DNA of 64,000 bases. It comes from Clostridia bacterium (GTDB lineage Bacteria > Bacillota > Clostridia > Christensenellales > Aristaeellaceae). The notes below the pieces were generated by a model. It did not search any database. It saw only the letters and a list, made by a program, of their open reading frames with translations, and was not told the DNA's origin. The first letter of the stretch is position 1. The number at the start of each line of letters is the position of its first letter. Shown piece by piece: positions 1-64,000 of this stretch. Both the position numbers and the translations under genes were made by a program. The stretch spans positions 53,676 to 117,675 of the forward strand of contig JAFSKN010000047.1 in NCBI GenBank assembly GCA_017448975.1, in the 5' to 3' direction.

Positions 1-275
1 TCGTGTGCTTCGTCAACTCCATTCCCTCCTGCATCGTGGGCGGCGTGTGCATCGCGCTCTACGGCTTCATCGCCGTCAGCGGCCTCAAGATGCTCCAGCC
101 CGTGGACCTCAACGACAACCGCAACCTGTTCGTTGTGGCGGCCATCCTGGTGCCCGGCATCGGCGGCCTGACCCTGAACTTCACCCACATCACCGTTTCC
201 TCCATCGCCGTGGGCCTGATTCTCGGCGTCATTGTGAACGTGATCTTCAACAAGCGGGATAAGGCGGGCAACTAA
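1..275 (+). CDS. Uracil/xanthine permease (NCS2 family), C-terminal fragment
   Basis: This is the last ~91 codons of a gene that begins before the window; the reading frame is open from base 3. The fragment holds two or three hydrophobic segments. The stretch VGGVCIALYGFIAVSGLKML followed by DNNRNLFVVAAILVPGIGG matches the C-terminal end of the UraA/PbuX-type nucleobase:cation symporters (NCS2), which import uracil or xanthine across the cytoplasmic membrane. Substrate cannot be told from this end, although the wording of the motif is closer to uracil permeases. A strong intrinsic terminator follows, so it ends its own transcription unit. Confidence 0.8.
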   Translation, partial: VCFVNSIPSCIVGGVCIALYGFIAVSGLKMLQPVDLNDNRNLFVVAAILVPGIGGLTLNFTHITVSSIAVGLILGVIVNVIFNKRDKAGN

Positions 276-296
276 AGAATAGTTTCCAAGCTTTTG

Positions 297-332
297 CCGC
301 GCGGCGCGAACGAAACGCCGCGCGGTATTTAT
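297..332 (+). terminator. Intrinsic terminator of the permease gene
   Basis: A perfect 10-bp GC stem pairs 297-306 (CCGCGCGGCG) with 316-325 around a 9-base loop and is followed by TATTTATTT. It lies 22 bases after the permease stop codon. Confidence 0.9.
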
Positions 333-361
333 TTGACAGAATCAGGAATTTATGCTATCAT
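333..361 (+). promoter_or_regulatory. Sigma-A promoter of the 5'-nucleotidase-like gene
   Basis: TTGACA (333-338) and TATCAT (356-361) are separated by 17 bases, and a TGC (353-355) directly upstream gives an extended -10. Transcription would start near 368, leaving a leader of about 140 bases before the start codon at 512. Confidence 0.8.
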
Positions 362-400
362 GCTTTCACTGGCTGAAGCCGGTCCTGGGTTCGCAGAAGC

Positions 401-485
401 GGGCCGGATGGATGATTTGGGTCGGAATGAAACGGTATCATGAAGGTGCCGAAGGCATGAGCTTCCGGCCCCTTTTTCTGTTTTC
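401..485 (+). promoter_or_regulatory. Possible attenuator in the leader of the 5'-nucleotidase-like gene
   Basis: Between the promoter and the start codon an imperfect hairpin (about 445-456 with 461-472) is followed by TTTTTCTGTTTT and looks like an intrinsic terminator. GGGCCGG at 401-407 is exactly complementary to CCGGCCC at 465-471, the 3' arm of that hairpin, so an alternative antiterminator fold is possible. I do not recognise a known riboswitch class here. The role is inferred from pairing only. Confidence 0.4.
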
Positions 486-511
486 GGATCGATCAAAAGG
501 AGGAAACGAAC

Positions 512-1369
512 ATGAAAGCCATGAAAAGAATCGTTCTGCTGGCCCTGTGCCTGACTTTGGTCCTGACCGCCGCCTCCGCCGCAACCTTCACGGACGCCCA
601 CGGAAACGTGATCGAGTTGGACGAAACCCTGGAAGCCTATGCTTCCTGCCTGCTCTTGGGCGCGGACAACGCCGCCCGGAAGGAGGAAACCAACTTAGGC
701 GACCTGTGGGCCGATGCCCTGCGCTGGTTCGCCGTGTCCGGCGAAATCAACAACGCCTTTGAAGAAGACGACGTGACCGCCGGGATCACCTCCCTGGACG
801 TGGATGCGGAGCACACCGTGGCCCTGTGGAACGGCGGCAACCTGCGGGCCGACATCCCCGAAGGGAAATTCGGCGTGGAAGCCCTGGCCCAGGTGCTGCC
901 CTATCCCAACAAGGTGGCGGTGGTGTACATGACCGGCGCGCAGCTCAAGGAAGCGCTGGAAGCTGCCTCCCAGGGCCTGCCCTGCACCGAGGAAACCGCC
1001 GCCGCCTGCGCCGCCTTTATGCAGGTTTCCGGCCTCAAATATACCGTGGACACGGGCAAGGCATATGATCGGGGCGAAGCCTACGGCGACAACTGGTTCA
1101 AAGCCGCGTCCCTCTCCCGGGTGACCATCACCGAAGTGAACGGCCAAGCTTTCGATACGGAAGCTGTGTATGCCGTGATCACCAGCAACGCCAATTTCAA
1201 CGGCATGGATTCCTCCTATATGTTCAAGGAAGCAGCCCAGTTGAATGAGCGCTCCACCATCACCACCGCCGTTGTGCGGGACGTGGTATGGCGCTATTTA
1301 GCGGAAGAGCTGAACAACGTGATCGGCGAAGAATACGCCGTGCCCCAGGGACGCATTGCGATTCAATAA
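512..1369 (+). CDS. Secreted protein with stand-alone 5'-nucleotidase C-terminal domain
   Basis: Predicted 285 residues with a signal peptide (about 1-24, ending ASAA). The mature part matches the 5_nucleotid_C domain of UshA/YfkN-type enzymes: ETNLGDLWADAL near residues 59-70, WNGGNLRADIPEG near 106-118, LPYPNKVAVVYMTGAQL and FMQVSGLKYTVD. In the family this domain binds the nucleoside part of the substrate while an N-terminal metallophosphatase domain does the chemistry. That catalytic domain is absent here, so the protein may bind nucleotides or nucleosides without hydrolysing them. The ATG at 512 is preferred because AAAGGAGG ends 8 bases upstream. It is the only gene of its transcription unit. 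Confidence 0.7.
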   Translation: MKAMKRIVLLALCLTLVLTAASAATFTDAHGNVIELDETLEAYASCLLLGADNAARKEETNLGDLWADALRWFAVSGEINNAFEEDDVTAGITSLDVDAEHTVALWNGGNLRADIPEGKFGVEALAQVLPYPNKVAVVYMTGAQLKEALEAASQGLPCTEETAAACAAFMQVSGLKYTVDTGKAYDRGEAYGDNWFKAASLSRVTITEVNGQAFDTEAVYAVITSNANFNGMDSSYMFKEAAQLNERSTITTAVVRDVVWRYLAEELNNVIGEEYAVPQGRIAIQ

Positions 1370-1400
1370 TACGAATCAGGCGTTTGTTCAGTTTTGCCAA

Positions 1401-1489
1401 AGTGAAAATTGAAGAGTGAAAAGTGAAAAGATGTAGTTTAGACACGCTTCAAAACATCTCCACTTTCCGCTTTTCACTTTCCACTTTTT
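1401..1489. repeat. Intergenic imperfect inverted repeat (AGTGAAAA-type), copy 1
   Basis: Two arms rich in AGTGAAAAGTGAAAAGATGT and ACATCTCCACTTTCC pair imperfectly around a ~19-base centre. A related element with GAGAGTTGGGAGTTGAGAT / ATCTCCACTCTCCACTC arms lies at 8255-8357. It fills the gap between the 5'-nucleotidase-like gene and moxR and has no coding potential. Confidence 0.55.
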
Positions 1490-1532
1490 GCGAGCTAATA
1501 TGTGGAATTATGGGTTTAGGGAGGCGGCATCG

Positions 1533-2477
1533 TTGAGGACTGAATTGGAAGCAGTCCGGCGGGAACTGGAAAAGGTGATCGCCGGAAAATCGGATGTGAT
1601 CGGCAAGGTTTTAACGGCGGTGATCGCCGACGGGCATATTCTGCTGGACGACGTGCCGGGGGTGGGGAAAACCTCCCTGGCCGTGGCCCTGGGAAAGGCC
1701 CTCGATTTGTGCTGCCGCCGCATCCAATTCACCCCCGACGTGCTGCCCTCCGATATCGTGGGCTTTTCCCTGTACGATAAGGACAGCGGGACGTTCCTGT
1801 ACCGCCCCGGCGTCGTAAGCGGCGCGAACCTGCTGCTGGGGGACGAAATCAACCGCACCTCCAGCAAGACCCAGTCCGCCTTATTGGAGGCCATGGAGGA
1901 AAAGCAGGTGACGGTGGACGGCAACACCTACCCCATGGAAAAGCCCTTCCTGGTGATCGCCACCCAGAACCGGGTGGGCATGGCGGGAACCCAGGCTCTG
2001 CCGTATGCCCAAATGGACCGGTTTATGGTGTGCCTTACCGTGGGCTATCCCGATCACGACGCCCAGATGGACATGCTCCGTGCCCGGCAGAGCGGCGATC
2101 CGCTGGAAAATGTACAAACCGTCATGAGCCGGGAAACGCTGCTGGCTATGCAGCGGGACGCCCGGCGGGTAACGGTAAAGGACGCCATTGTGGATTATAT
2201 CACCCGCCTATGCGTCGCTTCCCGGGCCCATCCCATGCTGGACGTGGGCGTCAGCCCCCGGGGCACGCTGCATGTGCAGCGGATGAGTCAGGCCAGGGCT
2301 TACGCCGAGGGACGGGATTATGTGACGGGGGCGGACGTGCAGGCCGTGTTCCGTGACGTGTGCGCGCACCGCGTGGTGCTCAGCCGGAAGGCCCGGGCGG
2401 AAGGGATTGATCCGGCGCAGGCTTTGGACGCCCTGCTGCGCGACACGGCGAACCCCGACCGCGGAGAAAAAGCGTGA
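1533..2477 (+). CDS. MoxR-family AAA+ ATPase
   Basis: Predicted 314 residues from the TTG at 1533. MoxR proteins are AAA+ chaperone-like ATPases, usually paired with DUF58 and transglutaminase or VWA proteins. The Walker A motif DDVPGVGKTS is near residues 39-48, Walker B LLLGDEINR near 100-108, and the sensor region IATQN near 146. The TTG is chosen because AGGGAGG (1518-1524) sits 8 bases upstream; an in-frame ATG at 1500 has no ribosome binding site. The stop overlaps the GTG of the next gene, so the pair is translationally coupled. Family assignment is secure; the client is not known. Confidence 0.9.
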   Translation: MRTELEAVRRELEKVIAGKSDVIGKVLTAVIADGHILLDDVPGVGKTSLAVALGKALDLCCRRIQFTPDVLPSDIVGFSLYDKDSGTFLYRPGVVSGANLLLGDEINRTSSKTQSALLEAMEEKQVTVDGNTYPMEKPFLVIATQNRVGMAGTQALPYAQMDRFMVCLTVGYPDHDAQMDMLRARQSGDPLENVQTVMSRETLLAMQRDARRVTVKDAIVDYITRLCVASRAHPMLDVGVSPRGTLHVQRMSQARAYAEGRDYVTGADVQAVFRDVCAHRVVLSRKARAEGIDPAQALDALLRDTANPDRGEKA

Positions 2478-3571
2478 TTTTCCGCAGGGTGGGGTATGCG
2501 TGCTGGCTGCTGGCGGCGGCAACCCTGTATTTCTTTGAAAACAACACGGGCACCCGGGCGGTGCTGCTGGCTTCCGTGATCGTTCCGGCCTTTTCCGTGT
2601 GCTGCGCCGCCTGGACGGCGAAAAAAGCGTCCTGCCGCCTGACCGTGCCCGAAAGCGCGAAAAAAGGGGAAACGGCAGCGTGCCGGTGCGACCTGTCCGG
2701 CCCCTGGACGAAAATCGGCTGCGTGCTTTCCTGCCGGGTGCGTTCGGAGCATTTGATGAACCATGAAATAAGCACTTGGGAGATCGAGGGAAAAGAATGC
2801 TTTGCCGTAAGAAACGCCCATTGCGGCACGCTGTATATCAGTGCCAAAGCGCTGACAGCCCGGGATTGGCTGGGCCTGATTCGCTTTTCCTGTAAGGCTT
2901 TCGACGGCGTTTCCCTGCTGGTCCTGCCCGATCTGTACCCGATACGGATCAAACGAAACGCCATGCTTTCAGAACCCCAGCGGGAGGAACTGCCCGGCCA
3001 GCTTCGGCGGGATGGCCTGGAAACGGAGAACGGCGGCGTGCGGGAATACGCGCCGGGGGATCCCGTGCGGCGCATCCATTGGAAGCTGTCGGCGAAAACA
3101 GACCGGGTACTGGTTCGGGAAGAAGAACAGCCCTTGGCGGGCTCCGTCCTGCTGCTTCTGGAAACATCGGGCTACGGCATCGATCCCCAGGATATGGACG
3201 GCGCGGTGGAAGCGCTGCTTTCGGTGAGCCGGGCCCTCAGGGAGGAGGGCGTTGCCCACAGCATTTCCTGGCTGGACCGGGGCGGCCTGGAATGGATAGA
3301 TATTGCCTGTATGAACGATTATCTTGCCATGCGGGCACTGCTCAGCGCCCAGGGGCTGGAAGGAGAGGAAAGCATCGGGACGGCGTTCAGCCGCGCTTAC
3401 CCCGATTTTCGGGCGGATCATGCAGTGGTTTTCAGCCCCCGCCCCGATACGGATTGTATCAGTCTGCGGGAAATTGGGGCGGTCACCTTGGTGCTGCCCC
3501 ACAGTAAAGACGGAAATCCCGACCTCCGGGTGGTAAACGTATCACGGGAAGAACCGGAACTGGAGCTGTGA
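2474..3571 (+). CDS. DUF58 domain protein, MoxR partner
   Basis: Predicted 365 residues. Two hydrophobic segments (about 8-21 and 28-46) anchor the N-terminus in the membrane. The DUF58 signature is clear: REYAPGD (190-196), RRIHWKLSAK (199-208) and VREEE (214-218). DUF58 proteins have a VWA-like fold and are almost always encoded next to MoxR ATPases, often in loci tied to envelope or cell-surface assembly. The GTG start overlaps the moxR stop (GTGA). A specific substrate cannot be inferred. Confidence 0.88.
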   Translation: MIFRRVGYACWLLAAATLYFFENNTGTRAVLLASVIVPAFSVCCAAWTAKKASCRLTVPESAKKGETAACRCDLSGPWTKIGCVLSCRVRSEHLMNHEISTWEIEGKECFAVRNAHCGTLYISAKALTARDWLGLIRFSCKAFDGVSLLVLPDLYPIRIKRNAMLSEPQREELPGQLRRDGLETENGGVREYAPGDPVRRIHWKLSAKTDRVLVREEEQPLAGSVLLLLETSGYGIDPQDMDGAVEALLSVSRALREEGVAHSISWLDRGGLEWIDIACMNDYLAMRALLSAQGLEGEESIGTAFSRAYPDFRADHAVVFSPRPDTDCISLREIGAVTLVLPHSKDGNPDLRVVNVSREEPELEL

Positions 3572-3577
3572 AAAAAG

Positions 3578-4714
3578 ATGAAAAGGAAAAATGCCTTCTA
3601 TCGGAAAGCGGCAGTTTTCTTTTGCGCCGTGATGGCCGGGTCTCTCTTTTTGTTTTTTTTCCTGCCTTCGGCGAGGATGAGCGCCCTGGCCCTGTGCAAT
3701 CAGCTCTTTGCCGCCAGCGAGCGGGCGAACGCCTATGCTTATGATTATTTCCAAACGCCTGAGAATCAGTCCGCGGTATTTGCGTGGGTGCTGACATCTG
3801 TTTTGATCGGCAGCTATTTCGGGCTGGCGCTTGCTCTGCGCAGCAGGCTTTTGCTGCTGCTGTTTGCGGTTCTGGCAGCACTTTTGCAGGCGTATTTCGG
3901 CTTGTCCCTGCCCGCGTGGGGCAACGCGGCGCTGTTTTTATTGCTGGGCCTTGGCGTTGTGCTGTTTGGTTCTCCGAAAAAAAGCGCATTGCCCTTTGCG
4001 GCCCTGGCGCTGGTGGCAATGGTGATTTCAGCGGCGCTTTTGCCCGGCACAGACGCGGCCACGGAAAGCTTATCGGAAACCGTAAGGGATTCTTTGGCCC
4101 CTGTGACCCGGCAGGAAGACGCCCTGACAGGCGAAAACCCGGATTCAGCCCTGGAAACCCGGCACATGAACAGCCGTTCTTTGCTGACGGGGGAGGAAAA
4201 ATCGGAAGCAAGGAAAGAATACCGGCTGCTTACCGTGGAGGAACAGCAGATTTCAAAGCCCCGCTGGATCGATTATTTGAAAATCACGCTGCTCCTGCTG
4301 CTGTCCGCGGCGGTGGTGGTGCTGCCCTTCCTGCCATTTCTGTATGGAAACGCCCGCAGGAAGAAAGCCCAGGAAGCCCGGCGGATGTTTCAATCGGAAA
4401 ACCCGGGGGAGGCGCTCTGCGCCATGTTCCGTCACGCGGCAAAGTACCTGGAAACCGGCGGCTGCGGCGGGGGAAACCTGCCCTACCGCCAGTGGGCGGA
4501 AGCGTTCCCGGAGCGTCTGCCCGAAAGCTACAAAGAGCAATACGCCGCCTGCGCCGCGCTGTTTGAGGAAGCCGCATACAGCGAGCATCCCATGACGGAA
4601 GCCCAACGGGAACAAACCCGTCTGTTTCTTTCTGAAACGGAGCGGATTTTCTTTGACGAAGCGGACTGGAAGGAAAAGCTGCGGCTGAGGTACGGAAAAT
4701 GCCTGCACGAATGA
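3578..4714 (+). CDS. Multi-pass membrane protein of the MoxR/DUF58 cluster (possible DUF4129-like tail)
   Basis: Predicted 378 residues with about six hydrophobic segments: one near 10-30, three or four between 65 and 160, and one near 228-250. A soluble C-terminal tail follows (about 255-378) with LPYRQWAEAFPERLPE and repeated EEAAY/ERIFF-type helical motifs, reminiscent of the DUF4129 domain that ends transglutaminase-like proteins in such clusters. No transglutaminase Cys-His-Asp core is present. It starts 6 bases after the DUF58 stop and its own stop overlaps the start region of the next gene. A scaffold role with MoxR/DUF58 is inferred from position only. Confidence 0.55.
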   Translation: MKRKNAFYRKAAVFFCAVMAGSLFLFFFLPSARMSALALCNQLFAASERANAYAYDYFQTPENQSAVFAWVLTSVLIGSYFGLALALRSRLLLLLFAVLAALLQAYFGLSLPAWGNAALFLLLGLGVVLFGSPKKSALPFAALALVAMVISAALLPGTDAATESLSETVRDSLAPVTRQEDALTGENPDSALETRHMNSRSLLTGEEKSEARKEYRLLTVEEQQISKPRWIDYLKITLLLLLSAAVVVLPFLPFLYGNARRKKAQEARRMFQSENPGEALCAMFRHAAKYLETGGCGGGNLPYRQWAEAFPERLPESYKEQYAACAALFEEAAYSEHPMTEAQREQTRLFLSETERIFFDEADWKEKLRLRYGKCLHE

Positions 4715-5664
4715 AAAAATATGTGTTGCTTCTCTTTATATGTCTGATGCTGACGGGCTGCCGGGCGCGCATCATTCAATCAGCCCCGACGGATGCCGAT
4801 AAAAACGCTGCTGCCGGGGAAAGCATGGGAAGCGGCCAAACGGAAGCAGACGCGGGAGAAAACCCGGACCGCACGACAGAAAACCCCGAGGCCGCCCAAA
4901 AGGAATTTGACGAAAACGCCGCCGTGGAAATCGTGGCGGGCACGGATCGCGCCCTGCACGGCCCCGGGGAAGGGGAAGGGGCTTATATTGCCATCGATTC
5001 GGGCCTGCCTGCCGCCCGGCTGAACGCCGACGCGGCCGAAACGGCCCGTCAAACCGTTTCCGCCCCGGAATCGGATCGCATGGGCACGGCTGCGGACGCG
5101 GAAATGGCCGACAGCGCTTTTCGGTATTATACCGTGCTGCTGAAAGAGCGCTCCGAATCCCTGTATGTGTGCAAGCGGCTGAACCTCTATTGGGAAACGG
5201 TGGAAGACCATGTGACCGTACACAAAACCTCGGATGAACACCAATTGATCCTGGATGCGGGGGCTTACGACGTGTCCGCCCGGCTGCTTCCGGAGAATTT
5301 GAAGGTGGACGACGGCTGGGTGAGCCGGAAAAACCCGGAAATCATCGTAAAAATCGTGCCAAGGAGCGTATTGGGCGGCGGCGTGCTGAACGCGGCGGCA
5401 GCAGCGGCGGAGCTGCAAACCCTCCTTTCCCGGCCCGGCTGGCAGGAGATGGACGCCGTAAAAAACAAACGGGTGCTGCTGCTTTCACAGGACATGCTGG
5501 AAGCGCCGCACCTGCGTTTGGCTGCCGGGCTGGTGATTGCCCAAACGGCCAACCCCGATGTATATGCCGACGTGGATCCGGCCCAGGCGCTGAGAGCGCT
5601 GACGGAGGAAGCCACGGGCATGGCGGGGGAAGGAATTTACTATTTGAGCCTTGGCGAGCCGTAA
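4699..5664 (+). CDS. Lipoprotein with a domain resembling the second lobe of BtuF-type binding proteins
   Basis: Predicted 321 residues. A signal peptide ends in the lipobox LTGC with the lipidated cysteine at residue 21, so the protein should be anchored on the outer face of the membrane. Residues ~25-140 are polar, acidic and probably disordered. The C-terminal half contains NLYWETVEDHVTVHK, HQLILDAGAYDVSA, SRKNPEIIVKI, AVKNKRVLLLS and HLRLAAGLVIAQTANPDVY, which follow the order of the hinge and second lobe of metal/cobalamin-binding proteins (Peripla_BP_2); the first lobe is missing. Two starts are possible: ATG 4699 (GAGG 8 bases upstream) or ATG 4711 (ATGA overlap with the previous gene). 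The ligand is unknown. Confidence 0.5.
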   Translation: MPARMKKYVLLLFICLMLTGCRARIIQSAPTDADKNAAAGESMGSGQTEADAGENPDRTTENPEAAQKEFDENAAVEIVAGTDRALHGPGEGEGAYIAIDSGLPAARLNADAAETARQTVSAPESDRMGTAADAEMADSAFRYYTVLLKERSESLYVCKRLNLYWETVEDHVTVHKTSDEHQLILDAGAYDVSARLLPENLKVDDGWVSRKNPEIIVKIVPRSVLGGGVLNAAAAAAELQTLLSRPGWQEMDAVKNKRVLLLSQDMLEAPHLRLAAGLVIAQTANPDVYADVDPAQALRALTEEATGMAGEGIYYLSLGEP

Positions 5665-5684
5665 TTGCCGCCGGAAGGAAAAGC

Positions 5685-6242
5685 ATGATGAATACAAAAA
5701 AGGGACTTTCGTCCCGTCAAACGCGAAAAATGACCTATGCCGCCCTGTATTTGGGCATTGCGCTGGTGCTGCCCTTTATCACGGGCCAGATTCCTGAAAT
5801 CGGTGCCATGCTGTGCCCCATGCACATCCCCGTTCTGCTGTGCGGTTTTCTGTGCGGCTGGCCCTGGGGGCTGGCGGTGGGGTTTATCGCACCGCTTTTG
5901 CGGTCCGTCCTGTTCGGCATGCCCGCGCTGTTTCCCACCGCCGTGGCCATGACTTTTGAACTGGCTGTTTACGGCGCTGTTTCGGGTCTGCTTTACAAAA
6001 CGCTGCCGAAGATGAAGGGCAAGGTTTATATTGTTCTGATTCTTGCCATGATCGCGGGCCGTTTGATGTGGGGCGGCGCGCAAATGATTTTATCCGGCAT
6101 CATTCACAGCGAGTTCACCCCCGCCCTGTTTCTGGCCGGGGCGGTCACCAACGCCATCCCCGGCATCATACTGCATCTTGTGTTAATTCCTGTGGTGGTG
6201 ATGGCTATGGAGCGGACTGGATTGTCCTTGAACGATCAATAA
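5685..6242 (+). CDS. ECF transporter S component (substrate-binding membrane subunit)
   Basis: Predicted 185 residues with five or six transmembrane helices. The pattern LPFITGQIPEIG, CPMHIPVLLCGFLCG, GFIAPLLRSVLFGMPALFP and FELAVYGAVSGLLY is typical of an S-component family of energy-coupling-factor vitamin transporters. The protein would bind a vitamin-like substrate and dock onto shared EcfAA'T subunits encoded elsewhere. GGAAGGAAAAG precedes the ATG at 5685 (a second ATG follows directly). It is the last gene of the co-directional 1.5-6.2 kb group and its end overlaps the convergent spoVAE by 7 bases. Confidence 0.8.
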   Translation: MMNTKKGLSSRQTRKMTYAALYLGIALVLPFITGQIPEIGAMLCPMHIPVLLCGFLCGWPWGLAVGFIAPLLRSVLFGMPALFPTAVAMTFELAVYGAVSGLLYKTLPKMKGKVYIVLILAMIAGRLMWGGAQMILSGIIHSEFTPALFLAGAVTNAIPGIILHLVLIPVVVMAMERTGLSLNDQ

Positions 6243-6598
6243 TCTTTGGGCTTGGGTTTAAAGCATATTGCCGCCAAAAAGCCGAAGAAAACGGCGGCGG
6301 CAATGCCCCCGGCGGCGGCGGTGACGCCGCCGGTAAACGCCCCCAGCAGGCCCGTTTCCTGTACGGCGGAGATAGCCCCCTGGGCCAGCAGATGACCAAA
6401 ACCCGTCAGCGGCACGGTGGCTCCGGCGGCGGCGAAACGAACCAGGGGCGTGTACAGCCCCAAGGCGCTGAGCACAACGCCGGCGGTGACGTACAGCACC
6501 AAAATGCGGGCGGGGGTCAGCTTGGTTTTCAAAATCAGGATTTCGCCCAGGACGCACAGCAGTCCTCCGACAATAAATACTTTCAGATACAGCAGCAT
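6236..6598 (-). CDS. spoVAE: Stage V sporulation protein AE (SpoVAEB type)
   Basis: Predicted 120 residues, a small integral membrane protein of the SpoVA channel, which carries Ca-dipicolinic acid into the forespore and releases it in germination. Motifs LCVLGEILILKTKLTPARILVLYV and VPLTGFGHLLAQGAI match the family, and the length is normal. The start at 6598 overlaps the spoVAD stop as TAATG, with GGAGGAG just upstream. A longer reading frame runs upstream but is only a shadow inside spoVAD. It is the last gene of the operon and its stop overlaps the convergent ECF S-component gene. Confidence 0.93.
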   Translation of the reverse strand: MLLYLKVFIVGGLLCVLGEILILKTKLTPARILVLYVTAGVVLSALGLYTPLVRFAAAGATVPLTGFGHLLAQGAISAVQETGLLGAFTGGVTAAAGGIAAAVFFGFLAAICFKPKPKDY

Positions 6599-7620
6599 TA
6601 TTCTTCTCCTCCTTCCAGCACCACCGCGTGGGCTATGCCGGGGATGGTTTCGCCCTGCTGGCTGGTGGTGGGGCTGAGCAGCGCGCCGGTGGCCATGAAC
6701 AGTACCCGCCGCCATTCCCCGCGTTTCAATCGCGGCAGGATGGCCGCGCTCAAAATGGAGGCGGAGCATCCGCATCCGCTGCCCCCGGCGTGTACGTCGT
6801 CCTCTTTATGGAAAATGCTCAGGCCGCAGTCCATATATCGGCCTTCCGGGAGGGGATAGCCCCGTTCCGCCATGAGTTCATGCAGGATATCCGCGCCAAC
6901 CTGCCCTAAATCGCCGGTAATCACCCGGTCGTAATCACCGGGCTTCCGGCCCGTATCCAGGAAATGGCGGCATAAGGTGTCCACGGCGGCGGGGGCCATG
7001 GCCGCCCCCATGTTGTTGGCGTCCCGAATGCCCAAATCGATCACCTGGCCGATGGTGGCGTGGGTCACATGGGCCAAAGCAGATCCTTCCTTCGTCAGGA
7101 GGCACGCGCCTGCCCCCGTCACCGTCCATTGGGCGGCAGGGGTGCGCTGATTGCCGTATTCTAAGGGGAAACGGTACTGCCGCTCGGCGGTGCAATAGTG
7201 GCTGCCAGCGGCGCAGAGCACGGGGGAAGCATAGCCGCCGTCCACCAGCACGCTGCCCAAAATCAGGGATTCCGCCATGGTGGAGCAGGCCCCATACAGC
7301 CCCAGGAAGGGGATGGACAGTTCCCGCGCAGCCAGGGAAGCGGCCATAATCTGGTTCAGCAGATCGCCGCCCAGCAGGGCCTGCACCCGCTCCTTGGGCA
7401 TATCTGCTTTTTTGAGACACCGTTCGCAGGCCTCCTGAAACATGGCGTGTTCCGCCTGTTCATAGCTCTCCTGGCCGAAAAGGGCGTCCTCCAGCACCAG
7501 ATCAAAGCCGTCGGCGTGAGGGCCGCGGCCTTCCTTGGGCCCCACCACGGCCGCGCTTTCTGCGATGCGGGGACGGTTGGGAAAAACGATGGTGTGATCG
7601 CCCGCGCGATGCAGCGGCAT
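6598..7620 (-). CDS. spoVAD: Stage V sporulation protein AD
   Basis: Predicted 340 residues with a thiolase-like fold, the dipicolinic-acid-binding soluble subunit of the SpoVA system. A thiolase-type nucleophile region YGACSTMAES is at residues 109-118 (Cys112), followed by GSHYCTAERQYRFPLEYG and DCGLSIFHKEDDVHAGGSGCGCS. AAAGGAGG lies 8 bases before the ATG. It sits between spoVAC (13-base gap) and spoVAE (overlap). Expression would be expected in the forespore under sigma-G; I could not identify a convincing sigma-G promoter. Confidence 0.95.
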   Translation of the reverse strand: MPLHRAGDHTIVFPNRPRIAESAAVVGPKEGRGPHADGFDLVLEDALFGQESYEQAEHAMFQEACERCLKKADMPKERVQALLGGDLLNQIMAASLAARELSIPFLGLYGACSTMAESLILGSVLVDGGYASPVLCAAGSHYCTAERQYRFPLEYGNQRTPAAQWTVTGAGACLLTKEGSALAHVTHATIGQVIDLGIRDANNMGAAMAPAAVDTLCRHFLDTGRKPGDYDRVITGDLGQVGADILHELMAERGYPLPEGRYMDCGLSIFHKEDDVHAGGSGCGCSASILSAAILPRLKRGEWRRVLFMATGALLSPTTSQQGETIPGIAHAVVLEGGEE

Positions 7621-7633
7621 AGCGATTCCTCCT

Positions 7634-8107
7634 TTATTGCCAACGGATGAAATAGTACAGGATGCCCACGATCACCGAAGCGCTGATGCCGTACACCAGC
7701 ACAGGACCGGCAATGGTGAACAGCCGCGCGCCCGTGCCCAGCACCCAGCCCTCCGGCTTGAATTCCATGGCGGGGGAGGTCATGGCATTGGCAAAGCCCG
7801 TAATGGGCACCACCGTGCCCGCCCCCGCGTACCGGGCGATGCGGTCGAATATCCCGATGCCGGTGAGCAGCGCGGTCAAAAAAACCAGCGTTACGGACGC
7901 GAAGCCGGATGCGGCGGACGCGGTCAGCTGCAGCCAAGCCGTGCCCATATCCGCCAGGGCCTGCCCCAGCACGCAGATACAGCCGCCCACCCAGAAGGCG
8001 CGCAGGCATCCCTGCCCCAATTTGGATTTGGGGGTCAGCCGCGCAACCAGATTTGCATAGCGTTCCAATACTTGCTTCGCTTCATATTTCAGATTCTTTT
8101 CCGCCAT
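7634..8107 (-). CDS. spoVAC: Stage V sporulation protein AC
   Basis: Predicted 157 residues, a membrane channel subunit (mechanosensitive in characterised SpoVAC) for Ca-dipicolinate. Family motifs LTPKSKLGQGCLRAFWVGG, DRIARYAGAGTVVPITGFAN and PEGWVLGTGARLFTIAGPV are present. The ATG at 8107 is chosen because AAAGGAG lies 8 bases upstream; an in-frame ATG at 8125 has none. The gene is separated from spoVAB by 256 bases that hold a small ORF and an inverted repeat, an uncommon gap in this operon. Confidence 0.95.
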   Translation of the reverse strand: MAEKNLKYEAKQVLERYANLVARLTPKSKLGQGCLRAFWVGGCICVLGQALADMGTAWLQLTASAASGFASVTLVFLTALLTGIGIFDRIARYAGAGTVVPITGFANAMTSPAMEFKPEGWVLGTGARLFTIAGPVLVYGISASVIVGILYYFIRWQ

Positions 8108-8234
8108 TGTCGGCACTCCTTTCATATCGGACGCGGGGCAGGGCCGCGTTCGCGGCGGGTTTCGCGCGAATCTCCCGCATGCCGGGCCGGGGCAAATAAT
8201 CCAGGGGAGAAGGGAAAGTGGGATGGTTCAACAT
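8082..8234 (-). CDS. Candidate small protein ahead of spoVAC (50 residues)
   Basis: An ORF of 50 codons starts at the ATG at 8234 with a strong AGGAGG 4 bases upstream and overlaps the start of spoVAC by 26 bases. The peptide begins MLNHPTFPSPLDYLPRPGM and is rich in Pro and Arg; no family is recognised. The good ribosome binding site and the overlap suggest translational coupling to spoVAC. It could equally be a leader ORF or chance. No functional claim is made. Confidence 0.35.
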   Translation of the reverse strand: MLNHPTFPSPLDYLPRPGMREIRAKPAANAALPRVRYERSADNGGKESEI

Positions 8235-8254
8235 GCGTCCTCCTGGTTTTGAGT

Positions 8255-8357
8255 TTTTCAGGAGAGTTGAGATGTGAGAGTTGGGAGTTGAGATTTTATA
8301 ATGTAAATACTTTTCATCCTCACATTGATCTTGCTATATTATCTCCACTCTCCACTC
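8255..8357. repeat. Intergenic imperfect inverted repeat, copy 2
   Basis: Arms GAGAGTTGGGAGTTGAGAT (about 8274-8292) and ATCTCCACTCTCCACTC (8341-8357) pair imperfectly around an AT-rich centre. The composition and layout resemble the element at 1401-1489. It separates spoVAB from spoVAC. Confidence 0.5.
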
Positions 8358-8363
8358 TGTTCT

Positions 8364-8753
8364 TTACCCGTTCATCAGCCCATACACGATCACGCCCGCC
8401 GTTTTCCCCAGGGCCAGAGCGGCGGCGGCGTAGCGCATATCGGCGGTAATGGAAAGGCGGTCGAAAAACACCGGGATCACCTCCACCGCTTCCGCAAGGG
8501 CGGAGCCTAACATGCCCACGAACATGCCGCCTAAGCCCATGGCGCTCATGCCCGCGAACGCGGGCAGAAAGCCCGCGGCGTGCAGGGTGCCCAGCGCCGA
8601 GCCTACCGCCAGGGCAGCGGCGCACAGGCGCATATTGGCCTTGATGCCCAGGATATCCGTCAGCCGCATGGGCAATTGCAGCATCATCCAAAGCGGCGCG
8701 GCGCATACGCCCACCGTAAGGCCGCCCATCAGGCCCAGCAGCACCGCCGTCAT
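8364..8753 (-). CDS. spoVAB: Stage V sporulation protein AB
   Basis: Predicted 129 residues, a small hydrophobic protein. It starts MTAVLLGLMGGLTVGVCAAP and ends with a helix typical of SpoVAB (AALALGKTAGVIVYGLMN). The ATG at 8753 overlaps the spoVAA stop as ATGA, giving translational coupling. The order AA-AB-AC-AD-AE is that of Bacillus and Clostridia spoVA operons. The molecular role of AB within the channel complex is not well defined in the family. Confidence 0.9.
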   Translation of the reverse strand: MTAVLLGLMGGLTVGVCAAPLWMMLQLPMRLTDILGIKANMRLCAAALAVGSALGTLHAAGFLPAFAGMSAMGLGGMFVGMLGSALAEAVEVIPVFFDRLSITADMRYAAAALALGKTAGVIVYGLMNG

Positions 8754-9307
8754 GGGGTCAACCCCGAAACCTGCTCGGCGGACTGGCGGTATTCCTCCAG
8801 TTTGATTTCCAGCGGCGCTACCGTGCGTTTGCGGCCCAGCAGCGCGTAATACAGCGCGACGCCGATGAACACGCCGGCGGCATAGGGCGCTGTGATCAGC
8901 CAGGCGTTTTCCGCCTGACGGCCCGTGATCAGGCGGTACAGGGATTGCTGTGCGTCCATCATGTTCACATCGGCGTGAAACCAGGTGATGGCCAAGGCGC
9001 TGCCCGCCATAAGGATCAAAAAAGCCAGGGCGGTGCGCAGGGCGTGGGTATGGGTCCGCTTGTTTTCCGGCACGATATGCACGAAGCACTCCGCCGGGCC
9101 CAGCACCGTCAGGTCGGGGCAGACGCCGATCACGGCCTTGACCAGCGCCATGGCGGGCAACCGCCACACGCCTTCATTTTTCGTACATTCCACCGGCAGA
9201 TCCATCACCCGCGCGCCCTGGGCGTCCAGCGCGTCGGCAACATGGCGCACCAGCAATTGTTCGCCGGGCTTTATGGTGGCCCGGGCTTTCAGCTGCAAAT
9301 ACAGCAA
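8750..9307 (-). CDS. spoVAA: Stage V sporulation protein AA
   Basis: Predicted 185 residues. The N-terminal ~95 residues are soluble (LYLQLKARATIKPGEQLLVRHVAD; VLGPAECFVHIVPE), followed by two transmembrane helices near 100-120 and 145-162, as in SpoVAA. The start is the TTG at 9307: an in-frame TGA lies immediately upstream, and GAGGTG sits 6 bases away. It is the first gene of the spoVA operon. Confidence 0.9.
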   Translation of the reverse strand: MLYLQLKARATIKPGEQLLVRHVADALDAQGARVMDLPVECTKNEGVWRLPAMALVKAVIGVCPDLTVLGPAECFVHIVPENKRTHTHALRTALAFLILMAGSALAITWFHADVNMMDAQQSLYRLITGRQAENAWLITAPYAAGVFIGVALYYALLGRKRTVAPLEIKLEEYRQSAEQVSGLTP

Positions 9308-9444
9308 TCACATCACCTCATCCCGTTTTTTCACAGTCTGCCCAAACAAGCGGTTTTTATTGCAAAAAAAACGAGGAAGAAATAACCGACGCCGTCACGC
9401 CTGCGAAAAATGATCGTTTCTATGCCCGTCGATTTCCCGTTACG

Positions 9445-9483
9445 AAACAAAACAAAGCCCCGGCCGATCAGGAAGCCGGGGCC
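9445..9483 (-). terminator. Intrinsic terminator of the HD-GYP gene
   Basis: The stem 9457-9464 / 9475-9482 (GCCCCGGC with GCCGGGGC) is perfect. Read on the minus strand it is followed by TTTGTTTTGTTT. It separates the HD-GYP transcription unit from the spoVA operon. Confidence 0.85.
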
Positions 9484-9501
9484 TTTGAAGTGCAGAAAAA
9501 A

Positions 9502-10851
9502 TTATTTCACGGGCGTGTTTGCCGCGTCGATCAGTTCCCGCCGCATGCCGGATACCACACGGATGATGTCCGGATCGAAATGGGAGCCGCTTTCGGAAAC
9601 GATCAGGTCCAGGGCGGCTTCCGGGGTCATGGCGGGCTTGTATACCCGCACGGACACCAGGGCGTCGAACACGTCCGCAACGGCCATGATCCGGGCGGGC
9701 AGGGGGATTTCCTCGCCCTTGAGCCCGGCGGGATAGCCCGTGCCGTTCCATTTTTCATGGTGGGACACGGCGATATCCTCGGCGATTTTCAGGAAAGCGG
9801 CGTCGTCCTCGAAGGTGGAGAAAATGTTCCGGATCACCTGGCCGCCCTTGGTGGAATGCTTCTTGATTTCTTCAAATTCCTCCGGGGTGAGCCTGCCGGG
9901 CTTCAGCAGGATCAGGTCGCTGACGGCGATTTTGCCCACATCGTGCAGCGCCGCGGCGTTTTCGATTTCCAGGATCGTATGATCGGTGAGGAAGGCTTTG
10001 TACTGATCGTCCTTCTGCATTTGCCGGGCGATCATGCCCACATACTTCTTGGTGCGGAACACGTGCTCGCCGGTGCCTACGTCGCGGGTTTCGATGAGGG
10101 TGGCCAGGGCGTCGATCACGCGGGTTTGCAGGCCGTTCCTGCGCTCCATTTCCTCCTGAATCCGTTCGGACAGGTACGCCTGATCCTCCAGCATTTTGGC
10201 GTTCCGCCGGGTGATGCCGGAGGCCACCAACGCCACCGACGTAAGGCAGATCAGCCGCGGCATGACGTAATGCCAGAACAGCTCCTTCATCCGCTGGGGT
10301 GCACCCAGGGCCAGCCGTTCGGCCCGGGAGAGCGTTTCCGGGTTCACCGCGCCCTTGAGCATGTTCCGGTCCGCCAGGCCGAAGAAGAAACCGCCGTATA
10401 CGCTCGCCAGCGTCAGCAGCGCCGTGAAGATCAGCGTCCACAGCAGCAGGCGCTTCTGATCCCGGTACTGGGCGGCGAAGATGGGCGGCAGCGCCAGCAG
10501 GATCACCGATTGAAAGGTGAGGGCCGTGCACAGCACGCCGATGCCGCAAAACCCCGAAACGATCGTCAGATATTTGAACCAGCCTTTTTTCAGCACGGTT
10601 TCTTCACGGCGCAGCGCTTTATCGTGGATCAAATAGACCAGTCCCGGCAGGCTGAACAGCACGGTGCCGATTGCCGCGCACAGCCGTACGGCGGCCTTTT
10701 CCACCGTGAAAATGCCCAGCTCGGTCAAAATCTCCGTGGTCAGCATCAGTACGAGCAACGCAGCGAGGCATTTGACATTGAACAGGTTCACCCGCGCTTC
10801 CGCCGAATTGTAAAGCGCTTTTCTTTCTTTGATCAACGGTTCCGCGTTCAT
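9502..10851 (-). CDS. Membrane-bound HD-GYP domain phosphodiesterase
   Basis: Predicted 449 residues. About six hydrophobic segments lie in residues 28-210, followed by a short coiled region (ERIQEEMERRN) and a full HD-GYP domain. The catalytic HD is HDVGK (303-307), and HHEKWNGTGYP (364-374) is the GYP motif; DVFDAL follows at 393-398. HD-GYP proteins hydrolyse cyclic di-GMP or related cyclic dinucleotides. The N-terminal part is a multi-helix sensor of unknown ligand. The ATG at 10851 is preferred (GAGGGGG about 11 bases upstream); the longer frame runs into metK. It is separated from metK by 50 bases. Confidence 0.88.
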   Translation of the reverse strand: MNAEPLIKERKALYNSAEARVNLFNVKCLAALLVLMLTTEILTELGIFTVEKAAVRLCAAIGTVLFSLPGLVYLIHDKALRREETVLKKGWFKYLTIVSGFCGIGVLCTALTFQSVILLALPPIFAAQYRDQKRLLLWTLIFTALLTLASVYGGFFFGLADRNMLKGAVNPETLSRAERLALGAPQRMKELFWHYVMPRLICLTSVALVASGITRRNAKMLEDQAYLSERIQEEMERRNGLQTRVIDALATLIETRDVGTGEHVFRTKKYVGMIARQMQKDDQYKAFLTDHTILEIENAAALHDVGKIAVSDLILLKPGRLTPEEFEEIKKHSTKGGQVIRNIFSTFEDDAAFLKIAEDIAVSHHEKWNGTGYPAGLKGEEIPLPARIMAVADVFDALVSVRVYKPAMTPEAALDLIVSESGSHFDPDIIRVVSGMRRELIDAANTPVK

Positions 10852-10901
10852 GCCGCAGTTTCCCCCTCGAAGGGTTGGTATGACTGGACCAAAGTAAATA
10901 T

Positions 10902-12086
10902 TTACAGCACTTTTCCGGCGCTGGCGGCGGCTTTCAGGGCGTCCACCTGATCCAGCCGTTCCCAGGGCAGGTCGATATCCGTGCGGCCGAAATGGCCGTA
11001 AGCGGCGGTCTGGCGGTAGATGGGACGGCGCAGGTCCAGGCGCTTGATGATGGCGTCGGGCCGCATGTCGAACACCTTTTCCACCAGCTTGGCGATTTCG
11101 GCGTCGGGCAGAATGCCGGTGCCACGAGTGTTCACCTGGAAGGATACGGGCTGGGCCACGCCGATGGCGTAGGCCAGGGCGATTTCGCACTGGCGGGCCA
11201 AGCCGGCGGCCACCACGTTTTTGGCCGCGTGCCGGGCGGCGTAAGCGGCGGAACGATCCACCTTGGTGGGGTCCTTGCCGGAGAAAGCGCCGCCGCCGTG
11301 GGGGGCGTAGCCGCCGTAGGTGTCCACGATGATCTTGCGCCCGGTCAGGCCGCTGTCGCCCGCGGGGCCGCCCACCACAAAACGCCCGGTGGGGTTGATG
11401 AAATACTTGGTATCCGCGCTCAGCAGTTCGGCGGGGATCACCTGCTTGATCACGTCCTCGATCATGGCGCGCTCGATTTGCTCATGGGTCACGGCGTCGT
11501 CGTGCTGAGTGGAGATCACGACGGTGTCCACCGCCACGGGCTTGCCGTCCTCGTACACCACGGTCACCTGGGCCTTGCCGTCGGGGCGCATCCAGGGGCA
11601 AATTCCGGTCTTGCGCACCACCGCCATGCGCCGGGTGAGCCGGTGCGCCAGGGCGATGGGCATGGGCATCATTTCGGGCGTTTCGTCGCAGGCGAAGCCG
11701 AACATCATGCCCTGATCGCCCGCGCCGGTTTCGTTTTCTTCCGAGGAACGGGTTTCCAAAGCGTCGTCCACGCCCTGGGCGATGTCGGGGGACTGATCGT
11801 GCACGGCGGTGAGCACGGCGCAGGATTCCCCGTCAAAGCCCTTCTTGGCCCGGTCGTAGCCGATTTCGTTCACCACCTTGCGAACGATGTCCGCGATGGG
11901 CACGTAACCTTTGGTGGTGATTTCGCCCATGACCAAAATCAGGCCCGTGGTGGCGCAGGTTTCGCAGGCGACGCGGGAATAGGGGTCCTGCCGAAGCAGC
12001 TCGTCCAGCACGGCGTCGGAAATCTGGTCGCAGATTTTGTCCGGATGCCCTTCGGTAACGGATTCAGAAGTGAATAATGTGCGCAT
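10902..12086 (-). CDS. metK: S-adenosylmethionine synthetase
   Basis: Predicted 394 residues, the normal length. It makes S-adenosylmethionine from methionine and ATP. Signature motifs are [13 protein letters not shown] near the N-terminus, [10 protein letters not shown] in the middle, and [19 protein letters not shown]. The ATG at 12086 has AAAGGAG 9 bases upstream. Transcription is controlled by the SAM-I riboswitch and terminator upstream, so the gene is switched off when SAM is plentiful. The HD-GYP gene downstream may be co-transcribed, since no terminator is obvious in the 50-base gap. Confidence 0.98.
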
Positions 12087-12199
12087 GGTCTCTTTCTCCT
12101 TTGTTTTTGGTATTGGATCAGCGAACGGCGAAGCCGTTTCGCGTGTCGCCGGGCCCCGTATGGGCGCACGGCGACGATCCCCTCTGAACACCGTCCGGG

Positions 12200-12234
12200 C
12201 CGCAAAAATGCCGCCTGTCACAGACAAGCGGCAT
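12200..12234 (-). terminator. Expression-platform terminator of the metK SAM-I riboswitch
   Basis: ATGCCGC (12208-12214) pairs with GCGGCAT (12228-12234), with extra pairing of the inner CTGTC/GACA bases. On the minus strand it is followed by TTTTT (12204-12208), directly 3' of the aptamer. Ligand-controlled termination is the established mechanism of this class. Confidence 0.85.
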
Positions 12235-12255
12235 GAAAAATATCTTTCGTTTGCG

Positions 12256-12360
12256 CCTTATCTGCCAATACGTTTCCGTATTGCTGGAATTAGCACCTTG
12301 CGGTTTCCCGCCGGTTGCCGGGCTTCATCGGGCCAGTCCCTCAGCCGCTCTGGATAAGGT
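12256..12360 (-). ncRNA. SAM-I riboswitch (S-box) aptamer
   Basis: On the minus strand the P1 strands are CCTTATC (from 12359) and GATAAGG (to 12256). Inside are the diagnostic elements in order: AGAGCGGCTGAGGGACTGGC, CCGATGAAGCCCGGCAACC (the kink-turn region) and AAGGTGCTAATTCCAGC. These match the S-box consensus very closely. It binds S-adenosylmethionine and promotes termination ahead of metK. Confidence 0.96.
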
Positions 12361-12376
12361 ATTCAGTTCGGGGAAC

Positions 12377-12405
12377 AGTATACACGAAGTTTCGTATTCC
12401 GTCAA
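12377..12405 (-). promoter_or_regulatory. Sigma-A promoter of the metK transcript
   Basis: TTGACG (12405-12400) and TATACT (12382-12377) are 17 bases apart on the minus strand. The aptamer begins about 15-20 bases downstream. The -35 lies within a few bases of the glpK stop codon. Confidence 0.88.
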
Positions 12406-12409
12406 GGAA

Positions 12410-13912
12410 TTATTTATTGGATTCCGCCCAATGCAAGGCCCCGTCCACCGCCCGGTGCCAGCCGGTGAGCAGTTCTTCTCGGCGGGCTTCGTCCATTTGG
12501 GGCTTGAAGGAATCGGCAACGTGCCAGCCGGAGGCGGTTTCTTTCAGGTCTTTATAGATGCCCACGCCCAGCCCGGCCAGCAGCGCCGCGCCCAGGGCGG
12601 TGGTTTCCAGCACGGCTGGCCGCTGTACGGGCACGCCCAACAGATCGGCCTGGAACTGCATGAGCAGCTTATTGGCGCTGGCCCCGCCGTCCACCCGCAG
12701 GGCGGCGCTTGGCTGGCCGCAGTCCTGGGCCATGGCGGAGAACAGGTCCCGGCTCTGGTAGGCGATGCTTTCCAGGGCGGCGCGGACGATGTGGGCCCGG
12801 CCCGTGCCCCGGGTCATGCCCACCAGGGTGCCTCGCGTGTACATGTTCCAATAAGGCGCGCCCAGGCCCGTGAACGCGGGCACCAGATACACCCCGCCGG
12901 TATCGGAAACGGAGGCGGCCACCGGCTCGCTTTCGGCGGCGGAGGAAATCATGTGCATTTCGTCCCGCAGCCATTGGATGGTAGCCCCGGCCATGAACAC
13001 GCTGCCCTCAAAGGCGAAGGTGGGCACGCCGTTCAGCCGCCAGGCCATGGTGGTGAGCAGGCCGCACTGGGAAAGGCGGAATTCGTGCCCCGCGTTCATG
13101 AGCATGAAGCAGCCGGTGCCGTAGGTGTTCTTTACGTCGCCCTCCTTAAAGCACGCCTGGCCGAACAAGGCCGCGTGCTGGTCGCCTACCAGAGAGGCAA
13201 CCGGGATGCGCGCGCCCAGCAGGTCTTCTCGCAGCATGCCCACCACGTGGGCCGTATCCACGACCTCCGGCAGAATTTCCCGGGGAATATCCAGGATGGA
13301 CAGCAGCTCGTCGTCCCATTGCTGGGTGTGCAGGTTAAACAGCATGGTGCGCCCGGCGTTGGTGGCGTCGGTGACGTGGGGGTGACCCTCCACCAAATGC
13401 CAGGCCAGAAAGGAATCCACGGTGCCGAAGCAGATTTCGCCCTTTTTCGCCCGATCCCGCAGGTTCAGTTCGTCCAGTAGCCATTTGATTTTGCTGCCCG
13501 CGAAGTAAGCGTCGGGCACCAGGCCGGTCTTTTGCCGGATCACGTCGCCGTAGCCGTCCGCCATGAGCTTTTCAATGATGGGCGCGGTGCGGCGGCACTG
13601 CCACACGATGGCGTTGTACAGGCAGGCCCCGGTTTCTTTTTCCCACAGGAAGGTGGTTTCCCGCTGGTTGGTGATGCCGATGGCGGCGATTTCATTGGGA
13701 TCGATTTCCGCCTTGCGCACAGCGGTGCGCAGGGCTTCGATCTGGGTGGAAAGGATGTCGGCGGGGTCATGCTCCACCCAGCCGGGATGGGGATAGTGCT
13801 GGGGAAATTCCTGGGCGGCGGCGGTGATCATGTGGCCCTCCAAAGTGAATACTACGGCCCGGGAACTGGTGGTGCCCTGGTCCAGCGCCACTAAATATCG
13901 TTTGTTCATCAT
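12410..13912 (-). CDS. glpK: Glycerol kinase
   Basis: Predicted 500 residues, standard for GlpK, which phosphorylates glycerol to glycerol-3-phosphate in the cytoplasm. The FGGY kinase signatures are clear: LDQGTTSSRAVVF near the start, QEFPQHYPHPGWVEHDP, ITNQRETTFLWEKETG, DQHAALFGQACF and DGGASANKLLMQFQADLL. Of two adjacent ATGs, 13912 is chosen because AAGGAGG is 9 bases away. No glpF or glpD neighbour is present; the gene is followed at once by the metK promoter. Confidence 0.97.
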   Translation of the reverse strand: MMNKRYLVALDQGTTSSRAVVFTLEGHMITAAAQEFPQHYPHPGWVEHDPADILSTQIEALRTAVRKAEIDPNEIAAIGITNQRETTFLWEKETGACLYNAIVWQCRRTAPIIEKLMADGYGDVIRQKTGLVPDAYFAGSKIKWLLDELNLRDRAKKGEICFGTVDSFLAWHLVEGHPHVTDATNAGRTMLFNLHTQQWDDELLSILDIPREILPEVVDTAHVVGMLREDLLGARIPVASLVGDQHAALFGQACFKEGDVKNTYGTGCFMLMNAGHEFRLSQCGLLTTMAWRLNGVPTFAFEGSVFMAGATIQWLRDEMHMISSAAESEPVAASVSDTGGVYLVPAFTGLGAPYWNMYTRGTLVGMTRGTGRAHIVRAALESIAYQSRDLFSAMAQDCGQPSAALRVDGGASANKLLMQFQADLLGVPVQRPAVLETTALGAALLAGLGVGIYKDLKETASGWHVADSFKPQMDEARREELLTGWHRAVDGALHWAESNK

Positions 13913-13955
13913 AGGAAAATGCCTCCTTGAGCCCTGTATACGCTTTCTTTTCTCC

Positions 13956-13984
13956 AGTGTACCACATTTGCATCCATAATTCAA
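13956..13984 (-). promoter_or_regulatory. Promoter of glpK
   Basis: On the minus strand TTGAAT (13984-13979) and TACACT (13961-13956) are 17 bases apart. Transcription would start about 40 bases upstream of the start codon. No cre-like operator was recognised with confidence. Confidence 0.7.
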
Positions 13985-14097
13985 CCGAATCAAACATGAA
14001 TGAAGGCTTTATTTAAAAAGAAATCTTCTTCGACAATTTTTTTTGCTTTCTCAGGGGGCCTGGGGGGAAACCGTAAAAGAGAAATTTAGCGCGACAG

Positions 14098-14126
14098 TTG
14101 AAATTTTCGCAGTCTTGGTATATAAT
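14098..14126 (+). promoter_or_regulatory. Promoter of the proS T-box transcript
   Basis: TTGAAA (14098-14103) and TATAAT (14121-14126) are separated by 17 bases. The expected start near 14133 places the whole T-box leader in the transcript. Confidence 0.88.
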
Positions 14127-14132
14127 GCCCTT

Positions 14133-14353
14133 GTTTACAGGCAATGCACGGGTTTATGCCGCCAAACGCAGAGAGCGCGCCTCAGGCTGAAAGCGCGCAA
14201 GGCAGGCAGTCCCGCCCGTGGGCCAGCGGCCAATCCCCGCCGGGGCGCTCCCGTTACAGGGCGATGAAAGCCGGGCGCGTTTTATCGCGCCAAGCAAGGT
14301 GGTACCGCGAAGCAAGACTTCGTCCCTGCATGAGGAACGAAGCTTTTATTTTT
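14133..14353 (+). ncRNA. T-box leader of proS
   Basis: The antiterminator T-box sequence AAGGTGGTACCGCG is at 14296-14309. It is followed by the competing terminator 14318-14327 / 14333-14342 (CTTCGTCCCT with AGGAACGAAG) and CTTTTATTTTT. Upstream, CACGGG (about 14147) and CCCGTG (about 14215) can close Stem I, AGAGAG marks the GA motif, and CCCGTTACAGGG at about 14252 is the Stem III hairpin. The 3' strand of Stem I reads AGTCCCGCCCG, which contains the proline codons CCC and CCG as possible specifiers. Uncharged tRNA-Pro should stabilise the antiterminator and switch on proS. Confidence 0.93.
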
Positions 14354-14368
14354 GGAGGTGGATTATCA

Positions 14369-15811
14369 ATGGCCAAGGAAAAGAAACAGGAATTCGTGCA
14401 GCACATCACCCCCAGGGACGAAAATTTCTCCCAGTGGTATACCGACGTGGTGACCCAGACCGATCTGATGGACTATACCCCCGTGCGCGGCTGCATGGCG
14501 CTGAAGCCCTACGGCAACCGCATTTGGGAACTGATCCATGAGCAGCTGGACGCCATGTTCAAGGAAACGGGCCACGAAAATGTGTCCATGCCCATGCTGA
14601 TCCCCGAATCCCTGCTGCTGAAAGAAGCCGACCACGTGGAGGGCTTTGCTCCCGAGGTGGCGTGGGTCACCCAGGGCGGTACGGAAAAGCTGCAGGAGCG
14701 CCTGGCTGTGCGCCCCACCAGCGAAACCATTTTCTGCACCATGTTTTCCAAGTGGGTGCAATCCTACCGCGACCTGCCCCTCAAATATAACCAGTGGTGC
14801 AGCGTGATGCGCTGGGAAAAGACCACCCGGCCTTTCCTGCGCACGGCGGAATTCTGGTGGCAGGAGGGCCACACCGTCCACGCTACCGCCGAGGAAGCCG
14901 AGGAAGAAACCCAGATGATGCTGAACGTGTACAAGACGTTCTGCGAAAAGAACCTGTCCATTCCCGTGTTCGCGGGCCAGAAATCCGATAAGGAAAAGTT
15001 CGCGGGCGCCCGGGCCACCTATTCCGTGGAAGCCATGATGCAGGACGGCAAGGCCCTGCAGGCGGGCACCAGCCACAATTTCGGCACCAACTTCGCCATT
15101 CCTTTCAACATCCAGTACCTGAGCAAGGACAGTAAGCTGGAATACTGCCACGAAACCAGCTGGGGCGTAAGCACCCGCCTGATCGGGGCCATCATCATGA
15201 CCCACGGCGACGAGCGCGGCCTGAAACTGCCCCCCATGATCGCGCCCTTCCAGGCGGTGATCCTGCCCATCGCGGCCCACAAGGGCGGCGTGATGGAAAA
15301 GTGCGAGGAAGCCTTTGAAGCCCTGAAAGCCGCCGGGATCCGCGTGAAGCTGGACGACCGGGACAACGTATCTCCCGGCTGGAAGTTCAACGAATGGGAG
15401 CTGAAAGGCGTGCCCGTCCGCGTGGAGATCGGCCCCAAGGATATTGAAAACGGCGTTGCCACCGTGATGCGCCGGGATACCTTTGAAAAGAGCACCATCA
15501 GCCTGAACAATCTGGCGGAAGAACTGAAAAAGCTGCTTTCCGATATCCAGGAGAACATGTTCCGCATCGCCGACGAGTTCCGCCTCTCCCACACCAAGGA
15601 CGTGCACACCTACGAGGAGCTGAAAGCTCAGGTGGAAGGCGGCTATGCCCGTGCTATGTGGTGCGGCGACCGGGCCTGCGAGGACAAGATCAAGGAAGAA
15701 ACCAACGCCACCTCCCGCAACATGCCCTTCGACCAGACGCCTATCGGCGATACCTGCGTCTGCTGCGGCCGGAAAGCCAGCAAGGTCATGTATTTCGCCA
15801 AAGCCTATTGA
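14369..15811 (+). CDS. proS: Prolyl-tRNA synthetase (short archaeal/eukaryote-like type)
   Basis: Predicted 480 residues. It charges tRNA-Pro with proline. The length and motifs (RGCMALKPYGNRIWE, RPTSETIFCTMFSKW, RTAEFWWQEGHTVHAT, GTSHNFGTNFAIPFNIQYL) identify the class II synthetase of the archaeal-like type that lacks the INS editing domain. A Zn-binding-like tail with CGDRACEDK and CVCCGRKASKVMYFAKAY ends the protein, as in this type. The ATG at 14369 follows GGAGGTGG; an upstream in-frame ATG at 14144 lies inside the T-box and is not used. Confidence 0.97.
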   Translation: MAKEKKQEFVQHITPRDENFSQWYTDVVTQTDLMDYTPVRGCMALKPYGNRIWELIHEQLDAMFKETGHENVSMPMLIPESLLLKEADHVEGFAPEVAWVTQGGTEKLQERLAVRPTSETIFCTMFSKWVQSYRDLPLKYNQWCSVMRWEKTTRPFLRTAEFWWQEGHTVHATAEEAEEETQMMLNVYKTFCEKNLSIPVFAGQKSDKEKFAGARATYSVEAMMQDGKALQAGTSHNFGTNFAIPFNIQYLSKDSKLEYCHETSWGVSTRLIGAIIMTHGDERGLKLPPMIAPFQAVILPIAAHKGGVMEKCEEAFEALKAAGIRVKLDDRDNVSPGWKFNEWELKGVPVRVEIGPKDIENGVATVMRRDTFEKSTISLNNLAEELKKLLSDIQENMFRIADEFRLSHTKDVHTYEELKAQVEGGYARAMWCGDRACEDKIKEETNATSRNMPFDQTPIGDTCVCCGRKASKVMYFAKAY

Positions 15812-15826
15812 TTAAAAAAATTGCAG

Positions 15827-15866
15827 CCGCCGGCATGGTCGGGAAGACCGTGCCGGCGGTTTTCTG
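15827..15866 (+). terminator. Intrinsic terminator of proS
   Basis: CCGCCGGCATGGTC (15827-15840) pairs with GACCGTGCCGGCGG (15846-15859) with one mismatch and is followed by TTTTCTG. Confidence 0.9.
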
Positions 15867-15873
15867 CTTGTTT

Positions 15874-15897
15874 GGAAAGAAATGAAAAATCACCGTA
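15874..15897 (+). promoter_or_regulatory. Weak candidate ECF-type promoter of the sigma factor gene
   Basis: GGAAA at 15874-15878 and CGTA at 15894-15897 are separated by 15 bases, which loosely resembles the GGAAC/CGTA pattern of autoregulated ECF sigma promoters. The match is short and could be chance. Confidence 0.25.
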
Positions 15898-15962
15898 TGT
15901 GATGCGATAAATGGGATGATGATCAACGTAATATGAATAGAGGGAAGGAGGGGAACGCCGCG

Positions 15963-16481
15963 TTGAAACTCACGCAGGAAGAACGCGAAGCGATATTTCG
16001 CCGCATCGTAAAAACTTATCAGACAGAGCTGCTGCGCCTGTGTGCTTGCTGCTTGCAGGATCGGATGCTGGCGGAGGACGCGGTGCAGGAAACGTTTATG
16101 AAAGTATACCGCAAACTGGACAGCCTCCGGCCCGAATTGAATGAAAAAGCCTGGCTGTACAAAATCGCCATGAACTGCAGCCGGGATATCCTGCGGAATG
16201 CCTGGTTCAAACGGATCAATCGCCATGTGACGCCCGACATGCTGCCGGACCCCGCCGGGCCTCCCCTGTCCGATGAAGTGATCGATTTGAACCGGGCCAT
16301 TGCCAGCCTGAACGAAAAGCAGCGGGAGGTCATATTGCTTCGGTATTACCAGGGCTTTTCAGAAACGGAAATCGCGGGCATTCTCGGCCTGTCCCAGTCC
16401 TCTGTGGCGGGCAGGCTGAAACGCGCGAAGGAACAATTGCACAGGTCGCTGCAAACGGATCCGGGGAGGGAAAGCACATGA
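15963..16481 (+). CDS. ECF-type RNA polymerase sigma factor
   Basis: Predicted 172 residues from the TTG at 15963, which has AAGGAGGGG 9 bases upstream; an in-frame ATG at 15933 has none. Region 2 is LAEDAVQETFMKVYRKLDSL, and region 4 is LNEKQREVILLRYYQGFSETEIAGILGLSQSSVAGRLKRAKEQL, a complete helix-turn-helix for -35 recognition. No region 3 is present, as expected for ECF sigma factors. The stop overlaps the next gene as ATGA, the usual arrangement with a cognate anti-sigma factor. Its regulon is not known. Confidence 0.92.
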   Translation: MKLTQEEREAIFRRIVKTYQTELLRLCACCLQDRMLAEDAVQETFMKVYRKLDSLRPELNEKAWLYKIAMNCSRDILRNAWFKRINRHVTPDMLPDPAGPPLSDEVIDLNRAIASLNEKQREVILLRYYQGFSETEIAGILGLSQSSVAGRLKRAKEQLHRSLQTDPGREST

Positions 16482-18604
16482 AAAAAGCGTGGGAAGAAGA
16501 AATCCGAAACGCGGTCAACGCAGGCTATGGCGGGCTGAAAGGGGATAAGGGCCTAACGGAGCGCATCCTTTTGCGGTATCAAAAGAAAGCGCCCCTATCT
16601 TTTGCAAGAAAGCGGTACGCCGTGCCCGTGCTGATTGCTTCCCTGCTCTTGATCACGGCTACCGCGCTGGCGCTGGCGCTGATGAACAAACCCGCATCCG
16701 TCAGTACCTATGGACTGTGGCGGTATGCGGATGGACAGGTGACCTACCAGGGGGAAGGTGACAAGCGGCCCCGGGTGATCTTAGAGGATGAGAACATCCG
16801 CTTCATCGCGGCGGACGATATGGAAACCGGCTTGTATTACATCACCCGGCAGGATGGGCAGACCTGGCTGAAAAATATTACCCAGGGGGGCTGGGCCCAA
16901 ACGCCGGGGCGCACAGTGAACGGCAAATATAACGTGGCCGATTTACAGGTCACCCATAGCGTGGCCTATATTCTGGCCAATACCGCCCAGGTTCAGGGTC
17001 AGGTGGTGCGGATCAATCCGTTTGTGACGGAGCAGGAAACCCCCGTTTCTGCGGACGGCTGGGCAAATGAGCGCATCAGCGCGTTTGCCGCTTACGGCGG
17101 CACACTGTACGCTTACAGCGCGGAGAAAAAAGAGCTGGCGGTCATTGATTTAAGCAATGGGCGGCTTCTATGCCCGCCCGTTCAGGCTGGCGGCATCCTG
17201 TCGCTGACGGCAGGCCGGGAAAACGAAGGCGATCCATTGGTACTGGCCCTCATCCAAAATGAAGCGGGCGGGCAGAAGCGTTTGCTGCTCATCAACGCCC
17301 GCACGGGGGAAATGCGGGATACGGGGGAAGCCGTGCCCGCCTGGGCGGACTATGTGAACCGCAATCGGGAAAACCTGTATCTGCTGGGTTCGGGGAATCG
17401 GGACGTGAAAAGCTTTCGGATCAGCGCGCTCAGCGGCGTAAAGGTGCTGCATGAATTGTATATCGTAAACGGGGGCAGCGCGGACGCGCCCGTGATGGAA
17501 GCGGCCATCCGGCGCTTCCGTCAGCAATACCCGGACGTGGAATTGGTGTTCCGAACTATCGAGGACGCGCGGGTGGTGAGCACCGAGCTGATGGCCGGGG
17601 AGGGCGGCATCGACGTGTTTGGCAATTTGTTCTCCCTCAGCACGCCGGGCGGCATGCTGCTGAAAAACGGCGTTGTGCGGGACTTGACCGATAACCCGGA
17701 CATTCAAAAGAACTGGGAAGACTGGCGCGATCTGAAAGGGCTGGTATCCGCCGGCGGCAGGCAGTTTGGGGTTTTGAGGGTATTGCAGCTGTATGCCTTT
17801 TCGGTGAGCCAGGAATGGGCGGAAAAAATTGGCTGGAATATTCCCGAGGCCGCGTGGAGCATGGAGGAATTTGAAGCGTTGGTGCAGAAAGCGGACGCCT
17901 GGAACCAAACCCACCAGGAGCATCTGTATCTCTTGTGCGACGAAAATACGCCCTATTTTCTGAACCAGTACCAGACTGCCCACATGGACATGTACGCGGG
18001 TACGACGGACTTTGAGACAGAAGAATATCTGCGGCTTTTGAAGCTGTACAAGGACATGAACGACAAAGGACTGCTGTATCCGCAGGAAAACCTGATTGGG
18101 CGGGAGAAAAACTACAGCTATATCCTGCCCGCCAATACCCTGCTGCGGGTGACCGGCGGCGGCCTGGAATGGATGGACCAGGCGGAACGGGTGATTTTCC
18201 CGCCCTCCGTCCAGGGTCTGGATTCTCCTTATATTTGCGTAAACTGGTATTTATACGCAAACGCCAACAGCAAATATCCGGAGGAAGCGGAATATTTTCT
18301 GGCCTGTTACAGCTCGGCGGAGGCTGTGTCCCAAGAATATTACCGGAATTACGGCCAATGGCTGCGGGATAAGGCTTTATACCGTGATGAAGACCCCGCT
18401 ATGGCTCAATACGAAGGAAAAATCAGGGAGGATACGGAATGGGTATTCAATGAAGCCATCGCGCGTGCGACGCCCATGAATGAGATCAGAGAATTATTCT
18501 GGCAAAAGGTTGATCTGCTTCCTGCGTATTACCGGGGGGAGATCACGGCGGAAGCCTTCGCCGCCGCCATGCAGCAGCAGGCGGAAATGGTGCTGGGAGA
18601 ATAA
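16478..18604 (+). CDS. Membrane protein fusing an anti-sigma-like N-terminus, a propeller-like region and a sugar-binding-protein domain
   Basis: Predicted 708 residues. Residues 1-47 are cytoplasmic and charged; one transmembrane helix follows (about 48-68). Residues ~75-325 show five or six repeated strand units (LYYITRQDGQTWL, AYILANTAQVQGQ, LYAYSAEKKELAVIDLSNG, LVLALIQNEAGG, LYLLGSGNRD), suggesting a beta-propeller. Residues ~330-708 match family 1 extracellular solute-binding proteins (AAIRRFRQQYPDVELVF, GIDVFGNLFSL, WSMEEFEALVQKAD, SPYICVNWYLYANANSKYPEEAEYF). The gene is coupled to the sigma gene and followed 3 bases later by two sugar permease genes, so it is both a candidate anti-sigma factor and the tethered binding protein of the transporter. 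The anti-sigma role is inferred from position and topology; no named anti-sigma domain is recognisable. Confidence 0.65.
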   Translation: MKKAWEEEIRNAVNAGYGGLKGDKGLTERILLRYQKKAPLSFARKRYAVPVLIASLLLITATALALALMNKPASVSTYGLWRYADGQVTYQGEGDKRPRVILEDENIRFIAADDMETGLYYITRQDGQTWLKNITQGGWAQTPGRTVNGKYNVADLQVTHSVAYILANTAQVQGQVVRINPFVTEQETPVSADGWANERISAFAAYGGTLYAYSAEKKELAVIDLSNGRLLCPPVQAGGILSLTAGRENEGDPLVLALIQNEAGGQKRLLLINARTGEMRDTGEAVPAWADYVNRNRENLYLLGSGNRDVKSFRISALSGVKVLHELYIVNGGSADAPVMEAAIRRFRQQYPDVELVFRTIEDARVVSTELMAGEGGIDVFGNLFSLSTPGGMLLKNGVVRDLTDNPDIQKNWEDWRDLKGLVSAGGRQFGVLRVLQLYAFSVSQEWAEKIGWNIPEAAWSMEEFEALVQKADAWNQTHQEHLYLLCDENTPYFLNQYQTAHMDMYAGTTDFETEEYLRLLKLYKDMNDKGLLYPQENLIGREKNYSYILPANTLLRVTGGGLEWMDQAERVIFPPSVQGLDSPYICVNWYLYANANSKYPEEAEYFLACYSSAEAVSQEYYRNYGQWLRDKALYRDEDPAMAQYEGKIREDTEWVFNEAIARATPMNEIRELFWQKVDLLPAYYRGEITAEAFAAAMQQQAEMVLGE

Positions 18605-18607
18605 GCA

Positions 18608-19423
18608 ATGAAAAATACAAAACGCCAAACATGGGAGATCCGGGCGGCGGGAGCCGCCTGCCTGCCCGGATTTGCCCTGTTTTACCTGCTGCCGTTTGGC
18701 ATGACGGTGTGGTACGCCTTCATCCGCAGCGCCTTCGATCATCGGTTCGCGGGGCTGGATAATTTTATCTGGGTGCTGCAAAACAAATACTTCGCTTTAG
18801 GCAGCGTCAATCTGGTTTTGCTGGGCGGGATCATGATGCTTCTTTCCTTTGCGCTGATTCTTTTTCTTGCGCCGCTGCTTCTGCGGCATCCCAAGATTGC
18901 GAAGCTTGGCGCGGCGATCCTGATCCTGCCGCTGCTGATCCCCTCCATTTCGGCGGTCACGATATGGAAAAGGATGTTCGACACAAATGCTCTCCTAAAT
19001 CCAGCTTCCTCCCGGTGGGCGCTGATCACCCTGTTTCTTTGGAAGTATTCCGGGATCGGATCGGTGCTGCTGTGGACGGAGCTTCGGATGATCCCAGCGG
19101 AAATTTTAGACGCGGCGGCCTTGGACGGAGCCGGAAAAATGAAAGCCTATCTTTTCATTCAATTGCCGCTTTCCGGGAAGAGCCTGATCCTTGCGGGGAT
19201 GGTGCTGCTCATGTTCCTGCTGCGCGTTTACAAGGAGAGCTATCTTTTGTTCGGGGCCTATCCCAGCCCGGAACTGTACTTGCTCCAGCACTATATGAAT
19301 CATCAATATCTGAAAATGAATTTTCAGTATGTGGCGGCTGCCGCCGTGATCCTGACCATGGCTGCTTTGCTTTTCTATGCCGCCGCGTTTTTGCTGATAA
19401 AGAAAAGGAAGGAAGCGCCATGA
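18608..19423 (+). CDS. Sugar ABC transporter permease, MalF/UgpA type
   Basis: Predicted 271 residues with six transmembrane helices. The EAA loop EILDAAALDGAGKMKAYLFIQLPL docks the ATPase. It begins 3 bases after the binding-protein fusion gene and its stop overlaps the second permease as ATGA. No ATPase gene is present, so a shared MsmX/MsmK-type ATPase encoded elsewhere would be needed. The substrate is presumably an oligosaccharide, to judge by the family. Confidence 0.88.
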   Translation: MKNTKRQTWEIRAAGAACLPGFALFYLLPFGMTVWYAFIRSAFDHRFAGLDNFIWVLQNKYFALGSVNLVLLGGIMMLLSFALILFLAPLLLRHPKIAKLGAAILILPLLIPSISAVTIWKRMFDTNALLNPASSRWALITLFLWKYSGIGSVLLWTELRMIPAEILDAAALDGAGKMKAYLFIQLPLSGKSLILAGMVLLMFLLRVYKESYLLFGAYPSPELYLLQHYMNHQYLKMNFQYVAAAAVILTMAALLFYAAAFLLIKKRKEAP

Positions 19424-20181
19424 AGAAAACCAGCGCTGTCATTTTACTTTTGTTTCTGACCCTGTTTTCTCTGCCGCTTCTTGTTCTCTTGCTGGCGTCC
19501 TTTGTTCAGGAAAACGGCAGTCTTACGTTTCTTCAATATCGGGCGGTGTTTGAAAGCGAAGAAATCATGACGCAGTTCAAAAACTCCGCCGTCCTTTCGC
19601 TTGCCACATTGGCGATTCAGTTTCCCGTTTCTTTGCTGGGCGGGCTTTACCTGACAAAACAAACAAAATACCGGGCGGCTGTGGCGAGGATTTTCATGGT
19701 GCTCCTTCTTTTGCTGCCCTTTCAGAGCATCATGGTGCCCGTGTTCCGTTTGAGCAAATGGACGGGCCTGTATGACCATCAAATCGCGGTCATTTTCTTG
19801 CAGGCGTTTTCCACGCTGGGGCCGCTGACGGTATGGCTGTTTATTCGTTCTATACCAGAAGAACAATGGGAGGCGGCGCGTTTGGATACGGCCTCCCATC
19901 TGGTCATTTACGTGCGAATCATTTTGCCGCAGCTGATACCGGGTTTGTGCGTTCTGGGGCTGCTTTGCTTTGCGGAAGTATGGAATCTGGTGGAACAGCC
20001 GTTGATCCTGCTGCGGGATGAAACGCTGCTGCCCGCTTCCCTGTCGCTGAATGATTTGGAGCTCAAGAATACAGGGCCTTACGCTGGCGCGGTTCTATAC
20101 AGTGTTCCCGTTTTACTCATTTACGCAGCCACAGGAGTGATCTTTCAGAAAAACCAGCTTCACGATCAATCATTTCTTTAA
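19420..20181 (+). CDS. Sugar ABC transporter permease, MalG/UgpE type
   Basis: Predicted 253 residues with six transmembrane helices. The EAA loop is EEQWEAARLDTASHLVIYVRIILPQL. The ATG at 19420 overlaps the upstream stop and follows AAGGAAGGAAGC. It is the last gene of the sigma/sensor/permease operon and faces the convergent PHP gene with only 7 bases between the stop codons; no terminator is obvious there. Confidence 0.88.
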   Translation: MKKTSAVILLLFLTLFSLPLLVLLLASFVQENGSLTFLQYRAVFESEEIMTQFKNSAVLSLATLAIQFPVSLLGGLYLTKQTKYRAAVARIFMVLLLLLPFQSIMVPVFRLSKWTGLYDHQIAVIFLQAFSTLGPLTVWLFIRSIPEEQWEAARLDTASHLVIYVRIILPQLIPGLCVLGLLCFAEVWNLVEQPLILLRDETLLPASLSLNDLELKNTGPYAGAVLYSVPVLLIYAATGVIFQKNQLHDQSFL

Positions 20182-20188
20182 TAGCGGA

Positions 20189-20899
20189 TCATTCCATAGG
20201 CAGGGGCTTTTGCTGATACACAACCAGCGCCTTGCCCCGGCGGATGAAATCGCACAGCTGCGCGTAATCGGCGGGCTTTTCCTCAAAGGCCACGAAAGCC
20301 CTTCCCGCGTCCTCGATCCGGTGGGAATCCGAACCGGCAGTCCAGGGCTTGCCCTCCCGCAGGGCCAGTTCCTGGGCTTTTATATTGAAAATTTCCTGAC
20401 TGTTGCCCGCGTTGAATACCTCGACGGCGTCGATGGGCAGGCCGGGGCGCTCGATGCCGGGATGGTGGATATAGCCCGCTTCCCGGTAAGGATGGGCGCG
20501 GATCACGATGCCGCCTAAGGCGTGCACCGCATCGCACAGGTATTCAATGCTCCATTTATCGCAGTTTTCCAGCTCATGATACAGATGCTCGGGCTTTAAG
20601 CCCAGCAGCAGATAATCTTCCCCGTTGCCGCCCAAATGGGTGTATTCCACGCCGAAGTACACGGGCAGGCCAATCTTATCGCCCGCTTCCTTGGCGGCGA
20701 GATACCCCCGCAGGTACACGTCCATTTTTTCCTTCCAGGTTTCCGGATCGTTGGCGTAGGAATTGCCGTTGATGAAGTGATCGGTGACCACAACGCCGGA
20801 AAAACCCTTGTCATAGTAGGCTTTTACCATGTCCCGGGCGGGGGATCTGCCGCATTTGCTGGTTTCGGCGGTGTGCATATGCAGTTCGTAAGAATACAT
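20189..20899 (-). CDS. PHP domain metal-dependent phosphoesterase
   Basis: Predicted 236 residues. PHP-family metal ligands are seen in ELHMHTAETSKCGRSP at the N-terminus, VVVTDHFINGN, YFGVEYTHLG, IVIRAHPYREAGY and TAGSDSHRIEDAG. These place it in the PHP phosphoesterase superfamily (DNA polymerase PHP / histidinol phosphatase fold). The start at 20899 is preferred, with AGAAAGGAA 9 bases upstream; the longer frame reads into the sfsA region and is not real. The substrate is unknown. Confidence 0.8.
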   Translation of the reverse strand: MYSYELHMHTAETSKCGRSPARDMVKAYYDKGFSGVVVTDHFINGNSYANDPETWKEKMDVYLRGYLAAKEAGDKIGLPVYFGVEYTHLGGNGEDYLLLGLKPEHLYHELENCDKWSIEYLCDAVHALGGIVIRAHPYREAGYIHHPGIERPGLPIDAVEVFNAGNSQEIFNIKAQELALREGKPWTAGSDSHRIEDAGRAFVAFEEKPADYAQLCDFIRRGKALVVYQQKPLPME

Positions 20900-20985
20900 A
20901 GGGAGCATTTCCTTTCTGTTTTTCATATACTTCGGTTTGTATGGCCCGTTTCGCACCGGTTTCTGTTCTGCTCCTTGCGGAAAAA

Positions 20986-21666
20986 CTATGTAAGCCGGAC
21001 GGGAACAGGCTCGTTTATCGTCATGCCGTCCTTGGTCACGGCGCAATCGTAAGCCATCACCTGAACGCCCGCTTCCCGGGCGTGTATCAGGGCGTCGGCA
21101 AAAGCGGGATGGGTCTTCCGGTTGGGCGCAAAGCACGTAACGCCCCGCATCTGGATCACGAACAGCACCGCCGCGCCGAAGCCTGCCCGCAGGCAGTTTT
21201 CCAGATCCTTCAAGTGCTTTACGCCCCGTTCCGTGGGCGCGTCGGGGAACAGGGCCAGGCCGTTTTCCTCCAAGGTCACGCCCTTGACCTCCAAATAGGT
21301 TTTTCTGTTCCCCTGCTCCAGATAAAAGTCCAGCCGGGACGCACCGAAGACCGCTTCGGGCTTGAGCAGCGTCAGGCCGGGAAACAGGCGGGGAAGCGCT
21401 TCTCCCGCCGCGCGGTTGGGGGCCTGACTGTCCATATTGATGAATAAATCGCCTTTTTGCACGGCGACCAGATCGCAGCGTGTTTTTCGGCCGGGTTTTT
21501 TCCCAACGGCCAAGGTCACTTTCGCGCCGGGAGTCAGCAGCTCCGCGCAGCGGCCCGTATTCTTTACGTGGCAGATTTCGACGCCATACGCTGTCTGTAC
21601 ATGGGCGATGAATCGGTTGGGACGGCGGATAAACGCGCCGGTCAACACTTCGTCGTAAAGCTTCAT
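20986..21666 (-). CDS. sfsA: SfsA family DNA-binding/sugar fermentation stimulation protein
   Basis: Predicted 226 residues from the ATG at 21666 (AGGA 10 bases upstream); a GTG at 21675 is possible but has no proper spacing. Motifs LTGAFIRRPNRFIA, CHVKNTGRCAELL, YLEVKGVTLEENGLALFPDA, TERGVKHL and VTCFAPNRKTHPAFADAL are hallmarks of SfsA. SfsA has a nuclease-like fold with an OB domain and binds DNA in E. coli; its exact function is unsettled. It lies downstream of the terminator of the next gene. Confidence 0.92.
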   Translation of the reverse strand: MKLYDEVLTGAFIRRPNRFIAHVQTAYGVEICHVKNTGRCAELLTPGAKVTLAVGKKPGRKTRCDLVAVQKGDLFINMDSQAPNRAAGEALPRLFPGLTLLKPEAVFGASRLDFYLEQGNRKTYLEVKGVTLEENGLALFPDAPTERGVKHLKDLENCLRAGFGAAVLFVIQMRGVTCFAPNRKTHPAFADALIHAREAGVQVMAYDCAVTKDGMTINEPVPVRLT

Positions 21667-21680
21667 GCATGCCACATCCT

Positions 21681-21717
21681 AAAAACAGCCCGCCTCCTGA
21701 ACAGGAAAAGCGGGCTG
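21681..21717 (-). terminator. Intrinsic terminator of the transpeptidase-like gene
   Basis: CAGCCCGC (21686-21693) pairs with GCGGGCTG (21710-21717). On the minus strand it is followed by TTTTT (21685-21681). It sits only 15 bases before the sfsA start, so sfsA relies on read-through or a promoter not seen. Confidence 0.85.
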
Positions 21718-21732
21718 AAAATCTTGCTTGCC

Positions 21733-22995
21733 TTACCAGGTGGCGTTCATGGCCCGCGCCACGCAGTTCTGGTGGGCGGTATCCACGTTGTTGGTTTCAT
21801 GGGTGCGGCTGTTATAGAAGTGGATGCAGAAGTGACCGTCGAAGTTGTTATTCGTAATGGCATAAGTGCCGTGGGGCATCCCGTTCATGGAAGCGGCGTA
21901 CACATGGCCGTTGTACAGCACCAGGATCGCCCGGCGGTTCCAGCTCCACGAGCCGCCGTAAATGGATTTCATGATGGCGGTGTCGCTGGCGGTCAGGGGT
22001 TCGCTGTCCAAATGGTTGCTGCCGAAGCGGCGGCGGGCCTTAAACATTTTGCCCGTGTTCACGTCCTTAATGGTATACTCACAGTTGCCTGTGAACAGAT
22101 AGACGCCTTTGCTGAACCAATCCAGCCGTTCAGTGGTATAGGTAAAATTGGCGGCGTTTTTGCCGAACAGCGCTTTGATGGTTAAGTTGCCCGCGATACC
22201 GTCCTGGGTCAGGCCTCTGGCTTTCTGGAAAGCTTTCACCGCGGCCACGGTCTGATCGCCATACTTGCCGTCGATAGGGGGCTTGTAATAACCCTTGATT
22301 TTCAGCGCCCGCTGCAGGGCCAGCACGTTTTTGCCGCTGTCGCCCTTTTTGCTGGTGGCGGGGACGGTGATCTGGGAGATCTTGGTGATCCCGTTCATCT
22401 GGGGATCGTTGGCAACGGTGGTATACAGCACTTTGCCAAACAGCTTTTTAATGGTGGCGTAGTCCGCCTTGCCGGTTTGGGTCAGGCCCATGGCTTTCTG
22501 ATACGCTTTTACCGCCGAAACGGTCAGATCACCGTATTTGCCGTCCACCGTGCTTTTTAAGTAGCCTTTGATCTTCAGCGCCTGCTGCAGCTTTTCCACG
22601 CTGTCGCCGGAGGAACCCTTCTGGGTGTAGTCCGGCGGATCGCCCAGTTTGGAAATAGAGGTTACGTTGGCATATTTGCTCTTGCTCGCGGAGGAAGAAT
22701 TCTTTTCCAGCGCATTTTGCGCCGAGGAAGAAAGCGTAACGAACTTTTTCATCACGTAGCCGGTGTTTTTATCGTAAGTGACCTTGTAAAAATTTCCCTG
22801 AACACCGGTTACAGTGACCTTTGTGCCTTTATTCAAATAGCAAAAATAATCAGCGCTGGTGCTGGCTTTTTTACGGAAAAACACCTTATCGGCGTTTATG
22901 GTGCCCGTATAGGACGCGGCCATCGCCTCGGGAATCATGGAAACCATGAGCACGATCAATAAAACCGCCGCGATTCCACGCTTTACGTACTGCAT
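21733..22995 (-). CDS. Secreted SH3/peptidoglycan-binding protein with L,D-transpeptidase-like C-terminal domain
   Basis: Predicted 420 residues. A signal peptide (about 1-27, ending AMAA) is followed by a bacterial SH3 domain (about 30-90) and two PG_binding_1 repeats (about 132-190 and 218-280), each with the pattern LQQALKIKGYLKSTVDGKYGD / LQRALKIKGYYKPPIDGKYGD. The C-terminal domain contains MNGMPHGTYAITNNNFDGHFCIHFYNSRTH, with a His-Gly and a Cys-Ile-His that resemble a YkuD-type catalytic site. It probably acts in the cell wall. The ATG at 22995 (AAGGAG 9 bases upstream) is preferred over a GTG at 23001. The catalytic assignment is moderate. Confidence 0.7.
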   Translation of the reverse strand: MQYVKRGIAAVLLIVLMVSMIPEAMAASYTGTINADKVFFRKKASTSADYFCYLNKGTKVTVTGVQGNFYKVTYDKNTGYVMKKFVTLSSSAQNALEKNSSSASKSKYANVTSISKLGDPPDYTQKGSSGDSVEKLQQALKIKGYLKSTVDGKYGDLTVSAVKAYQKAMGLTQTGKADYATIKKLFGKVLYTTVANDPQMNGITKISQITVPATSKKGDSGKNVLALQRALKIKGYYKPPIDGKYGDQTVAAVKAFQKARGLTQDGIAGNLTIKALFGKNAANFTYTTERLDWFSKGVYLFTGNCEYTIKDVNTGKMFKARRRFGSNHLDSEPLTASDTAIMKSIYGGSWSWNRRAILVLYNGHVYAASMNGMPHGTYAITNNNFDGHFCIHFYNSRTHETNNVDTAHQNCVARAMNATW

Positions 22996-23033
22996 TTTCA
23001 CTTGCTCCTTCCATTTGTACTGGTTCCGCGGAT

Positions 23034-23062
23034 ATTATAATACAAAAGCCGATAAAAAACAA
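23034..23062 (-). promoter_or_regulatory. Promoter of the transpeptidase-like gene
   Basis: On the minus strand TTGTTT (23062-23057) and TATAAT (23039-23034) are 17 bases apart in an AT-rich region. Confidence 0.6.
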
Positions 23063-23186
23063 TATTTAGAATGAAATGTTTACAATTATACAAAATATAG
23101 CCTTTCCTTGTCACAGACCCTTCATAATTTCGGGAAATGGATCAAATATCATCATACTCTGTTCACAGCTTTTTGTTTTTATACAA

Positions 23187-23218
23187 AAAAAGGAGCTTGC
23201 ATGATCAGGCTCCTTTTT
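23187..23218 (-). terminator. Intrinsic terminator of the mannan operon
   Basis: AAAAAGGAGC (23187-23196) pairs with GCTCCTTTTT (23209-23218) around a 12-base loop. The symmetric A and T runs would allow use from either side, but the minus-strand GH130 gene ends 14 bases away. Confidence 0.85.
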
Positions 23219-23231
23219 CGACTGAAGCAGA

Positions 23232-24404
23232 TTACCCCCGCAGATATTTCAGGTTCCTGCTGATCAGCTCCGCCCGCTGGCGCACGCAGTCCGCGCTGCG
23301 CAGAGGATCGGAGGGGGTATTGAAAACGTAATCGCACAGTCTGCCCACGTCCGTTTCGGCCACGTGCATGCGGGTGTCGGAGGAAGCGTAATACATGTAC
23401 ACTTTTCCGTCCGCATCGGCAATGGCCCCGTTGGTGAACACCACGTTGCTCACGTCGCCCACCCGTTCACGGCCCAAGGGGCCCAGCAGCATGCCGGAGG
23501 GCTCGGCGATCACCCGGCTGGGATCATTCAAAGCGGTGGCGAAAGCGTACAGCACGTACCGCAGCCCCGCTGCCGTATTGCGCACGCCGTGGGCGATATG
23601 GATCCAGCCCCTGTCCGTTTTGATGGGCACGGCCCCCGCGCCGTTTTTGCTTTCGGTGATGGTGTGATACCGGCGCAGGTTGATGATCTTTTCCTCGTCG
23701 ATCACCGGGTTCGTGATGTCCCCGCACAAGCCGAAGCCGATGCCGCCGCCGGAACCGGTTTCGATGAAATCGTCCATGGGCCGGGTGTAGAAAGCGTATT
23801 TGCCGTCCACAAATTCGGGATGCAGCACCACGTTGCGCTGCTGGGGGGAGCGAAGGGTGACCAAATTGGGCAGCCGCTCCCAGGTTTCCAAATCCTTGGT
23901 GCGCACGATGCCTGCCGCCGCCACCGCCGCCGACAGGTCGGAAACGGAGGTGTCCTTGCTTTCGGAGCAGAACACCCCATAGATCCAGCCGTCTTCGTGC
24001 TGCGTCAGGCGCATGTCGTACACGTTGGTTTCCTGCTTTTCGGTGTCCGGCAGCAGAATGGGATAATCCCGGAACCGGAAGCCCTCCGTGGGTCTGTCGC
24101 TTTCCGCCACGGCGAAAAAGCTCTTTCGGTCCATACCTTCCACACGCACCACCAGGCAGTATTTGCCGTTCAGCTTGATGGCCCCGCTGTTCAGGGTGGC
24201 GTTTACACCCAAGCGCTGCATCATATAGGGATTGGTGACCGGGTTTGCGTCGTACATCCAGAAGGGCGGAATATGCTCCCTTGTCAGCACGGGATGCCGG
24301 TAGCGGGTAAAAATCCCATTGTAAAAGTGCTCGTTAACCGGATTGGGACGGGCGATCACCCGTTCATAGGCTTCCATCAAAGAATCAAAACCGCGGCTTC
24401 GCAT
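23232..24404 (-). CDS. GH130 glycoside phosphorylase (probable 4-O-beta-D-mannosyl-D-glucose phosphorylase)
   Basis: Predicted 390 residues, the usual length for GH130 subfamily 1. The five-bladed propeller family splits beta-mannosides with phosphate to release alpha-mannose-1-phosphate. The catalytic-acid motif VYDMRLTQ (Asp130) is present, as are phosphate/sugar-binding stretches such as [23 protein letters not shown] and [20 protein letters not shown]. The neighbouring 2-epimerase makes exactly the substrate of this subfamily (mannosyl-glucose), which supports the call. AAAGGAG lies 10 bases before the ATG. Confidence 0.88.
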
Positions 24405-24426
24405 GGCGATGCATCTCCTTTATCGT

Positions 24427-25590
24427 TTATAGCGGCAGTTCCGCTTCCATCAGTTTCAGGCACATCCTGCTGTTATGGTAGGGGCATTTCCATTCCTCCA
24501 CCATGGGCCGTTCCGTCAGTTCGCCGTTTTCGTACACGGACCAATACCATTCCCCGCCGGGGCGTTTATCCACCATCAGGCGCTGGATGGCCGTCCATTG
24601 GGTGTTCAGCCGATCCAGCCAGGCGCCGTCCCGGGACAGGGCGTAGGCGCTGGCAAAGCCCAGCATGGTTTCCGCCTGCACCCACCAGACGCGCAGCTCG
24701 TCGTTGACCCCGTCCACGCACTCGTTTTTGAGGCCGTGATCGGTAAAGGCCCGCTGACATACGCTGTTTGCAAGGTCCAGGCACATATTCCGATAGGGGA
24801 GCCAATCGCTTTCAGGCAGCAGGGCGGTGACGGAATCCCACAAAAGCCAGCTGGCTTCGATGTCGTGGCCGTAGCTCTGCATATCCAGCAGCGGGCGGAA
24901 TTCCGTGTCGAAAAACACGTCCAGCCTGTGCTGCTTTTGATTGTAAATCGTTTGCAGGAAACAGGCAAGCGCCTGTTCACCGCACCGGCGCAGCCCTTCG
25001 TCCGGCCATACGCGGTATAATTCTGTGTACCCTTCCAGCACGTGCAGCAGGGTGTTCATGGTGCGCCCGGCCATGACGCCGTTTTCGCTCAGTTTTTCAT
25101 TGCTTTCCGGAGAAAAGTCCGCCCGAAAGGCTTCGCCGTAACCGCCCGCGTCCCGGCATTTGCTTTCGATCAGCCGATACAGGGCCACCGCCTTTTCCAG
25201 CGCTTCCGCCTTGCCTGTCAAGCGGTAATAGGCGGAAAGGCCGTAAATGGCGAAGGCCTGGCAGTAGGTGTGTTTGATGGTGTCCAAGGGGCGGCCGTCA
25301 TGGGTGACGCTCCAGTATACGCCGCCGTTTTCCCCGTCCTCAAAGCGCGTGAAAAAGGCGTAGGCGTGATCGGCGTATGGCCGCAGGGCATCATCTTTCA
25401 ACATGTGGGCGGCGGTGGAAAAGGTCCACAGAATGCGGCTGTTCAGGATGCAGCCCTTGAACGCCTCCGGCATCACATGGAGATGCTTGTCCACATAGCC
25501 ATAATACCCGCCGAAAGCATCGTCCCGCAGCCTTTCCCAGAACGGCAGGATCGTTTCTGTCAAATGCGCTTTCATTTCATCCTTAAGCAT
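24427..25590 (-). CDS. Cellobiose/mannobiose 2-epimerase (AGE family)
   Basis: Predicted 387 residues with an (alpha/alpha)6 barrel. The family converts the reducing-end sugar of beta-1,4-disaccharides between glucose and mannose. Histidine motifs typical of cellobiose 2-epimerases are present: KHTYCQAFAIYGLSAYY, QSYGHDIEASWLLWD and KCPYHNSRMCLKLME. Together with the GH130 enzyme it forms the known mannobiose to mannosyl-glucose to mannose-1-phosphate plus glucose route. It is the first gene of the operon, directly behind a promoter with a palindromic operator. Confidence 0.9.
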   Translation of the reverse strand: MLKDEMKAHLTETILPFWERLRDDAFGGYYGYVDKHLHVMPEAFKGCILNSRILWTFSTAAHMLKDDALRPYADHAYAFFTRFEDGENGGVYWSVTHDGRPLDTIKHTYCQAFAIYGLSAYYRLTGKAEALEKAVALYRLIESKCRDAGGYGEAFRADFSPESNEKLSENGVMAGRTMNTLLHVLEGYTELYRVWPDEGLRRCGEQALACFLQTIYNQKQHRLDVFFDTEFRPLLDMQSYGHDIEASWLLWDSVTALLPESDWLPYRNMCLDLANSVCQRAFTDHGLKNECVDGVNDELRVWWVQAETMLGFASAYALSRDGAWLDRLNTQWTAIQRLMVDKRPGGEWYWSVYENGELTERPMVEEWKCPYHNSRMCLKLMEAELPL

Positions 25591-25612
25591 GAGCGTTCCC
25601 TCTGTGTTTATT

Positions 25613-25637
25613 TGTTAAGTAACAAAATTACTTAACA
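25613..25637. promoter_or_regulatory. Palindromic operator of the mannan operon
   Basis: TGTTAAGTAA (25613-25622) and TTACTTAACA (25628-25637) are perfect 10-base arms separated by CAAAA. The site covers the expected transcription start, so a repressor would block transcription. The arm style resembles sites of ROK-family sugar repressors; the regulator gene is not in the window. Confidence 0.8.
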
Positions 25638-25644
25638 TAGACAC

Positions 25645-25672
25645 ATTATAAACGATTTAGCGTGCTTGTCAA
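25645..25672 (-). promoter_or_regulatory. Promoter of the mannan operon
   Basis: On the minus strand TTGACA (25672-25667) and TATAAT (25650-25645), both perfect consensus, are 16 bases apart. The operator begins 7 bases downstream of the -10. Confidence 0.88.
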
Positions 25673-25750
25673 TAGATACGCGAAAGAGAAAGAGAGAAAG
25701 GCTTATGAAAAATGCCATGAAAAATGCTTGTGAATAATTCGGAAAATCCC

Positions 25751-25779
25751 TTGACATCTTGCGGTCGGGCCGCTATACT
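25751..25779 (+). promoter_or_regulatory. Promoter of rpmH
   Basis: TTGACA (25751-25756) and TATACT (25774-25779) are separated by 17 bases. The leader of about 80 bases ends in AAGGAG before rpmH. No DnaA box cluster is seen in this region. Confidence 0.88.
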
Positions 25780-25868
25780 GTAATAGCTGTTTTTGTGGCG
25801 ATCTGATCACAATGCGCAAGCTGAATGCCAAACAGGCATTTTGAAACTTAGAAGGAGTTGTTGCCATC

Positions 25869-26003
25869 ATGAAACGTACTTATCAGCCCAAGAAACGCCA
25901 GCGCAATAAGGTGCACGGCTTCCGCGCCCGCATGAGCACCAAGAACGGACGGCGCGTGCTGTCCCGCCGCCGCAACCGCGGCCGGAAGGAACTGACGGTC
26001 TGA
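25869..26003 (+). CDS. rpmH: 50S ribosomal protein L34
   Basis: A 44-residue, very basic protein ([20 protein letters not shown] at the start, ending [10 protein letters not shown]), identical in length to most bacterial L34. It is part of the large ribosomal subunit. AGAAGGAG precedes the ATG. It heads the conserved rpmH-rnpA-yidD-yidC-khpB cluster. Confidence 0.98.
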
Positions 26004-26040
26004 TCCGGTCCCTCCGCCTTTCTTGCATTGCATGGCTTAG

Positions 26041-26090
26041 CCCGCCCCTGCCGCTTGCCAGAAGAGTCTGACCTGTGGGGGGCGGGTTTG
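26041..26090 (+). terminator. Likely partial terminator between rpmH and rnpA
   Basis: CCCGCCCC (26041-26048) pairs with GGGGCGGG (26079-26086) over a 30-base loop, followed by TTTGTTCG. The long loop and weak T-run suggest partial termination, which would give more L34 than RnpA. Confidence 0.5.
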
Positions 26091-26119
26091 TTCGTGCGTA
26101 ATTCCGCCCGGAGGATGAG

Positions 26120-26458
26120 ATGGAAAAGCAGTATCGCCTGCGCAAAAACGGGCAGTTCCGCTATGTATACAAAAAAGGAAAAGGAAGCGCCTGCAAGGAA
26201 ATCTCTCTGGGCTATGTGAAAGGCAACAGGCTGCTGGCCGGATTCGCGGTGAGCAAGAAAATCGGCAACGCGGTGACCAGGAACCGGGTGAAGCGCCGCC
26301 TGCGGGAAGCGTTCCGCCTGGAACTGCCGGGCCTCAAAAAAGGCCTGTACGTGGTCACGGCCAGGGAGCCGTCCGCCCAGGCGGATTACCATAAGCTGGC
26401 GGGATCCCTCAAATACCTGCTCAGAAAGCAGGGGCTGTATCAGGAAGAAAAGCAATGA
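26120..26458 (+). CDS. rnpA: Ribonuclease P protein component
   Basis: Predicted 112 residues, basic. It is the protein partner of RNase P RNA in tRNA 5' maturation. The family signature [20 protein letters not shown] is present near the middle, and an N-terminal [16 protein letters not shown] is typical. GGAGGATGAG precedes the ATG. The stop overlaps yidD. Confidence 0.97.
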
Positions 26459-26703
26459 AGAAACTGATGCTGTTTCTGATCCGGTTCTATAAGCGGAACA
26501 TCAGCCCCCATACAAAACCGGCTTGCCGCTATATCCCCACATGCTCGGAATACGCGCAGACGGCCATCGAACGCTTCGGGGCGGCCCGGGGCGGCGCCAT
26601 GGCCATGAAGCGCATCCTGCGCTGCAATCCCTTTTTCAAGGGAGGATACGATCCGGTGCCGGAAGCACCCAGCGCCATCATTAGGAGGGACGAAAATCCT
26701 TGA
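26455..26703 (+). CDS. yidD: Membrane protein insertion efficiency factor YidD
   Basis: Predicted 82 residues. The signature [21 protein letters not shown], and [18 protein letters not shown] further on, identify YidD, a small protein that helps Sec/YidC-dependent membrane insertion. It overlaps rnpA by 4 bases and yidC by 4 bases. Confidence 0.96.
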
Positions 26704-27749
26704 GTGCCATAAATGATTTTTTGTACAATGTGCTGGTGGGCATCAACAGCGTGATTGGCAACTACGGTGTGTCCATCATCGTGTTCACTTTGCTGATCCG
26801 TATGATTTGCCTGCCCTTCGACTACAAGAGCCGCAAAGGCATGCGCAAGATGAGCGCCATTCAGCCCAAGCTGAACGAGCTGCAGCGGAAATACGGCAAC
26901 GATAAGCAGAAATTCCAGCAGAAGCAGGCGGAACTGATGCGCAAGGAAGGCTACAACCCCCTGTCCGGGTGCCTGCCGCTGCTTTTGACCTGGCCCATCA
27001 TGATCGCCATGTTCAGCGCCATGCGCGTCATCGCCAACGAGCAATTGGCTATGCAGGCGTTCCGGTATCTGGCCGGGGAAGAGCAGATCGTGACCGCGGC
27101 GGAACGGTTCCTGTGGGTCAAGAACATTTGGATGACCGATTCCTTCTTTACCCCCGTGGTGCCTACCGCCCAGGCTCTGAACCAGCTGACGGCGGACGTA
27201 TGGCAGAAAGCCTATAATCTGCTTTCCGAAGGCCAGGTGCAGGCTATCGCCCAAAACATCGCGCTGGTGTCCGAAAATGCCCTGGACTTTGGGGCCAGCA
27301 CCTATCAGGCCAGCGTGCAGAGCATCATCACCGCCCTGGGCCAGGTGCCCGCGTATGTGGCGGCGGTGGAGCCTGTGAAGGGCTGGGAAGGACTGAACTT
27401 CTTCCTGTTCTCTGTAACGCTTTACCAGCAGTTTAACGGCATACTGCTGCTGCCCATCCTGGCCGGCGTTTCCCAGGTGCTCCAGTATAAGTTCAATCCC
27501 GCCATGCAGGATCAGAACCAGAATGCCGCCAATGGACAGGCCCAGGCGCAGGGCATGGGGAACTTTATGAAGTATTTCTTCCCCATCCTGTCCGTGTTCT
27601 GGTGCTTGACCTCCAACGCGGCCTTCGCCGTGTACTGGGTGGCGTCCACCTTGATCGTGTGGATCCAGAGCGTGCTGATCACCAAAATTTTGGAAAAGAA
27701 AGATAAGGAAAAAGCGCAGGCTGTTGCCGGAGAGGGGTCTGTAAAATAA
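26700..27749 (+). CDS. yidC: Membrane protein insertase YidC/OxaA
   Basis: Predicted 349 residues. It inserts and folds membrane proteins. The conserved core spans [44 protein letters not shown] and [19 protein letters not shown]. There is no lipobox, unlike Bacillus SpoIIIJ. The extracellular segment between the first conserved blocks (about 100-225) is longer than in Bacillus homologues. The TTG at 26700 is the start, with AGGAGG 11 bases upstream. Confidence 0.95.
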
Positions 27750-28729
27750 TGAAAGAATATGAAGTATCCGCCCGCACCATCGAAGAAGCCGTTTCACAGG
27801 GTTTGGAGCATTTGGGCGTTTCCATCAGCGATGTGAAGGTGGATGTGATCGAGGAAGGCAGCAAAGGGCTGTTTGGCCTGTTCGGTTCCCGCCCCGCCAA
27901 GGTGCGGCTTACCCTGATGGAGGACGATCAGCCCGTTGAAAACGTAGCCCATTCCATTCTGGCCGACGTGCTGAAGGATGAAGAACCCAAGCAGCAGCCC
28001 AGGAAACAGGAAAGGGCTGAAAAAACCGCCGAAAAGACCGAAAAAGCCGAAAAGACCGAAAGCGCCGAAAAAACCGAAAAGACGGAAAAGCCCGTAAAGG
28101 CTGCCAGGTCCGCCAAGGCCAAGAAGGAAGCGGCGGAAGGCGAAGAAGCGGAAAAGCCCGCGCCCAAGCCTCGGAAGCCCCGGGAGCCCAAGGCCGCCAA
28201 AGCGCCTAAGGCCCCCAAGGAAGCCAAGGAACCGGCGGAGCCCAAGGAAATCGTTCCCGCCGAACAGGCGGACCGTGAAACCGCCGCCGGACGCGCCCAG
28301 GAATTCTTGCAGGAACTGACCCAGTTCATGGGCGTGAACGTGTCCGTTGCCGTTGCCACCGACGAGGAGGGCAATGTGCGCGTGAACATGGACGGCGATA
28401 CTTTGGGCATCCTGATCGGACGCCGGGGCGAAACCCTGGACGCTTTGCAGTACCTGACCAGCCTGCGCGTGAACCGGGGCCAGAGCAATTATACCCGCGT
28501 CACCCTGGATACCGAGGGCTACCGCGCCAAGCGGGAAGAAGCGCTGGTGCGCCTGGCCAACCGCATGGCGAACCGTGCCCAGAAGACCGGCCGCAAGGTG
28601 AGCCTGGAACCCATGAACCCCTACGAGCGCCGTATTCTGCACAGCGCCCTCCAGGATCATCCCGCCGTTACCACCCATTCCGAGGGTGAAGAACCCAACC
28701 GGCATGTGGTGATCTCCCTGAAAAACTGA
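27749..28729 (+). CDS. khpB: RNA-binding protein KhpB (Jag) with a long Lys/Glu/Pro linker
   Basis: Predicted 326 residues. A Jag-N domain (about 1-55; KVDVIEEGSKGLFGLFGSRPAKV) is followed by a low-complexity linker (about 75-170) of EKTEKAEK and PKAPKEAKEPAEPK type. The C-terminus holds a KH-like domain (DTLGILIGRRGETLDALQYL) and an R3H domain (LEPMNPYERRILHSALQ). KhpB binds RNA with KhpA and influences cell division and small RNAs in Gram-positives. The linker is much longer than in Bacillus Jag. The ATG shares a base with the yidC stop. A good terminator follows. Confidence 0.95.
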   Translation: MKEYEVSARTIEEAVSQGLEHLGVSISDVKVDVIEEGSKGLFGLFGSRPAKVRLTLMEDDQPVENVAHSILADVLKDEEPKQQPRKQERAEKTAEKTEKAEKTESAEKTEKTEKPVKAARSAKAKKEAAEGEEAEKPAPKPRKPREPKAAKAPKAPKEAKEPAEPKEIVPAEQADRETAAGRAQEFLQELTQFMGVNVSVAVATDEEGNVRVNMDGDTLGILIGRRGETLDALQYLTSLRVNRGQSNYTRVTLDTEGYRAKREEALVRLANRMANRAQKTGRKVSLEPMNPYERRILHSALQDHPAVTTHSEGEEPNRHVVISLKN

Positions 28730-28747
28730 ACCTGATTCCGCAATCTG

Positions 28748-28774
28748 CTCCCGGCCTGCGCCGGGAGTTTTTTT
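28748..28774 (+). terminator. Intrinsic terminator of the rpmH-khpB cluster
   Basis: CTCCCGGC (28748-28755) pairs with GCCGGGAG (28760-28767) around CTGC and is followed by TTTTTTT. Confidence 0.93.
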
Positions 28775-28791
28775 CTATACCTTCAATAATT

Positions 28792-29220
28792 CAGGGGCCT
28801 CCGCGGCCCCTGAAACCCTGCGGCAGGGGACTTCGCCCCCTGCACCTCAGCAGGCGATCAACAAACGCGAAAAAGCAAACAATATGCGACTGGTTGGCAA
28901 AAGTTATATAGCAAGCTCCTGGGCAAAGAAAAACGAGGCATATGCCAAGGAAAAAGCGAGCTTTTTCCTGGTCATATCCTCGTTTTTCAGGTGCGCTTCG
29001 CGCACCGATGGGCGGCTTTGCCGCCCGCCCAGGAGCGACAATTTGCGTCCTAAGTGTGGGTCCAGGGACGAACCGCCGATGACTGCCTGTGGCAGAAATT
29101 TCATCGGCGGTGAGATCAACCGAAAGGAAGCAATCTCCCCATGAAGGGGAGTTGCGACCTTTGAGGTTGCGGAGATTCACCTCCCTGGTTCGGGGGTATG
29201 GGGGCTGAAGAAGCCCCCAT
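28792..29220. ncRNA. Dense cluster of hairpins: candidate structured RNA or mobile structured element
   Basis: No credible gene lies between khpB and the vanW gene (499 bases). Instead at least eight perfect or near-perfect hairpins occur. The core is a four-way junction: a 10-bp stem 28915-28924 / 29027-29036 (GCTCCTGGGC) encloses a ~26-bp hairpin (28929-28987), GGTGCGC/GCGCACC (28990-29006) and GGGCGGC/GCCGCCC (29010-29026). Next come a 10-bp hairpin 29073-29082 / 29101-29110 with an inner 4-bp stem, CTCCCC/GGGGAG (29135-29151) and ATGGGGGCT/AGCCCCCAT (29198-29220). Two more lie at 28792-28812 and 28823-28843. GATCAAC is directly repeated at 28856 and 29114, flanking the core. No matching RNA class was recognised; strand is unknown. 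Confidence 0.55.
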
Positions 29221-29228
29221 CGTTTCCT

Positions 29229-30731
29229 TTACTCCGGTCTGTTCAGCGTACCGGTCAGGTAAAGATTGGCGCGGGCTTTGCACTCGTCCCGGCTGACGAG
29301 TTTTTCGGAAATCAATTCGCCGTTCTGCCATTTTTGCAGGTAAGTTTCGTTGATCATACCGTCCCGGGCTTTGCGGACAAGATAGGGTTCCTCGTCCTTA
29401 TAGGTGACGTAAGTGTGATCGGTATCCTTTTCGTAGGTATCATCCAGGGGCGCGGGGAGGATTTCTACCGTTTCAGTGCGGAGGGAATAGCTGATTCCGT
29501 CGCCCAAACTGCGCCCGTAAATGCATACCTCGCATTCGTACTTGTTCTTTTTTACTTCTTTTACGTGGGCAGTGATATAGATGGTGCCGCTGCTGCTGTT
29601 GCGGAACACCAGGTCGTGCCGGCCGTAAACCACGGTGGCGTCCTGACCGAAGGTGGTATAGGACACGGGATCGGAATGGGAAATGCGGCTGACCACTTCC
29701 AGATTGGATTGCAGCACGGCCAGATAGAGCGTGGTGCTGGCCTGGCACACGCCGCCGCCGATGCCAAGCTTTTCCCTGCCCAGCTCGTATTCGATGGCGT
29801 ATTTGTAGCCGTTTTTGAAGGTACGGTCCAGGGTGACGGAATTGAAGCTCAGTTTTTTTCCGGGCGCCACGGTCTGGCCGTTGAGGCGGGAAAAGGCGGT
29901 GCGGATATTGTCGGTGCGTTCCGTGGTGGAAGTGGAGGAAACGGGGGTCGTGGCTTTATGCATCAGCGTGACCTGACTGCGGATTTCCGCCGTGGTGGTT
30001 TTTGCGGGCACGACAGTGGGCTGAATCTCCAGGGTGCCGCTTTGGGCGGAGGAGGCCATGGCCAGGATTTGGTTTTTCAGGCTGACCGTGTCCAGCGTGG
30101 AGCCGGGAATGTCCCCCTGGATCAGGAAAGGGTCGCTTTGATCGGGATAAAAACCCACCAGGTAAGCGTCTACCGGATCATAAGAAAGCTGCGCCTGAAT
30201 CTGGCTCAGAATGGAATCCAGCCGCTCTTCCTTTATATCGCTTGAAGTGGTGTAAGCATAAACCGGCTCCGCTTTCGCCGCGTCCAGCTCCGCCTTGCGC
30301 TCCTCCAGCGTGCCGATTTTCCCTTTCTTATATAACTGCTCCAGCAGAGAATAAACGGAAGCGATATCGGTGGATACGTTTAAATCGGCGTAGCTCAGGG
30401 TGTAAAACACATGGTTCTGATAGGCCAGCGCCAGACTCCACCCGTTTTCCCGGTTTTTGATTTGATTCACCACGGCGTCGATGCCCTCCTGGGCCGTTTT
30501 GCCGCCCAGGGCGATGCCGTCCACATACTGATTCGGAAGAAATACCTGCTGATAGGGGGCCAATTCCGCCGCCAGCGCGTCAATCCGATTCTGTTCCTGG
30601 ATACGCCGGGAAAGCGCTATGCCGCCTGACGCAACCGCGGCCAAAACCAAAATGACCAGCAGCGCGATGATCAGCGCGCGGCCCTTTCGTTTTCGCGGCG
30701 GCTGCGTCGGGGGATAAAACTGATAGTTCAT
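29229..30731 (-). CDS. VanW family membrane-anchored protein
   Basis: Predicted 500 residues. An N-terminal Pro/Lys-rich cytoplasmic tail precedes one transmembrane helix (about 19-40). Residues ~90-240 resemble the PG_binding_4 domain (VDGIALGGKTAQEGIDAV), and ~260-400 are the VanW domain (AFSRLNGQTVAPGKKLSFN, GIGGGVCQASTTLYLAVLQ, VSRISHSDPVSYTTFGQDATV). VanW proteins are linked to the cell wall; their activity is not established. The gene follows the PHP phosphoesterase gene by 10 bases on the same strand. Confidence 0.88.
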   Translation of the reverse strand: MNYQFYPPTQPPRKRKGRALIIALLVILVLAAVASGGIALSRRIQEQNRIDALAAELAPYQQVFLPNQYVDGIALGGKTAQEGIDAVVNQIKNRENGWSLALAYQNHVFYTLSYADLNVSTDIASVYSLLEQLYKKGKIGTLEERKAELDAAKAEPVYAYTTSSDIKEERLDSILSQIQAQLSYDPVDAYLVGFYPDQSDPFLIQGDIPGSTLDTVSLKNQILAMASSAQSGTLEIQPTVVPAKTTTAEIRSQVTLMHKATTPVSSTSTTERTDNIRTAFSRLNGQTVAPGKKLSFNSVTLDRTFKNGYKYAIEYELGREKLGIGGGVCQASTTLYLAVLQSNLEVVSRISHSDPVSYTTFGQDATVVYGRHDLVFRNSSSGTIYITAHVKEVKKNKYECEVCIYGRSLGDGISYSLRTETVEILPAPLDDTYEKDTDHTYVTYKDEEPYLVRKARDGMINETYLQKWQNGELISEKLVSRDECKARANLYLTGTLNRPE

Positions 30732-30741
30732 AACGGTTCCT

Positions 30742-31596
30742 TCACGGTTTTTGATTTTTGTTCACGGCGCGATACAGGGCCCAGGCGTCGTCGCAGGCAT
30801 GGGGCCAAAGGCCGGCGGTTTCGCCGATCTGACCATGGCTGGACGTGCCGTCGTGAAAATCGCTGCCGCCTGTAACGAGCAATCCGCGCTGCCGGGCAAT
30901 CCTTTCCCAATAAGGATAGTTGCCCTGGTTGGCGGGATGGTACACTTCGATGCCCTTCAGGCCCGCTTCCTGCCATACTTTCAGCATGGGCAGCAGCTTT
31001 TCCAGCGGCCAATGGATCAGGCCGGGATGGGCCAGCACGGGCACCGCGCCCCGCTCCCGAAGCAGGGAAACGGCCTGCGATGCGGTCATGGTGGCGCGGG
31101 GCAGGTACGCGGGCCTGCCCTTGCCTAAATACTGTTCAAAGGCCTGCTGCACGCTGTCCACATAGCCCTGCTCCATCATGGCACGGGCCAGATGAGGCCG
31201 CCCCAAGCTGTTTTCGGCACCGGCGCGGGATACGATCTCCTTCATGGGCAGGGACATGCCCATGTCTTTCAGCTTATCCGCCATGCCCATGATCCGGCGC
31301 TGCCGGTCCTCGGCGGCGCTGCGAAAGCAGGATAAGAGAACTTCGTCATCCGGCCTCACGCCGTAGCCCAGGATATGAATTTCGTCGTCGCCCTCCGTGC
31401 TGATTTCCACGCCGGGCAGAAAGGCCAGCCCCCGATCGTAAGCGGCGTCGGAAGCCTCCGGCAGCGCGGCCAGGGTATCGTGATCCGTGACGGAAAACAT
31501 GGTGACGTTGGCGCGCTGTACCAGCCGGGCCAGCTGTCTGGCGTCATAAATGCCGTCCGACGCCGTGGTATGCAGGTGCAGGTCAGGCCGCATCAT
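30742..31596 (-). CDS. PHP-family phosphoesterase (TrpH / nucleoside 3',5'-bisphosphate phosphatase-like)
   Basis: Predicted 284 residues. Metal-ligand motifs DLHLHTTASDG, SVTDHDTLAAL, LPGVEIST, LAHPGL and TGGSDFHDG appear in the standard order, together with the family wording HILGYGVRPDD. Homologues (TrpH, RNase AM) remove phosphate from 3',5'-bisphosphate nucleosides or trim RNA 5' ends. The start overlaps the ftsH stop by 4 bases, so both are probably in one operon. Confidence 0.88.
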   Translation of the reverse strand: MMRPDLHLHTTASDGIYDARQLARLVQRANVTMFSVTDHDTLAALPEASDAAYDRGLAFLPGVEISTEGDDEIHILGYGVRPDDEVLLSCFRSAAEDRQRRIMGMADKLKDMGMSLPMKEIVSRAGAENSLGRPHLARAMMEQGYVDSVQQAFEQYLGKGRPAYLPRATMTASQAVSLLRERGAVPVLAHPGLIHWPLEKLLPMLKVWQEAGLKGIEVYHPANQGNYPYWERIARQRGLLVTGGSDFHDGTSSHGQIGETAGLWPHACDDAWALYRAVNKNQKP

Positions 31597-33530
31597 GCCT
31601 GGGGTTCCTCCGGGTTGATTTCCGGTTCTTCCGTTTTTTCGGCTTCCTCAGGCTGTACGGCGGCGGGAGCGTCGTCGATGAAGGCCATAAAGTCTTCCCG
31701 GGAGAGGGTTTCTTTTTCGATCAGCAGCTGGGCCAGGCCTTCCAGTTTATCCTGATGCTCTTTCAGGGTGTTCATGGCCAGCTCGTAGCAGGAACGCAGC
31801 AGGTCGCCCACCTCGTGGTCCACGGCGGCGGCGGTTTCTTCGCTGAAATCGCGGTTCTGGGCAAAGCTGTTGCCAAGGAACACTTCCTGCTCGCTGTCCA
31901 GGAAGATGGTGCCGATCTTTTCGCTCATGCCGTAGCGGGTCACCATGGCGCGGCAGATGCTGGTGGCATGCTGCAAATCGCTCTGGGCCCCGGTATAGAT
32001 ATCGTGGAAAATCAGCTTTTCCGCCGCGTGGCCGCCCAAGCTCATGGCGGTGCGCTGCAAAAGCTGGCTGCGGCTGATGTTATCCAGCTCCTTGCTGGGC
32101 AGGGACAGGGTGAAGCCGCCCGCGCCGCCGCGCGGCACCACGGTGATGGTGTGCACGTCGTCGCACAGGGGCAGATAGTGGCCCACGATGGCGTGGCCCG
32201 CTTCGTGATAGGCCACCAGCTTGCGGTCTTCTTCCAGCACCTTGTGGCTCTTCTTTTCGGGGCCCATCTGGATGCGTTCCACGGCCTCGATCAGGTGTGC
32301 CTGGGTGATCACGGTCTGCTTTTCGCGGGCGGCCTGAATGGCGCCCTCGTTCATGATGTTTTCCAGGTCCGCGCCGGTGGCGTAGGGGGTGCGCTTGGCG
32401 ATATTTTCCAGATCCACGTCGTCAGCCAGGGGTTTGCCCTTGGAATGGACCCTCAAAATGGCCACGCGGCCGTTGATGTCGGGATAATTCACGGTCACCT
32501 GCCGGTCAAACCGGCCGGGGCGCAGCAGGGCGGGGTCCAGGATGTCCCGCCGGTTGGTGGCGGCCATCACAATGACGCCTTCGTTGGTGGAGAAGCCGTC
32601 CATTTCCACCAGCAGCTGGTTCAGGGTCTGTTCGCGCTCGTCGTGTCCGCCGCCTAAGCCCGCGCCGCGGTGACGGCCCACTGCGTCGATTTCGTCGATG
32701 AATACGATGCTGGGGGCGTTGCGCTTGGCCTGATCAAACAAATCGCGCACGCGGCTGGCACCCACGCCCACAAACATCTCCACAAAGTCCGAACCGGAAA
32801 TGGAGAAGAAGGGCACGCTGGCTTCCCCGGCCACCGCCTTGGCAAGCAGCGTTTTGCCCGTGCCGGGAGGGCCCACCAGCAGCACACCCTTGGGGATGCG
32901 CGCGCCAAGATCCACATAATGCTTGGGATTTTTCAGGAAATCCACGATTTCCTTTAATTCTTCCTTTTCTTCTTCCGCGCCGGCCACCTGGGCAAAGGTC
33001 ACCTTGTTTTTGCTGGGGTCCACCATGGCGGCCTTGGATTTGCCGAAGTTCATCACCCGTCCGCCGCCGCCGGTCTGCTGGCGCATGATATACCACCACA
33101 TCACCATCAGCAGCACCACGGGGATCAGGTAGGGCAGCAGCTCCAAATACCAGGGCGTGTTGACCGGAGCCAGGTATTCCAATTCAAAACCCAGGTCCTG
33201 CACGGAAATGGATTCGATATCCTTGCCCAACTGGTTGGCCCGCATAGTGAGCACGGTATCGTAAAAATCCGGGCCGATGGTGGTTTCAAAATCATAGGCT
33301 CGGGAAGGATAATCGGAACGGGAAATGCGGCTGTCCTTTAAACGGCCCACCAGGTTGTAGCCCCGGATGGATACCCGGTCGATTTCCCCTTTTTCGATCA
33401 TTTGCAGCAGTTCGGGATACTCGATGCGCTTATCCACCGTATTGACCCCGCCGGACAATACCACGATCAGGAAAATAAAGGCGGCGATCATGATCACATA
33501 ACCGATCAGCCCGCGAGAAACTTTTCGCAA
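31593..33530 (-). CDS. ftsH: ATP-dependent zinc metalloprotease FtsH
   Basis: Predicted 645 residues, a membrane-bound AAA+ protease that degrades misfolded and regulatory proteins. Transmembrane helices lie at about 9-26 and 127-149, enclosing a ~100-residue extracytoplasmic domain. Walker A is GPPGTGKT (220-227), Walker B IVFIDE (275-280), and the SRH region [12 protein letters not shown] (332-343). The zinc site is HEAGH (442-446). The acidic tail ([18 protein letters not shown]) is variable. The start is the TTG at 33530 with AGGAGG 8 bases upstream. Confidence 0.97.
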
Positions 33531-33608
33531 AATTCTGTCCTCCTAAAAATCCGTGAATCAGAAGATGATTATACCATAAACCGCGCGAAAGAAACAGCGG
33601 TTCCGGCA

Positions 33609-34166
33609 TTATTTTTCATAAATCCGGGGATGCAGCACGCCGATATCCGGCAGATTGCGGTATTTTTCGTCAAAGTCCAGGCCGTAGCCCACCACGAAAG
33701 CGTCGGGAATGTTGAAGCAGGAATAGTCCACGGTCAATTCCACCCTCCGGCGGGCGGGCTTATCCAGCAGCGTCACGATGGAAACGGAGGCCGCTTCCCG
33801 GTTGGCGAAAACCCTTTTGAGGTAGGAAAGGGTCATGCCGCTGTCCACGATGTCCTCCACCAGCACCACGTGCTTGCCCGCCACCGGCTTATCCAAATCC
33901 TTGACGATCTTGACCACGCCGGTGGATTTGGTGCTGCTTCCGTAGCTGGAAACCACCATGAAGTCCGTGGTCAGGGGCGCGTCGATTTCCCGGATCAGGT
34001 CGGTAAAGAACACGCTGGCCCCTTTCAGGATGCAGATGAACACCGGGCTTTCTCCCCGGTATTTCTCCGTCAGCTTTTCTCCCAGTTCCTTCACGGATTT
34101 GGCGATCTCGTCCCGGGTCACCAGGATCCTGTCCAGGTCCTGATACAGTACGGCGTTGGTATCCAT
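33609..34166 (-). CDS. hpt: Hypoxanthine-guanine phosphoribosyltransferase
   Basis: Predicted 185 residues. It salvages hypoxanthine and guanine with PRPP. The PRPP-binding loop is VLVEDIVDSGMTLSYL, and ICILKGASVFFTDLIREID and FVVGYGLDFDEKYRNLPDIGVL are typical. It stands between tilS and ftsH, the classic Firmicute order, 12 bases after tilS. Confidence 0.96.
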   Translation of the reverse strand: MDTNAVLYQDLDRILVTRDEIAKSVKELGEKLTEKYRGESPVFICILKGASVFFTDLIREIDAPLTTDFMVVSSYGSSTKSTGVVKIVKDLDKPVAGKHVVLVEDIVDSGMTLSYLKRVFANREAASVSIVTLLDKPARRRVELTVDYSCFNIPDAFVVGYGLDFDEKYRNLPDIGVLHPRIYEK

Positions 34167-34178
34167 ACCTTTTCTCCT

Positions 34179-35537
34179 TTATCTGTCGTTATTTTGAACG
34201 GGCGGACAGGATGCCGCGCCCGGCAGGAATCCTTCGTAAGTCAGCAGCACCGCGTCGTCCCCGGGGGAAACCCTGGCTTCCTCGGAAGCGCCCGCGCCGA
34301 TGGCCCAAATGACCTTTTCGCCCATGCACAGCAGCGGCACATAGCGCCGGAAGGGCCGAGGGAGTTTTTTATCCACGAAATAATCCTGCATGGATTTGCT
34401 TCCCTTCGCGCCCAGGGGATGAATCCTGTCTCCCGGCTCCCAAGACCGCAGGCGGCAGTTTTCATACACGCTTTTTTTCATGGCCTGGGTGCGGATACCG
34501 TCCCCCGTTTCCCCGTTCCAGGGCTGAACGATCAGCGTGCCGGGCATGGGGAGCGCGGGCGGGATTTCCCGTCCTACCGGTGGAAGAAAATGCAGGTATT
34601 CCTTTGAACACTGGGCCCGCCAGCCCTCGGGCAGATTCATGATTTCGCCGGGGGAGAGGGCGGAAAGCCTTTCCGTTGTTTCAAAGTCCAGCGTGACCGG
34701 GCAGGCGAGCCGAAGCGCGTGCCGCCGCAGGACGGGATGCAGCCGCGCAAGCGGAACATACCGCACCCACCGGCAGGGATCGTACAGGCAGGCGTTGTTC
34801 TCCCTTTCCAGAAACAGCTTCGCTTCATGGCGGAAGTATGCTTCTTCCTCCGAAAGGATCTTCGCGGCGCGGCCCATGGCCTCCTCCGCCCGGGGGATGC
34901 GGGCCGCGACGGCGGGCAAAACCTGATGGCGGATATAATTGCGAAGGTAAGCGTCCCCGGCGTTGGTTTCGTCCTCCCGCCAGGGAATGCCCTTCTCCCG
35001 GAGCGCGGCGCGGATGATTTCCGGGGATACGGAGAGCAGGGGACGCCACAGCAGCAGGCCCCCGCTTTCCGGCCAGCCCCGCCAGGAACTCTCCGCCATG
35101 GCGGATAAGCCCCCGCCGCCGCTGCCCCGGAACAGGTGCAGCAGCACGGTTTCCGCCTGATCCCTTTGGTGGTGGGCCAGGGCCAATACCACCGTTCCGT
35201 TTTCCAGGCACGCTTCCCGCAGGGCTTCATAGCGGGCTTTGCGGGCGGCGTCCTCGCTTTTGCCCTGCACCTGTACCCGGTACACCCGGCAGGGGACGCT
35301 TAAACCCTCGCACATATCCCGCACGAATTCCGCGTCCAGCCCCGCGCTTTCCCGCAGGCCATGATCCACGTGGGCGGCGGACAGGAAGAATTCTTCTTCC
35401 TTCGACAGGGCATGGAGGGCTTGCAGCAGGGCCACGGAGTCCGCTCCGCCGGAAACGGAAGCGACAATGCGGGATGGTTTTCCCACCGCCGTCCAGGATG
35501 TCCGAACGGTCTCCAACAAAAAAAGCCAATCGTCCAT
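34179..35537 (-). CDS. tilS: tRNA(Ile)-lysidine synthase
   Basis: Predicted 452 residues. It modifies C34 of tRNA-Ile2 to lysidine. The PP-loop SGGADSVALL is at about 29-38; AAHVDHGLRESAGLDAEFV and ALAHHQRDQAETVLLHLFRGSG follow, and the C-terminal domain (RSWEPGDRIHPLGAKGSKSMQDYF) is present, so the protein is complete. The promoter -10 lies only 8-9 bases before the ATG and no ribosome binding site is seen, suggesting a leaderless transcript. Confidence 0.95.
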   Translation of the reverse strand: MDDWLFLLETVRTSWTAVGKPSRIVASVSGGADSVALLQALHALSKEEEFFLSAAHVDHGLRESAGLDAEFVRDMCEGLSVPCRVYRVQVQGKSEDAARKARYEALREACLENGTVVLALAHHQRDQAETVLLHLFRGSGGGGLSAMAESSWRGWPESGGLLLWRPLLSVSPEIIRAALREKGIPWREDETNAGDAYLRNYIRHQVLPAVAARIPRAEEAMGRAAKILSEEEAYFRHEAKLFLERENNACLYDPCRWVRYVPLARLHPVLRRHALRLACPVTLDFETTERLSALSPGEIMNLPEGWRAQCSKEYLHFLPPVGREIPPALPMPGTLIVQPWNGETGDGIRTQAMKKSVYENCRLRSWEPGDRIHPLGAKGSKSMQDYFVDKKLPRPFRRYVPLLCMGEKVIWAIGAGASEEARVSPGDDAVLLTYEGFLPGAASCPPVQNNDR

Positions 35538-35545
35538 ACTGCTCT

Positions 35546-35574
35546 ATTTTACCCTGCATATGCCGGAAAGGCAA
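35546..35574 (-). promoter_or_regulatory. Promoter of the tilS-hpt-ftsH group
   Basis: On the minus strand TTGCCT (35574-35569) and TAAAAT (35551-35546) are 17 bases apart. The expected start is at or within a few bases of the tilS ATG at 35537. Confidence 0.6.
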
Positions 35575-35626
35575 GGGTTTCTTGCGTTTTTTCATATAAA
35601 TATAACAATTAAACGCGCATCCGGTA

Positions 35627-35655
35627 TTGATTTTTCAGTTGCGTGCATTTACAAT
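35627..35655 (+). promoter_or_regulatory. Promoter of the pyrophosphatase gene
   Basis: TTGATT (35627-35632) and TACAAT (35650-35655) are 17 bases apart, about 28 bases before the GTG start. It is divergent from the tilS promoter. Confidence 0.65.
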
Positions 35656-35682
35656 GGGACGGTATGAAAGGGGGAGCCGCCT

Positions 35683-37302
35683 GTGCAGCCAACGACCTTT
35701 GTATGCGGACACCGCAACCCGGACTCTGATTCCATCATTTCCGCCATGGCGTACGCCGCCCTGTGCAATACGCTGGGGGAAAATGAATATATCCCCGCCC
35801 GCCTGGGCCATCCCAACGATGAAACCAGCTTTCTGCTCAAGCGATTCGGGTTTCAGCCGCCCATGCTCATTTCCACCGTGCGCACCCAGGTGAAGGATAT
35901 CGATTTTGACCGGCCGCCCAGGCTTGGCGGCAGCGTACCCGTGAGCCACGCATGGGAGATCATGCAGGAAAATCCCAATCTGAGCGCCCTGCCCGTGACC
36001 AACGAGGACGGCACGCTGCTGGGCATGATCACCGCAGGGGGCATCGCCGAAAGCGATATGCGGGCCATCGAGGTGCCCGTGCTGCGGGACGCGCCGGTAT
36101 TCAACGTGCTGTCCGCTCTGGAAGGGCACGTGCTGAACCAGCATGACAACGTATTTGATTTTATCTCCGGCGAAGTGGTGATCGCTCTGCCCACGCCCAG
36201 CGAACCCCTGCGCGGGGTGAAGGAGGGGGCCGTGGTGATCTGCGGCGAGCAGGAAAACGTGATGGAAAAGGCTTTGGAGCTGAAAGCCAACTGCATCATC
36301 CTGTGCCAGAGCAGCTTAGCGGAAAAATACCACGGGTTCTCTTCCTCCACCTGCATCATTTCCACGCCCTATGACGCCTGGCGCGCGGCGCGCATGCTGT
36401 ATCAGGCCACGCCCGTGAGCCGCATCGCTAAAACGGACGAGCTGGTGTGCTTCCATGAGGAAGATTTCCTGGACGACGTGCGGGACACCGTGCTGCAGAG
36501 CCGCTACCGCAGCTATCCCGTGCTGGATGAAAATGACAAGGTGATCGGCACCCTGAGCCGGTTCCATCTGCTGCGGCCCCGGCGCAAGCGCATCGTGCTG
36601 GTGGACCATAACGAATTGGGCCAGTCCGTGCCGGGGCTGGATCAGGCGGAGCTGGTGGGGATCATCGACCATCACCGCCTGGCCGACGTGCAGACCGGCT
36701 ATCCCGTGTTCATGCGCAACGAACCGGTGGGTTCCACCACCACCATTGTGGCCACCATGTACCAGGAACACGGCCTGATGCCCAGCGAAAAAATGGCGGG
36801 GCTCATGGCGGCGGCCATCGTGAGCGACACCGTCATGTTCAAATCCCCCACCACCACCAACCGGGACAAGCGCATCGCCGAGCGGCTTGCCCGCATCGCG
36901 GGGATCGATCTGGAAGCCCTGGGCAAGGAAGTGTTTTCCGCCAGCAACGCGGATAAGGACGCCGTCACGCTGCTGAAAACGGACTTTAAGGAATTCCGCT
37001 TGGCGGATCACAAGATCGGCATCAGCCAGATCACCACCATGGATTCCGCGCATATGCTGCTGCGCAAGGACGAGTTTTTGGCGGAAATGGAAAAGGTGAA
37101 GCAGGAAAAGCAGTACGATATGATGCTGCTCATGATCACCGACGTGCTGCGGGAAGGCACGGAGCTGCTGTTCCTGGGCGATAAGGAAATCATCCGCCAG
37201 GCGTTCAATATGGGCGCGATCGAGGGCGCCAGCGTGTTCCTGAAGGGCGTGGTGTCCCGCAAAAAACAGATGGTGCCCGCCCTGGCCGTTCTCTGGGGCT
37301 GA
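35683..37302 (+). CDS. Manganese-dependent (family II) inorganic pyrophosphatase with CBS-DRTGG regulatory insert
   Basis: Predicted 539 residues. It hydrolyses pyrophosphate to phosphate. DHH-family metal ligands are GHRNPDSDS (9-17), VDHNE (307-311), DHHR (329-332) and SDTVMFKSPT (381-390). Between the first and second catalytic blocks lies a regulatory insert: CBS (about 70-125), DRTGG (about 130-245) and CBS (about 246-300), which in homologues binds adenine nucleotides or diadenosine polyphosphates. The DHHA2 domain ends the protein. The GTG at 35683 has AAGGGGGAG 5-6 bases upstream. Confidence 0.95.
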   Translation: MQPTTFVCGHRNPDSDSIISAMAYAALCNTLGENEYIPARLGHPNDETSFLLKRFGFQPPMLISTVRTQVKDIDFDRPPRLGGSVPVSHAWEIMQENPNLSALPVTNEDGTLLGMITAGGIAESDMRAIEVPVLRDAPVFNVLSALEGHVLNQHDNVFDFISGEVVIALPTPSEPLRGVKEGAVVICGEQENVMEKALELKANCIILCQSSLAEKYHGFSSSTCIISTPYDAWRAARMLYQATPVSRIAKTDELVCFHEEDFLDDVRDTVLQSRYRSYPVLDENDKVIGTLSRFHLLRPRRKRIVLVDHNELGQSVPGLDQAELVGIIDHHRLADVQTGYPVFMRNEPVGSTTTIVATMYQEHGLMPSEKMAGLMAAAIVSDTVMFKSPTTTNRDKRIAERLARIAGIDLEALGKEVFSASNADKDAVTLLKTDFKEFRLADHKIGISQITTMDSAHMLLRKDEFLAEMEKVKQEKQYDMMLLMITDVLREGTELLFLGDKEIIRQAFNMGAIEGASVFLKGVVSRKKQMVPALAVLWG

Positions 37303-37318
37303 CAGAGGGGAGAGCGGA

Positions 37319-38197
37319 ATGGAAAAGAGAGCAAAGAAAAGGGGAGACCGTTTCGACGGCTACTGGCTGCGGGACGAAGCGCCCGCTTTAGGCCAGTTTA
37401 TGGCGTATTTGATGCCCAACCGGGCCGATAACGAAGCGCATATCAACGTAGACATCGACGCCCGGCCTTTGGATGCCTATCTTGCGAAGAAAAACGCCGG
37501 AAAGACGGAGGATAAGTACACTTATTTCCATCTCTTTCTCGCCGCCGCGGTAAAATGCTTCGTGCTGCGGCCCAAGATGAACCGCTTTATTTCCGGCAAC
37601 CGGCTGTATCTCCGGGATCACATTTCCGTTTCCTTCGTGGTGAAAAAACGGTTTGACGACAGGGCGGAGGAGGGGCTCGCCTACAAGCGGTACGATGAAA
37701 ACGACACCGTGGATACCCTGCACGAGAGCATCATGCAGGAAATCCACGCATGCCGCCGGGAAGACGTGCTGGACAATTCCACGGGCTTTATGACCAAGCT
37801 GCTTCGGCTGCCCCGGTGGGCGCTGCACATCCTGGTGGATATCCTCTTTGCTCTGGACCGCAAGGGCAAGGTGCCCTATGACCTCATCAAGGCCGATCCC
37901 AACTATTCCTCCATTTTTATGACGAATTTGGGTTCCATCGGCATGGACAGCGGCTACCACCACCTGAACAACTGGGGCACCAATTCCTTTTTCGTCATGA
38001 TCGGGAAAAAACATTTAGCGCCCGAATGGCATGAGGACGGCAGCTGCACGGTCCGCCCGGTGATCGGCTTAGGGCTGACGTTGGATGAACGCATCGGCGA
38101 CGGCTACTATTACGCCGGAACCGTGCGCCTGCTGCACAAGATCCTGGAGCATCCCGAGCTGCTGGAGCTGCCCTTTTCCACGCCTGTGGAATACTGA
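37319..38197 (+). CDS. Stand-alone E2-type acyltransferase-fold protein (2-oxo acid dehydrogenase E2/CAT superfamily)
   Basis: Predicted 292 residues without lipoyl or peripheral-subunit-binding domains. Stretches such as YTYFHLFLAAAVKCFVLRPKMNRFISG and FMTNLGSIGMDSGYHHLNNWGTNSFF match the catalytic domain of E2 acyltransferases. The expected active-site motif DHRxxDG reads LDERIGDG near residue 260: the catalytic histidine is replaced by glutamate. Normal E2 acyl transfer is therefore doubtful. It lies 16 bases after the pyrophosphatase gene and ahead of an acyl-CoA ligase, which hints at acyl-group chemistry; that is inference. Confidence 0.7.
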   Translation: MEKRAKKRGDRFDGYWLRDEAPALGQFMAYLMPNRADNEAHINVDIDARPLDAYLAKKNAGKTEDKYTYFHLFLAAAVKCFVLRPKMNRFISGNRLYLRDHISVSFVVKKRFDDRAEEGLAYKRYDENDTVDTLHESIMQEIHACRREDVLDNSTGFMTKLLRLPRWALHILVDILFALDRKGKVPYDLIKADPNYSSIFMTNLGSIGMDSGYHHLNNWGTNSFFVMIGKKHLAPEWHEDGSCTVRPVIGLGLTLDERIGDGYYYAGTVRLLHKILEHPELLELPFSTPVEY

Positions 38198-38240
38198 TAC
38201 GGTTACTATTCATCTATTTGAAAGAGACCAAGCAACACGC

Positions 38241-38347
38241 CCAGCGGGGGGATCGGGGGAACTCCCCCGACTGTAATCCGCAGGCGGCGGCGTGTACGGC
38301 GCCGAGGAGCAACAGAATGTTGCTTCCATTCAGCGATAGCTGAATGG
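38241..38347. repeat. Multi-hairpin intergenic element, copy A
   Basis: CGGGGG (38254-38259) pairs with CCCCCG (38264-38269) inside an outer stem GCGG..GGAT / ATCCGC (38244-38281). The sequence ACTGTAATCCGCA..CGGCGGCGTGTACG (about 38270-38297) is nearly identical to the element at 63849. Two further hairpins follow, AGCAACA/TGTTGCT (38308-38324) and ATTCAGC/GCTGAAT (38329-38346). The element lies in the leader of the acyl-CoA ligase gene. Confidence 0.6.
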
Positions 38348-38379
38348 TAACTTGATACGAGAAGGGAACACAAAAGCCA

Positions 38380-40107
38380 ATGGAAATCACGGCGAAACGC
38401 CCCTGGCTGGGAAGCCTGGGGGAGGTTCCGGCAAGCCTGGATTATTTTCAGGGGTCCATGGTGGAAATGCTGGAAAACAACGCAAAGCGCTATCCCAACA
38501 GCATCGCTTTCGACTTCATGGGGAAGCCCACCGCCTATCGGGAGATGATGGCGAACATCGAAAAATGCGCCCGCAGCCTGCGCACCATAGGCGTGCGGGA
38601 AAACGACCGGGTCACCATCGCCATGCCCAACTGCCCCCAGGCCATTTATATGTTCTACGGCCTGAATATGATCGGCGCGGTGGCGAATATGGTGCACCCC
38701 CTTTCCAGCGAAAAGGAGCTGGAGTTTTACATCAACGAATCCGAGAGCGTCACGGTGATCACCCTGGATCAATTCTATCACAAAATCGAGGCTATCCGGG
38801 AAAACACCTGCGCGGTGAACGTGATCATCGCCCGCATCAAGGACGCGCTGTCCAAACCCATGAAGGCGGGCTATATGCTCACCGAGGGCCGGAAAATCAA
38901 AAAAATCCCCTCCGACGCGCCGGTGATCCTGTGGGACGATTTTATGCGCTTGGGCAAAGCCTGCTTCTGGAATTACCGGGTGAAGCGCGGGGCGGAGGAC
39001 GCCGCCGCCATCCTGTATTCCGGCGGCACCACGGGCACCACCAAAGGCATTATGCTGACCAATTTGAACTTCAACGCCCTTGCCGCCCAGCTGAAAGCCA
39101 CCAATCCCATGTTCTGCGTTGGGGATCGGATGCTCGCTGCCATGCCCCTGTTCCACGGCTTCGGCTTGGGCGTGTGCATTCACAGCATGCTGGCCTTGGG
39201 CGGGCGCTGCGTGCTGGTGCCGCGGTTCACCGCCGCCAGCTATTCCAAGCTCATTACCAAATACCGCTGCAACTTTATCGCGGGGGTGCCCACCCTGTAT
39301 GAAGCGCTGCTGCGGCTGCCCAACATGGAAAAAGCGGACCTGAGCCACTTAAAAGGCGTATTCTCCGGCGGCGATTCTCTGTCCGTGGAGCTGAAAAAGC
39401 GGTTTGATAAGTTCTTAAGCGGCCATAAAGCCACCGTTCAGGTGCGGGAGGGCTACGGCACCACCGAAACGGTGACCGCCTGCTGCTTAACGCCCATTAC
39501 GAAAGCCAAGGAGGGCAGCATCGGCATTCCCTTCCCGGATACCTATATCAAAATCGTGAAGCCCGGCACGGACGAGGAACTGCCCTATGGCGAAGAAGGG
39601 GAAATCCTGCTGGCCGGGCCCACGGTGATGAAAATGTACATCAAGCATCCGGAGGAAACGGCCCAGACCCTGCGCCGCCACGCCGACGGGCTGACCTGGG
39701 TGTATACCGGGGACTTGGGCGTGATGGACGAGGAAGGCTTCATTTTCTTCCGGGGCCGCGCCAAGCGCATGATCATTTCCTCCGGCTATAACATCTATCC
39801 CGCCCAGCTGGAAAACGTGTTTGACGCAAACGAACTGGTGCAGATGAGCTGCGTCATCGGCGTGCCCGACGCCTACCGCATGCAGCGGCCCAAGGCGTTT
39901 GTGACCTTAAAGCCCGGCGTGCCCGCCAATGAGGAAACCCGGCAAAAGATCATGGACTACGCCGCGAAAAACATTGCCAAGTACGCCCTGCCCAAAGAGC
40001 TGGAATTCCGGGATACCCTGCCCAAAACCCTGGTGGGCAAGGTGGCGTACCGGCAATTGGAGGAAGAGGAAGCCGCCAAGCGGGAGAAAAAGGACGTAAA
40101 TGGATAA
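38380..40107 (+). CDS. AMP-forming acyl-CoA synthetase (fatty-acid CoA ligase family)
   Basis: Predicted 575 residues. It activates a carboxylic acid via an acyl-adenylate. The ANL-superfamily signatures are present: YSGGTTGTTKGIMLTNLN (P-loop-like motif), GYGTTETV, VYTGDLGVMDEEGFIFFRGRAKRMIISSGYNIYP, and a C-terminal KTLVGKVAYRQL with the catalytic lysine. The substrate is probably a medium or long fatty acid but is not determined. The gene follows element A and overlaps the methyltransferase gene by 8 bases. Confidence 0.9.
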   Translation: MEITAKRPWLGSLGEVPASLDYFQGSMVEMLENNAKRYPNSIAFDFMGKPTAYREMMANIEKCARSLRTIGVRENDRVTIAMPNCPQAIYMFYGLNMIGAVANMVHPLSSEKELEFYINESESVTVITLDQFYHKIEAIRENTCAVNVIIARIKDALSKPMKAGYMLTEGRKIKKIPSDAPVILWDDFMRLGKACFWNYRVKRGAEDAAAILYSGGTTGTTKGIMLTNLNFNALAAQLKATNPMFCVGDRMLAAMPLFHGFGLGVCIHSMLALGGRCVLVPRFTAASYSKLITKYRCNFIAGVPTLYEALLRLPNMEKADLSHLKGVFSGGDSLSVELKKRFDKFLSGHKATVQVREGYGTTETVTACCLTPITKAKEGSIGIPFPDTYIKIVKPGTDEELPYGEEGEILLAGPTVMKMYIKHPEETAQTLRRHADGLTWVYTGDLGVMDEEGFIFFRGRAKRMIISSGYNIYPAQLENVFDANELVQMSCVIGVPDAYRMQRPKAFVTLKPGVPANEETRQKIMDYAAKNIAKYALPKELEFRDTLPKTLVGKVAYRQLEEEEAAKREKKDVNG

Positions 40108-40846
40108 CCAGTACAAAACCGCCGTCCGCCTGAACCGGCGGATATCCATTCACGACCGGTATTCCGTCAATAAACAGGGCTTCGGCAACTGGATTTTTGA
40201 ACGATACCGGTTTCAGCCCGGCGACCGCATTTTAGAGCTGGGCTGCGGCACCGCCGCCATGTGGAAGAATAAAACGCTGCCGGAAGGGTGCGTCCTATAC
40301 CTGACCGATCTTTCAGAAGGTATGCTGGAGGCGGCGCGGGAGAACGCCGCGCATTTGCGGGAAGCGCGCTTTGAAAGGGCGGATATCCAGGAAATCCCCT
40401 TCGGAGAAAGCGCCTTTGACTGCGTGATCGCCAACATGATGCTTTATCACGTACCCGACCTTCACAAGGGGCTTGCAGAAGCGCGGCGCGTGCTGAAGCC
40501 CGGCGGAACGTTCTGCTGCGCCACCTACGGGGAAAACGGCATCATGGCGTATCTGAGCGCTTTGCTGAGGCGCTTTGGCGTGACCGATCCACTGAACCGC
40601 CGGTTCACACTGCAAAACGGGGAACACGTCCTGAAGGAGCATTTTTCCGCCGTCGTTCGGGAAGATTATCCGGACGCTCTCCAGGTGACCGAGGCCGAGG
40701 ATTTGGCGGATTATCTGTATTCTCTGGGGAGCATGACGAACCTGGATCCCGCGTGCCGCCCGGAAATTGTGGATACGCTGCGCCGGGAAATGAAAGACGG
40801 TGTGCTGACGGTGCCCAAGGAATACGGCATGTTTATTTGCGAATGA
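40100..40846 (+). CDS. Class I SAM-dependent methyltransferase
   Basis: Predicted 248 residues. The SAM-binding motif I is ILELGCGTAAMW, with LTDLSEGMLEAARENA (motif II region) and ADIQEIPFGESAFDCVIANMMLYHV following. The UbiE/small-molecule methyltransferase type is most likely. It overlaps the end of the acyl-CoA ligase gene and is followed by the GNAT gene, so the three are co-transcribed. The substrate is unknown. Confidence 0.85.
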   Translation: MDNQYKTAVRLNRRISIHDRYSVNKQGFGNWIFERYRFQPGDRILELGCGTAAMWKNKTLPEGCVLYLTDLSEGMLEAARENAAHLREARFERADIQEIPFGESAFDCVIANMMLYHVPDLHKGLAEARRVLKPGGTFCCATYGENGIMAYLSALLRRFGVTDPLNRRFTLQNGEHVLKEHFSAVVREDYPDALQVTEAEDLADYLYSLGSMTNLDPACRPEIVDTLRREMKDGVLTVPKEYGMFICE

Positions 40847-40857
40847 GAGGGAAAAAG

Positions 40858-41367
40858 ATGTTTACCATTGAAACGGAACGGCTCATCATCACGAAATTCA
40901 CCATGGATATGGCACGGGACGTGCACATAAACTCCCTGGACGAAGACAACCGCCGCTTCGTGCCGGACGAAGTGTTTGAAACGGCGGAGGAAGCGGGGGA
41001 GACGATCGAATTTCTCATGTCCCGCTACGGAAGCACCGAAGGACCCTTCGTGTACCCGGTGCTGCTGAAAGACGATCAAACCAATATCGGCTATGTGCAG
41101 TTGGTGCCGGTGGAGGAAGGCTGGGAAATCGGCTACCATATCGCCAAAGCGCACACGGGCAAGGGTTATGCCGCCGAGGCGGTGAAAGGCTTCCTGCCGG
41201 TGATGATGAAGGAACATCACTTGAATCAGATTTACGGCATCTGCGTGGCGGAGAATTACGCTTCCCGCAGGGTCATGGAAAAATGCGGCTTTACCAAGCT
41301 GTTTGAAGGAATGGGACCGTATCAGGGAAAGGAAATCAATATCTGCCGGTATCTGTATACCGCGTAA
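40858..41367 (+). CDS. GNAT family N-acetyltransferase
   Basis: Predicted 169 residues. RimJ/RimL-type features are present: an N-terminal IETERLIITKFT, EGWEIGYHIAKAHTGKGYAAEAV (acetyl-CoA pyrophosphate loop) and CVAENYASRRVMEKCGF. The ATG at 40858 is chosen because GAGAGG lies just upstream. It is the last gene before a terminator. The acetyl acceptor is unknown. Confidence 0.88.
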   Translation: MFTIETERLIITKFTMDMARDVHINSLDEDNRRFVPDEVFETAEEAGETIEFLMSRYGSTEGPFVYPVLLKDDQTNIGYVQLVPVEEGWEIGYHIAKAHTGKGYAAEAVKGFLPVMMKEHHLNQIYGICVAENYASRRVMEKCGFTKLFEGMGPYQGKEINICRYLYTA

Positions 41368-41451
41368 AAGCACACTTTTGCATACAAAAACGGATGGAAT
41401 GTGATTCCACCCGTCAGGATGCCGGCAAAGCCGACACCCCTGTCATCGAAA

Positions 41452-41496
41452 CACCGGGCTGGCCGCAAGCAACGATCAGCCCGGTGCTTTTCGATT
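41452..41496 (+). terminator. Intrinsic terminator after the GNAT gene
   Basis: CACCGGGCTG (41452-41461) pairs perfectly with CAGCCCGGTG (41477-41486) and is followed by CTTTTCGATT. The remaining ~70 bases before the next gene's stop codon hold no evident feature. Confidence 0.75.
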
Positions 41497-41556
41497 ATTC
41501 TCTTAACGAACAGCGGCCGACCTATCGGAATACAGCTATCGCTGCCGAACGACAGC

Positions 41557-42438
41557 TTATTCGGCAGGGTTTACCATCGAGGCGAGGCCTTCCGCGCCGT
41601 AAGTCTGGAACAGAATGACGTACATATCAATCAAGTCCGCATAGTCCGGGTATTTTTCCTTCAGCGCGTTGGTGAAGCTCTCCAAGTCGATCTCTTCGCC
41701 GGCCTGGACCTTTTCAATCAGCTGTGCCACCTCTAACATGATCTCATTCATTTCCGCGAAAGGATCTTCCGGTTCGTCCACCGTGCCGTCGGTGTGGAAC
41801 CGCAAATCATATCCCCACTCCGTAATGCCGGCCAGCGCCATGCTTTTTACCACCAGGTCGCCTTCTGTGCCGTTCTCCTGGGCGGCGAAATACTGATCCA
41901 TGTCCGCATCCACCACACAGTAGTAGTCAAAGACGCCATAACGCAGCCAATAAACGATGATGATCTTAGCATCCTCATCGACATCTGTTCCGTTGCTCCC
42001 GATTTCAAAGCCTTCTTCGGTGAGCTGCGCCAGGGTTTTCCCAAGATTGGCGATCATCTCTTCGCTCGTCAGCGGCAGGGCTGTGAACACCTCACTGTAA
42101 GCGATGAGCAGCGTTTTCAGGTACTCGTTGGCGGCATTCATCGCTGCTTCCAGCTGTTCAAAGAAGTCTTCCGCTTCAAAGTCCAGGTTATTGCTCGCTT
42201 CCTGCAGTTCAGTCATCTTTTCATCGTAATAGGCCACACTGCGGTAGTATTTTCCATCCTTCTGCGTAACCACGGCATAATAGTCTCCCTCGCCTCCCGC
42301 GATGATGCGGTCTTCAGCGCTGTCCTCCAGCGCCTCGCCAACCGTCGCGTACAGAGGCGCAAGCTGTCCTTCCGCAAGCGCGCCAAGCACCGTGCACATC
42401 ATGACCAACGCAAGGACCAACGAAATCATCTTTTTCAT
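41557..42438 (-). CDS. Secreted protein of unknown function
   Basis: Predicted 293 residues. A signal peptide (MKKMISLVLALVMMCTVLGALA) is followed by an acidic mature protein with an internal GGEGDYYAVVTQKDGKYYRSVAYYDEKM and DEDAKIIIVYWLRYGVFDYYCVVDADMDQYF. No domain is recognised. The ATG at 42438 has AAAGGAG 7 bases upstream; the longer frame is not used. It is on the same strand as the Rnf operon but separated from it by ~215 bases and a terminator-like hairpin. Confidence 0.7.
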   Translation of the reverse strand: MKKMISLVLALVMMCTVLGALAEGQLAPLYATVGEALEDSAEDRIIAGGEGDYYAVVTQKDGKYYRSVAYYDEKMTELQEASNNLDFEAEDFFEQLEAAMNAANEYLKTLLIAYSEVFTALPLTSEEMIANLGKTLAQLTEEGFEIGSNGTDVDEDAKIIIVYWLRYGVFDYYCVVDADMDQYFAAQENGTEGDLVVKSMALAGITEWGYDLRFHTDGTVDEPEDPFAEMNEIMLEVAQLIEKVQAGEEIDLESFTNALKEKYPDYADLIDMYVILFQTYGAEGLASMVNPAE

Positions 42439-42601
42439 ACTCTTTCTCCTTTTTTTATTGCTGTTTATTGCGATTTTGAAAACACCAAACCGGGGATATG
42501 CAGGCCACAAACGCTTATCACGGCGCGTATATGAGCCAGTACAGCTGGGCGGAAATCACGGCAGGCAGGCTGTTTTTCCGCGGCAGACGATAAACAGAGA
42601 T

Positions 42602-42639
42602 GGGGGAACTGCTCTTTGGACCCAAAGAGAGATTCCCCC
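42602..42639 (-). terminator. Likely terminator of the Rnf operon
   Basis: GGGGGAA (42602-42608) pairs with TTCCCCC (42633-42639), and CTCTTTGG with CCAAAGAG inside. On the minus strand it follows the rnfB stop by 16 bases but has only a weak T-run (ATCTCTGTTT); on the plus strand a T-run (TGTTTTTT) follows. Confidence 0.6.
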
Positions 42640-42655
42640 TGAAATGTTTTTTCCC

Positions 42656-43441
42656 TTATTCAATCGTGATGCACTTGCAGGGACACACGGCGGCGCAGGC
42701 GCCGCAGCGGGTGCACTTTTCGGGATCGATGCGGGCGAAGCCGTTTTCCACGGTGATGGCGTCGTTCTGACATTCCTTCTTGCAGCGGCCGCAGCCGATG
42801 CAGGCGTCCATACAGACGGCGCGGGCGACGCGGGCGGTGTCGCTGTTGCGGCAGCGCACGATCACGCTGGCGCTGACGGGAAGCAATTTCAGCACGTTCC
42901 GGGGGCAGGCCTTGACGCAGGCGCCGCAGGCGGTGCACTTATCGGGGTCCACCTTGCAAAGGCCGTTTTCCATGGTGATGGCGCCGAAAGCGCATTTATC
43001 CATACAGTCGCCCAGGCCCAGGCAGGCAAAGCGGCAGTCCTTGGGGCCTCCGGCCAGACCGGCGGCGGTGGAGCAGCTCTGGTAGCCGTCGTACTGGTAG
43101 CGATCCTTGGCGATACCGGCGGAACCCTGGCACAGGACGCGGCAGACCAGCTTTTCGCCGATGACCGCTTCCTGGCCCATGATTTTGCCGATGGCTTTCG
43201 CGCCTTTTTCACCGGCGGGGGCGCAGCCGTTCACGGGCGCTTCGCCCGCGACCACGGCGGCGGCAAAGCCGTCGCAGCCGGGATAGCCGCAGGCGCCGCA
43301 GTTGGCGCCGCCCAAGCACTCGCGCACCTGGGCCACGCGCTCATCCACTTCCACGTGGAACTTTTTGCTGGCAAAGGTCAGCACCGCGCCGAAAATGATC
43401 CCCAGCGCTCCTAACAGGATACCGGCATACAGAATGGTCAT
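42656..43441 (-). CDS. rnfB: Rnf complex subunit RnfB (iron-sulfur protein)
   Basis: Predicted 261 residues. One N-terminal transmembrane helix is followed by the 4Fe-4S motif CLGGANCGACGYPGCDGF (about 43-60) and a C-terminal ferredoxin-like array including CTACGACVKACP, CIGCGRCKKEC and CTRCGACAAVCP. RnfB accepts electrons from ferredoxin. It is the last gene of the operon apbE-nusG-II-rnfG-C-D-E-A-B. Confidence 0.95.
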   Translation of the reverse strand: MTILYAGILLGALGIIFGAVLTFASKKFHVEVDERVAQVRECLGGANCGACGYPGCDGFAAAVVAGEAPVNGCAPAGEKGAKAIGKIMGQEAVIGEKLVCRVLCQGSAGIAKDRYQYDGYQSCSTAAGLAGGPKDCRFACLGLGDCMDKCAFGAITMENGLCKVDPDKCTACGACVKACPRNVLKLLPVSASVIVRCRNSDTARVARAVCMDACIGCGRCKKECQNDAITVENGFARIDPEKCTRCGACAAVCPCKCITIE

Positions 43442-43454
43442 ATCGCTTCCCTCC

Positions 43455-44036
43455 TTATACCAAGCCCTGGAAGCCCATGAAAGCCACGGCCATCAGCCCG
43501 GCGGAGACCAGGGTGATGGGGAAACCCTTCATGCAGGCGGGGATTTTGCTGCTCTCCAGCCGCTCGCGCACGCCCGCCATCAGCACGATGGCCAGCAGGA
43601 AGCCCAGGGCGGAGAAGGTGCCGTTCAGCACGGACTGGAGCAGGCCGTAAGCGTTGTTCATGTTCAGGGTGGCAACGCCCAGCACCGCGCAGTTGGTGGT
43701 GATCAGGGGCAGGTAGATGCCCAGGGCGCTGTACAGGGTGGGGCTGCTCTTTTTCAGGAACATTTCCACGAACTGAACCAGAGCGGCGATGACCAGGATG
43801 AAGGAAATGGTGCTCATGTAGGTCAGGTTCAGGGGAATGAGCAGCAGGTTATAGATCAGCCAGCAGAAGAGGGAGGCGATGGTCATGACGAAGGTAACGG
43901 CCAGGCCCATGCTCACGCTGGTTTCCACCTTGCTGGATACGCCCAGGAAGGGACAGCAGCCAAGGAAACGGGAGAAGATGAAGTTGTTGGTCAGAATGCA
44001 GCTGACCATGAACAGCAGGATTTCAGTAATGCTCAT
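43455..44036 (-). CDS. rnfA: Rnf complex subunit RnfA
   Basis: Predicted 193 residues, six transmembrane helices, typical length. LTNNFIFSRFLGCCPFLGVS carries the conserved cysteines that hold the intramembrane iron-sulfur centre together with RnfE. The start overlaps the rnfE stop (ATGA). Confidence 0.95.
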   Translation of the reverse strand: MSITEILLFMVSCILTNNFIFSRFLGCCPFLGVSSKVETSVSMGLAVTFVMTIASLFCWLIYNLLLIPLNLTYMSTISFILVIAALVQFVEMFLKKSSPTLYSALGIYLPLITTNCAVLGVATLNMNNAYGLLQSVLNGTFSALGFLLAIVLMAGVRERLESSKIPACMKGFPITLVSAGLMAVAFMGFQGLV

Positions 44037-44671
44037 GCCGCCTGCGCCTCCTTCGCCGCGTTTTTCTTTTCGATTTTCTTAACGATCAGGTTGAACACGC
44101 CCAGCAGCAGGCCGAAGGTGAGGAAGCCGCCGGAGGCCAGCACGATCAGCAGCATGGGTTCGTAGGACGCGCCCAAGACGTTCTGGCCGAAGATGGAGCC
44201 GCTGCCGATCAGCTCACGGATGGAGCCGATGAGGGTGAGGGCCAGAGTGAAGCCGATGCCCATGCCCAGGCCGTCGCAGGCGGAGGCCAGCGGCGGATTT
44301 TTGCTGGCGAAGGCCTCGGCCCGGGCCAGGATGATGCAGTTCACCACGATCAGGGGAATGAAGATGCCAAGGCTTTCATACAGGGAGGGCAGAAACGCCT
44401 GCATGAGCAATTGCACCATGGTCACGAAGGTGCAGATCACCACGATGAAGGCGGGAATGCGCACCTGATCCGGAATGAACTTCCTAAGCAGGGAAATGGC
44501 GATGTTGGAGCATACCAGCACGAAGGTGGCCGCAGCGCCCATGCCCAGGCCGTTCAGGGCGCTGGAGGTGACCGCCAGGGTGGGGCAGGTGCCCAGCACC
44601 AGGCGGAAGGTGGGGTTTTCGGGGATAATGCCGTTGAAGAAGACTTTCCCCAGGCTCTTTTTCTCGCTCAT
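44033..44671 (-). CDS. rnfE: Rnf complex subunit RnfE
   Basis: Predicted 212 residues with six transmembrane helices. LVLGTCPTLAVTSSALNGLGMG is the RnfE signature, the counterpart of RnfA. It follows rnfD directly (ATGA overlap): the rnfG gene that normally stands between D and E is absent from this position. Confidence 0.95.
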   Translation of the reverse strand: MSEKKSLGKVFFNGIIPENPTFRLVLGTCPTLAVTSSALNGLGMGAAATFVLVCSNIAISLLRKFIPDQVRIPAFIVVICTFVTMVQLLMQAFLPSLYESLGIFIPLIVVNCIILARAEAFASKNPPLASACDGLGMGIGFTLALTLIGSIRELIGSGSIFGQNVLGASYEPMLLIVLASGGFLTFGLLLGVFNLIVKKIEKKNAAKEAQAA

Positions 44672-45618
44672 GCTTTCTTAGCCTCCTTCTTCTGATAGCC
44701 GTAAATCTTCTGGGGCAGGAAGCGGTCGATGAGGGGCGTAGCGATATTCATCAGCAGGATGCCGTAGGTGACGCCCTCGGGATAGTTGCCGAACTGGCGG
44801 ATGAGCACGATGATCAGGCCGATCAGCGCAGCGTAAATGATCTGCGCCACGGGCCGGATGGGGGATGTGACGTAGTCCGTCGCCATGAACACCGCGCCGA
44901 AGAGCACGCCGCCGGACAGGGTGGCGATCAGGGCGGATTCAAAGCCGCCGCCCACGATCAGCAGGGTGAACACGTACACGCTGCCCACCATGACCACGGG
45001 GATGCGCCAGGAAATGGTGGAGGTGCATACCAGGAACAGGAAGCCGATCAGGATGGCGATCTTGCTCACTTCGCCGATGGTGCCGGGGATCTGGCCCAGC
45101 AGGCGCTGCATCAGGGTATAGCTGCCGGGGCTGGACAGGGGCGTGGCGGCGGAAACCGCGTCCACGCCCGCCTCGAAGAAGGTGGGCTTCACGTAGGCGG
45201 AAGCGGCCATGTGCACGGGCCAGGAGGCCAGCAGCACGGCGCGGGCCGCCAGGGCGGGGTTAAGGAAGTTATCGCCCAAGCCGCCGAACAATTGCTTGAC
45301 CACAATGATGGCGAAGGCGCTGCCCACCATGGCCATCCACCAGGGGGCGGTGGAGGGCAGGTTCAGGCCCAAGATCAGGCCGGTGAGGATGGCGGAAAAA
45401 TCGTTGACGCGCACGGGCTGATGGGCGATCTTCTGCCACAGGAATTCGGAAACGACCGCGCTCGCCACCGAAACGGCCAGCACCATCAGGGCCGGGAAGC
45501 CGAAAGCGTACACGCCGACCAGCACCGTGGGCATCAGCGCGATACATACATTCTGCATCAGCCGCGAGGTAGTCAGCGGGTTATGCATATGCGGGGCGGT
45601 GGAGATTCTCAGGCTCAT
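44668..45618 (-). CDS. rnfD: Rnf complex subunit RnfD
   Basis: Predicted 316 residues, an integral membrane subunit. The flavin-attachment region reads VDAVSAATPLSSPG, matching the RnfD motif (S/T)xATPL where FMN is bound to threonine. It overlaps rnfC (ATGA). Confidence 0.95.
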   Translation of the reverse strand: MSLRISTAPHMHNPLTTSRLMQNVCIALMPTVLVGVYAFGFPALMVLAVSVASAVVSEFLWQKIAHQPVRVNDFSAILTGLILGLNLPSTAPWWMAMVGSAFAIIVVKQLFGGLGDNFLNPALAARAVLLASWPVHMAASAYVKPTFFEAGVDAVSAATPLSSPGSYTLMQRLLGQIPGTIGEVSKIAILIGFLFLVCTSTISWRIPVVMVGSVYVFTLLIVGGGFESALIATLSGGVLFGAVFMATDYVTSPIRPVAQIIYAALIGLIIVLIRQFGNYPEGVTYGILLMNIATPLIDRFLPQKIYGYQKKEAKKA

Positions 45619-47069
45619 TTGGTCGCGCCTCCTTTCTGCTTGCTCGCATGGCCTGCGCTTTGCTTGCCCATGCTATCTACGTCTTTTGAGGTTGCCGCGT
45701 TCCGCGCCGCATCCCCGGAAGGGGGCTGCGGCTTGGAGGCGGCGGCCTTGGCCTTGGCTTCCGCGGTAATGTGATCCTTGCAGAATTTAAAGGACGGCGT
45801 CAGCCACCGGCGGGACGGGCACTGGTAGGCGCAGGAGCCGCACAGGATGCAGTCCATCACGTGCAGCTTTTCCGCGGCGGCGAAATCGCTCTTGTCGGCG
45901 GCCACCTTGATCTGGTAGGGGTTCAGGCCGATGGGGCAGGCGGCAACGCAGCGTCCGCAGTGGATGCAGGGGCTTTCGTCCTTGCTCTTTGCCTGCTTTT
46001 CATTCAGCACCACGATGCCGTTGCTGGATTTGAAAACGGGCATTTGGTCGTTGGGGATGGCGATGCCCGTCATCATGCCGCCGAACACGATCTTGCCGGG
46101 GGTTTCGGAATAGCCGCCGCATTCGCCGATGATGTCCTCGGTGATGGTGCCGATGCGCACCATCAGGTTGGAGGGCTTGCGTACGCAGCCGGTGACGGTG
46201 CAGATGCGCTGAATGAGGGGCTTGCCGTCGATGACGGCGTCGGCGATGGCGGCGCAGGTGCCCACGTTCAGCACCACCACGTGGGCGGCGATGGGCAGGC
46301 CGCCGGAGGGCACCTGACGGCCGGTGATGGCTTCGATCAGCTGTTTTTCACCGCCCTGGGGATACTTGGTTTTGAGGGGCTGCACCGATACGCCCGCCCG
46401 GCCCTGGCAGGCCTGCTCCATGGCAACGATGGCTTCGGGCTTGTTATCCTCGATGCCGATGATGCCCTTGGGCACGTTCAGGGCCCGCATCACGGCACGC
46501 AGGCCGTCCACGATGCGGGTGGAGTGCTCCAGCATCAGGCGGTAGTCGGCGGTCAGATGGGTTTCACATTCCGCGCCGTTGACCACGATGGTGTCGCAGG
46601 TAGCGCCTTCCCGGAAAGTGAGCTTCACATGGGTGGGGAAGGACGCGCCGCCCATGCCGGTGATGCCCGCCGCCTGAATGGCGGGGATCACGGCCTTGGG
46701 GTCCACCTGCTCCACATTGCCCAGGGGATGGAGCTCCACCCAGGTATCGGCAAAGTCGTTTTTGATGGTGACGGCCTGCACGTTGCCCGCGCCTAAGGAG
46801 GGGATGGAATCAACAGCCACCACTTCGCCGCTGACGCTGGCGTGCACCGGTACGCTCATGAAGCCCTGGGCTTCGCCGATCACCTGGCCGATGTCCACGT
46901 GGTCGCCCTTCTTGACGCAGGGCTTGGCGGGCGCGCCGATGTTCATGGCCATGGAAATCACCACGGTGTCGGAAACATACTCCCGGACGGGCAAATCGCG
47001 GGTGGCGCTTTTGCCCTCGTGCATGTTATGCAGGGGATGAACCCCCCGCTTAAATGTTTTCGTAAGCAA
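45615..47069 (-). CDS. rnfC: Rnf complex subunit RnfC (NADH-binding)
   Basis: Predicted 484 residues. The N-terminus has the Complex I 51-kDa-like domain (GITGMGGASFPTHVKL, VVLNVGTCAAIADAV) for FMN and NADH, followed by two ferredoxin motifs, CIHCGRCVAACP and CILCGSCAYQCP. The C-terminal ~50 residues are a low-complexity Ala/Lys/Ser tail. The start is the TTG at 47069 with AAGGAGG 8 bases upstream. It follows rnfG by 33 bases. Confidence 0.95.
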   Translation of the reverse strand: MLTKTFKRGVHPLHNMHEGKSATRDLPVREYVSDTVVISMAMNIGAPAKPCVKKGDHVDIGQVIGEAQGFMSVPVHASVSGEVVAVDSIPSLGAGNVQAVTIKNDFADTWVELHPLGNVEQVDPKAVIPAIQAAGITGMGGASFPTHVKLTFREGATCDTIVVNGAECETHLTADYRLMLEHSTRIVDGLRAVMRALNVPKGIIGIEDNKPEAIVAMEQACQGRAGVSVQPLKTKYPQGGEKQLIEAITGRQVPSGGLPIAAHVVVLNVGTCAAIADAVIDGKPLIQRICTVTGCVRKPSNLMVRIGTITEDIIGECGGYSETPGKIVFGGMMTGIAIPNDQMPVFKSSNGIVVLNEKQAKSKDESPCIHCGRCVAACPIGLNPYQIKVAADKSDFAAAEKLHVMDCILCGSCAYQCPSRRWLTPSFKFCKDHITAEAKAKAAASKPQPPSGDAARNAATSKDVDSMGKQSAGHASKQKGGATK

Positions 47070-47102
47070 TGTCCGTGCCTCCTTCTTCTCGATTTCGCCC
47101 GG

Positions 47103-49664
47103 TCACTGCTGCCCGGCGGAAGATTGGTTGTAAGCGTCGTTGATAGCGATCACGATGGCGTTCACCACGTAAGCGGGCAAACTTCCCATGCTGTCCAGGA
47201 AATCCGCCGGATTCAGGGGCATTTCCCGGCCGATCAGCGCGCTCTCCAGCGCCGGATCATCCAGATAAACCAGATCTTCTGGCTTTTCAGCGCCTTCAGG
47301 AACGATAATGATCGCGTATTTCACCAGTGTGTTGCCGTCAAACGCAGTCGCCGCATGGTACTGAGTGAAGAACATGATGCTGCTGCCAAGAGCGAATTTG
47401 ATGGACTCGTCAGCCGCCGTCTGGCCGGACGCGCCGAACGCCTGATTGAGGGCGATGGCCACAGCGGAGGCATAAGGCGTCATCTGGTTATTGTCAATGG
47501 GCAGGGCCGCGCCGATAAATTGGGCTTCCATGGCAGCCTGCCGGCTGCTGGGAGCAAAGTCCTTTTCACTGCCGATCTGCTTATCGGAAACGTTCAGGGC
47601 GGCCACTTTGCCATCCGCGAACTGCGCTTCCACCTTGACGGCGGTGAAGAAGCAGATCACTTCGCTGGTGTACCAGCCATCGCTGTCCACTGTGGCGGGC
47701 AGGATGATGGCGGTAGGTTCGTCCGCGCCGCCAATGATTTCAGGTTCGGCGGGGGAGGCGGGAGCGGGCTTAGCTTTCACCGCGCCGCCCTGGGCGTAAT
47801 ACGCCGCGTTGATGGCGCTGGCTACCAGGGCCGCTTCGGAGGTTTCCTGATCCTCCACAGCCAGGGGCAGGGTGGCGGCCAGGAACAGATTCTTCATTTC
47901 AGCATCCAGGCCGCTGACGGCATAGGCCTGCTCCGTACCCGCGGGACGCTCCATGACCACCAGGCCCGCCACGGTGTTCTGCACGAAGGAAACCTTCACC
48001 TGCAGATCGTTCTTCTGGGTGGCGATGGTGGCGGTATTGCGGATATCCTTAAAGGCGGAAGCGGAGGCTGTTTCTGCCTGGGCAGGTTCTTCTTCGGTCC
48101 CGGCTTCTTCGCCGCTCAGGCTCTTTTCATAGGCGGCGTTCAGGGCGTCCACCACGGCAGTGCTGGTGACGGTTGCACCGGCGATGGCGTCGATGTCGGC
48201 TAAAGTCAGCGGCATCTGCTTGCCGATGAACTGGGCCTGGAAGCTGTCTTCCAGCGCTTTCGCGCCAAGCCCTGTGGTTTCATTGAAGGAACTGTCGCCG
48301 ATGCTGATCGAAGTGATCTTGCCCTCAGCGTCAAAGGCGGCGGATACGGCCACGGGGCCGCCGAAGCCCTGGGCGGAAGCGGTAAAGCTGTTCTCAGCGG
48401 GCGCCTTGGTTTCGGCGGGCGCTTCCGTGACGGCGGGTTCTTCGATCACTTCGCCCTTGGAAGCGGCATAGGCCTTATTCAGACCGTTCACGATGGCGGT
48501 CTTGGTGAAGGTCGCGCCGGTGAGCGTATCGATGTCGCCGATTTCAAGGGGCATCTGCTTGCCGATGAAGGGGTACTGCTCCTCGGCTTCCAAGGCGCGC
48601 GCGCCGAAGCCGTCGGTCTCGGCAAACTGATCGTCGCCCACGCCAAGATAGGTGATCTTGCCTTCTTCGTCGAAAGCGGCTTCCACGTACACAGGGCCCG
48701 CGAAGCCCTGTTCGGCGGCGCTGAACACGCCCTGGTTGGGCTTTTCAGGCATGGTGGGAGTTTCGGGCACCACGATCTCCGCGCCGCCCGCGATGGCGTA
48801 GGCGCTGTTCAGGGCCTTTACCACGGCGGTGGAGGAAATGGTGGCGCCGGCGATCACGTCGATGTCGCTGACTTCCAGAGGCATCTGTTTGCCGATGAAC
48901 TGGATCATGAAGTCCGGCTCAATGACGCCCACGCCGATGTCCTCGGCGAAGCTCTCGTCGCCCACCTTGATGTAGGTGACTTTTCCGGCGGCGTCAAAGG
49001 CGGCTTCCACGTACACCGGGCCCCGGAAGCCCTTTTCGGACGCGCTGAAAACGCCGTCCGCAGGCTTTGCGGGCATTTCTACACCGGCAATGCCCAGCAC
49101 GTCGGCCTTGATGTACTTGACGATGTCGTTCACGCCGTTGACCACGGCGGTGGTGGTGATGGTGGCGCTGGTCAGCGCGTCCACGGTGCTTTCCGTAGCG
49201 GTGCCGCCAGCCTTGATATAGCTGACGGGGTATACCTTTCCGGCAAACTGATCGGTGAAGGCGGGCTCCTTGGAGCGAGCGCCCAAACCGGCCGTTTCGG
49301 AGAAGCTGGAACCGCCGACGGAAATACCGCCGATGGTGAACGTTTCAGGCGCCCCGGTGGTATCCACGCCCGCGATCACTTCGACCTTGCCGCCGAAGCC
49401 GTTCACCGTTTTCTGGGCCACGTAGCCCACGGCGTTCCCGTCTTTGAGCCCGGCATAGGCCCAATCCACCGACGCGCCTTCTGTCAGCGTCAGTTCCTCA
49501 AAGCTGTCCGCATTGGGCAGCGCGGCCTTGCGGGCGTTATCCGCCGCAAGTACTGCCTGCTGCGCTATGGGCTTTTGGGTCAGGGCGTACGTACCGCCCA
49601 GGGCGAGGCCTGCTGCCAAAGTGATGATCAGCAGCACGGCCCAACCAGGAAGCTGTTTCTTCAC
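47103..49664 (-). CDS. rnfG: Giant RnfG-like protein with tandem FMN-binding domains
   Basis: Predicted 853 residues against ~200 for a normal RnfG. One transmembrane helix lies at 9-29. Four FMN_bind-type domains follow, with flavin-attachment motifs TSATIT (165-170), AGATIS (272-277), TGATFT (382-387) and AGATVT (495-500). Domains 2-4 repeat FIGKQMPLE...DID before the motif, a sign of recent duplication. Domain 1 fits the normal RnfG. Three more repeats (about 535-625, 655-745 and 750-848) keep the fold-like ending (SAINAAYY, ASAVAIALNQAF, YVVNAIVIAINDAYN) but lack GAT. The start is the GTG at 49664 with AAGGAGG 10 bases upstream. The protein would carry several FMNs outside the membrane. 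Confidence 0.85.
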   Translation of the reverse strand: MKKQLPGWAVLLIITLAAGLALGGTYALTQKPIAQQAVLAADNARKAALPNADSFEELTLTEGASVDWAYAGLKDGNAVGYVAQKTVNGFGGKVEVIAGVDTTGAPETFTIGGISVGGSSFSETAGLGARSKEPAFTDQFAGKVYPVSYIKAGGTATESTVDALTSATITTTAVVNGVNDIVKYIKADVLGIAGVEMPAKPADGVFSASEKGFRGPVYVEAAFDAAGKVTYIKVGDESFAEDIGVGVIEPDFMIQFIGKQMPLEVSDIDVIAGATISSTAVVKALNSAYAIAGGAEIVVPETPTMPEKPNQGVFSAAEQGFAGPVYVEAAFDEEGKITYLGVGDDQFAETDGFGARALEAEEQYPFIGKQMPLEIGDIDTLTGATFTKTAIVNGLNKAYAASKGEVIEEPAVTEAPAETKAPAENSFTASAQGFGGPVAVSAAFDAEGKITSISIGDSSFNETTGLGAKALEDSFQAQFIGKQMPLTLADIDAIAGATVTSTAVVDALNAAYEKSLSGEEAGTEEEPAQAETASASAFKDIRNTATIATQKNDLQVKVSFVQNTVAGLVVMERPAGTEQAYAVSGLDAEMKNLFLAATLPLAVEDQETSEAALVASAINAAYYAQGGAVKAKPAPASPAEPEIIGGADEPTAIILPATVDSDGWYTSEVICFFTAVKVEAQFADGKVAALNVSDKQIGSEKDFAPSSRQAAMEAQFIGAALPIDNNQMTPYASAVAIALNQAFGASGQTAADESIKFALGSSIMFFTQYHAATAFDGNTLVKYAIIIVPEGAEKPEDLVYLDDPALESALIGREMPLNPADFLDSMGSLPAYVVNAIVIAINDAYNQSSAGQQ

Positions 49665-49773
49665 GTGGTTCCGTCCTCCTTGCTCTGTTTCCCGGAAGGA
49701 AAGGGAAACACAGTTTTCTTTATCCCCGGTACGCCCGGGAAAAGGGCCAAACCTGACCCTGTGGAAACGTTAT

Positions 49774-50325
49774 TTAGATGTCCGGCGCGTTGGGGTCCGG
49801 CGTATGGCTGGGAACGATCAATTCCAAATCCACGTTGTTGGGCAGGCACAGCACGGACGCGCCCAAAATGCGCTGCTGGTAGTTATCGACCGTCACCTCG
49901 CCCTGCTGCACGCAAAGCTGATTGTCGCAGGTGGAGGAGGCCATGTAAAAGCCGTTTTCCGTCATGTGGATCACGTTGACCTTGCCGTTGCCCTGATCCA
50001 CGGTCACGTCCCCTTCTTCGCCCACGGCGTAAATGCCGGAAATGCGTCCGTTCACGATAATATACATGTAGGCTTCGGCTTCCGTCGCTTTTTCCGTCGC
50101 TTTTTCCGGCGTTTTTTCCGTCGCTTTTTCCGGCGTTTCGCTTTGCCCTTCATCGGGAAGGGCGGTAGGTGCGGGGGAGGCCTGCACAAGTTCGGCGATC
50201 TGCTGCTGGATTTCTTCCTGGCTGCGTTCCGCGCCGGGATTCAGGAAGCGCGCAGCGAGGATCAGCCCCAGGGAAAGCAGCAGCAGCACGCCGATAACCA
50301 GCGCGTTTTTCATTCCGGGCTTCAT
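49774..50325 (-). CDS. Membrane-anchored NusG domain II protein
   Basis: Predicted 183 residues. One transmembrane helix (about 8-26), a linker with EKATEKTPEKATEKATEA repeats, then a NusG-II domain (about 88-183) with VNVIHMTENGFYMASSTCDNQLCVQQGEV and ILGASVLCLPNNVDLELI. NusG-II proteins are often found beside FMN-binding/Rnf genes; their function is unknown. It overlaps the apbE stop (ATGA) and is followed by a 109-base gap before rnfG. Confidence 0.82.
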   Translation of the reverse strand: MKPGMKNALVIGVLLLLSLGLILAARFLNPGAERSQEEIQQQIAELVQASPAPTALPDEGQSETPEKATEKTPEKATEKATEAEAYMYIIVNGRISGIYAVGEEGDVTVDQGNGKVNVIHMTENGFYMASSTCDNQLCVQQGEVTVDNYQQRILGASVLCLPNNVDLELIVPSHTPDPNAPDI

Positions 50326-51416
50326 ACCGCGCCTCCCGCGTTTTTAAGCGAGCGCAGATACTGCGCCATGCCGCACGAAGCCTGCTGCGTGCCGTCCGTC
50401 AGCATCCACAGGGCTTCCACGCCCTCCATGCTATCGATCAGCTTTAAGCCGTCCTTCGGGGACAGCACAAACAGGGTGGTGCTCAAAAAGTCCGCCAGGG
50501 TGGAGCTTTCGCAGATGATCGTGACGGAAATCATTTTGGTGGAAGGGAACAGGGTTTCCGGGTCGATGATGTGGTGATAGCGCTGCCCGTCCACCACGTA
50601 GTAGCGCCAGTAATCGCCGCTGGTGACCACGGTGAGATCATGCACATCCACGATATCCCGGTACATAAGCCCGCCGCCGTTTTCATCCGGCCTTGGGTCC
50701 TCCACGCCTACGGCCCAGTTGGCGCGGCCGTCCAGGGGCGCGTCCCCGGCATATACGTTGCCGCCTAAGCTGATGAGGAAGGAGGGCATATGCTCCTTGA
50801 GGTAAGGCAGCACCGCGTCCGCCGCCCAGCCCTTGGCCACCGCCCCCACGTCCAGGGTGATTTGGGGATCGGCAAAGAATACGGTCTGTTTTTCGGCATC
50901 CAGGATCACCTGGTCAAAATCCGTGTGCTTACTGGCGGCCAGCAGGTCTTCCATGGGCGGCAGCTGGGCGGCTTCGGGATTCGCCAGACCCGCTTCCCGG
51001 TAGGTATGCCAGATGGAAAGCACCGCGCCCATAGCGATGTTGGTGCTGCGCAGGCCCCTGCTCCATTGCTCCTTGCACCAGGAAATGAGGGCAAACAGCT
51101 CCTCGGGGATTTCCACGGGGGCTTCCGCCGCGTGGCGGTTCACATAGTACAGGTTGTTGAGATCCTCATAGGCGTTATAAGCGTCGAACACCTGATCAAA
51201 GCGCCGGAGCAGCGCCATGGTATCGTCAAAAGCCCGATCAAATTCCTCCTGGGTGCGGGCATAGCCCATCAGGGTGATTTCGGTATCGAAAATATCCAGG
51301 GCGCGGCGGGAAAATTTGGTATACGTGTTTTCAGAAAGACAGGCTGGCATAAGCGCTGTTACAGCCAAAAGCGCAGCAAGCGCAAAACAGAAAACGGATT
51401 TAAAATTCAGTTTCAT
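50322..51416 (-). CDS. apbE: FAD:protein FMN transferase
   Basis: Predicted 364 residues with an N-terminal signal sequence; a Cys after LMPA could be lipidated, though the lipobox is not canonical. ApbE attaches FMN to threonines of FMN-binding domains outside the cell membrane. Motifs include ITLDVGAVAKGWAADAV, ISLGGNVYAGD, TSGDYWRYYVVDG and HHIIDPETLFPS (the usual HxxDPxTG lacks its glycine). Its place at the head of the operon, just before a protein with four flavinylation motifs, explains its job. ATG 51416 (GAGGG 4 bases upstream) is preferred over ATG 51434. Confidence 0.92.
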   Translation of the reverse strand: MKLNFKSVFCFALAALLAVTALMPACLSENTYTKFSRRALDIFDTEITLMGYARTQEEFDRAFDDTMALLRRFDQVFDAYNAYEDLNNLYYVNRHAAEAPVEIPEELFALISWCKEQWSRGLRSTNIAMGAVLSIWHTYREAGLANPEAAQLPPMEDLLAASKHTDFDQVILDAEKQTVFFADPQITLDVGAVAKGWAADAVLPYLKEHMPSFLISLGGNVYAGDAPLDGRANWAVGVEDPRPDENGGGLMYRDIVDVHDLTVVTSGDYWRYYVVDGQRYHHIIDPETLFPSTKMISVTIICESSTLADFLSTTLFVLSPKDGLKLIDSMEGVEALWMLTDGTQQASCGMAQYLRSLKNAGGAV

Positions 51417-51483
51417 GGGGCCCTCGCTTTCCATGAGTTTACGCGAATAAATGCCCCTCGATGAGGCAGTTATTTCTATATGT

Positions 51484-51512
51484 ATTATAACAAAGAGTAA
51501 ACGACTGCACAA
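51484..51512 (-). promoter_or_regulatory. Promoter of the apbE-rnf operon
   Basis: On the minus strand TTGTGC (51512-51507) and TATAAT (51489-51484) are 17 bases apart, about 60 bases upstream of apbE. Confidence 0.7.
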
Positions 51513-51625
51513 GATATTTTTCCGAACAATTTATACCAATTTTGCGAAAGAAATTCTTAACAGAATCCACACAGAAAAGTACGATTTTGGAAAAGAATTC
51601 GGCCATAGATTTGCCAGATGCGCTC

Positions 51626-51654
51626 TTGTACATTCCCGCCGATTCGTGTATACT
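51626..51654 (+). promoter_or_regulatory. Promoter of the MBH-like antiporter operon
   Basis: TTGTAC (51626-51631) and TATACT (51649-51654) are 17 bases apart, about 80 bases before mnhE. It is divergent from the apbE-rnf promoter; the 110 bases between them are AT-rich and may hold shared control sites, none of which I recognise. Confidence 0.75.
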
Positions 51655-51737
51655 AAACGGGCTGATGCAATTTCCTATTTTAATTTGTAGAAAAACCGCG
51701 GGGGCCGCCGGGCTTGCCCGCCGGAAACGAGGCAAAC

Positions 51738-52202
51738 ATGGGACTGTTGATTTTTTTATTTTGGATCGTCCTGAACGGGCGGATGACGCTGGAAATCGCG
51801 TGCGTCGGCGCGGCCGTGACGGCCGCCGCGATCCTGTTTATGTGCCGGATGTGCGACTGGTCGCTGAAAAAGGAAGGGCGGCTGTATATCGCCCTGCCCA
51901 AGATCCTTGATTACATCTTTACGGTGATTTGGGAAATCGTGAAAGCCAACCTTGGCATGTGCCGCCTGGTGTACGGCGGGAAACCCGATCCCCGGGTGCG
52001 CACCCTCCGCACAAGCCTTCAAACCCGTTTGGCGCGCATGGCCCTTTCCAACGCCATTACCCTCACCCCCGGCACCATCACCTTGGCCTGCCAGGGGGAC
52101 GAGCTGACCGTGCACTGCCTGACCCCCGCCCTGGCCGAGGGGCTGGATCATCTGATTTTTGAAACCAAGCTGGAAAGAATCGAGGCGACGCTCCTTGGAT
52201 AA
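51738..52202 (+). CDS. Na+/H+ antiporter subunit E (MnhE/MbhA)
   Basis: Predicted 154 residues. N-terminal helices (MGLLIFLFWIVLNGRMTLEI) are followed by the MNHE signature ANLGMCRLVYGGKPDPRV, RMALSNAITLTPGTITLACQ. It is the first gene of a nine- or ten-gene antiporter operon. The start at 51738 is preferred over a TTG at 51714. It overlaps the next gene by 8 bases. Confidence 0.9.
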   Translation: MGLLIFLFWIVLNGRMTLEIACVGAAVTAAAILFMCRMCDWSLKKEGRLYIALPKILDYIFTVIWEIVKANLGMCRLVYGGKPDPRVRTLRTSLQTRLARMALSNAITLTPGTITLACQGDELTVHCLTPALAEGLDHLIFETKLERIEATLLG

Positions 52203-52500
52203 CGTGTACGCGCTGCTTTTGTATATCGCCATGGGCGTGCTGGGGCTGTGCCTGTTCGTGTGCCTGTTTCGGGCTTTCCGGGGGCCGGCCCCGGCGGACC
52301 GGGTGATCGCCGTGAACATGACGGGCACCATCGTGATCACGCTGATCCTGTTTCTTTCGTTGCTGCTCAAGGAAGGGTATCTGGTGGACATCGCTTTGAT
52401 TTACGCCATGCTTTCCTTCTTGGCCGTGGTGCTGCTGTGCCGCATTTCCATCGGCGCGTACAGGGCCCGCAAGGAAAAGGAGGAAAAAAAGGATGCTTGA
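52195..52500 (+). CDS. Antiporter subunit F (MnhF/MbhB)
   Basis: Predicted 101 residues with three transmembrane helices. FRGPAPADRVIAVNMTGTIVI and YLVDIALIYAMLSFLAVV are family hallmarks. The start is the TTG at 52195 (GAGG 9 bases upstream), overlapping the mnhE stop; a GTG at 52204 is the alternative. Confidence 0.9.
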   Translation: MDNVYALLLYIAMGVLGLCLFVCLFRAFRGPAPADRVIAVNMTGTIVITLILFLSLLLKEGYLVDIALIYAMLSFLAVVLLCRISIGAYRARKEKEEKKDA

Positions 52501-52819
52501 ATATCTGCGGCTTTTCCTTTTCGCCGTCTTGCTTTTGGCGGGGCTGATCATTCAGCTGACAGCGGTTTTGGGCGTGAACCGGTTTCGCTTCGCCGTGAAC
52601 CGCATGCATCCCGCGGGCATGGCGGACACCCTGGGCCTTTTGCTCATGGCGCTTTCCGCCGTGGTATATGCGGGCTTTGACTGGATCACGCTGAAAATTC
52701 TCCTGGTGGTGGCGCTTTTCTGGATCACCAGCCCGGTTTGCAGCCACCTGATCGGCAGGCTGGTGCGGGAAACGGACGAAGAGCACTTTGAAGCGGAGGC
52801 GAAGGAATGGAAAGCCTGA
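52493..52819 (+). CDS. Antiporter subunit G (MnhG/MbhC)
   Basis: Predicted 108 residues with three transmembrane helices. RFAVNRMHPAGMADTLGLLLM and FWITSPVCSHLIGRLVRE match the PhaG/MnhG/YufB family. It overlaps both neighbours. Confidence 0.9.
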   Translation: MLEYLRLFLFAVLLLAGLIIQLTAVLGVNRFRFAVNRMHPAGMADTLGLLLMALSAVVYAGFDWITLKILLVVALFWITSPVCSHLIGRLVRETDEEHFEAEAKEWKA

Positions 52820-53076
52820 ACGTGATCCTGCTTTTGTTCATCATCGTCTGCGCCGTGGCGGTGGCCGTCACCCGGAATCTTTTGTCCGCCGTGATCATCT
52901 TCATGGCCCAGGGGCTGGTGCTTTCTGTGGTGTGGATTTTGCTGCGCTCCCCGGATTTAGCCATTACGGAGGCCGCCGTGGGCGCGGGCATATCGTCCAT
53001 TCTCATGTTCGCCGCCCTGAAAAAGATCCGGGCCATCGGCGGGAAGGAGGGCCAGGCGGATGAAAAAGAAAAATGA
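52807..53076 (+). CDS. DUF4040/MbhD-type antiporter subunit
   Basis: Predicted 89 residues with three helices. The core LLRSPDLAITEAAVGAGISSILMFAAL is that of MbhD, equivalent to the penultimate part of MrpA. Its presence as a separate gene is characteristic of MBH-type modules, not classical Mrp. Confidence 0.88.
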   Translation: MESLNVILLLFIIVCAVAVAVTRNLLSAVIIFMAQGLVLSVVWILLRSPDLAITEAAVGAGISSILMFAALKKIRAIGGKEGQADEKEK

Positions 53077-54007
53077 CGCCTTTTCCCGCCTGCTGGACTG
53101 GCTGGAAAACGGGGATCAGGCCCTGGACACCGAAATGGAGGACAGCCTTTCGGATGCGTCCCCGGCGGAACACATCAAGCAAAAAAAGAAGAAGAAAGCC
53201 GATAAACGGAAAACAGCGTCCAAGGGCGCGTCCGCGCCGCGCCGTGCCTACGCGGACAGCTGGTGGTACAGGACCTGCGCGGTGGTCATCTGCCTGTCGC
53301 TGATCGGTCTTTTGCTGTTCACCGCCCTGCGGCTGCCCGAATTCGGCACCGCCGACACCCTGATCGACAGCGAACTGACGGAATATTATGTCGAGCATAC
53401 CTTGGAGGAAACCGGCGCGGTGAATATCGTCACCGGCATTATCCTGGATTACCGCGGCTTTGATACCTTGGGCGAAAGCCACGTGCTGTTCATTGCCGTG
53501 TGCACGGTGCTGCTGATGCTGAGCGTGCGGGGCGAAAAAAATGAGGCGCTCCGCCTGAAAGCCAATGAATACGAACGGCATTTTGAGCCGGAGGACGATC
53601 TGATTCTCCAGTCCGCCGCCCGCATCCTGTCGCCGCTGACGCTGGTGTTCGGCCTGTACATCATTTTCAACGGCCACCTGTCCCCTGGCGGGGGCTTTTC
53701 CGGCGGAGCCATTTTGGGCGCCGGGCTGATCCTGTACCAGAACGCCTTCGGCTATGAAAAGACCGAACGATTCTTTACCTACAAAACCTTCCGCTGGGTA
53801 TCGGTGTGCGCCCTGCTGTTTTACTCCGCCGCCAAAGGCTACCATTTCTTTACCGGGGCCAACCACCTGGAAAACGGCATTTCTCCCGGTGTGGCGGGCA
53901 ATATCCTGTCCGCCGGGCTGCTGCTGCCGCTGAACTTCGCGGTGGGCTGCGTGGTGGCCTGCACCATGTACGCCCTGTACACCATGTTCAGAAAGGGGGA
54001 GTTCTGA
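53060..54007 (+). CDS. Fused MbhE-MnhB antiporter subunit
   Basis: Predicted 315 residues. A charged N-terminal extension (about 1-68, with KQKKKKKADKRK) precedes an MbhE-like part (VNIVTGIILDYRGFDTLGESHVLF, about 113-136) and an MnhB/MbhF part (ARILSPLTLVFGLYIIFNGH, LSPGGGFSGGAILGAGLIL). In archaeal MBH these are two genes (mbhE and mbhF). It overlaps the DUF4040 gene and shares a base with mnhC. Confidence 0.85.
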   Translation: MKKKNDAFSRLLDWLENGDQALDTEMEDSLSDASPAEHIKQKKKKKADKRKTASKGASAPRRAYADSWWYRTCAVVICLSLIGLLLFTALRLPEFGTADTLIDSELTEYYVEHTLEETGAVNIVTGIILDYRGFDTLGESHVLFIAVCTVLLMLSVRGEKNEALRLKANEYERHFEPEDDLILQSAARILSPLTLVFGLYIIFNGHLSPGGGFSGGAILGAGLILYQNAFGYEKTERFFTYKTFRWVSVCALLFYSAAKGYHFFTGANHLENGISPGVAGNILSAGLLLPLNFAVGCVVACTMYALYTMFRKGEF

Positions 54008-54381
54008 TGGAAAAGCTGATTTACGAGCACCTGGACGAAGTGACGGCCCTGGTGCTCTTCGGCGTGGGCTTCACCCTGCTGCTGGTGGACAAGAATTTGA
54101 TCAAAAAGATTATCGGCTTTTCCATGATGGACAGCGGCATTTATCTGTTCTTAGCCTCCTACGGCTATATCGAATCCCGCTTAGCGCCCATTTACGTGGA
54201 TGGGATCACCGATCCTGCCGCTTATGTGAACCCCCTGCCCGCCGGGCTGGTGCTGACGGGCATCGTGGTGGGCGTCAGCGTGACGGCGGTGATGCTGGGC
54301 CTGACTGTGCGCCTGTACCAGCGCTACCGCACCCTGGATATGGATGAAATCGCCGAACGGATTCGGGGAGAGGGGAAATGA
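54007..54381 (+). CDS. Antiporter subunit C (MnhC/MbhG, NuoK-like)
   Basis: Predicted 124 residues with three helices. FGVGFTLLLVDKNLIKKIIGFSMMDSGIYLFL and GLVLTGIVVGVSVTAVMLGL are typical of the NuoK-like subunit. TGATG overlap with the preceding gene and ATGA overlap with the next. Confidence 0.92.
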   Translation: MEKLIYEHLDEVTALVLFGVGFTLLLVDKNLIKKIIGFSMMDSGIYLFLASYGYIESRLAPIYVDGITDPAAYVNPLPAGLVLTGIVVGVSVTAVMLGLTVRLYQRYRTLDMDEIAERIRGEGK

Positions 54382-55880
54382 CCATGACGTGGTGGCAAAA
54401 TCTTCCCCTGTTCCTGATCCTGTGCCCGCTGATGTGCGCGGCTGCCTGCTCGGCACTGAAAGGCAAGGCGGCCCGGGCGGTGATCACCGCGCTGTCCGCC
54501 CTGGAATGTGCGGGGATGGGCATCCTGCTGTATTACACGGCAAAGGGCAATGAAAGCTTCGTCTACGCCATGGGCGAGATCGGCGCGCCCTTCGGCAACG
54601 AACTGCGGGTAGGGCCCCTGGAAGCCCTGACGGGCCTGGCTTTTTCCCTGGTGCTGCTCACCGCCATCCTGGGCGGCTGGCAAAGGCTTACCCAGGACGT
54701 GGCCCCCAACCGCATGAACCTGTACGGCTCCGTCACCTGCCTGCTCACCTCCGCCATGGCGGCCATGGTGTTCACCAACGACCTGTTCACCGCCTATGTG
54801 TTCATCGAAATCTCCACCATCGCCTCCTGCGCCCTGATCTGCGCCAGCAACAAGGGAAAAACCCTGTTTTCCGCCGCCCGGTACATGATCATGAATCTGA
54901 TGGGCAGCGGCCTGTTCCTGCTGGGCTTATCGATGCTGTACTGCCTGACGGGGCATCTGCTGTTTCCCCAATTGGGCGCGGCGGTGCGGGGCTTGCTGGA
55001 AGGGGATCGGTATCCCATCCCGCTTTATATGTCCTTCCTGCTCATGACCTTGGGCGTCGCCATCAAAAGCGCCCTGTACCCCTTCCATACCTGGCTGCCC
55101 GACGCTTACGGCAACGCCACCGCCACTTCCAGCGCGGTGCTTTCTTCCCTGGTGTCCAAGCTGTATATCTTTTTGCTCATCAAGATTTTCCTTCGCGCGG
55201 CGGGCTGGGAAGTCTTCGCCCGCAGGATCGAGGATGTGCTGCTGCTCTACGCGGCGGCGGGCATGATCATGGGTTCGGTGCACGCCATCCGCCAGCGCCA
55301 TCTGACCCGCATGGTGGCCTATTCCTCCGTGGCGCAGATCGGTTATATTTTCCTGGGCATATCCCTGGGCACGGAGGCGGGCATGGCGGCGGCCGTGTAC
55401 CACATTCTGGCCCATTCCGCTGCCAAGGCCATGCTGTTCCTGTCCGCCAACCGCCTCCGGGAAGCCTCGGGGGATGAAGATACCTTTGCCGCCTTGCGTG
55501 GAAGCGCCCTCCGCGTCCCCATGGCCGGGCTGGCCTTTACGGTGGGCGCGTGTTCCCTGGTGGGCATTCCGGGCCTCGGCGGCTTTGCCAGCAAGCTGTA
55601 TTTGGCATCCGCCGGCGTGGAAGCGGGGGGCCTGCGCATGGCGATCGTGCTGGCCGCGCTGGCGGTCAGTACCTTGCTGAACGTGGCGTACATGCTGCGC
55701 AGCGTGCTGGTTCTGTACCGGAAAAAGGAAGAATTGAAAGAAACAGACCAAAGTATCCTTTGCCGGGACGGGTTCTTCGCCGTCGCTGCCGTTGCGCTGA
55801 TCCTGTTGAACCTGGTGCTGGGTCTGCTGGGCGGGCCGATCCTGCAATTGATCGAACAGGGCATCCGTTTGTTTGCCTGA
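54378..55880 (+). CDS. Antiporter-like channel subunit 1 (MnhD/NuoM-N family)
   Basis: Predicted 500 residues with about 14 transmembrane helices. The proton-path glutamate is in AYVFIEISTIASCALI and the lysine in LGVAIKSALYPFHTWLPDAYG. It is the position equivalent of mbhH. The first of four related channel subunits. Confidence 0.92.
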   Translation: MTMTWWQNLPLFLILCPLMCAAACSALKGKAARAVITALSALECAGMGILLYYTAKGNESFVYAMGEIGAPFGNELRVGPLEALTGLAFSLVLLTAILGGWQRLTQDVAPNRMNLYGSVTCLLTSAMAAMVFTNDLFTAYVFIEISTIASCALICASNKGKTLFSAARYMIMNLMGSGLFLLGLSMLYCLTGHLLFPQLGAAVRGLLEGDRYPIPLYMSFLLMTLGVAIKSALYPFHTWLPDAYGNATATSSAVLSSLVSKLYIFLLIKIFLRAAGWEVFARRIEDVLLLYAAAGMIMGSVHAIRQRHLTRMVAYSSVAQIGYIFLGISLGTEAGMAAAVYHILAHSAAKAMLFLSANRLREASGDEDTFAALRGSALRVPMAGLAFTVGACSLVGIPGLGGFASKLYLASAGVEAGGLRMAIVLAALAVSTLLNVAYMLRSVLVLYRKKEELKETDQSILCRDGFFAVAAVALILLNLVLGLLGGPILQLIEQGIRLFA

Positions 55881-55901
55881 TTGGAACGGGAGGATTTTCG
55901 T

Positions 55902-57359
55902 ATGAAGGCCTTATTGCTGGTTTTAACCGTACTGCTGCCCATCGCCCTGGCGCTGGTGTGGCGCTTCCGGCATTTGGAGGGGGAAAGCCTGAACAGGGCC
56001 ACCCTTTGCACTGTCGCCGCCGGGGCGTGCCTCGCCGCGCTTTCCGCGCTGCTGCCCCTGGAGGGAGAAATCTCCCTGCGCTGGACCGATATGCTCACGC
56101 TTTCCCTGCGGGTGGACGGGGTCAGCCGGGTGTGGCTGCTGCTGATCGCGGTGATTTGGCCTGGCGTGGCGCTGTACGCCACGGAATACCTGGAGCATGA
56201 CGCGAACCCCGGCCGCTTCTTCCTGTTTTATACCATCACCCAGGGCATCCTGCACGGGCTGGCCATGAGCGGCAACCTGGTCACCTTCTATATGTTCTAT
56301 GAGGCCATGACCCTGCTCACCGTGCCGCTGGTGCTGCATAACATGGACAAGGAAGCGGTTGCCGCCTCCATCAAGTACCTGATCTATTCGGTGATCGGCG
56401 CTTCCGCCGCCCTGATCGGCATTTTCTTCGTGGGCGCTGTGGGCGGCACCGGCGATTTTTCAGCAGGCGCTTTGACCGCCGGGCAATTGGCGGGCAGGGA
56501 AGGGCTGGCTATGGGCGTGTTCATGGCCATGCTGGTGGGCTTCGGCGTGAAAGCCGGTATGTTCCCCATGCACGGCTGGCTGCCCACCGCCCATCCCGTG
56601 GCCCCGGCCCCGGCCAGCGCCGTGCTGTCCGGCGTCATCACCAAAATGGGCGTGCTGGGCGTGATCCGGGTGCTGTATTCCATCGCGGGTGTGGAACGCC
56701 TGCGGGGTACCTGGGTGCAGATGGCGCTGCTGGGCCTGACCACCCTCACCATCCTCATGGGCTCCCTGCTGGCCCTCAAGGAAAAGAAGCTCAAAAAACG
56801 GCTGGCTTATTCCTCCGTTTCCCAGGTTTCCTATGTGCTGTTCGGCCTGTTCACCATGACGGAGATCGGCTTCGTGGGGGCCGTGCTTCATGTGATTTTC
56901 CATTCCCTCATGAAGAACACCCTGTTCATGTCGGCGGGCTCCATCATCCATAAGACCGAAAAAACCTATGTCACCGAAATGGACGGCCTGGGCCGCCGCA
57001 TGCCCTGGACCTACGCTTTCTTCACTGTGGCTTCTTTAGGTCTGGTAGGTATTCCTCCCACAGGCGGCTTCATCAGCAAGTGGAATCTGGCCCAGGGCGC
57101 GCTGGCGACGGGGCTGAATGTCAGCTGGATCGGCCCCGCGGTGCTGCTGACTTCCGCCATTTTGACGGCGGCTTACCTGTTCACGGTGGTGATCAAGGGC
57201 TGCTTCCCCGGGGAGGACGTAAAGCCCGAACCCAGCTGCGAGGCGGGCGTGCGCATGCTGGCCCCCATGGCCGTTTTCGCGGCGCTGATCGTGCTGCTGG
57301 GCGTGTTCTCCGGGCCCATGATTTCCTATCTGGAAACCCTGGCTTCCACGCTGCTGTAA
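55902..57359 (+). CDS. Antiporter-like channel subunit 2 (MnhD family)
   Basis: Predicted 485 residues, about 14 helices. Key residues are kept: glutamate in FYMFYEAMTLLTVPLV and lysine in GFGVKAGMFPMHGWLPTAHP. The ATG at 55902 (GGGAGG 9 bases upstream) is used. Similar in sequence to the next subunit, suggesting duplication. Confidence 0.92.
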   Translation: MKALLLVLTVLLPIALALVWRFRHLEGESLNRATLCTVAAGACLAALSALLPLEGEISLRWTDMLTLSLRVDGVSRVWLLLIAVIWPGVALYATEYLEHDANPGRFFLFYTITQGILHGLAMSGNLVTFYMFYEAMTLLTVPLVLHNMDKEAVAASIKYLIYSVIGASAALIGIFFVGAVGGTGDFSAGALTAGQLAGREGLAMGVFMAMLVGFGVKAGMFPMHGWLPTAHPVAPAPASAVLSGVITKMGVLGVIRVLYSIAGVERLRGTWVQMALLGLTTLTILMGSLLALKEKKLKKRLAYSSVSQVSYVLFGLFTMTEIGFVGAVLHVIFHSLMKNTLFMSAGSIIHKTEKTYVTEMDGLGRRMPWTYAFFTVASLGLVGIPPTGGFISKWNLAQGALATGLNVSWIGPAVLLTSAILTAAYLFTVVIKGCFPGEDVKPEPSCEAGVRMLAPMAVFAALIVLLGVFSGPMISYLETLASTLL

Positions 57360-57371
57360 GGAGTCATCGTC

Positions 57372-58826
57372 ATGCTGCTGTTGATTTGCGGGCTGCTGCC
57401 GGTGGTACTTGGCGGGCTGCTGCCCTTCCTGCGGATAAAAAGCCGGAACGCGCGCATGGTATATGCCATGCTTTCTTCCTGCGCCGTTTCAGGGTTTTTG
57501 CTGTGCCTGATCTTTACGGAGACGGGTGAAAAGGCGCTGGAACTGATCCGGTTTTCCGATGTTTTCCGCTTTTCCCTGCGCCTGGACGGGGCGGGAAAGG
57601 TCTATTTGGCCGTGGCGGCGGTGCTGTGGCCCCTTTCGGTGCTGTACGCCGTGGAGTATATGCGCCATGAGGAACGGGAAGGGAATTTCTTTGCCTGGTT
57701 TCTTATCACCTATGGCGCGGCTATTCTGCTCGGCTGTGCGGACAACCTGTTCACCCTCTATATCGGCTATGAGTTTTTGACCCTGTGCACCGTGCCCCTG
57801 GTGTGGCACAAACGGGATGAGGAATCCAATCGGGCAGCATTGAAATATATGCTCTATCTGATTGGCGGGGCCGCTTTGGGCTTTGTGGCCATGGCGGGGC
57901 TTTCCGGCTTTGGGCTGGGAGCGTTCCATGCCCTTTCCGCCGCGGTCAATCCGGACACGGCCTGGTTCCGGGCGCTGTGTCTGGCAGGCTTCTTAGGCTT
58001 TGGGGTCAAGGCGGCGGTGCTGCCCCTGTGCCATTGGCTGCCCACCGCCTCCGTGGCTCCCACGCCTGTGACCGCCCTGCTCCATGCCGTGGCCGTGGTG
58101 AACGCGGGCGTGTTCGCGGTGCTGCGCTTCCTGTACGACGTGATTTCGCCAGCCAGCCTGCGGGGCACCTGGGTGCAAACAGTGATGCTTTCCCTCTGCG
58201 CCGCCACCGTCTTATTTGCGGCGGTCATGGCCGTGCGGGAGCAGCACGTGAAGCGCCGTCTGGCATGGAGCACGGTGAGCAATCTGAGCTATATGCTGCT
58301 GGGCCTGTGTATGCTATCGGAGCAGGGCATGGCGGCGGGGCTTTCCCATTTGGTGTTCCACAGCCTGACCAAGATCATCCTGTTCTTCTGCGCGGGCGCG
58401 GTGCTGGTGCAGACCGGGCGCACCCAGGTGCGGGAAATGCAGGGCCTGGGCAGGAAAATGCCCGTGGTGTTTTTGAGCTTCCTGCTGGCGGGCGTATCGC
58501 TCCTTGGCGTGCCGCCGCTGCCGGGATTCGTGAGCAAATACGCCCTGGTGACCGCCGCCATTGCACAGGGCAGCGTTCCGGCCCTGGGCGGCGCTGTGGC
58601 GATTTTGCTGGCCGCGGTGCTCACGGTGATTTATGTTTTCACCATCGTTTATCCGGCTTTCTTTATGAAGCTGCAATCAGCGCCGGGGGAGACTGAACCC
58701 CGTGATCCCGGCGTCTGTATGAAAATCGTTTTTGCGGTGCTGGCGATTCTCCAAATCGGGGCGGGCATTTTTGCCGGGCCGGTGATGCGGTACCTTGAAA
58801 GCCTTGCGGGAGGGGTGATCCGATGA
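57372..58826 (+). CDS. Antiporter-like channel subunit 3 (MnhD family)
   Basis: Predicted 484 residues, about 14 helices. Glutamate in LYIGYEFLTLCTVPLVWH and lysine in GFGVKAAVLPLCHWLPTASV are present. The wording parallels subunit 2 (for example the VPLV after the glutamate). It overlaps subunit 4 (ATGA). Confidence 0.92.
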   Translation: MLLLICGLLPVVLGGLLPFLRIKSRNARMVYAMLSSCAVSGFLLCLIFTETGEKALELIRFSDVFRFSLRLDGAGKVYLAVAAVLWPLSVLYAVEYMRHEEREGNFFAWFLITYGAAILLGCADNLFTLYIGYEFLTLCTVPLVWHKRDEESNRAALKYMLYLIGGAALGFVAMAGLSGFGLGAFHALSAAVNPDTAWFRALCLAGFLGFGVKAAVLPLCHWLPTASVAPTPVTALLHAVAVVNAGVFAVLRFLYDVISPASLRGTWVQTVMLSLCAATVLFAAVMAVREQHVKRRLAWSTVSNLSYMLLGLCMLSEQGMAAGLSHLVFHSLTKIILFFCAGAVLVQTGRTQVREMQGLGRKMPVVFLSFLLAGVSLLGVPPLPGFVSKYALVTAAIAQGSVPALGGAVAILLAAVLTVIYVFTIVYPAFFMKLQSAPGETEPRDPGVCMKIVFAVLAILQIGAGIFAGPVMRYLESLAGGVIR

Positions 58827-60982
58827 TCATCATAATTATGCTGCTGCTTCCCGTGGCTGGCGCGGCGGCGGCCCCGCTGGCGGGATTGAAAAAGGGCGCG
58901 GTGCGGGAATTTTTCCTGCGCCTGTTCACACTGGCGGAATTGGCCCTGGCCGGATGGCTGTTTTACCGGGTGTGGAACGGGGCGGAAATCGTCCTCTCCG
59001 CCCCCGGCATGATCGGCTTAGGGCTTTCTTTCCGGGTGGATGTGTTCCGCGCCTTTTATGCCCTGCTGGCCTGCTTCATGTGGGCCATGGCCTGCCAGTT
59101 TTCTTTGCAGTATTTCGCGGGCCACGGCAGCCATTTGGGCCGGTACGCCTGCTTTACGCTGCTGACCCTGTGCGGGGTGGTGGGCGTGTTCCTGTCCGAC
59201 GACCTGTATACCACCTTCGTGTTCTTTGAAATCATGTCCATCGCCTCTTACCCCTGGGTGGCCCACGAGGAAACGCCGGGGGCCATGCGGGCGGCCCAGA
59301 CCTATTTGGGCGTGTCCGTGGCCTGCGGCATGGTGACGCTCATGGGCATGTTCCTGTGCTGGAAGGAAACGGGCAGTTTGGCCTTTGACGCGCTCCGGGC
59401 AAATGGGGAAAACGCCAAGCTGATCCTGCCCGCCTGCCTGATGCTGGTGGGCTACTGCGCCAAGGCGGGCATGCTGCCGCTGCATATCTGGCTGCCCAAG
59501 GCGCATCCCGTGGCCCCGGCCCCGGCCAGCGCCCTGCTGTCCGGCATGCTGACCAAAACGGGCCTGTTCGGCGTTATCGCCATCGGCATGAACCTGATGG
59601 GGGAAAATCACGTATTCGGCCACGTCATGCTGGCTCTTGGCCTTGCCACCATGACCTTAGGCGCGGTGCTGGCGGTGTTCTCGGTGAATTTAAAGCGCAC
59701 CCTGGCCTGCTCGTCTCTGTCTCAAATCGGGTATATTACCGTGGGGCTGTCCTGCGCCATGCTGCTGGGCCATCACGGGGCGCTGGCGGCGGCGGGCACC
59801 GTGGGGCATATGGTGAACCACTCCCTGCTGAAGCTCTGCCTGTTTCTGTGCGCCGGGGCGGTATATATGAAAGCCCATACCCTGGATTTGACGGCGCTCC
59901 GGGGGTATGGGCGGGGGAAAACCCTGCTGCATATCGTATTCCTGATCGGCGCGCTGGGCCTTATGGGCGTGCCGGGGCTCAACGGCTACACCAGCAAAAC
60001 CATGATCCACGAGGGGCTGGTGGAGCTGGCGGAGGAAATCGAAGGCTTTTCCGTCTACCGCCTGTGCGAATGGATTTTCCTGTTCGCGGCGGGCCTGACC
60101 ACCGCTTATATGTTAAAGCTCTATATCTGCCTGTTCTGGCAGAAGAACCCGGACGAGCATAAGCAGGCCCATTATGACGAAATGACGGGGCACGACCTGA
60201 CCTTCCGCTCCGCCCTGGTGCTGGCGCTGACGGTGATTCCCCTGCTGGCGATCGGCCTGCTTCCCAATCAGGCCCTGCTGCCCCTGACCAATTTGAGCGC
60301 TTCCTTCCTGAACCGGCCCGCATTGAACCATGAGGTGGCCTTTTTCTCCCTGACGAATTTGATCGGCGGCGGCATCAGCCTGGTGATCGGCGTGACGGTG
60401 TATCTGTTCTACGTGCGCAAGCGGCTGTATACGGAAAAGGAAGGATACCTGAACCGCTGGCCCCAGTGGCTGGATTTGGAGGAGCTTTTCTACCGCCCGG
60501 TGTTCACCCGCTTCCTGCCCTGGCTGGGCTGCACCGTGGCGTCCTTCCTTGACAGTATTCCGAATAGCAAGCTGGTGCTGGACTGGATTCCCAAGGCCGT
60601 TTCCGCCGTATTCGGCTTCCTGGACCGGCTGCCGGAATCCAAACTCTTTTCTGTGGTGCTGCCGGGCATCTGCGTGGCCCTTGTCCGGGTCTTTGACGAG
60701 CTGGTGGACCACGTGATGCTTTTGATCAAAGAACTGTTCCTCACCAATCGGGAAGAACTGACCCGCACCCGGAATCACAGCGTATTTTCCCGCTTGGCCT
60801 TTGCCGTGACGGAGGGCCTGCACAGGATCGGCCTGCTGCCGCAAAAATATATTCATCGCAAATCCCCGGACGATCTAAGGTACGGCACGTACCTGACCAA
60901 CGCCATTTCCTTCGGTCTGCTGCTGGGCGGGGCGGGCATCGTGGCCGCCATCCTGTATGTGTTTATCCGCATGGGCGTATAA
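58823..60982 (+). CDS. Antiporter-like channel subunit 4, long form (NuoL/MrpA-N-like)
   Basis: Predicted 719 residues. The core has glutamate in TFVFFEIMSIASYPWVA and lysine in GYCAKAGMLPLHIWLPKAHP. A C-terminal extension (about 500-719) holds extra helices and a long amphipathic region (KPVFTRFLPWLGC / SIPNSKLVLDWIPKAVS-like), which may act as the lateral helix that NuoL uses to span neighbouring subunits. Last gene of the operon; a separate promoter follows within 10 bases. Confidence 0.9.
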   Translation: MIIIIMLLLPVAGAAAAPLAGLKKGAVREFFLRLFTLAELALAGWLFYRVWNGAEIVLSAPGMIGLGLSFRVDVFRAFYALLACFMWAMACQFSLQYFAGHGSHLGRYACFTLLTLCGVVGVFLSDDLYTTFVFFEIMSIASYPWVAHEETPGAMRAAQTYLGVSVACGMVTLMGMFLCWKETGSLAFDALRANGENAKLILPACLMLVGYCAKAGMLPLHIWLPKAHPVAPAPASALLSGMLTKTGLFGVIAIGMNLMGENHVFGHVMLALGLATMTLGAVLAVFSVNLKRTLACSSLSQIGYITVGLSCAMLLGHHGALAAAGTVGHMVNHSLLKLCLFLCAGAVYMKAHTLDLTALRGYGRGKTLLHIVFLIGALGLMGVPGLNGYTSKTMIHEGLVELAEEIEGFSVYRLCEWIFLFAAGLTTAYMLKLYICLFWQKNPDEHKQAHYDEMTGHDLTFRSALVLALTVIPLLAIGLLPNQALLPLTNLSASFLNRPALNHEVAFFSLTNLIGGGISLVIGVTVYLFYVRKRLYTEKEGYLNRWPQWLDLEELFYRPVFTRFLPWLGCTVASFLDSIPNSKLVLDWIPKAVSAVFGFLDRLPESKLFSVVLPGICVALVRVFDELVDHVMLLIKELFLTNREELTRTRNHSVFSRLAFAVTEGLHRIGLLPQKYIHRKSPDDLRYGTYLTNAISFGLLLGGAGIVAAILYVFIRMGV

Positions 60983-60989
60983 TAATTTC

Positions 60990-61018
60990 TTGACCGGAAA
61001 GCCGGGAAGGAATATAAT
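60990..61018 (+). promoter_or_regulatory. Promoter of the rhomboid-like gene
   Basis: TTGACC (60990-60995) and TATAAT (61013-61018) are 17 bases apart, 23 bases before the ATG at 61042. Confidence 0.85.
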
Positions 61019-61041
61019 GAGAAACAGGAAGAGGTGAAAAC

Positions 61042-61683
61042 ATGCGTTGGCTGAATGATTTGGAGCGCCGGATCGGGCGGCATTATATTCCCAATCTGAT
61101 GAAATACCTGACGCTGGCAATGGCAGGCGTGTTCATTTTAGAATATCTTCCGCTGCCCCAAAGCGCCTGGTATCTGCTCTATTTTAATCGGGATCTGATT
61201 CTGCGCGGCGAAATCTGGCGCATCATTACCTTCATATTTTTACCACCCACCGGGAGCCTGCTTTTCATCCTGCTCAGCCTGTACTTCTACTATTTTCTGG
61301 GCACCAACCTGGAAAACCACTGGGGCGGGGCGCGGTTCAATATCTATTACGGCATCGGCATTCTGGGCAACGTCGTGGCGGGCTTTTTGACGGGATCCGC
61401 CACCAATTCCTATCTGAACACCTCGCTGCTATTGTCCTTTGCGGTGCTGTACCCGGATATGGAATTCATGCTGTTTTTCTTCCTGCCGGTGAAGGTGCGC
61501 TGGATCGGCTGGGCCTGGGGTCTGTACCTGATTTATCAGCTGATCACGGTGCCCTGGCAGTATAAGGTGGCCCTGGTGTTTTCCTTCCTGCCCTTTATTC
61601 TGTTTTTCGGGAAAACGGCATGGCTGCAATTGAGGATGGATGGGCGCAGGCTGCTGCGTTGGTTCAATATGAGAAGAAAATAA
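61042..61683 (+). CDS. Rhomboid-superfamily membrane protein, probably not a protease
   Basis: Predicted 213 residues with about six helices. LRGEIWRIITFIFLPP and NHWGGARFNIYYGIGILGNVVAGF follow the rhomboid/Der1 topology. The GxSG catalytic serine motif is not present (the region reads GSATNSYLNTSLLLSFAVLYPDMEF in pieces), and no paired histidine is evident. A pseudoprotease is likely. It lies 14 bases before the nucleotidyltransferase gene, so the two are probably co-transcribed. Confidence 0.65.
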   Translation: MRWLNDLERRIGRHYIPNLMKYLTLAMAGVFILEYLPLPQSAWYLLYFNRDLILRGEIWRIITFIFLPPTGSLLFILLSLYFYYFLGTNLENHWGGARFNIYYGIGILGNVVAGFLTGSATNSYLNTSLLLSFAVLYPDMEFMLFFFLPVKVRWIGWAWGLYLIYQLITVPWQYKVALVFSFLPFILFFGKTAWLQLRMDGRRLLRWFNMRRK

Positions 61684-61697
61684 AAGGAGAAAAAGTC

Positions 61698-62444
61698 ATG
61701 GAAAGGACACGCGCGGTAATTTTAGCGGCGGGAAAGGGTTCCCGTTTGCAGAGTGAACAGGCGGATATCCCCAAGGCCCTTAGGAGGGTGGGCGACAAAA
61801 CCCTGATCGAGCACGTGCTGGACGGCATCAGCTTCGTCAAGCCCGAGGACATCACTATCGTGATCGGCGTGCTTGGGGAAAAGATTCAGGCTTACTTGGG
61901 GGACAAGTATCATTATGCCTGGCAGAAAGAGCAGAAGGGCACCGCCCACGCCATGCTTTGCGCCGAACCCACGGCCTCCGGCTTTGACGGCCCGGTGCTG
62001 TGCCTGTACTGCGATATGCCCCTGCTTTCCCAGGCAACCTACAGCCGCATGGTGCGGGAGCACTTGGAGCAGGGCGCGGCCAATACCCTGCTGGCGGCGA
62101 AAATCCATCCCATTCCCGCTTTCGGCCGGCTGATCCGGGACGAAAAGGGGCAGGTTGTGGACATCGTGGAGCAGAGCGCCTGCACCGAGGAACAAAAGCT
62201 CATCGACGAAGTGAACGTGGGCATTCAGGTGATGCGGGGCGACATCATGTGGGACGCCCTGAAAAAGGTGCAGAACAACAACCCCAAGCATGAATACTAC
62301 CTGACCGGCGTGGTGAAGGTGATCCATGAAATGGGCCTGAAAAACCACGCTGTGGTCACCGAAGACACCCCGGAATATTGGGGCGTGAACAACATGGAAG
62401 AACTGGAAAAGGTGGAAGCGTACCTAAAAACCATGAAACGGTGA
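61698..62444 (+). CDS. Sugar nucleotidyltransferase (GlmU N-terminal-type)
   Basis: Predicted 248 residues. AVILAAGKGSRLQSEQADIPKAL is the nucleotidyltransferase signature; KEQKGTAHAM and YCDMPLLS follow. It resembles the uridylyltransferase half of GlmU but lacks the left-handed beta-helix acetyltransferase. A UDP-sugar pyrophosphorylase role is likely; the substrate is not fixed. The ATG at 61698 has AAAGGAG upstream. Confidence 0.85.
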   Translation: MERTRAVILAAGKGSRLQSEQADIPKALRRVGDKTLIEHVLDGISFVKPEDITIVIGVLGEKIQAYLGDKYHYAWQKEQKGTAHAMLCAEPTASGFDGPVLCLYCDMPLLSQATYSRMVREHLEQGAANTLLAAKIHPIPAFGRLIRDEKGQVVDIVEQSACTEEQKLIDEVNVGIQVMRGDIMWDALKKVQNNNPKHEYYLTGVVKVIHEMGLKNHAVVTEDTPEYWGVNNMEELEKVEAYLKTMKR

Positions 62445-62505
62445 TTATTTCGGGGTAAAAAACGCGAAAAACCCCCGGAAACTGGAAAAAAATTTCTAAA
62501 AAAGC

Positions 62506-62534
62506 TATACAAGCGCGAAAAGCTGTGTTATAAT
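62506..62534 (+). promoter_or_regulatory. Promoter of the zinc-ribbon gene
   Basis: TATAAT (62529-62534) is perfect; 17 bases upstream is TATACA (62506-62511), a weak -35. The predicted leader is about 140 bases long, which is unusual for such a small gene; it holds small hairpins such as CGTCAGCAGACG but no riboswitch that I recognise. Confidence 0.6.
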
Positions 62535-62679
62535 GTCCCCCGTAGACCAAGCCAATGGATCAGCATTTCAGGTGTTCTCCCGGTTTGATTCATCGTCAGC
62601 AGACGGATGCGTAGAGCCTTAGCGAACTACTGAACGTATCACGCGGTTTGGCGATAACAAATCAGGAGGTTTTACCACC

Positions 62680-62964
62680 ATGTATCAGGACAAGACCCTC
62701 ACCTGCCGTGAATGCGGCAACGAATTCGTTTTCACCGCCAACGAGCAGGCTTTCTACGCCGAAAAAGGCTTCCAGAACGAGCCCGGCCGCTGCCCCGCCT
62801 GCCGTGCCGCCCGCCGTCAGAACGGTGGCAACCGCACCGAACGCCAGATGTACGAAGTCATCTGCGCGGACTGCGGCGTGAGCACCCTGGTGCCCTTCCA
62901 GCCCCGCGGCGACAAGCCCGTGTACTGCCGTGAGTGCCTGGCCAAGCATCGCAGCGAATATTGA
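62680..62964 (+). CDS. Small zinc-ribbon protein
   Basis: Predicted 94 residues with four CxxC pairs: CRECG, CPACR, CADCG and CRECL. The two halves look like a zinc-ribbon (zf-trcl type) followed by a CxxC-x17-CxxC module. AGGAGG lies before the ATG. Such proteins are common in Clostridia and their function is not known; RNA or protein binding is possible. Confidence 0.82.
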   Translation: MYQDKTLTCRECGNEFVFTANEQAFYAEKGFQNEPGRCPACRAARRQNGGNRTERQMYEVICADCGVSTLVPFQPRGDKPVYCRECLAKHRSEY

Positions 62965-62974
62965 TTGAAACAAC

Positions 62975-63006
62975 AAAAAACGGTCAGCTTCGGCTGGCCG
63001 TTTTTT
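62975..63006 (+). terminator. Bidirectional terminator between the zinc-ribbon gene and cvpA
   Basis: CGGTCAGC (62981-62988) pairs with GCTGGCCG (62993-63000) with one G-T pair, flanked by AAAAAA and TTTTTT. It can serve both convergent genes. Confidence 0.9.
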
Positions 63007-63011
63007 GTGCC

Positions 63012-63728
63012 TCAAAACAGTTTGATCTTCCCGGCGATCACCTGGGCGAAGAAGCCGTCGCTCTGGAAAATGGGGGCCAGGGTGCTTTGGGCCAGCATAT
63101 CGTTGAAGTCTTCCATGGGAATGATGGTGCTGAGGATGGGAATCACCAGGAAAACCACATACAGCAAAAGCGCCCCGCGGGCCAGCCCGAACACGCCCCC
63201 CGCCAGCCAGTCCATCTGTTTGAGCAGGGGCAGTTCAAATACGTGCTTGATCAGGCTCACGATGATGGACAGCGCCAGATAGCACGCGGCATAGACCGCG
63301 ATAAAACTCAGGATGCTCACCGCCACGGCCACTACCGTGTTGGACACGTAATCGTTTACCGTGTTCAGCCCCGTCCCTTCAAAGTTCTGGTTTTTCAGGT
63401 TGCCCCGCAGGATGGAGGCAATGGATTCCGGCAGGTTCACGCTGTCCAGCACCTGCTGGATCACGCCGTCGGAAAGCTGACTCACCGGGGTGGAAGCTAA
63501 GCTGTAATCGCCCACCCGGGTGACGGCGTCGGTATAGGTGGCCAGGGTGGAGGATACGCCCTGATTGTTGCTGACCATATCGGCCACCTTGGGGCCGTAA
63601 GCAAAGGCCACCACGATAGAAATCAGGCAGCAGGCCACGGACAGCAGCGTTTGCACAAAACCCCGGTACAGGCCGTAGATCACGCTGGCCGCGATGATCG
63701 CGATAATCACGATGTCAATGACGTTCAT
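63012..63728 (-). CDS. CvpA family membrane protein
   Basis: Predicted 238 residues with four hydrophobic segments (about 5-22, 28-45, 108-145 and 175-200). NVIDIVIIAIIAASVIYGLYRGFVQTLLSV and KQMDWLAGGVFGLARGALLLYVVF match CvpA. A central region (about 50-110) is polar and extracellular. The family was named for colicin V production; its role in Firmicutes is unclear. Confidence 0.85.
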   Translation of the reverse strand: MNVIDIVIIAIIAASVIYGLYRGFVQTLLSVACCLISIVVAFAYGPKVADMVSNNQGVSSTLATYTDAVTRVGDYSLASTPVSQLSDGVIQQVLDSVNLPESIASILRGNLKNQNFEGTGLNTVNDYVSNTVVAVAVSILSFIAVYAACYLALSIIVSLIKHVFELPLLKQMDWLAGGVFGLARGALLLYVVFLVIPILSTIIPMEDFNDMLAQSTLAPIFQSDGFFAQVIAGKIKLF

Positions 63729-63848
63729 ACATTCCTCCCCAAAGGATACGGTTTAATCAGATAACGAAGCAGGGCACGGTTTTCTTCCGAAAAATAGGAA
63801 AATCTTGATGCTTAATATCATGGTAAATGTGCTGAAGTAACGATGCCA

Positions 63849-63990
63849 ACGGGGGATTGTCAAGGGGAACACCCCTTGACTGCAATCCGCACCGGCGGCG
63901 TGTACGCCGGGAGGGGCCGAAGCGCCCGGAAAATATGCCCTTTGGCATATTTTCAGCGGAGGCCGGGCCGGAAGGCCCCGACCAGAAAAT
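63849..63990. repeat. Multi-hairpin intergenic element, copy B
   Basis: An outer stem CGGGGGATT / AATCCG (63850-63889) encloses TCAAGGGG/CCCCTTGA (63860-63879). Then ACTGCAATCCGCACCGGCGG and CGTGTACGCCGG form a second hairpin. The core is nearly identical to the element at 38241. A perfect 11-bp hairpin GAAAATATGCC/GGCATATTTTC (63929-63954) and GGCCGGGCCGGAAGGCCCCG follow. No gene is visible from 63729 to the window end. Confidence 0.6.
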
Positions 63991-64000
63991 TTCAGGAGGG

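Follow-up and report, generated by a model that had tools for sequence, protein, structure and literature searches.

RnfG proteins with several flavins have been described before. The sections of Meheust et al. (2021; PMC8238504) considered here report multi-flavinylated RnfGs in RNF gene clusters, propose a second electron path for them and mention RnfGs of Christensenellales with a multi-heme domain; since both the multi-flavinylated RnfG and the idea of a second outlet appear in those sections, the kind of protein discussed below was already known in 2021. One study by Tong et al. (2023; PMC10339131), in the passages drawn on here, concerned SaFMN3 and CbFMN4, which carry covalent FMN; proteins with 3 and 4 FMNs were made, and SaFMN3 was found to have just one redox potential and to lack directionality. 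Beads-on-a-string models are presented in the excerpted part of Huang et al. (2024; PMC11334425), and the corresponding part of a 2025 review of Rnf (PMC12174285) gives one covalent FMN per RnfG.

The window analysed here, by which we mean the whole stretch of 64,000 nucleotides, contains a giant rnfG whose product has seven domains, D1 to D7 from the N-terminus (Table 1). This protein resembles 7zc6_G, which we take to be the canonical RnfG of Clostridium tetanomorphum, in having an N-terminal helix followed by an FMN_bind domain, but it has six extra domains, and its gene stands before rnfC whereas the canonical rnfG lies between rnfD and rnfE. Like the RnfGs of Meheust et al., it has more than one FMN_bind domain, is encoded in an RNF cluster and belongs to Christensenellales; unlike them, as those sections of PMC8238504 describe them, it has motif-less domains, a relocated gene and a leader hairpin, and it is without the multi-heme domain of their Christensenellales subset. 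With SaFMN3 and CbFMN4 it shares tandem, linker-joined FMN_bind domains, D4 matching domain 1 of CbFMN4 (8p2b); the passages of PMC10339131 that describe those two proteins mention no motif-less domains, whereas the window protein has them and has as its D1 an RnfG encoded in an rnf operon. Among the open-licence papers listed by searches on this clade, on domains lacking the motif and on rnfG gene order, no title or abstract opening gave a report of the motif-less tail or of the rnfG relocation. The protein appears, then, to be of a known kind, and its strongest new facts would seem to be the relocation of the gene, an apparently single-origin motif-less tail and a covarying hairpin before rnfG.

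The giant RnfG and its operon

The original prediction, of an 853-residue frame with four flavinylation motifs, agreed with our analysis in the position and length of the frame and in the exact starts of the motifs (TSATIT at residue 165, AGATIS at 272, TGATFT at 382 and AGATVT at 495). Translation starts at a GTG at 49664 on the minus strand, preceded by AGGAGG at 49680-49675. The search for FMN_bind (PF04205) which that prediction had proposed found four stretches (E 1.7e-46, 157.2 bits against a cut-off of 22) behind a single N-terminal helix, so that the protein has more than one such domain. D2 to D4, which had been called repetitive, are 59-62% identical to one another and 41-50% identical to D1. 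The assignment as RnfG was likewise upheld, by the complete Rnf operon with apbE, by alignment to 7zc6_G and by TIGR01947: residues 11-183 (of 189) of the solved RnfG align to residues 9-187 of the giant protein (E 3.5e-21), and TIGR01947 reaches 195.8 bits against a cut-off of 102 over the whole protein, as the sum of four stretches of which the best single one, at 90.5 bits, lies below that cut-off. As residues 9-187 cover nearly the whole of 7zc6_G and D4 resembles CbFMN4, D1 can be regarded as the real RnfG and D2 to D4 as additions. The picture of a four-domain protein was correct for the motif-bearing domains but overlooked three motif-less domains (residues 549-846), the outer third of the protein, and did not register that rnfG has moved within the operon. 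Alignment to RnfG suggests that the giant protein is exported and extracytosolic, and Thr168, Thr275, Thr385 and Thr498 are predicted to be flavinylated by ApbE.

Table 1. Features of the rnf operon and of the giant RnfG, in order of transcription (positions in the window).
Feature	Coordinates	Strand	Details
apbE, FAD:protein FMN transferase	50322..51512	(-)	PF02424 E 9.1e-61; ORF as listed, start may be further in
NusG domain II protein, between apbE and rnfG	49774..50325	(-)	PF07009 E 7.2e-9
RNA hairpin	49683..49713	(-)	directly upstream of the rnfG ribosome-binding site, after the NusG-II gene
Giant rnfG	47103..49664	(-)	853 aa, GTG start; TIGR01947 195.8 bits, 7zc6_G E 3.5e-21
N-terminal membrane helix	49578..49646	(-)	about residues 7-29, extent by eye; aligns with N-terminal part of 7zc6_G
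D1, RnfG domain proper	49116..49406	(-)	motif TSATIT, Thr168
D2, FMN_bind	48795..49037	(-)	motif AGATIS, Thr275
D3, FMN_bind	48465..48713	(-)	motif TGATFT, Thr385
D4, FMN_bind	48126..48374	(-)	motif AGATVT, Thr498; matches CbFMN4 domain 1 (8p2b, E 3.6e-5)
D5, FMN_bind-derived, without flavinylation motif	47796..48020	(-)	residues 549-623
D6, FMN_bind-derived, without flavinylation motif	47433..47660	(-)	residues 669-744
D7, FMN_bind-derived, without motif	47127..47378	(-)	residues 763-846; divergent in the window species
rnfC	45615..47069	(-)	TIGR01945 488.6 bits
rnfD	44668..45618	(-)	TIGR01946 298.9 bits
rnfE	44033..44671	(-)	TIGR01948 250.5 bits
rnfA	43455..44036	(-)	TIGR01943 257.7 bits
rnfB	42656..43441	(-)	TIGR01944 96.9 bits (cut-off 68.7); NF005503 249.4, just below cut-off 252

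A multi-heme domain in RnfG was considered and rejected: no CxxCH heme motif was found in the named loci (73 RnfG frames, of which 27 are truncated where a contig or locus ends) or in 28 genus genomes (32 RnfG frames), and the window protein has a single Cys and a single His.

The operon reads, on the minus strand, apbE, NusG-II, giant rnfG, rnfC, rnfD, rnfE, rnfA and rnfB, and as RnfA, B, C, D and E are all encoded with the giant RnfG, the Rnf is a complete six-subunit one. Its ApbE is the single one found in the window genome. An RnfD-family gene was present once per genome in 10 genus genomes; PF01794 (ferric-reductase/MsrQ type) had no match in the same 10 genomes, and PF12801, presumably of the NapH type, had none in the window genome. 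Hence, Rnf is the sole transmembrane donor among those tested, although such absences are soft because the window genome is 85% complete. Adjoining the rnf operon, at 51714-60982 on the plus strand, is an operon for a divergent Na+/H+ antiporter of the Mrp/Mbh type, which encodes four Proton_antipo_M proteins and is present, whole or in part, in the rnf-flanking stretches of 20 of 28 other genus genomes. Such a neighbour would suit Rnf, which is a pump for sodium or protons. Downstream of rnfB lies a gene for a putative secreted protein (41557-42510, minus strand), with no Pfam match above cut-off and no NCBIfam match at E 0.01.

The motif-less tail

The flavinylation motif [S/T]GAT is absent from D5, D6 and D7. 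Searched alone, the tail matched no Pfam family at E 0.01, and none of its three domains reached the gathering score; the tail as a known family was rejected on this silence of Pfam. A profile made from motif-bearing domains of other genomes only gave 16.0 bits for D5, 25.3 for D6 and 8.4 for D7, and since the best of 1000 tail shuffles scored 11.9 bits, D7 alone is not significant by that profile. When 16 D5/D6-type domains were compared with 12 motif-bearing domains by hhalign, the probability was 96.4% (E 1.4e-9, 73 columns) and the score 51.8, as against 16.0 for the best of 100 column shuffles, whose best probability was 1.9%. By this profile comparison, the D5/D6-type domains share ancestry with FMN_bind; D7 was left out of the tail profile, and the evidence for it is weaker. 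The alignment to FMN_bind has a six-residue gap across the stretch with the threonine. A regex scan found 39 tail-clade domains with neither the GAT-type motif nor the E-T-x-G-x-G stretch, which probably contacts the flavin, although this stretch is a weak marker, as 36 of 109 motif-bearing domains of other proteins miss the regex too. As the tail shows, counts of FMN_bind-like copies need a motif check before they are used as counts of flavins.

The AlphaFold model of the giant RnfG is weak (mean pLDDT 62.2, pTM 0.30) and its domain placement carries no meaning; with such a pTM, neither the inter-domain arrangement nor the inter-flavin distances can be taken from it. A helix is modelled at residues 7-48, with pLDDT mostly below 50. 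In each of D2 to D7 three strands are followed by helices, all in one strand-strand-strand-helix-helix order, and the cores of the tail domains have 10-residue pLDDT blocks of 63-85, apart from one block of 49 in D7.

Against the locus L110, dN/dS for D1 to D7 was 0.06, 0.08, 0.15, 0.16, 0.20, 0.15 and 0.85, respectively, and against L120 it was 0.37, 0.69, 0.78, 0.28, 0.36, 0.17 and 0.93. By these values, constraint on D5 and D6 seems similar to that on the motif-bearing domains next to them. D7 of the window species is the exception, with a dN/dS of 0.85 beside constrained neighbours and 51% identity to an otherwise very close L110, to which D1 is 96% identical. The domains differ widely in their identity to L120 (43% for D2, 30% for D3, 86% for D4 and 52% for D7), which suggests domain-level shuffling and, perhaps, that some pairs are non-orthologous. 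The L120 values for D2 and D3 may come from comparing such non-orthologous domains and do not indicate strong constraint.

Gene order, distribution and the leader hairpin

The N-terminal 200 residues of RnfG were matched in 29 of 29 genus genomes, which we count as 28 of 29 by excluding G044 (73% complete), whose match reached just E 2.6e-4. Named genomes contributed 73 loci in one scan, most of them in Clostridia MAGs of the ruminant gut, some of which bear the title Christensenella or Christensenellaceae; the loci were found via similarity to the RnfG of the window genus, and the sample is therefore uneven. The tree of RnfC, RnfD, RnfE and RnfA had 46 rows, each with at least three of the four proteins, and most loci cut inside rnfG are missing from it. 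It places the 25 operons in which rnfG precedes rnfC in a single group (SH-aLRT 92, not starred), implying one change. All but two of these 25 have a multi-domain RnfG (23/25; L127 and L137 have one domain), as against 1 of 21 operons with rnfG between rnfD and rnfE (L069, 393 aa, two domains), and the multi-domain state needs three changes on the tree. The 9 rows with the motif-less tail group together (99, starred), and the tail likewise needs one change. Our results suggest that rnfG was relocated to the operon front in one clade, apparently a new observation, and that the motif-less tail, of two to six domains, has one origin on the sampled tree; the tail was seen in the window genus only and is apparently new as well. 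One of the 21 operons with rnfG between rnfD and rnfE is counted there through a single 560-aa frame (L054:7212-8891, plus strand) with an RnfD match and FMN_bind at its end, an apparent RnfD-RnfG fusion.

Domain number varies widely, from 1 (L127, L137) to 14 (L126) within one clade. In a census of complete frames above 380 aa, 10 tail-clade proteins had 53 motif-bearing, 39 motif-less (2-6 each), 1 mixed and 4 partial domains. The 20 other proteins had 109 motif-bearing, 2 motif-less (L160, L161; both interrupted by a nested domain) and 4 partial domains; one of these proteins, L124, is no RnfG, and two more, L156 and L158, have apbE as a neighbour but showed no rnfC in their stretches. In the RnfGs of L160 and L161, as in L065 and L063, a complete second FMN_bind domain seems to be inserted into the first one and to divide it. 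A D5/D6-type profile matched the window genome only in an order-wide sample (1 of 297 genomes, 1 of 125 by genus), which has three genus members among the 21 genomes listed. Within the genus, it matched 19 of 29 genomes at E 1e-5, of which G002 and G008 did so only at about 1e-6, and some rows fall on motif-bearing domains.

The hairpin before rnfG shows covariation, with 8 of 10 pairs changed on both sides and 86.3% of cells paired over 24 genus rows; 27 rows were found in 28 loci, and the 3 not plainly showing the hairpin were dropped, which favours the result. Each of the five values exceeded those of all 500 shuffles. Slid versions of the hairpin gave at most 6 both-side pairs, 70.4% paired cells and a covariation score of 0.207 as against 0.298, though they reached 17 further pair types as against 18; the structure was taken from the window's own fold, which favours the hairpin over these versions. 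A known RNA was rejected, as Rfam gave no match. Looked for as a repeat, the two arms were found at one other place in the window genome. Our guess is that the hairpin may act in mRNA processing or stability.

Possible roles of the flavin string

Our best explanation, to which we would give about even chances, is that D1 performs the usual duty of an RnfG, D2 to D4 relay or hold electrons outward and D5 to D7 form a non-redox tail. Once ApbE had flavinylated the four threonines, D1 would carry electrons between the RnfA/E cluster and RnfD, as RnfG usually does, and D2 to D4, on their linkers, would take electrons from D1 and relay them outward or keep them there, forming a side branch of the Rnf pump toward extracytosolic acceptors. 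The tail might hold the string of flavins extended in the envelope or attach it to a partner. The presence of apbE, the only one found in the genome, in the rnf operon counts for a multi-flavin RnfG, as do the four motif-bearing domains and the comparable proteins with 3 and 4 covalent FMNs made by others. The explanation as a whole also draws on the RnfG identity and the complete operon, on Rnf as the sole donor among those tested, on the three proteins of the window genome that join FAD_binding_2 to FMN_bind, and on the homology of the tail to FMN_bind together with dN/dS values of D5 and D6 against L110 like those of D3 and D4 (0.15/0.16). Against it count the motif-less domains at the outer end, which do not lengthen a flavin chain, the one redox potential reported for SaFMN3, without directionality, and the dN/dS of D2 and D3 against L120. 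Candidate acceptors in the window genome would be flavoproteins of the FMN_bind/fumarate-reductase-like kind that look exported. These reductases fail as a universal acceptor and are kept as a candidate for the window genome only, since G024 (96% complete) and G007 (91%) have multi-domain RnfGs with 3 and 4 FMN_bind domains and FMN_bind was found nowhere else in either genome, which excludes exported reductases of this kind as acceptors in these two. A fuller version, of a dual-output Rnf in one gut Clostridia genus that joins RnfG, a flavin string and a selected class of flavin-less docking or spacing domains into a flavoprotein counterpart of the cytochrome conduits on an ion pump, is tentative and, to us, somewhat doubtful. 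If electrons do exit Rnf through the hypothetical conduit of the giant RnfG, the pump would be able to send them either to NAD or to an acceptor outside, a choice that would bear on redox balance in uncultured gut Clostridia. Related operons, whose RnfGs range from 1 to 14 domains with and without the tail, offer a natural set for testing the effect of additional tethered flavins.

The extra flavins could instead be an electron buffer, for storage in the pumping cycle or protection from oxidants, with no dedicated outlet. We think this unlikely but worth serious attention: the RnfGs of G024 and G007, with no FMN_bind found elsewhere, would suit it, as would a chain that ends in domains without a flavin site and, from the excerpted passages of Tong et al. 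(PMC10339131), the equipotential, oxygen-reactive flavins of SaFMN3, whereas other genus genomes have many FMN_bind matches beyond RnfG (G014 has 25, of which 6 are in its RnfG) and hence other flavoproteins to serve. It is also conceivable, though rather improbable, that the repeats are largely neutral, that tandem domains have been easily gained and lost since rnfG moved and that only D1 matters. The span from 1 to 14 domains within one clade agrees with this, as do the divergence of D2 and D3 from L120 (43 and 30% identity beside 86% for D4; dN/dS 0.69 and 0.78) and the dN/dS of 0.85-0.93 for D7; against it stand the values of 0.08-0.20 for D2 to D6 in the comparison with L110 and the retention of more than one domain in 23 of 25 G-first operons.

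Up to seven cofactors per protein would be reached if the tail domains bound flavin or another ligand non-covalently, for which the apparently kept order of strands and helices in the model and the seeming constraint on D5 and D6 could be cited; we hold this to be very unlikely, given the 39 tail-clade domains that lack both the GAT-type motif and the (weak marker) E-T-x-G-x-G stretch and a window protein with one Cys and one His. That a frameshift, mis-assembly or collapsed repeat accounts for the giant rnfG is extremely improbable. A contig ends inside rnfG in 10 of 29 genus genomes, which indicates that the repeats do trouble assembly. However, the same architecture is found across differently named MAG sets, the frame has no internal stop, D2 to D4 are merely 59-62% identical and dN/dS against L110 is low; the conserved architecture argues that rnfG is neither a frameshift nor an assembly duplication, the case that the original prediction had named against itself and that we looked for among relatives.

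The reductase-like proteins of the window genome share with RnfG an FMN_bind domain with the motif or a variant of it and differ from it in having FAD_binding_2. Three such domains occur with FAD_binding_2 in L071 (5944-8760, plus strand; contig C28 of the window genome, G000), and one each in L073 and L075. All three look exported, their signals having been read by eye, and L073 also has a TAT_signal match just below cut-off. Elsewhere in the genome, L074 combines FMN_bind with C_GCAxxG_C_C, and contig C74 has a partial FMN_bind match. In an FtsX permease on contig C44 (L072:924-2384, minus strand), an FMN_bind domain with SGATVTS precedes the FtsX domain, an arrangement that puts a redox domain in an ABC-type permease.

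In G018, rnfG is broken or mis-assembled: a stop-ended RnfG frame of 633 aa (L060:7535-9433) has no rnfC found downstream on its contig, and a second contig (L193) begins within a motif-less RnfG tail ahead of rnfC. The window itself also carries a SAM riboswitch (12255-12360, minus strand; Rfam RF00162).
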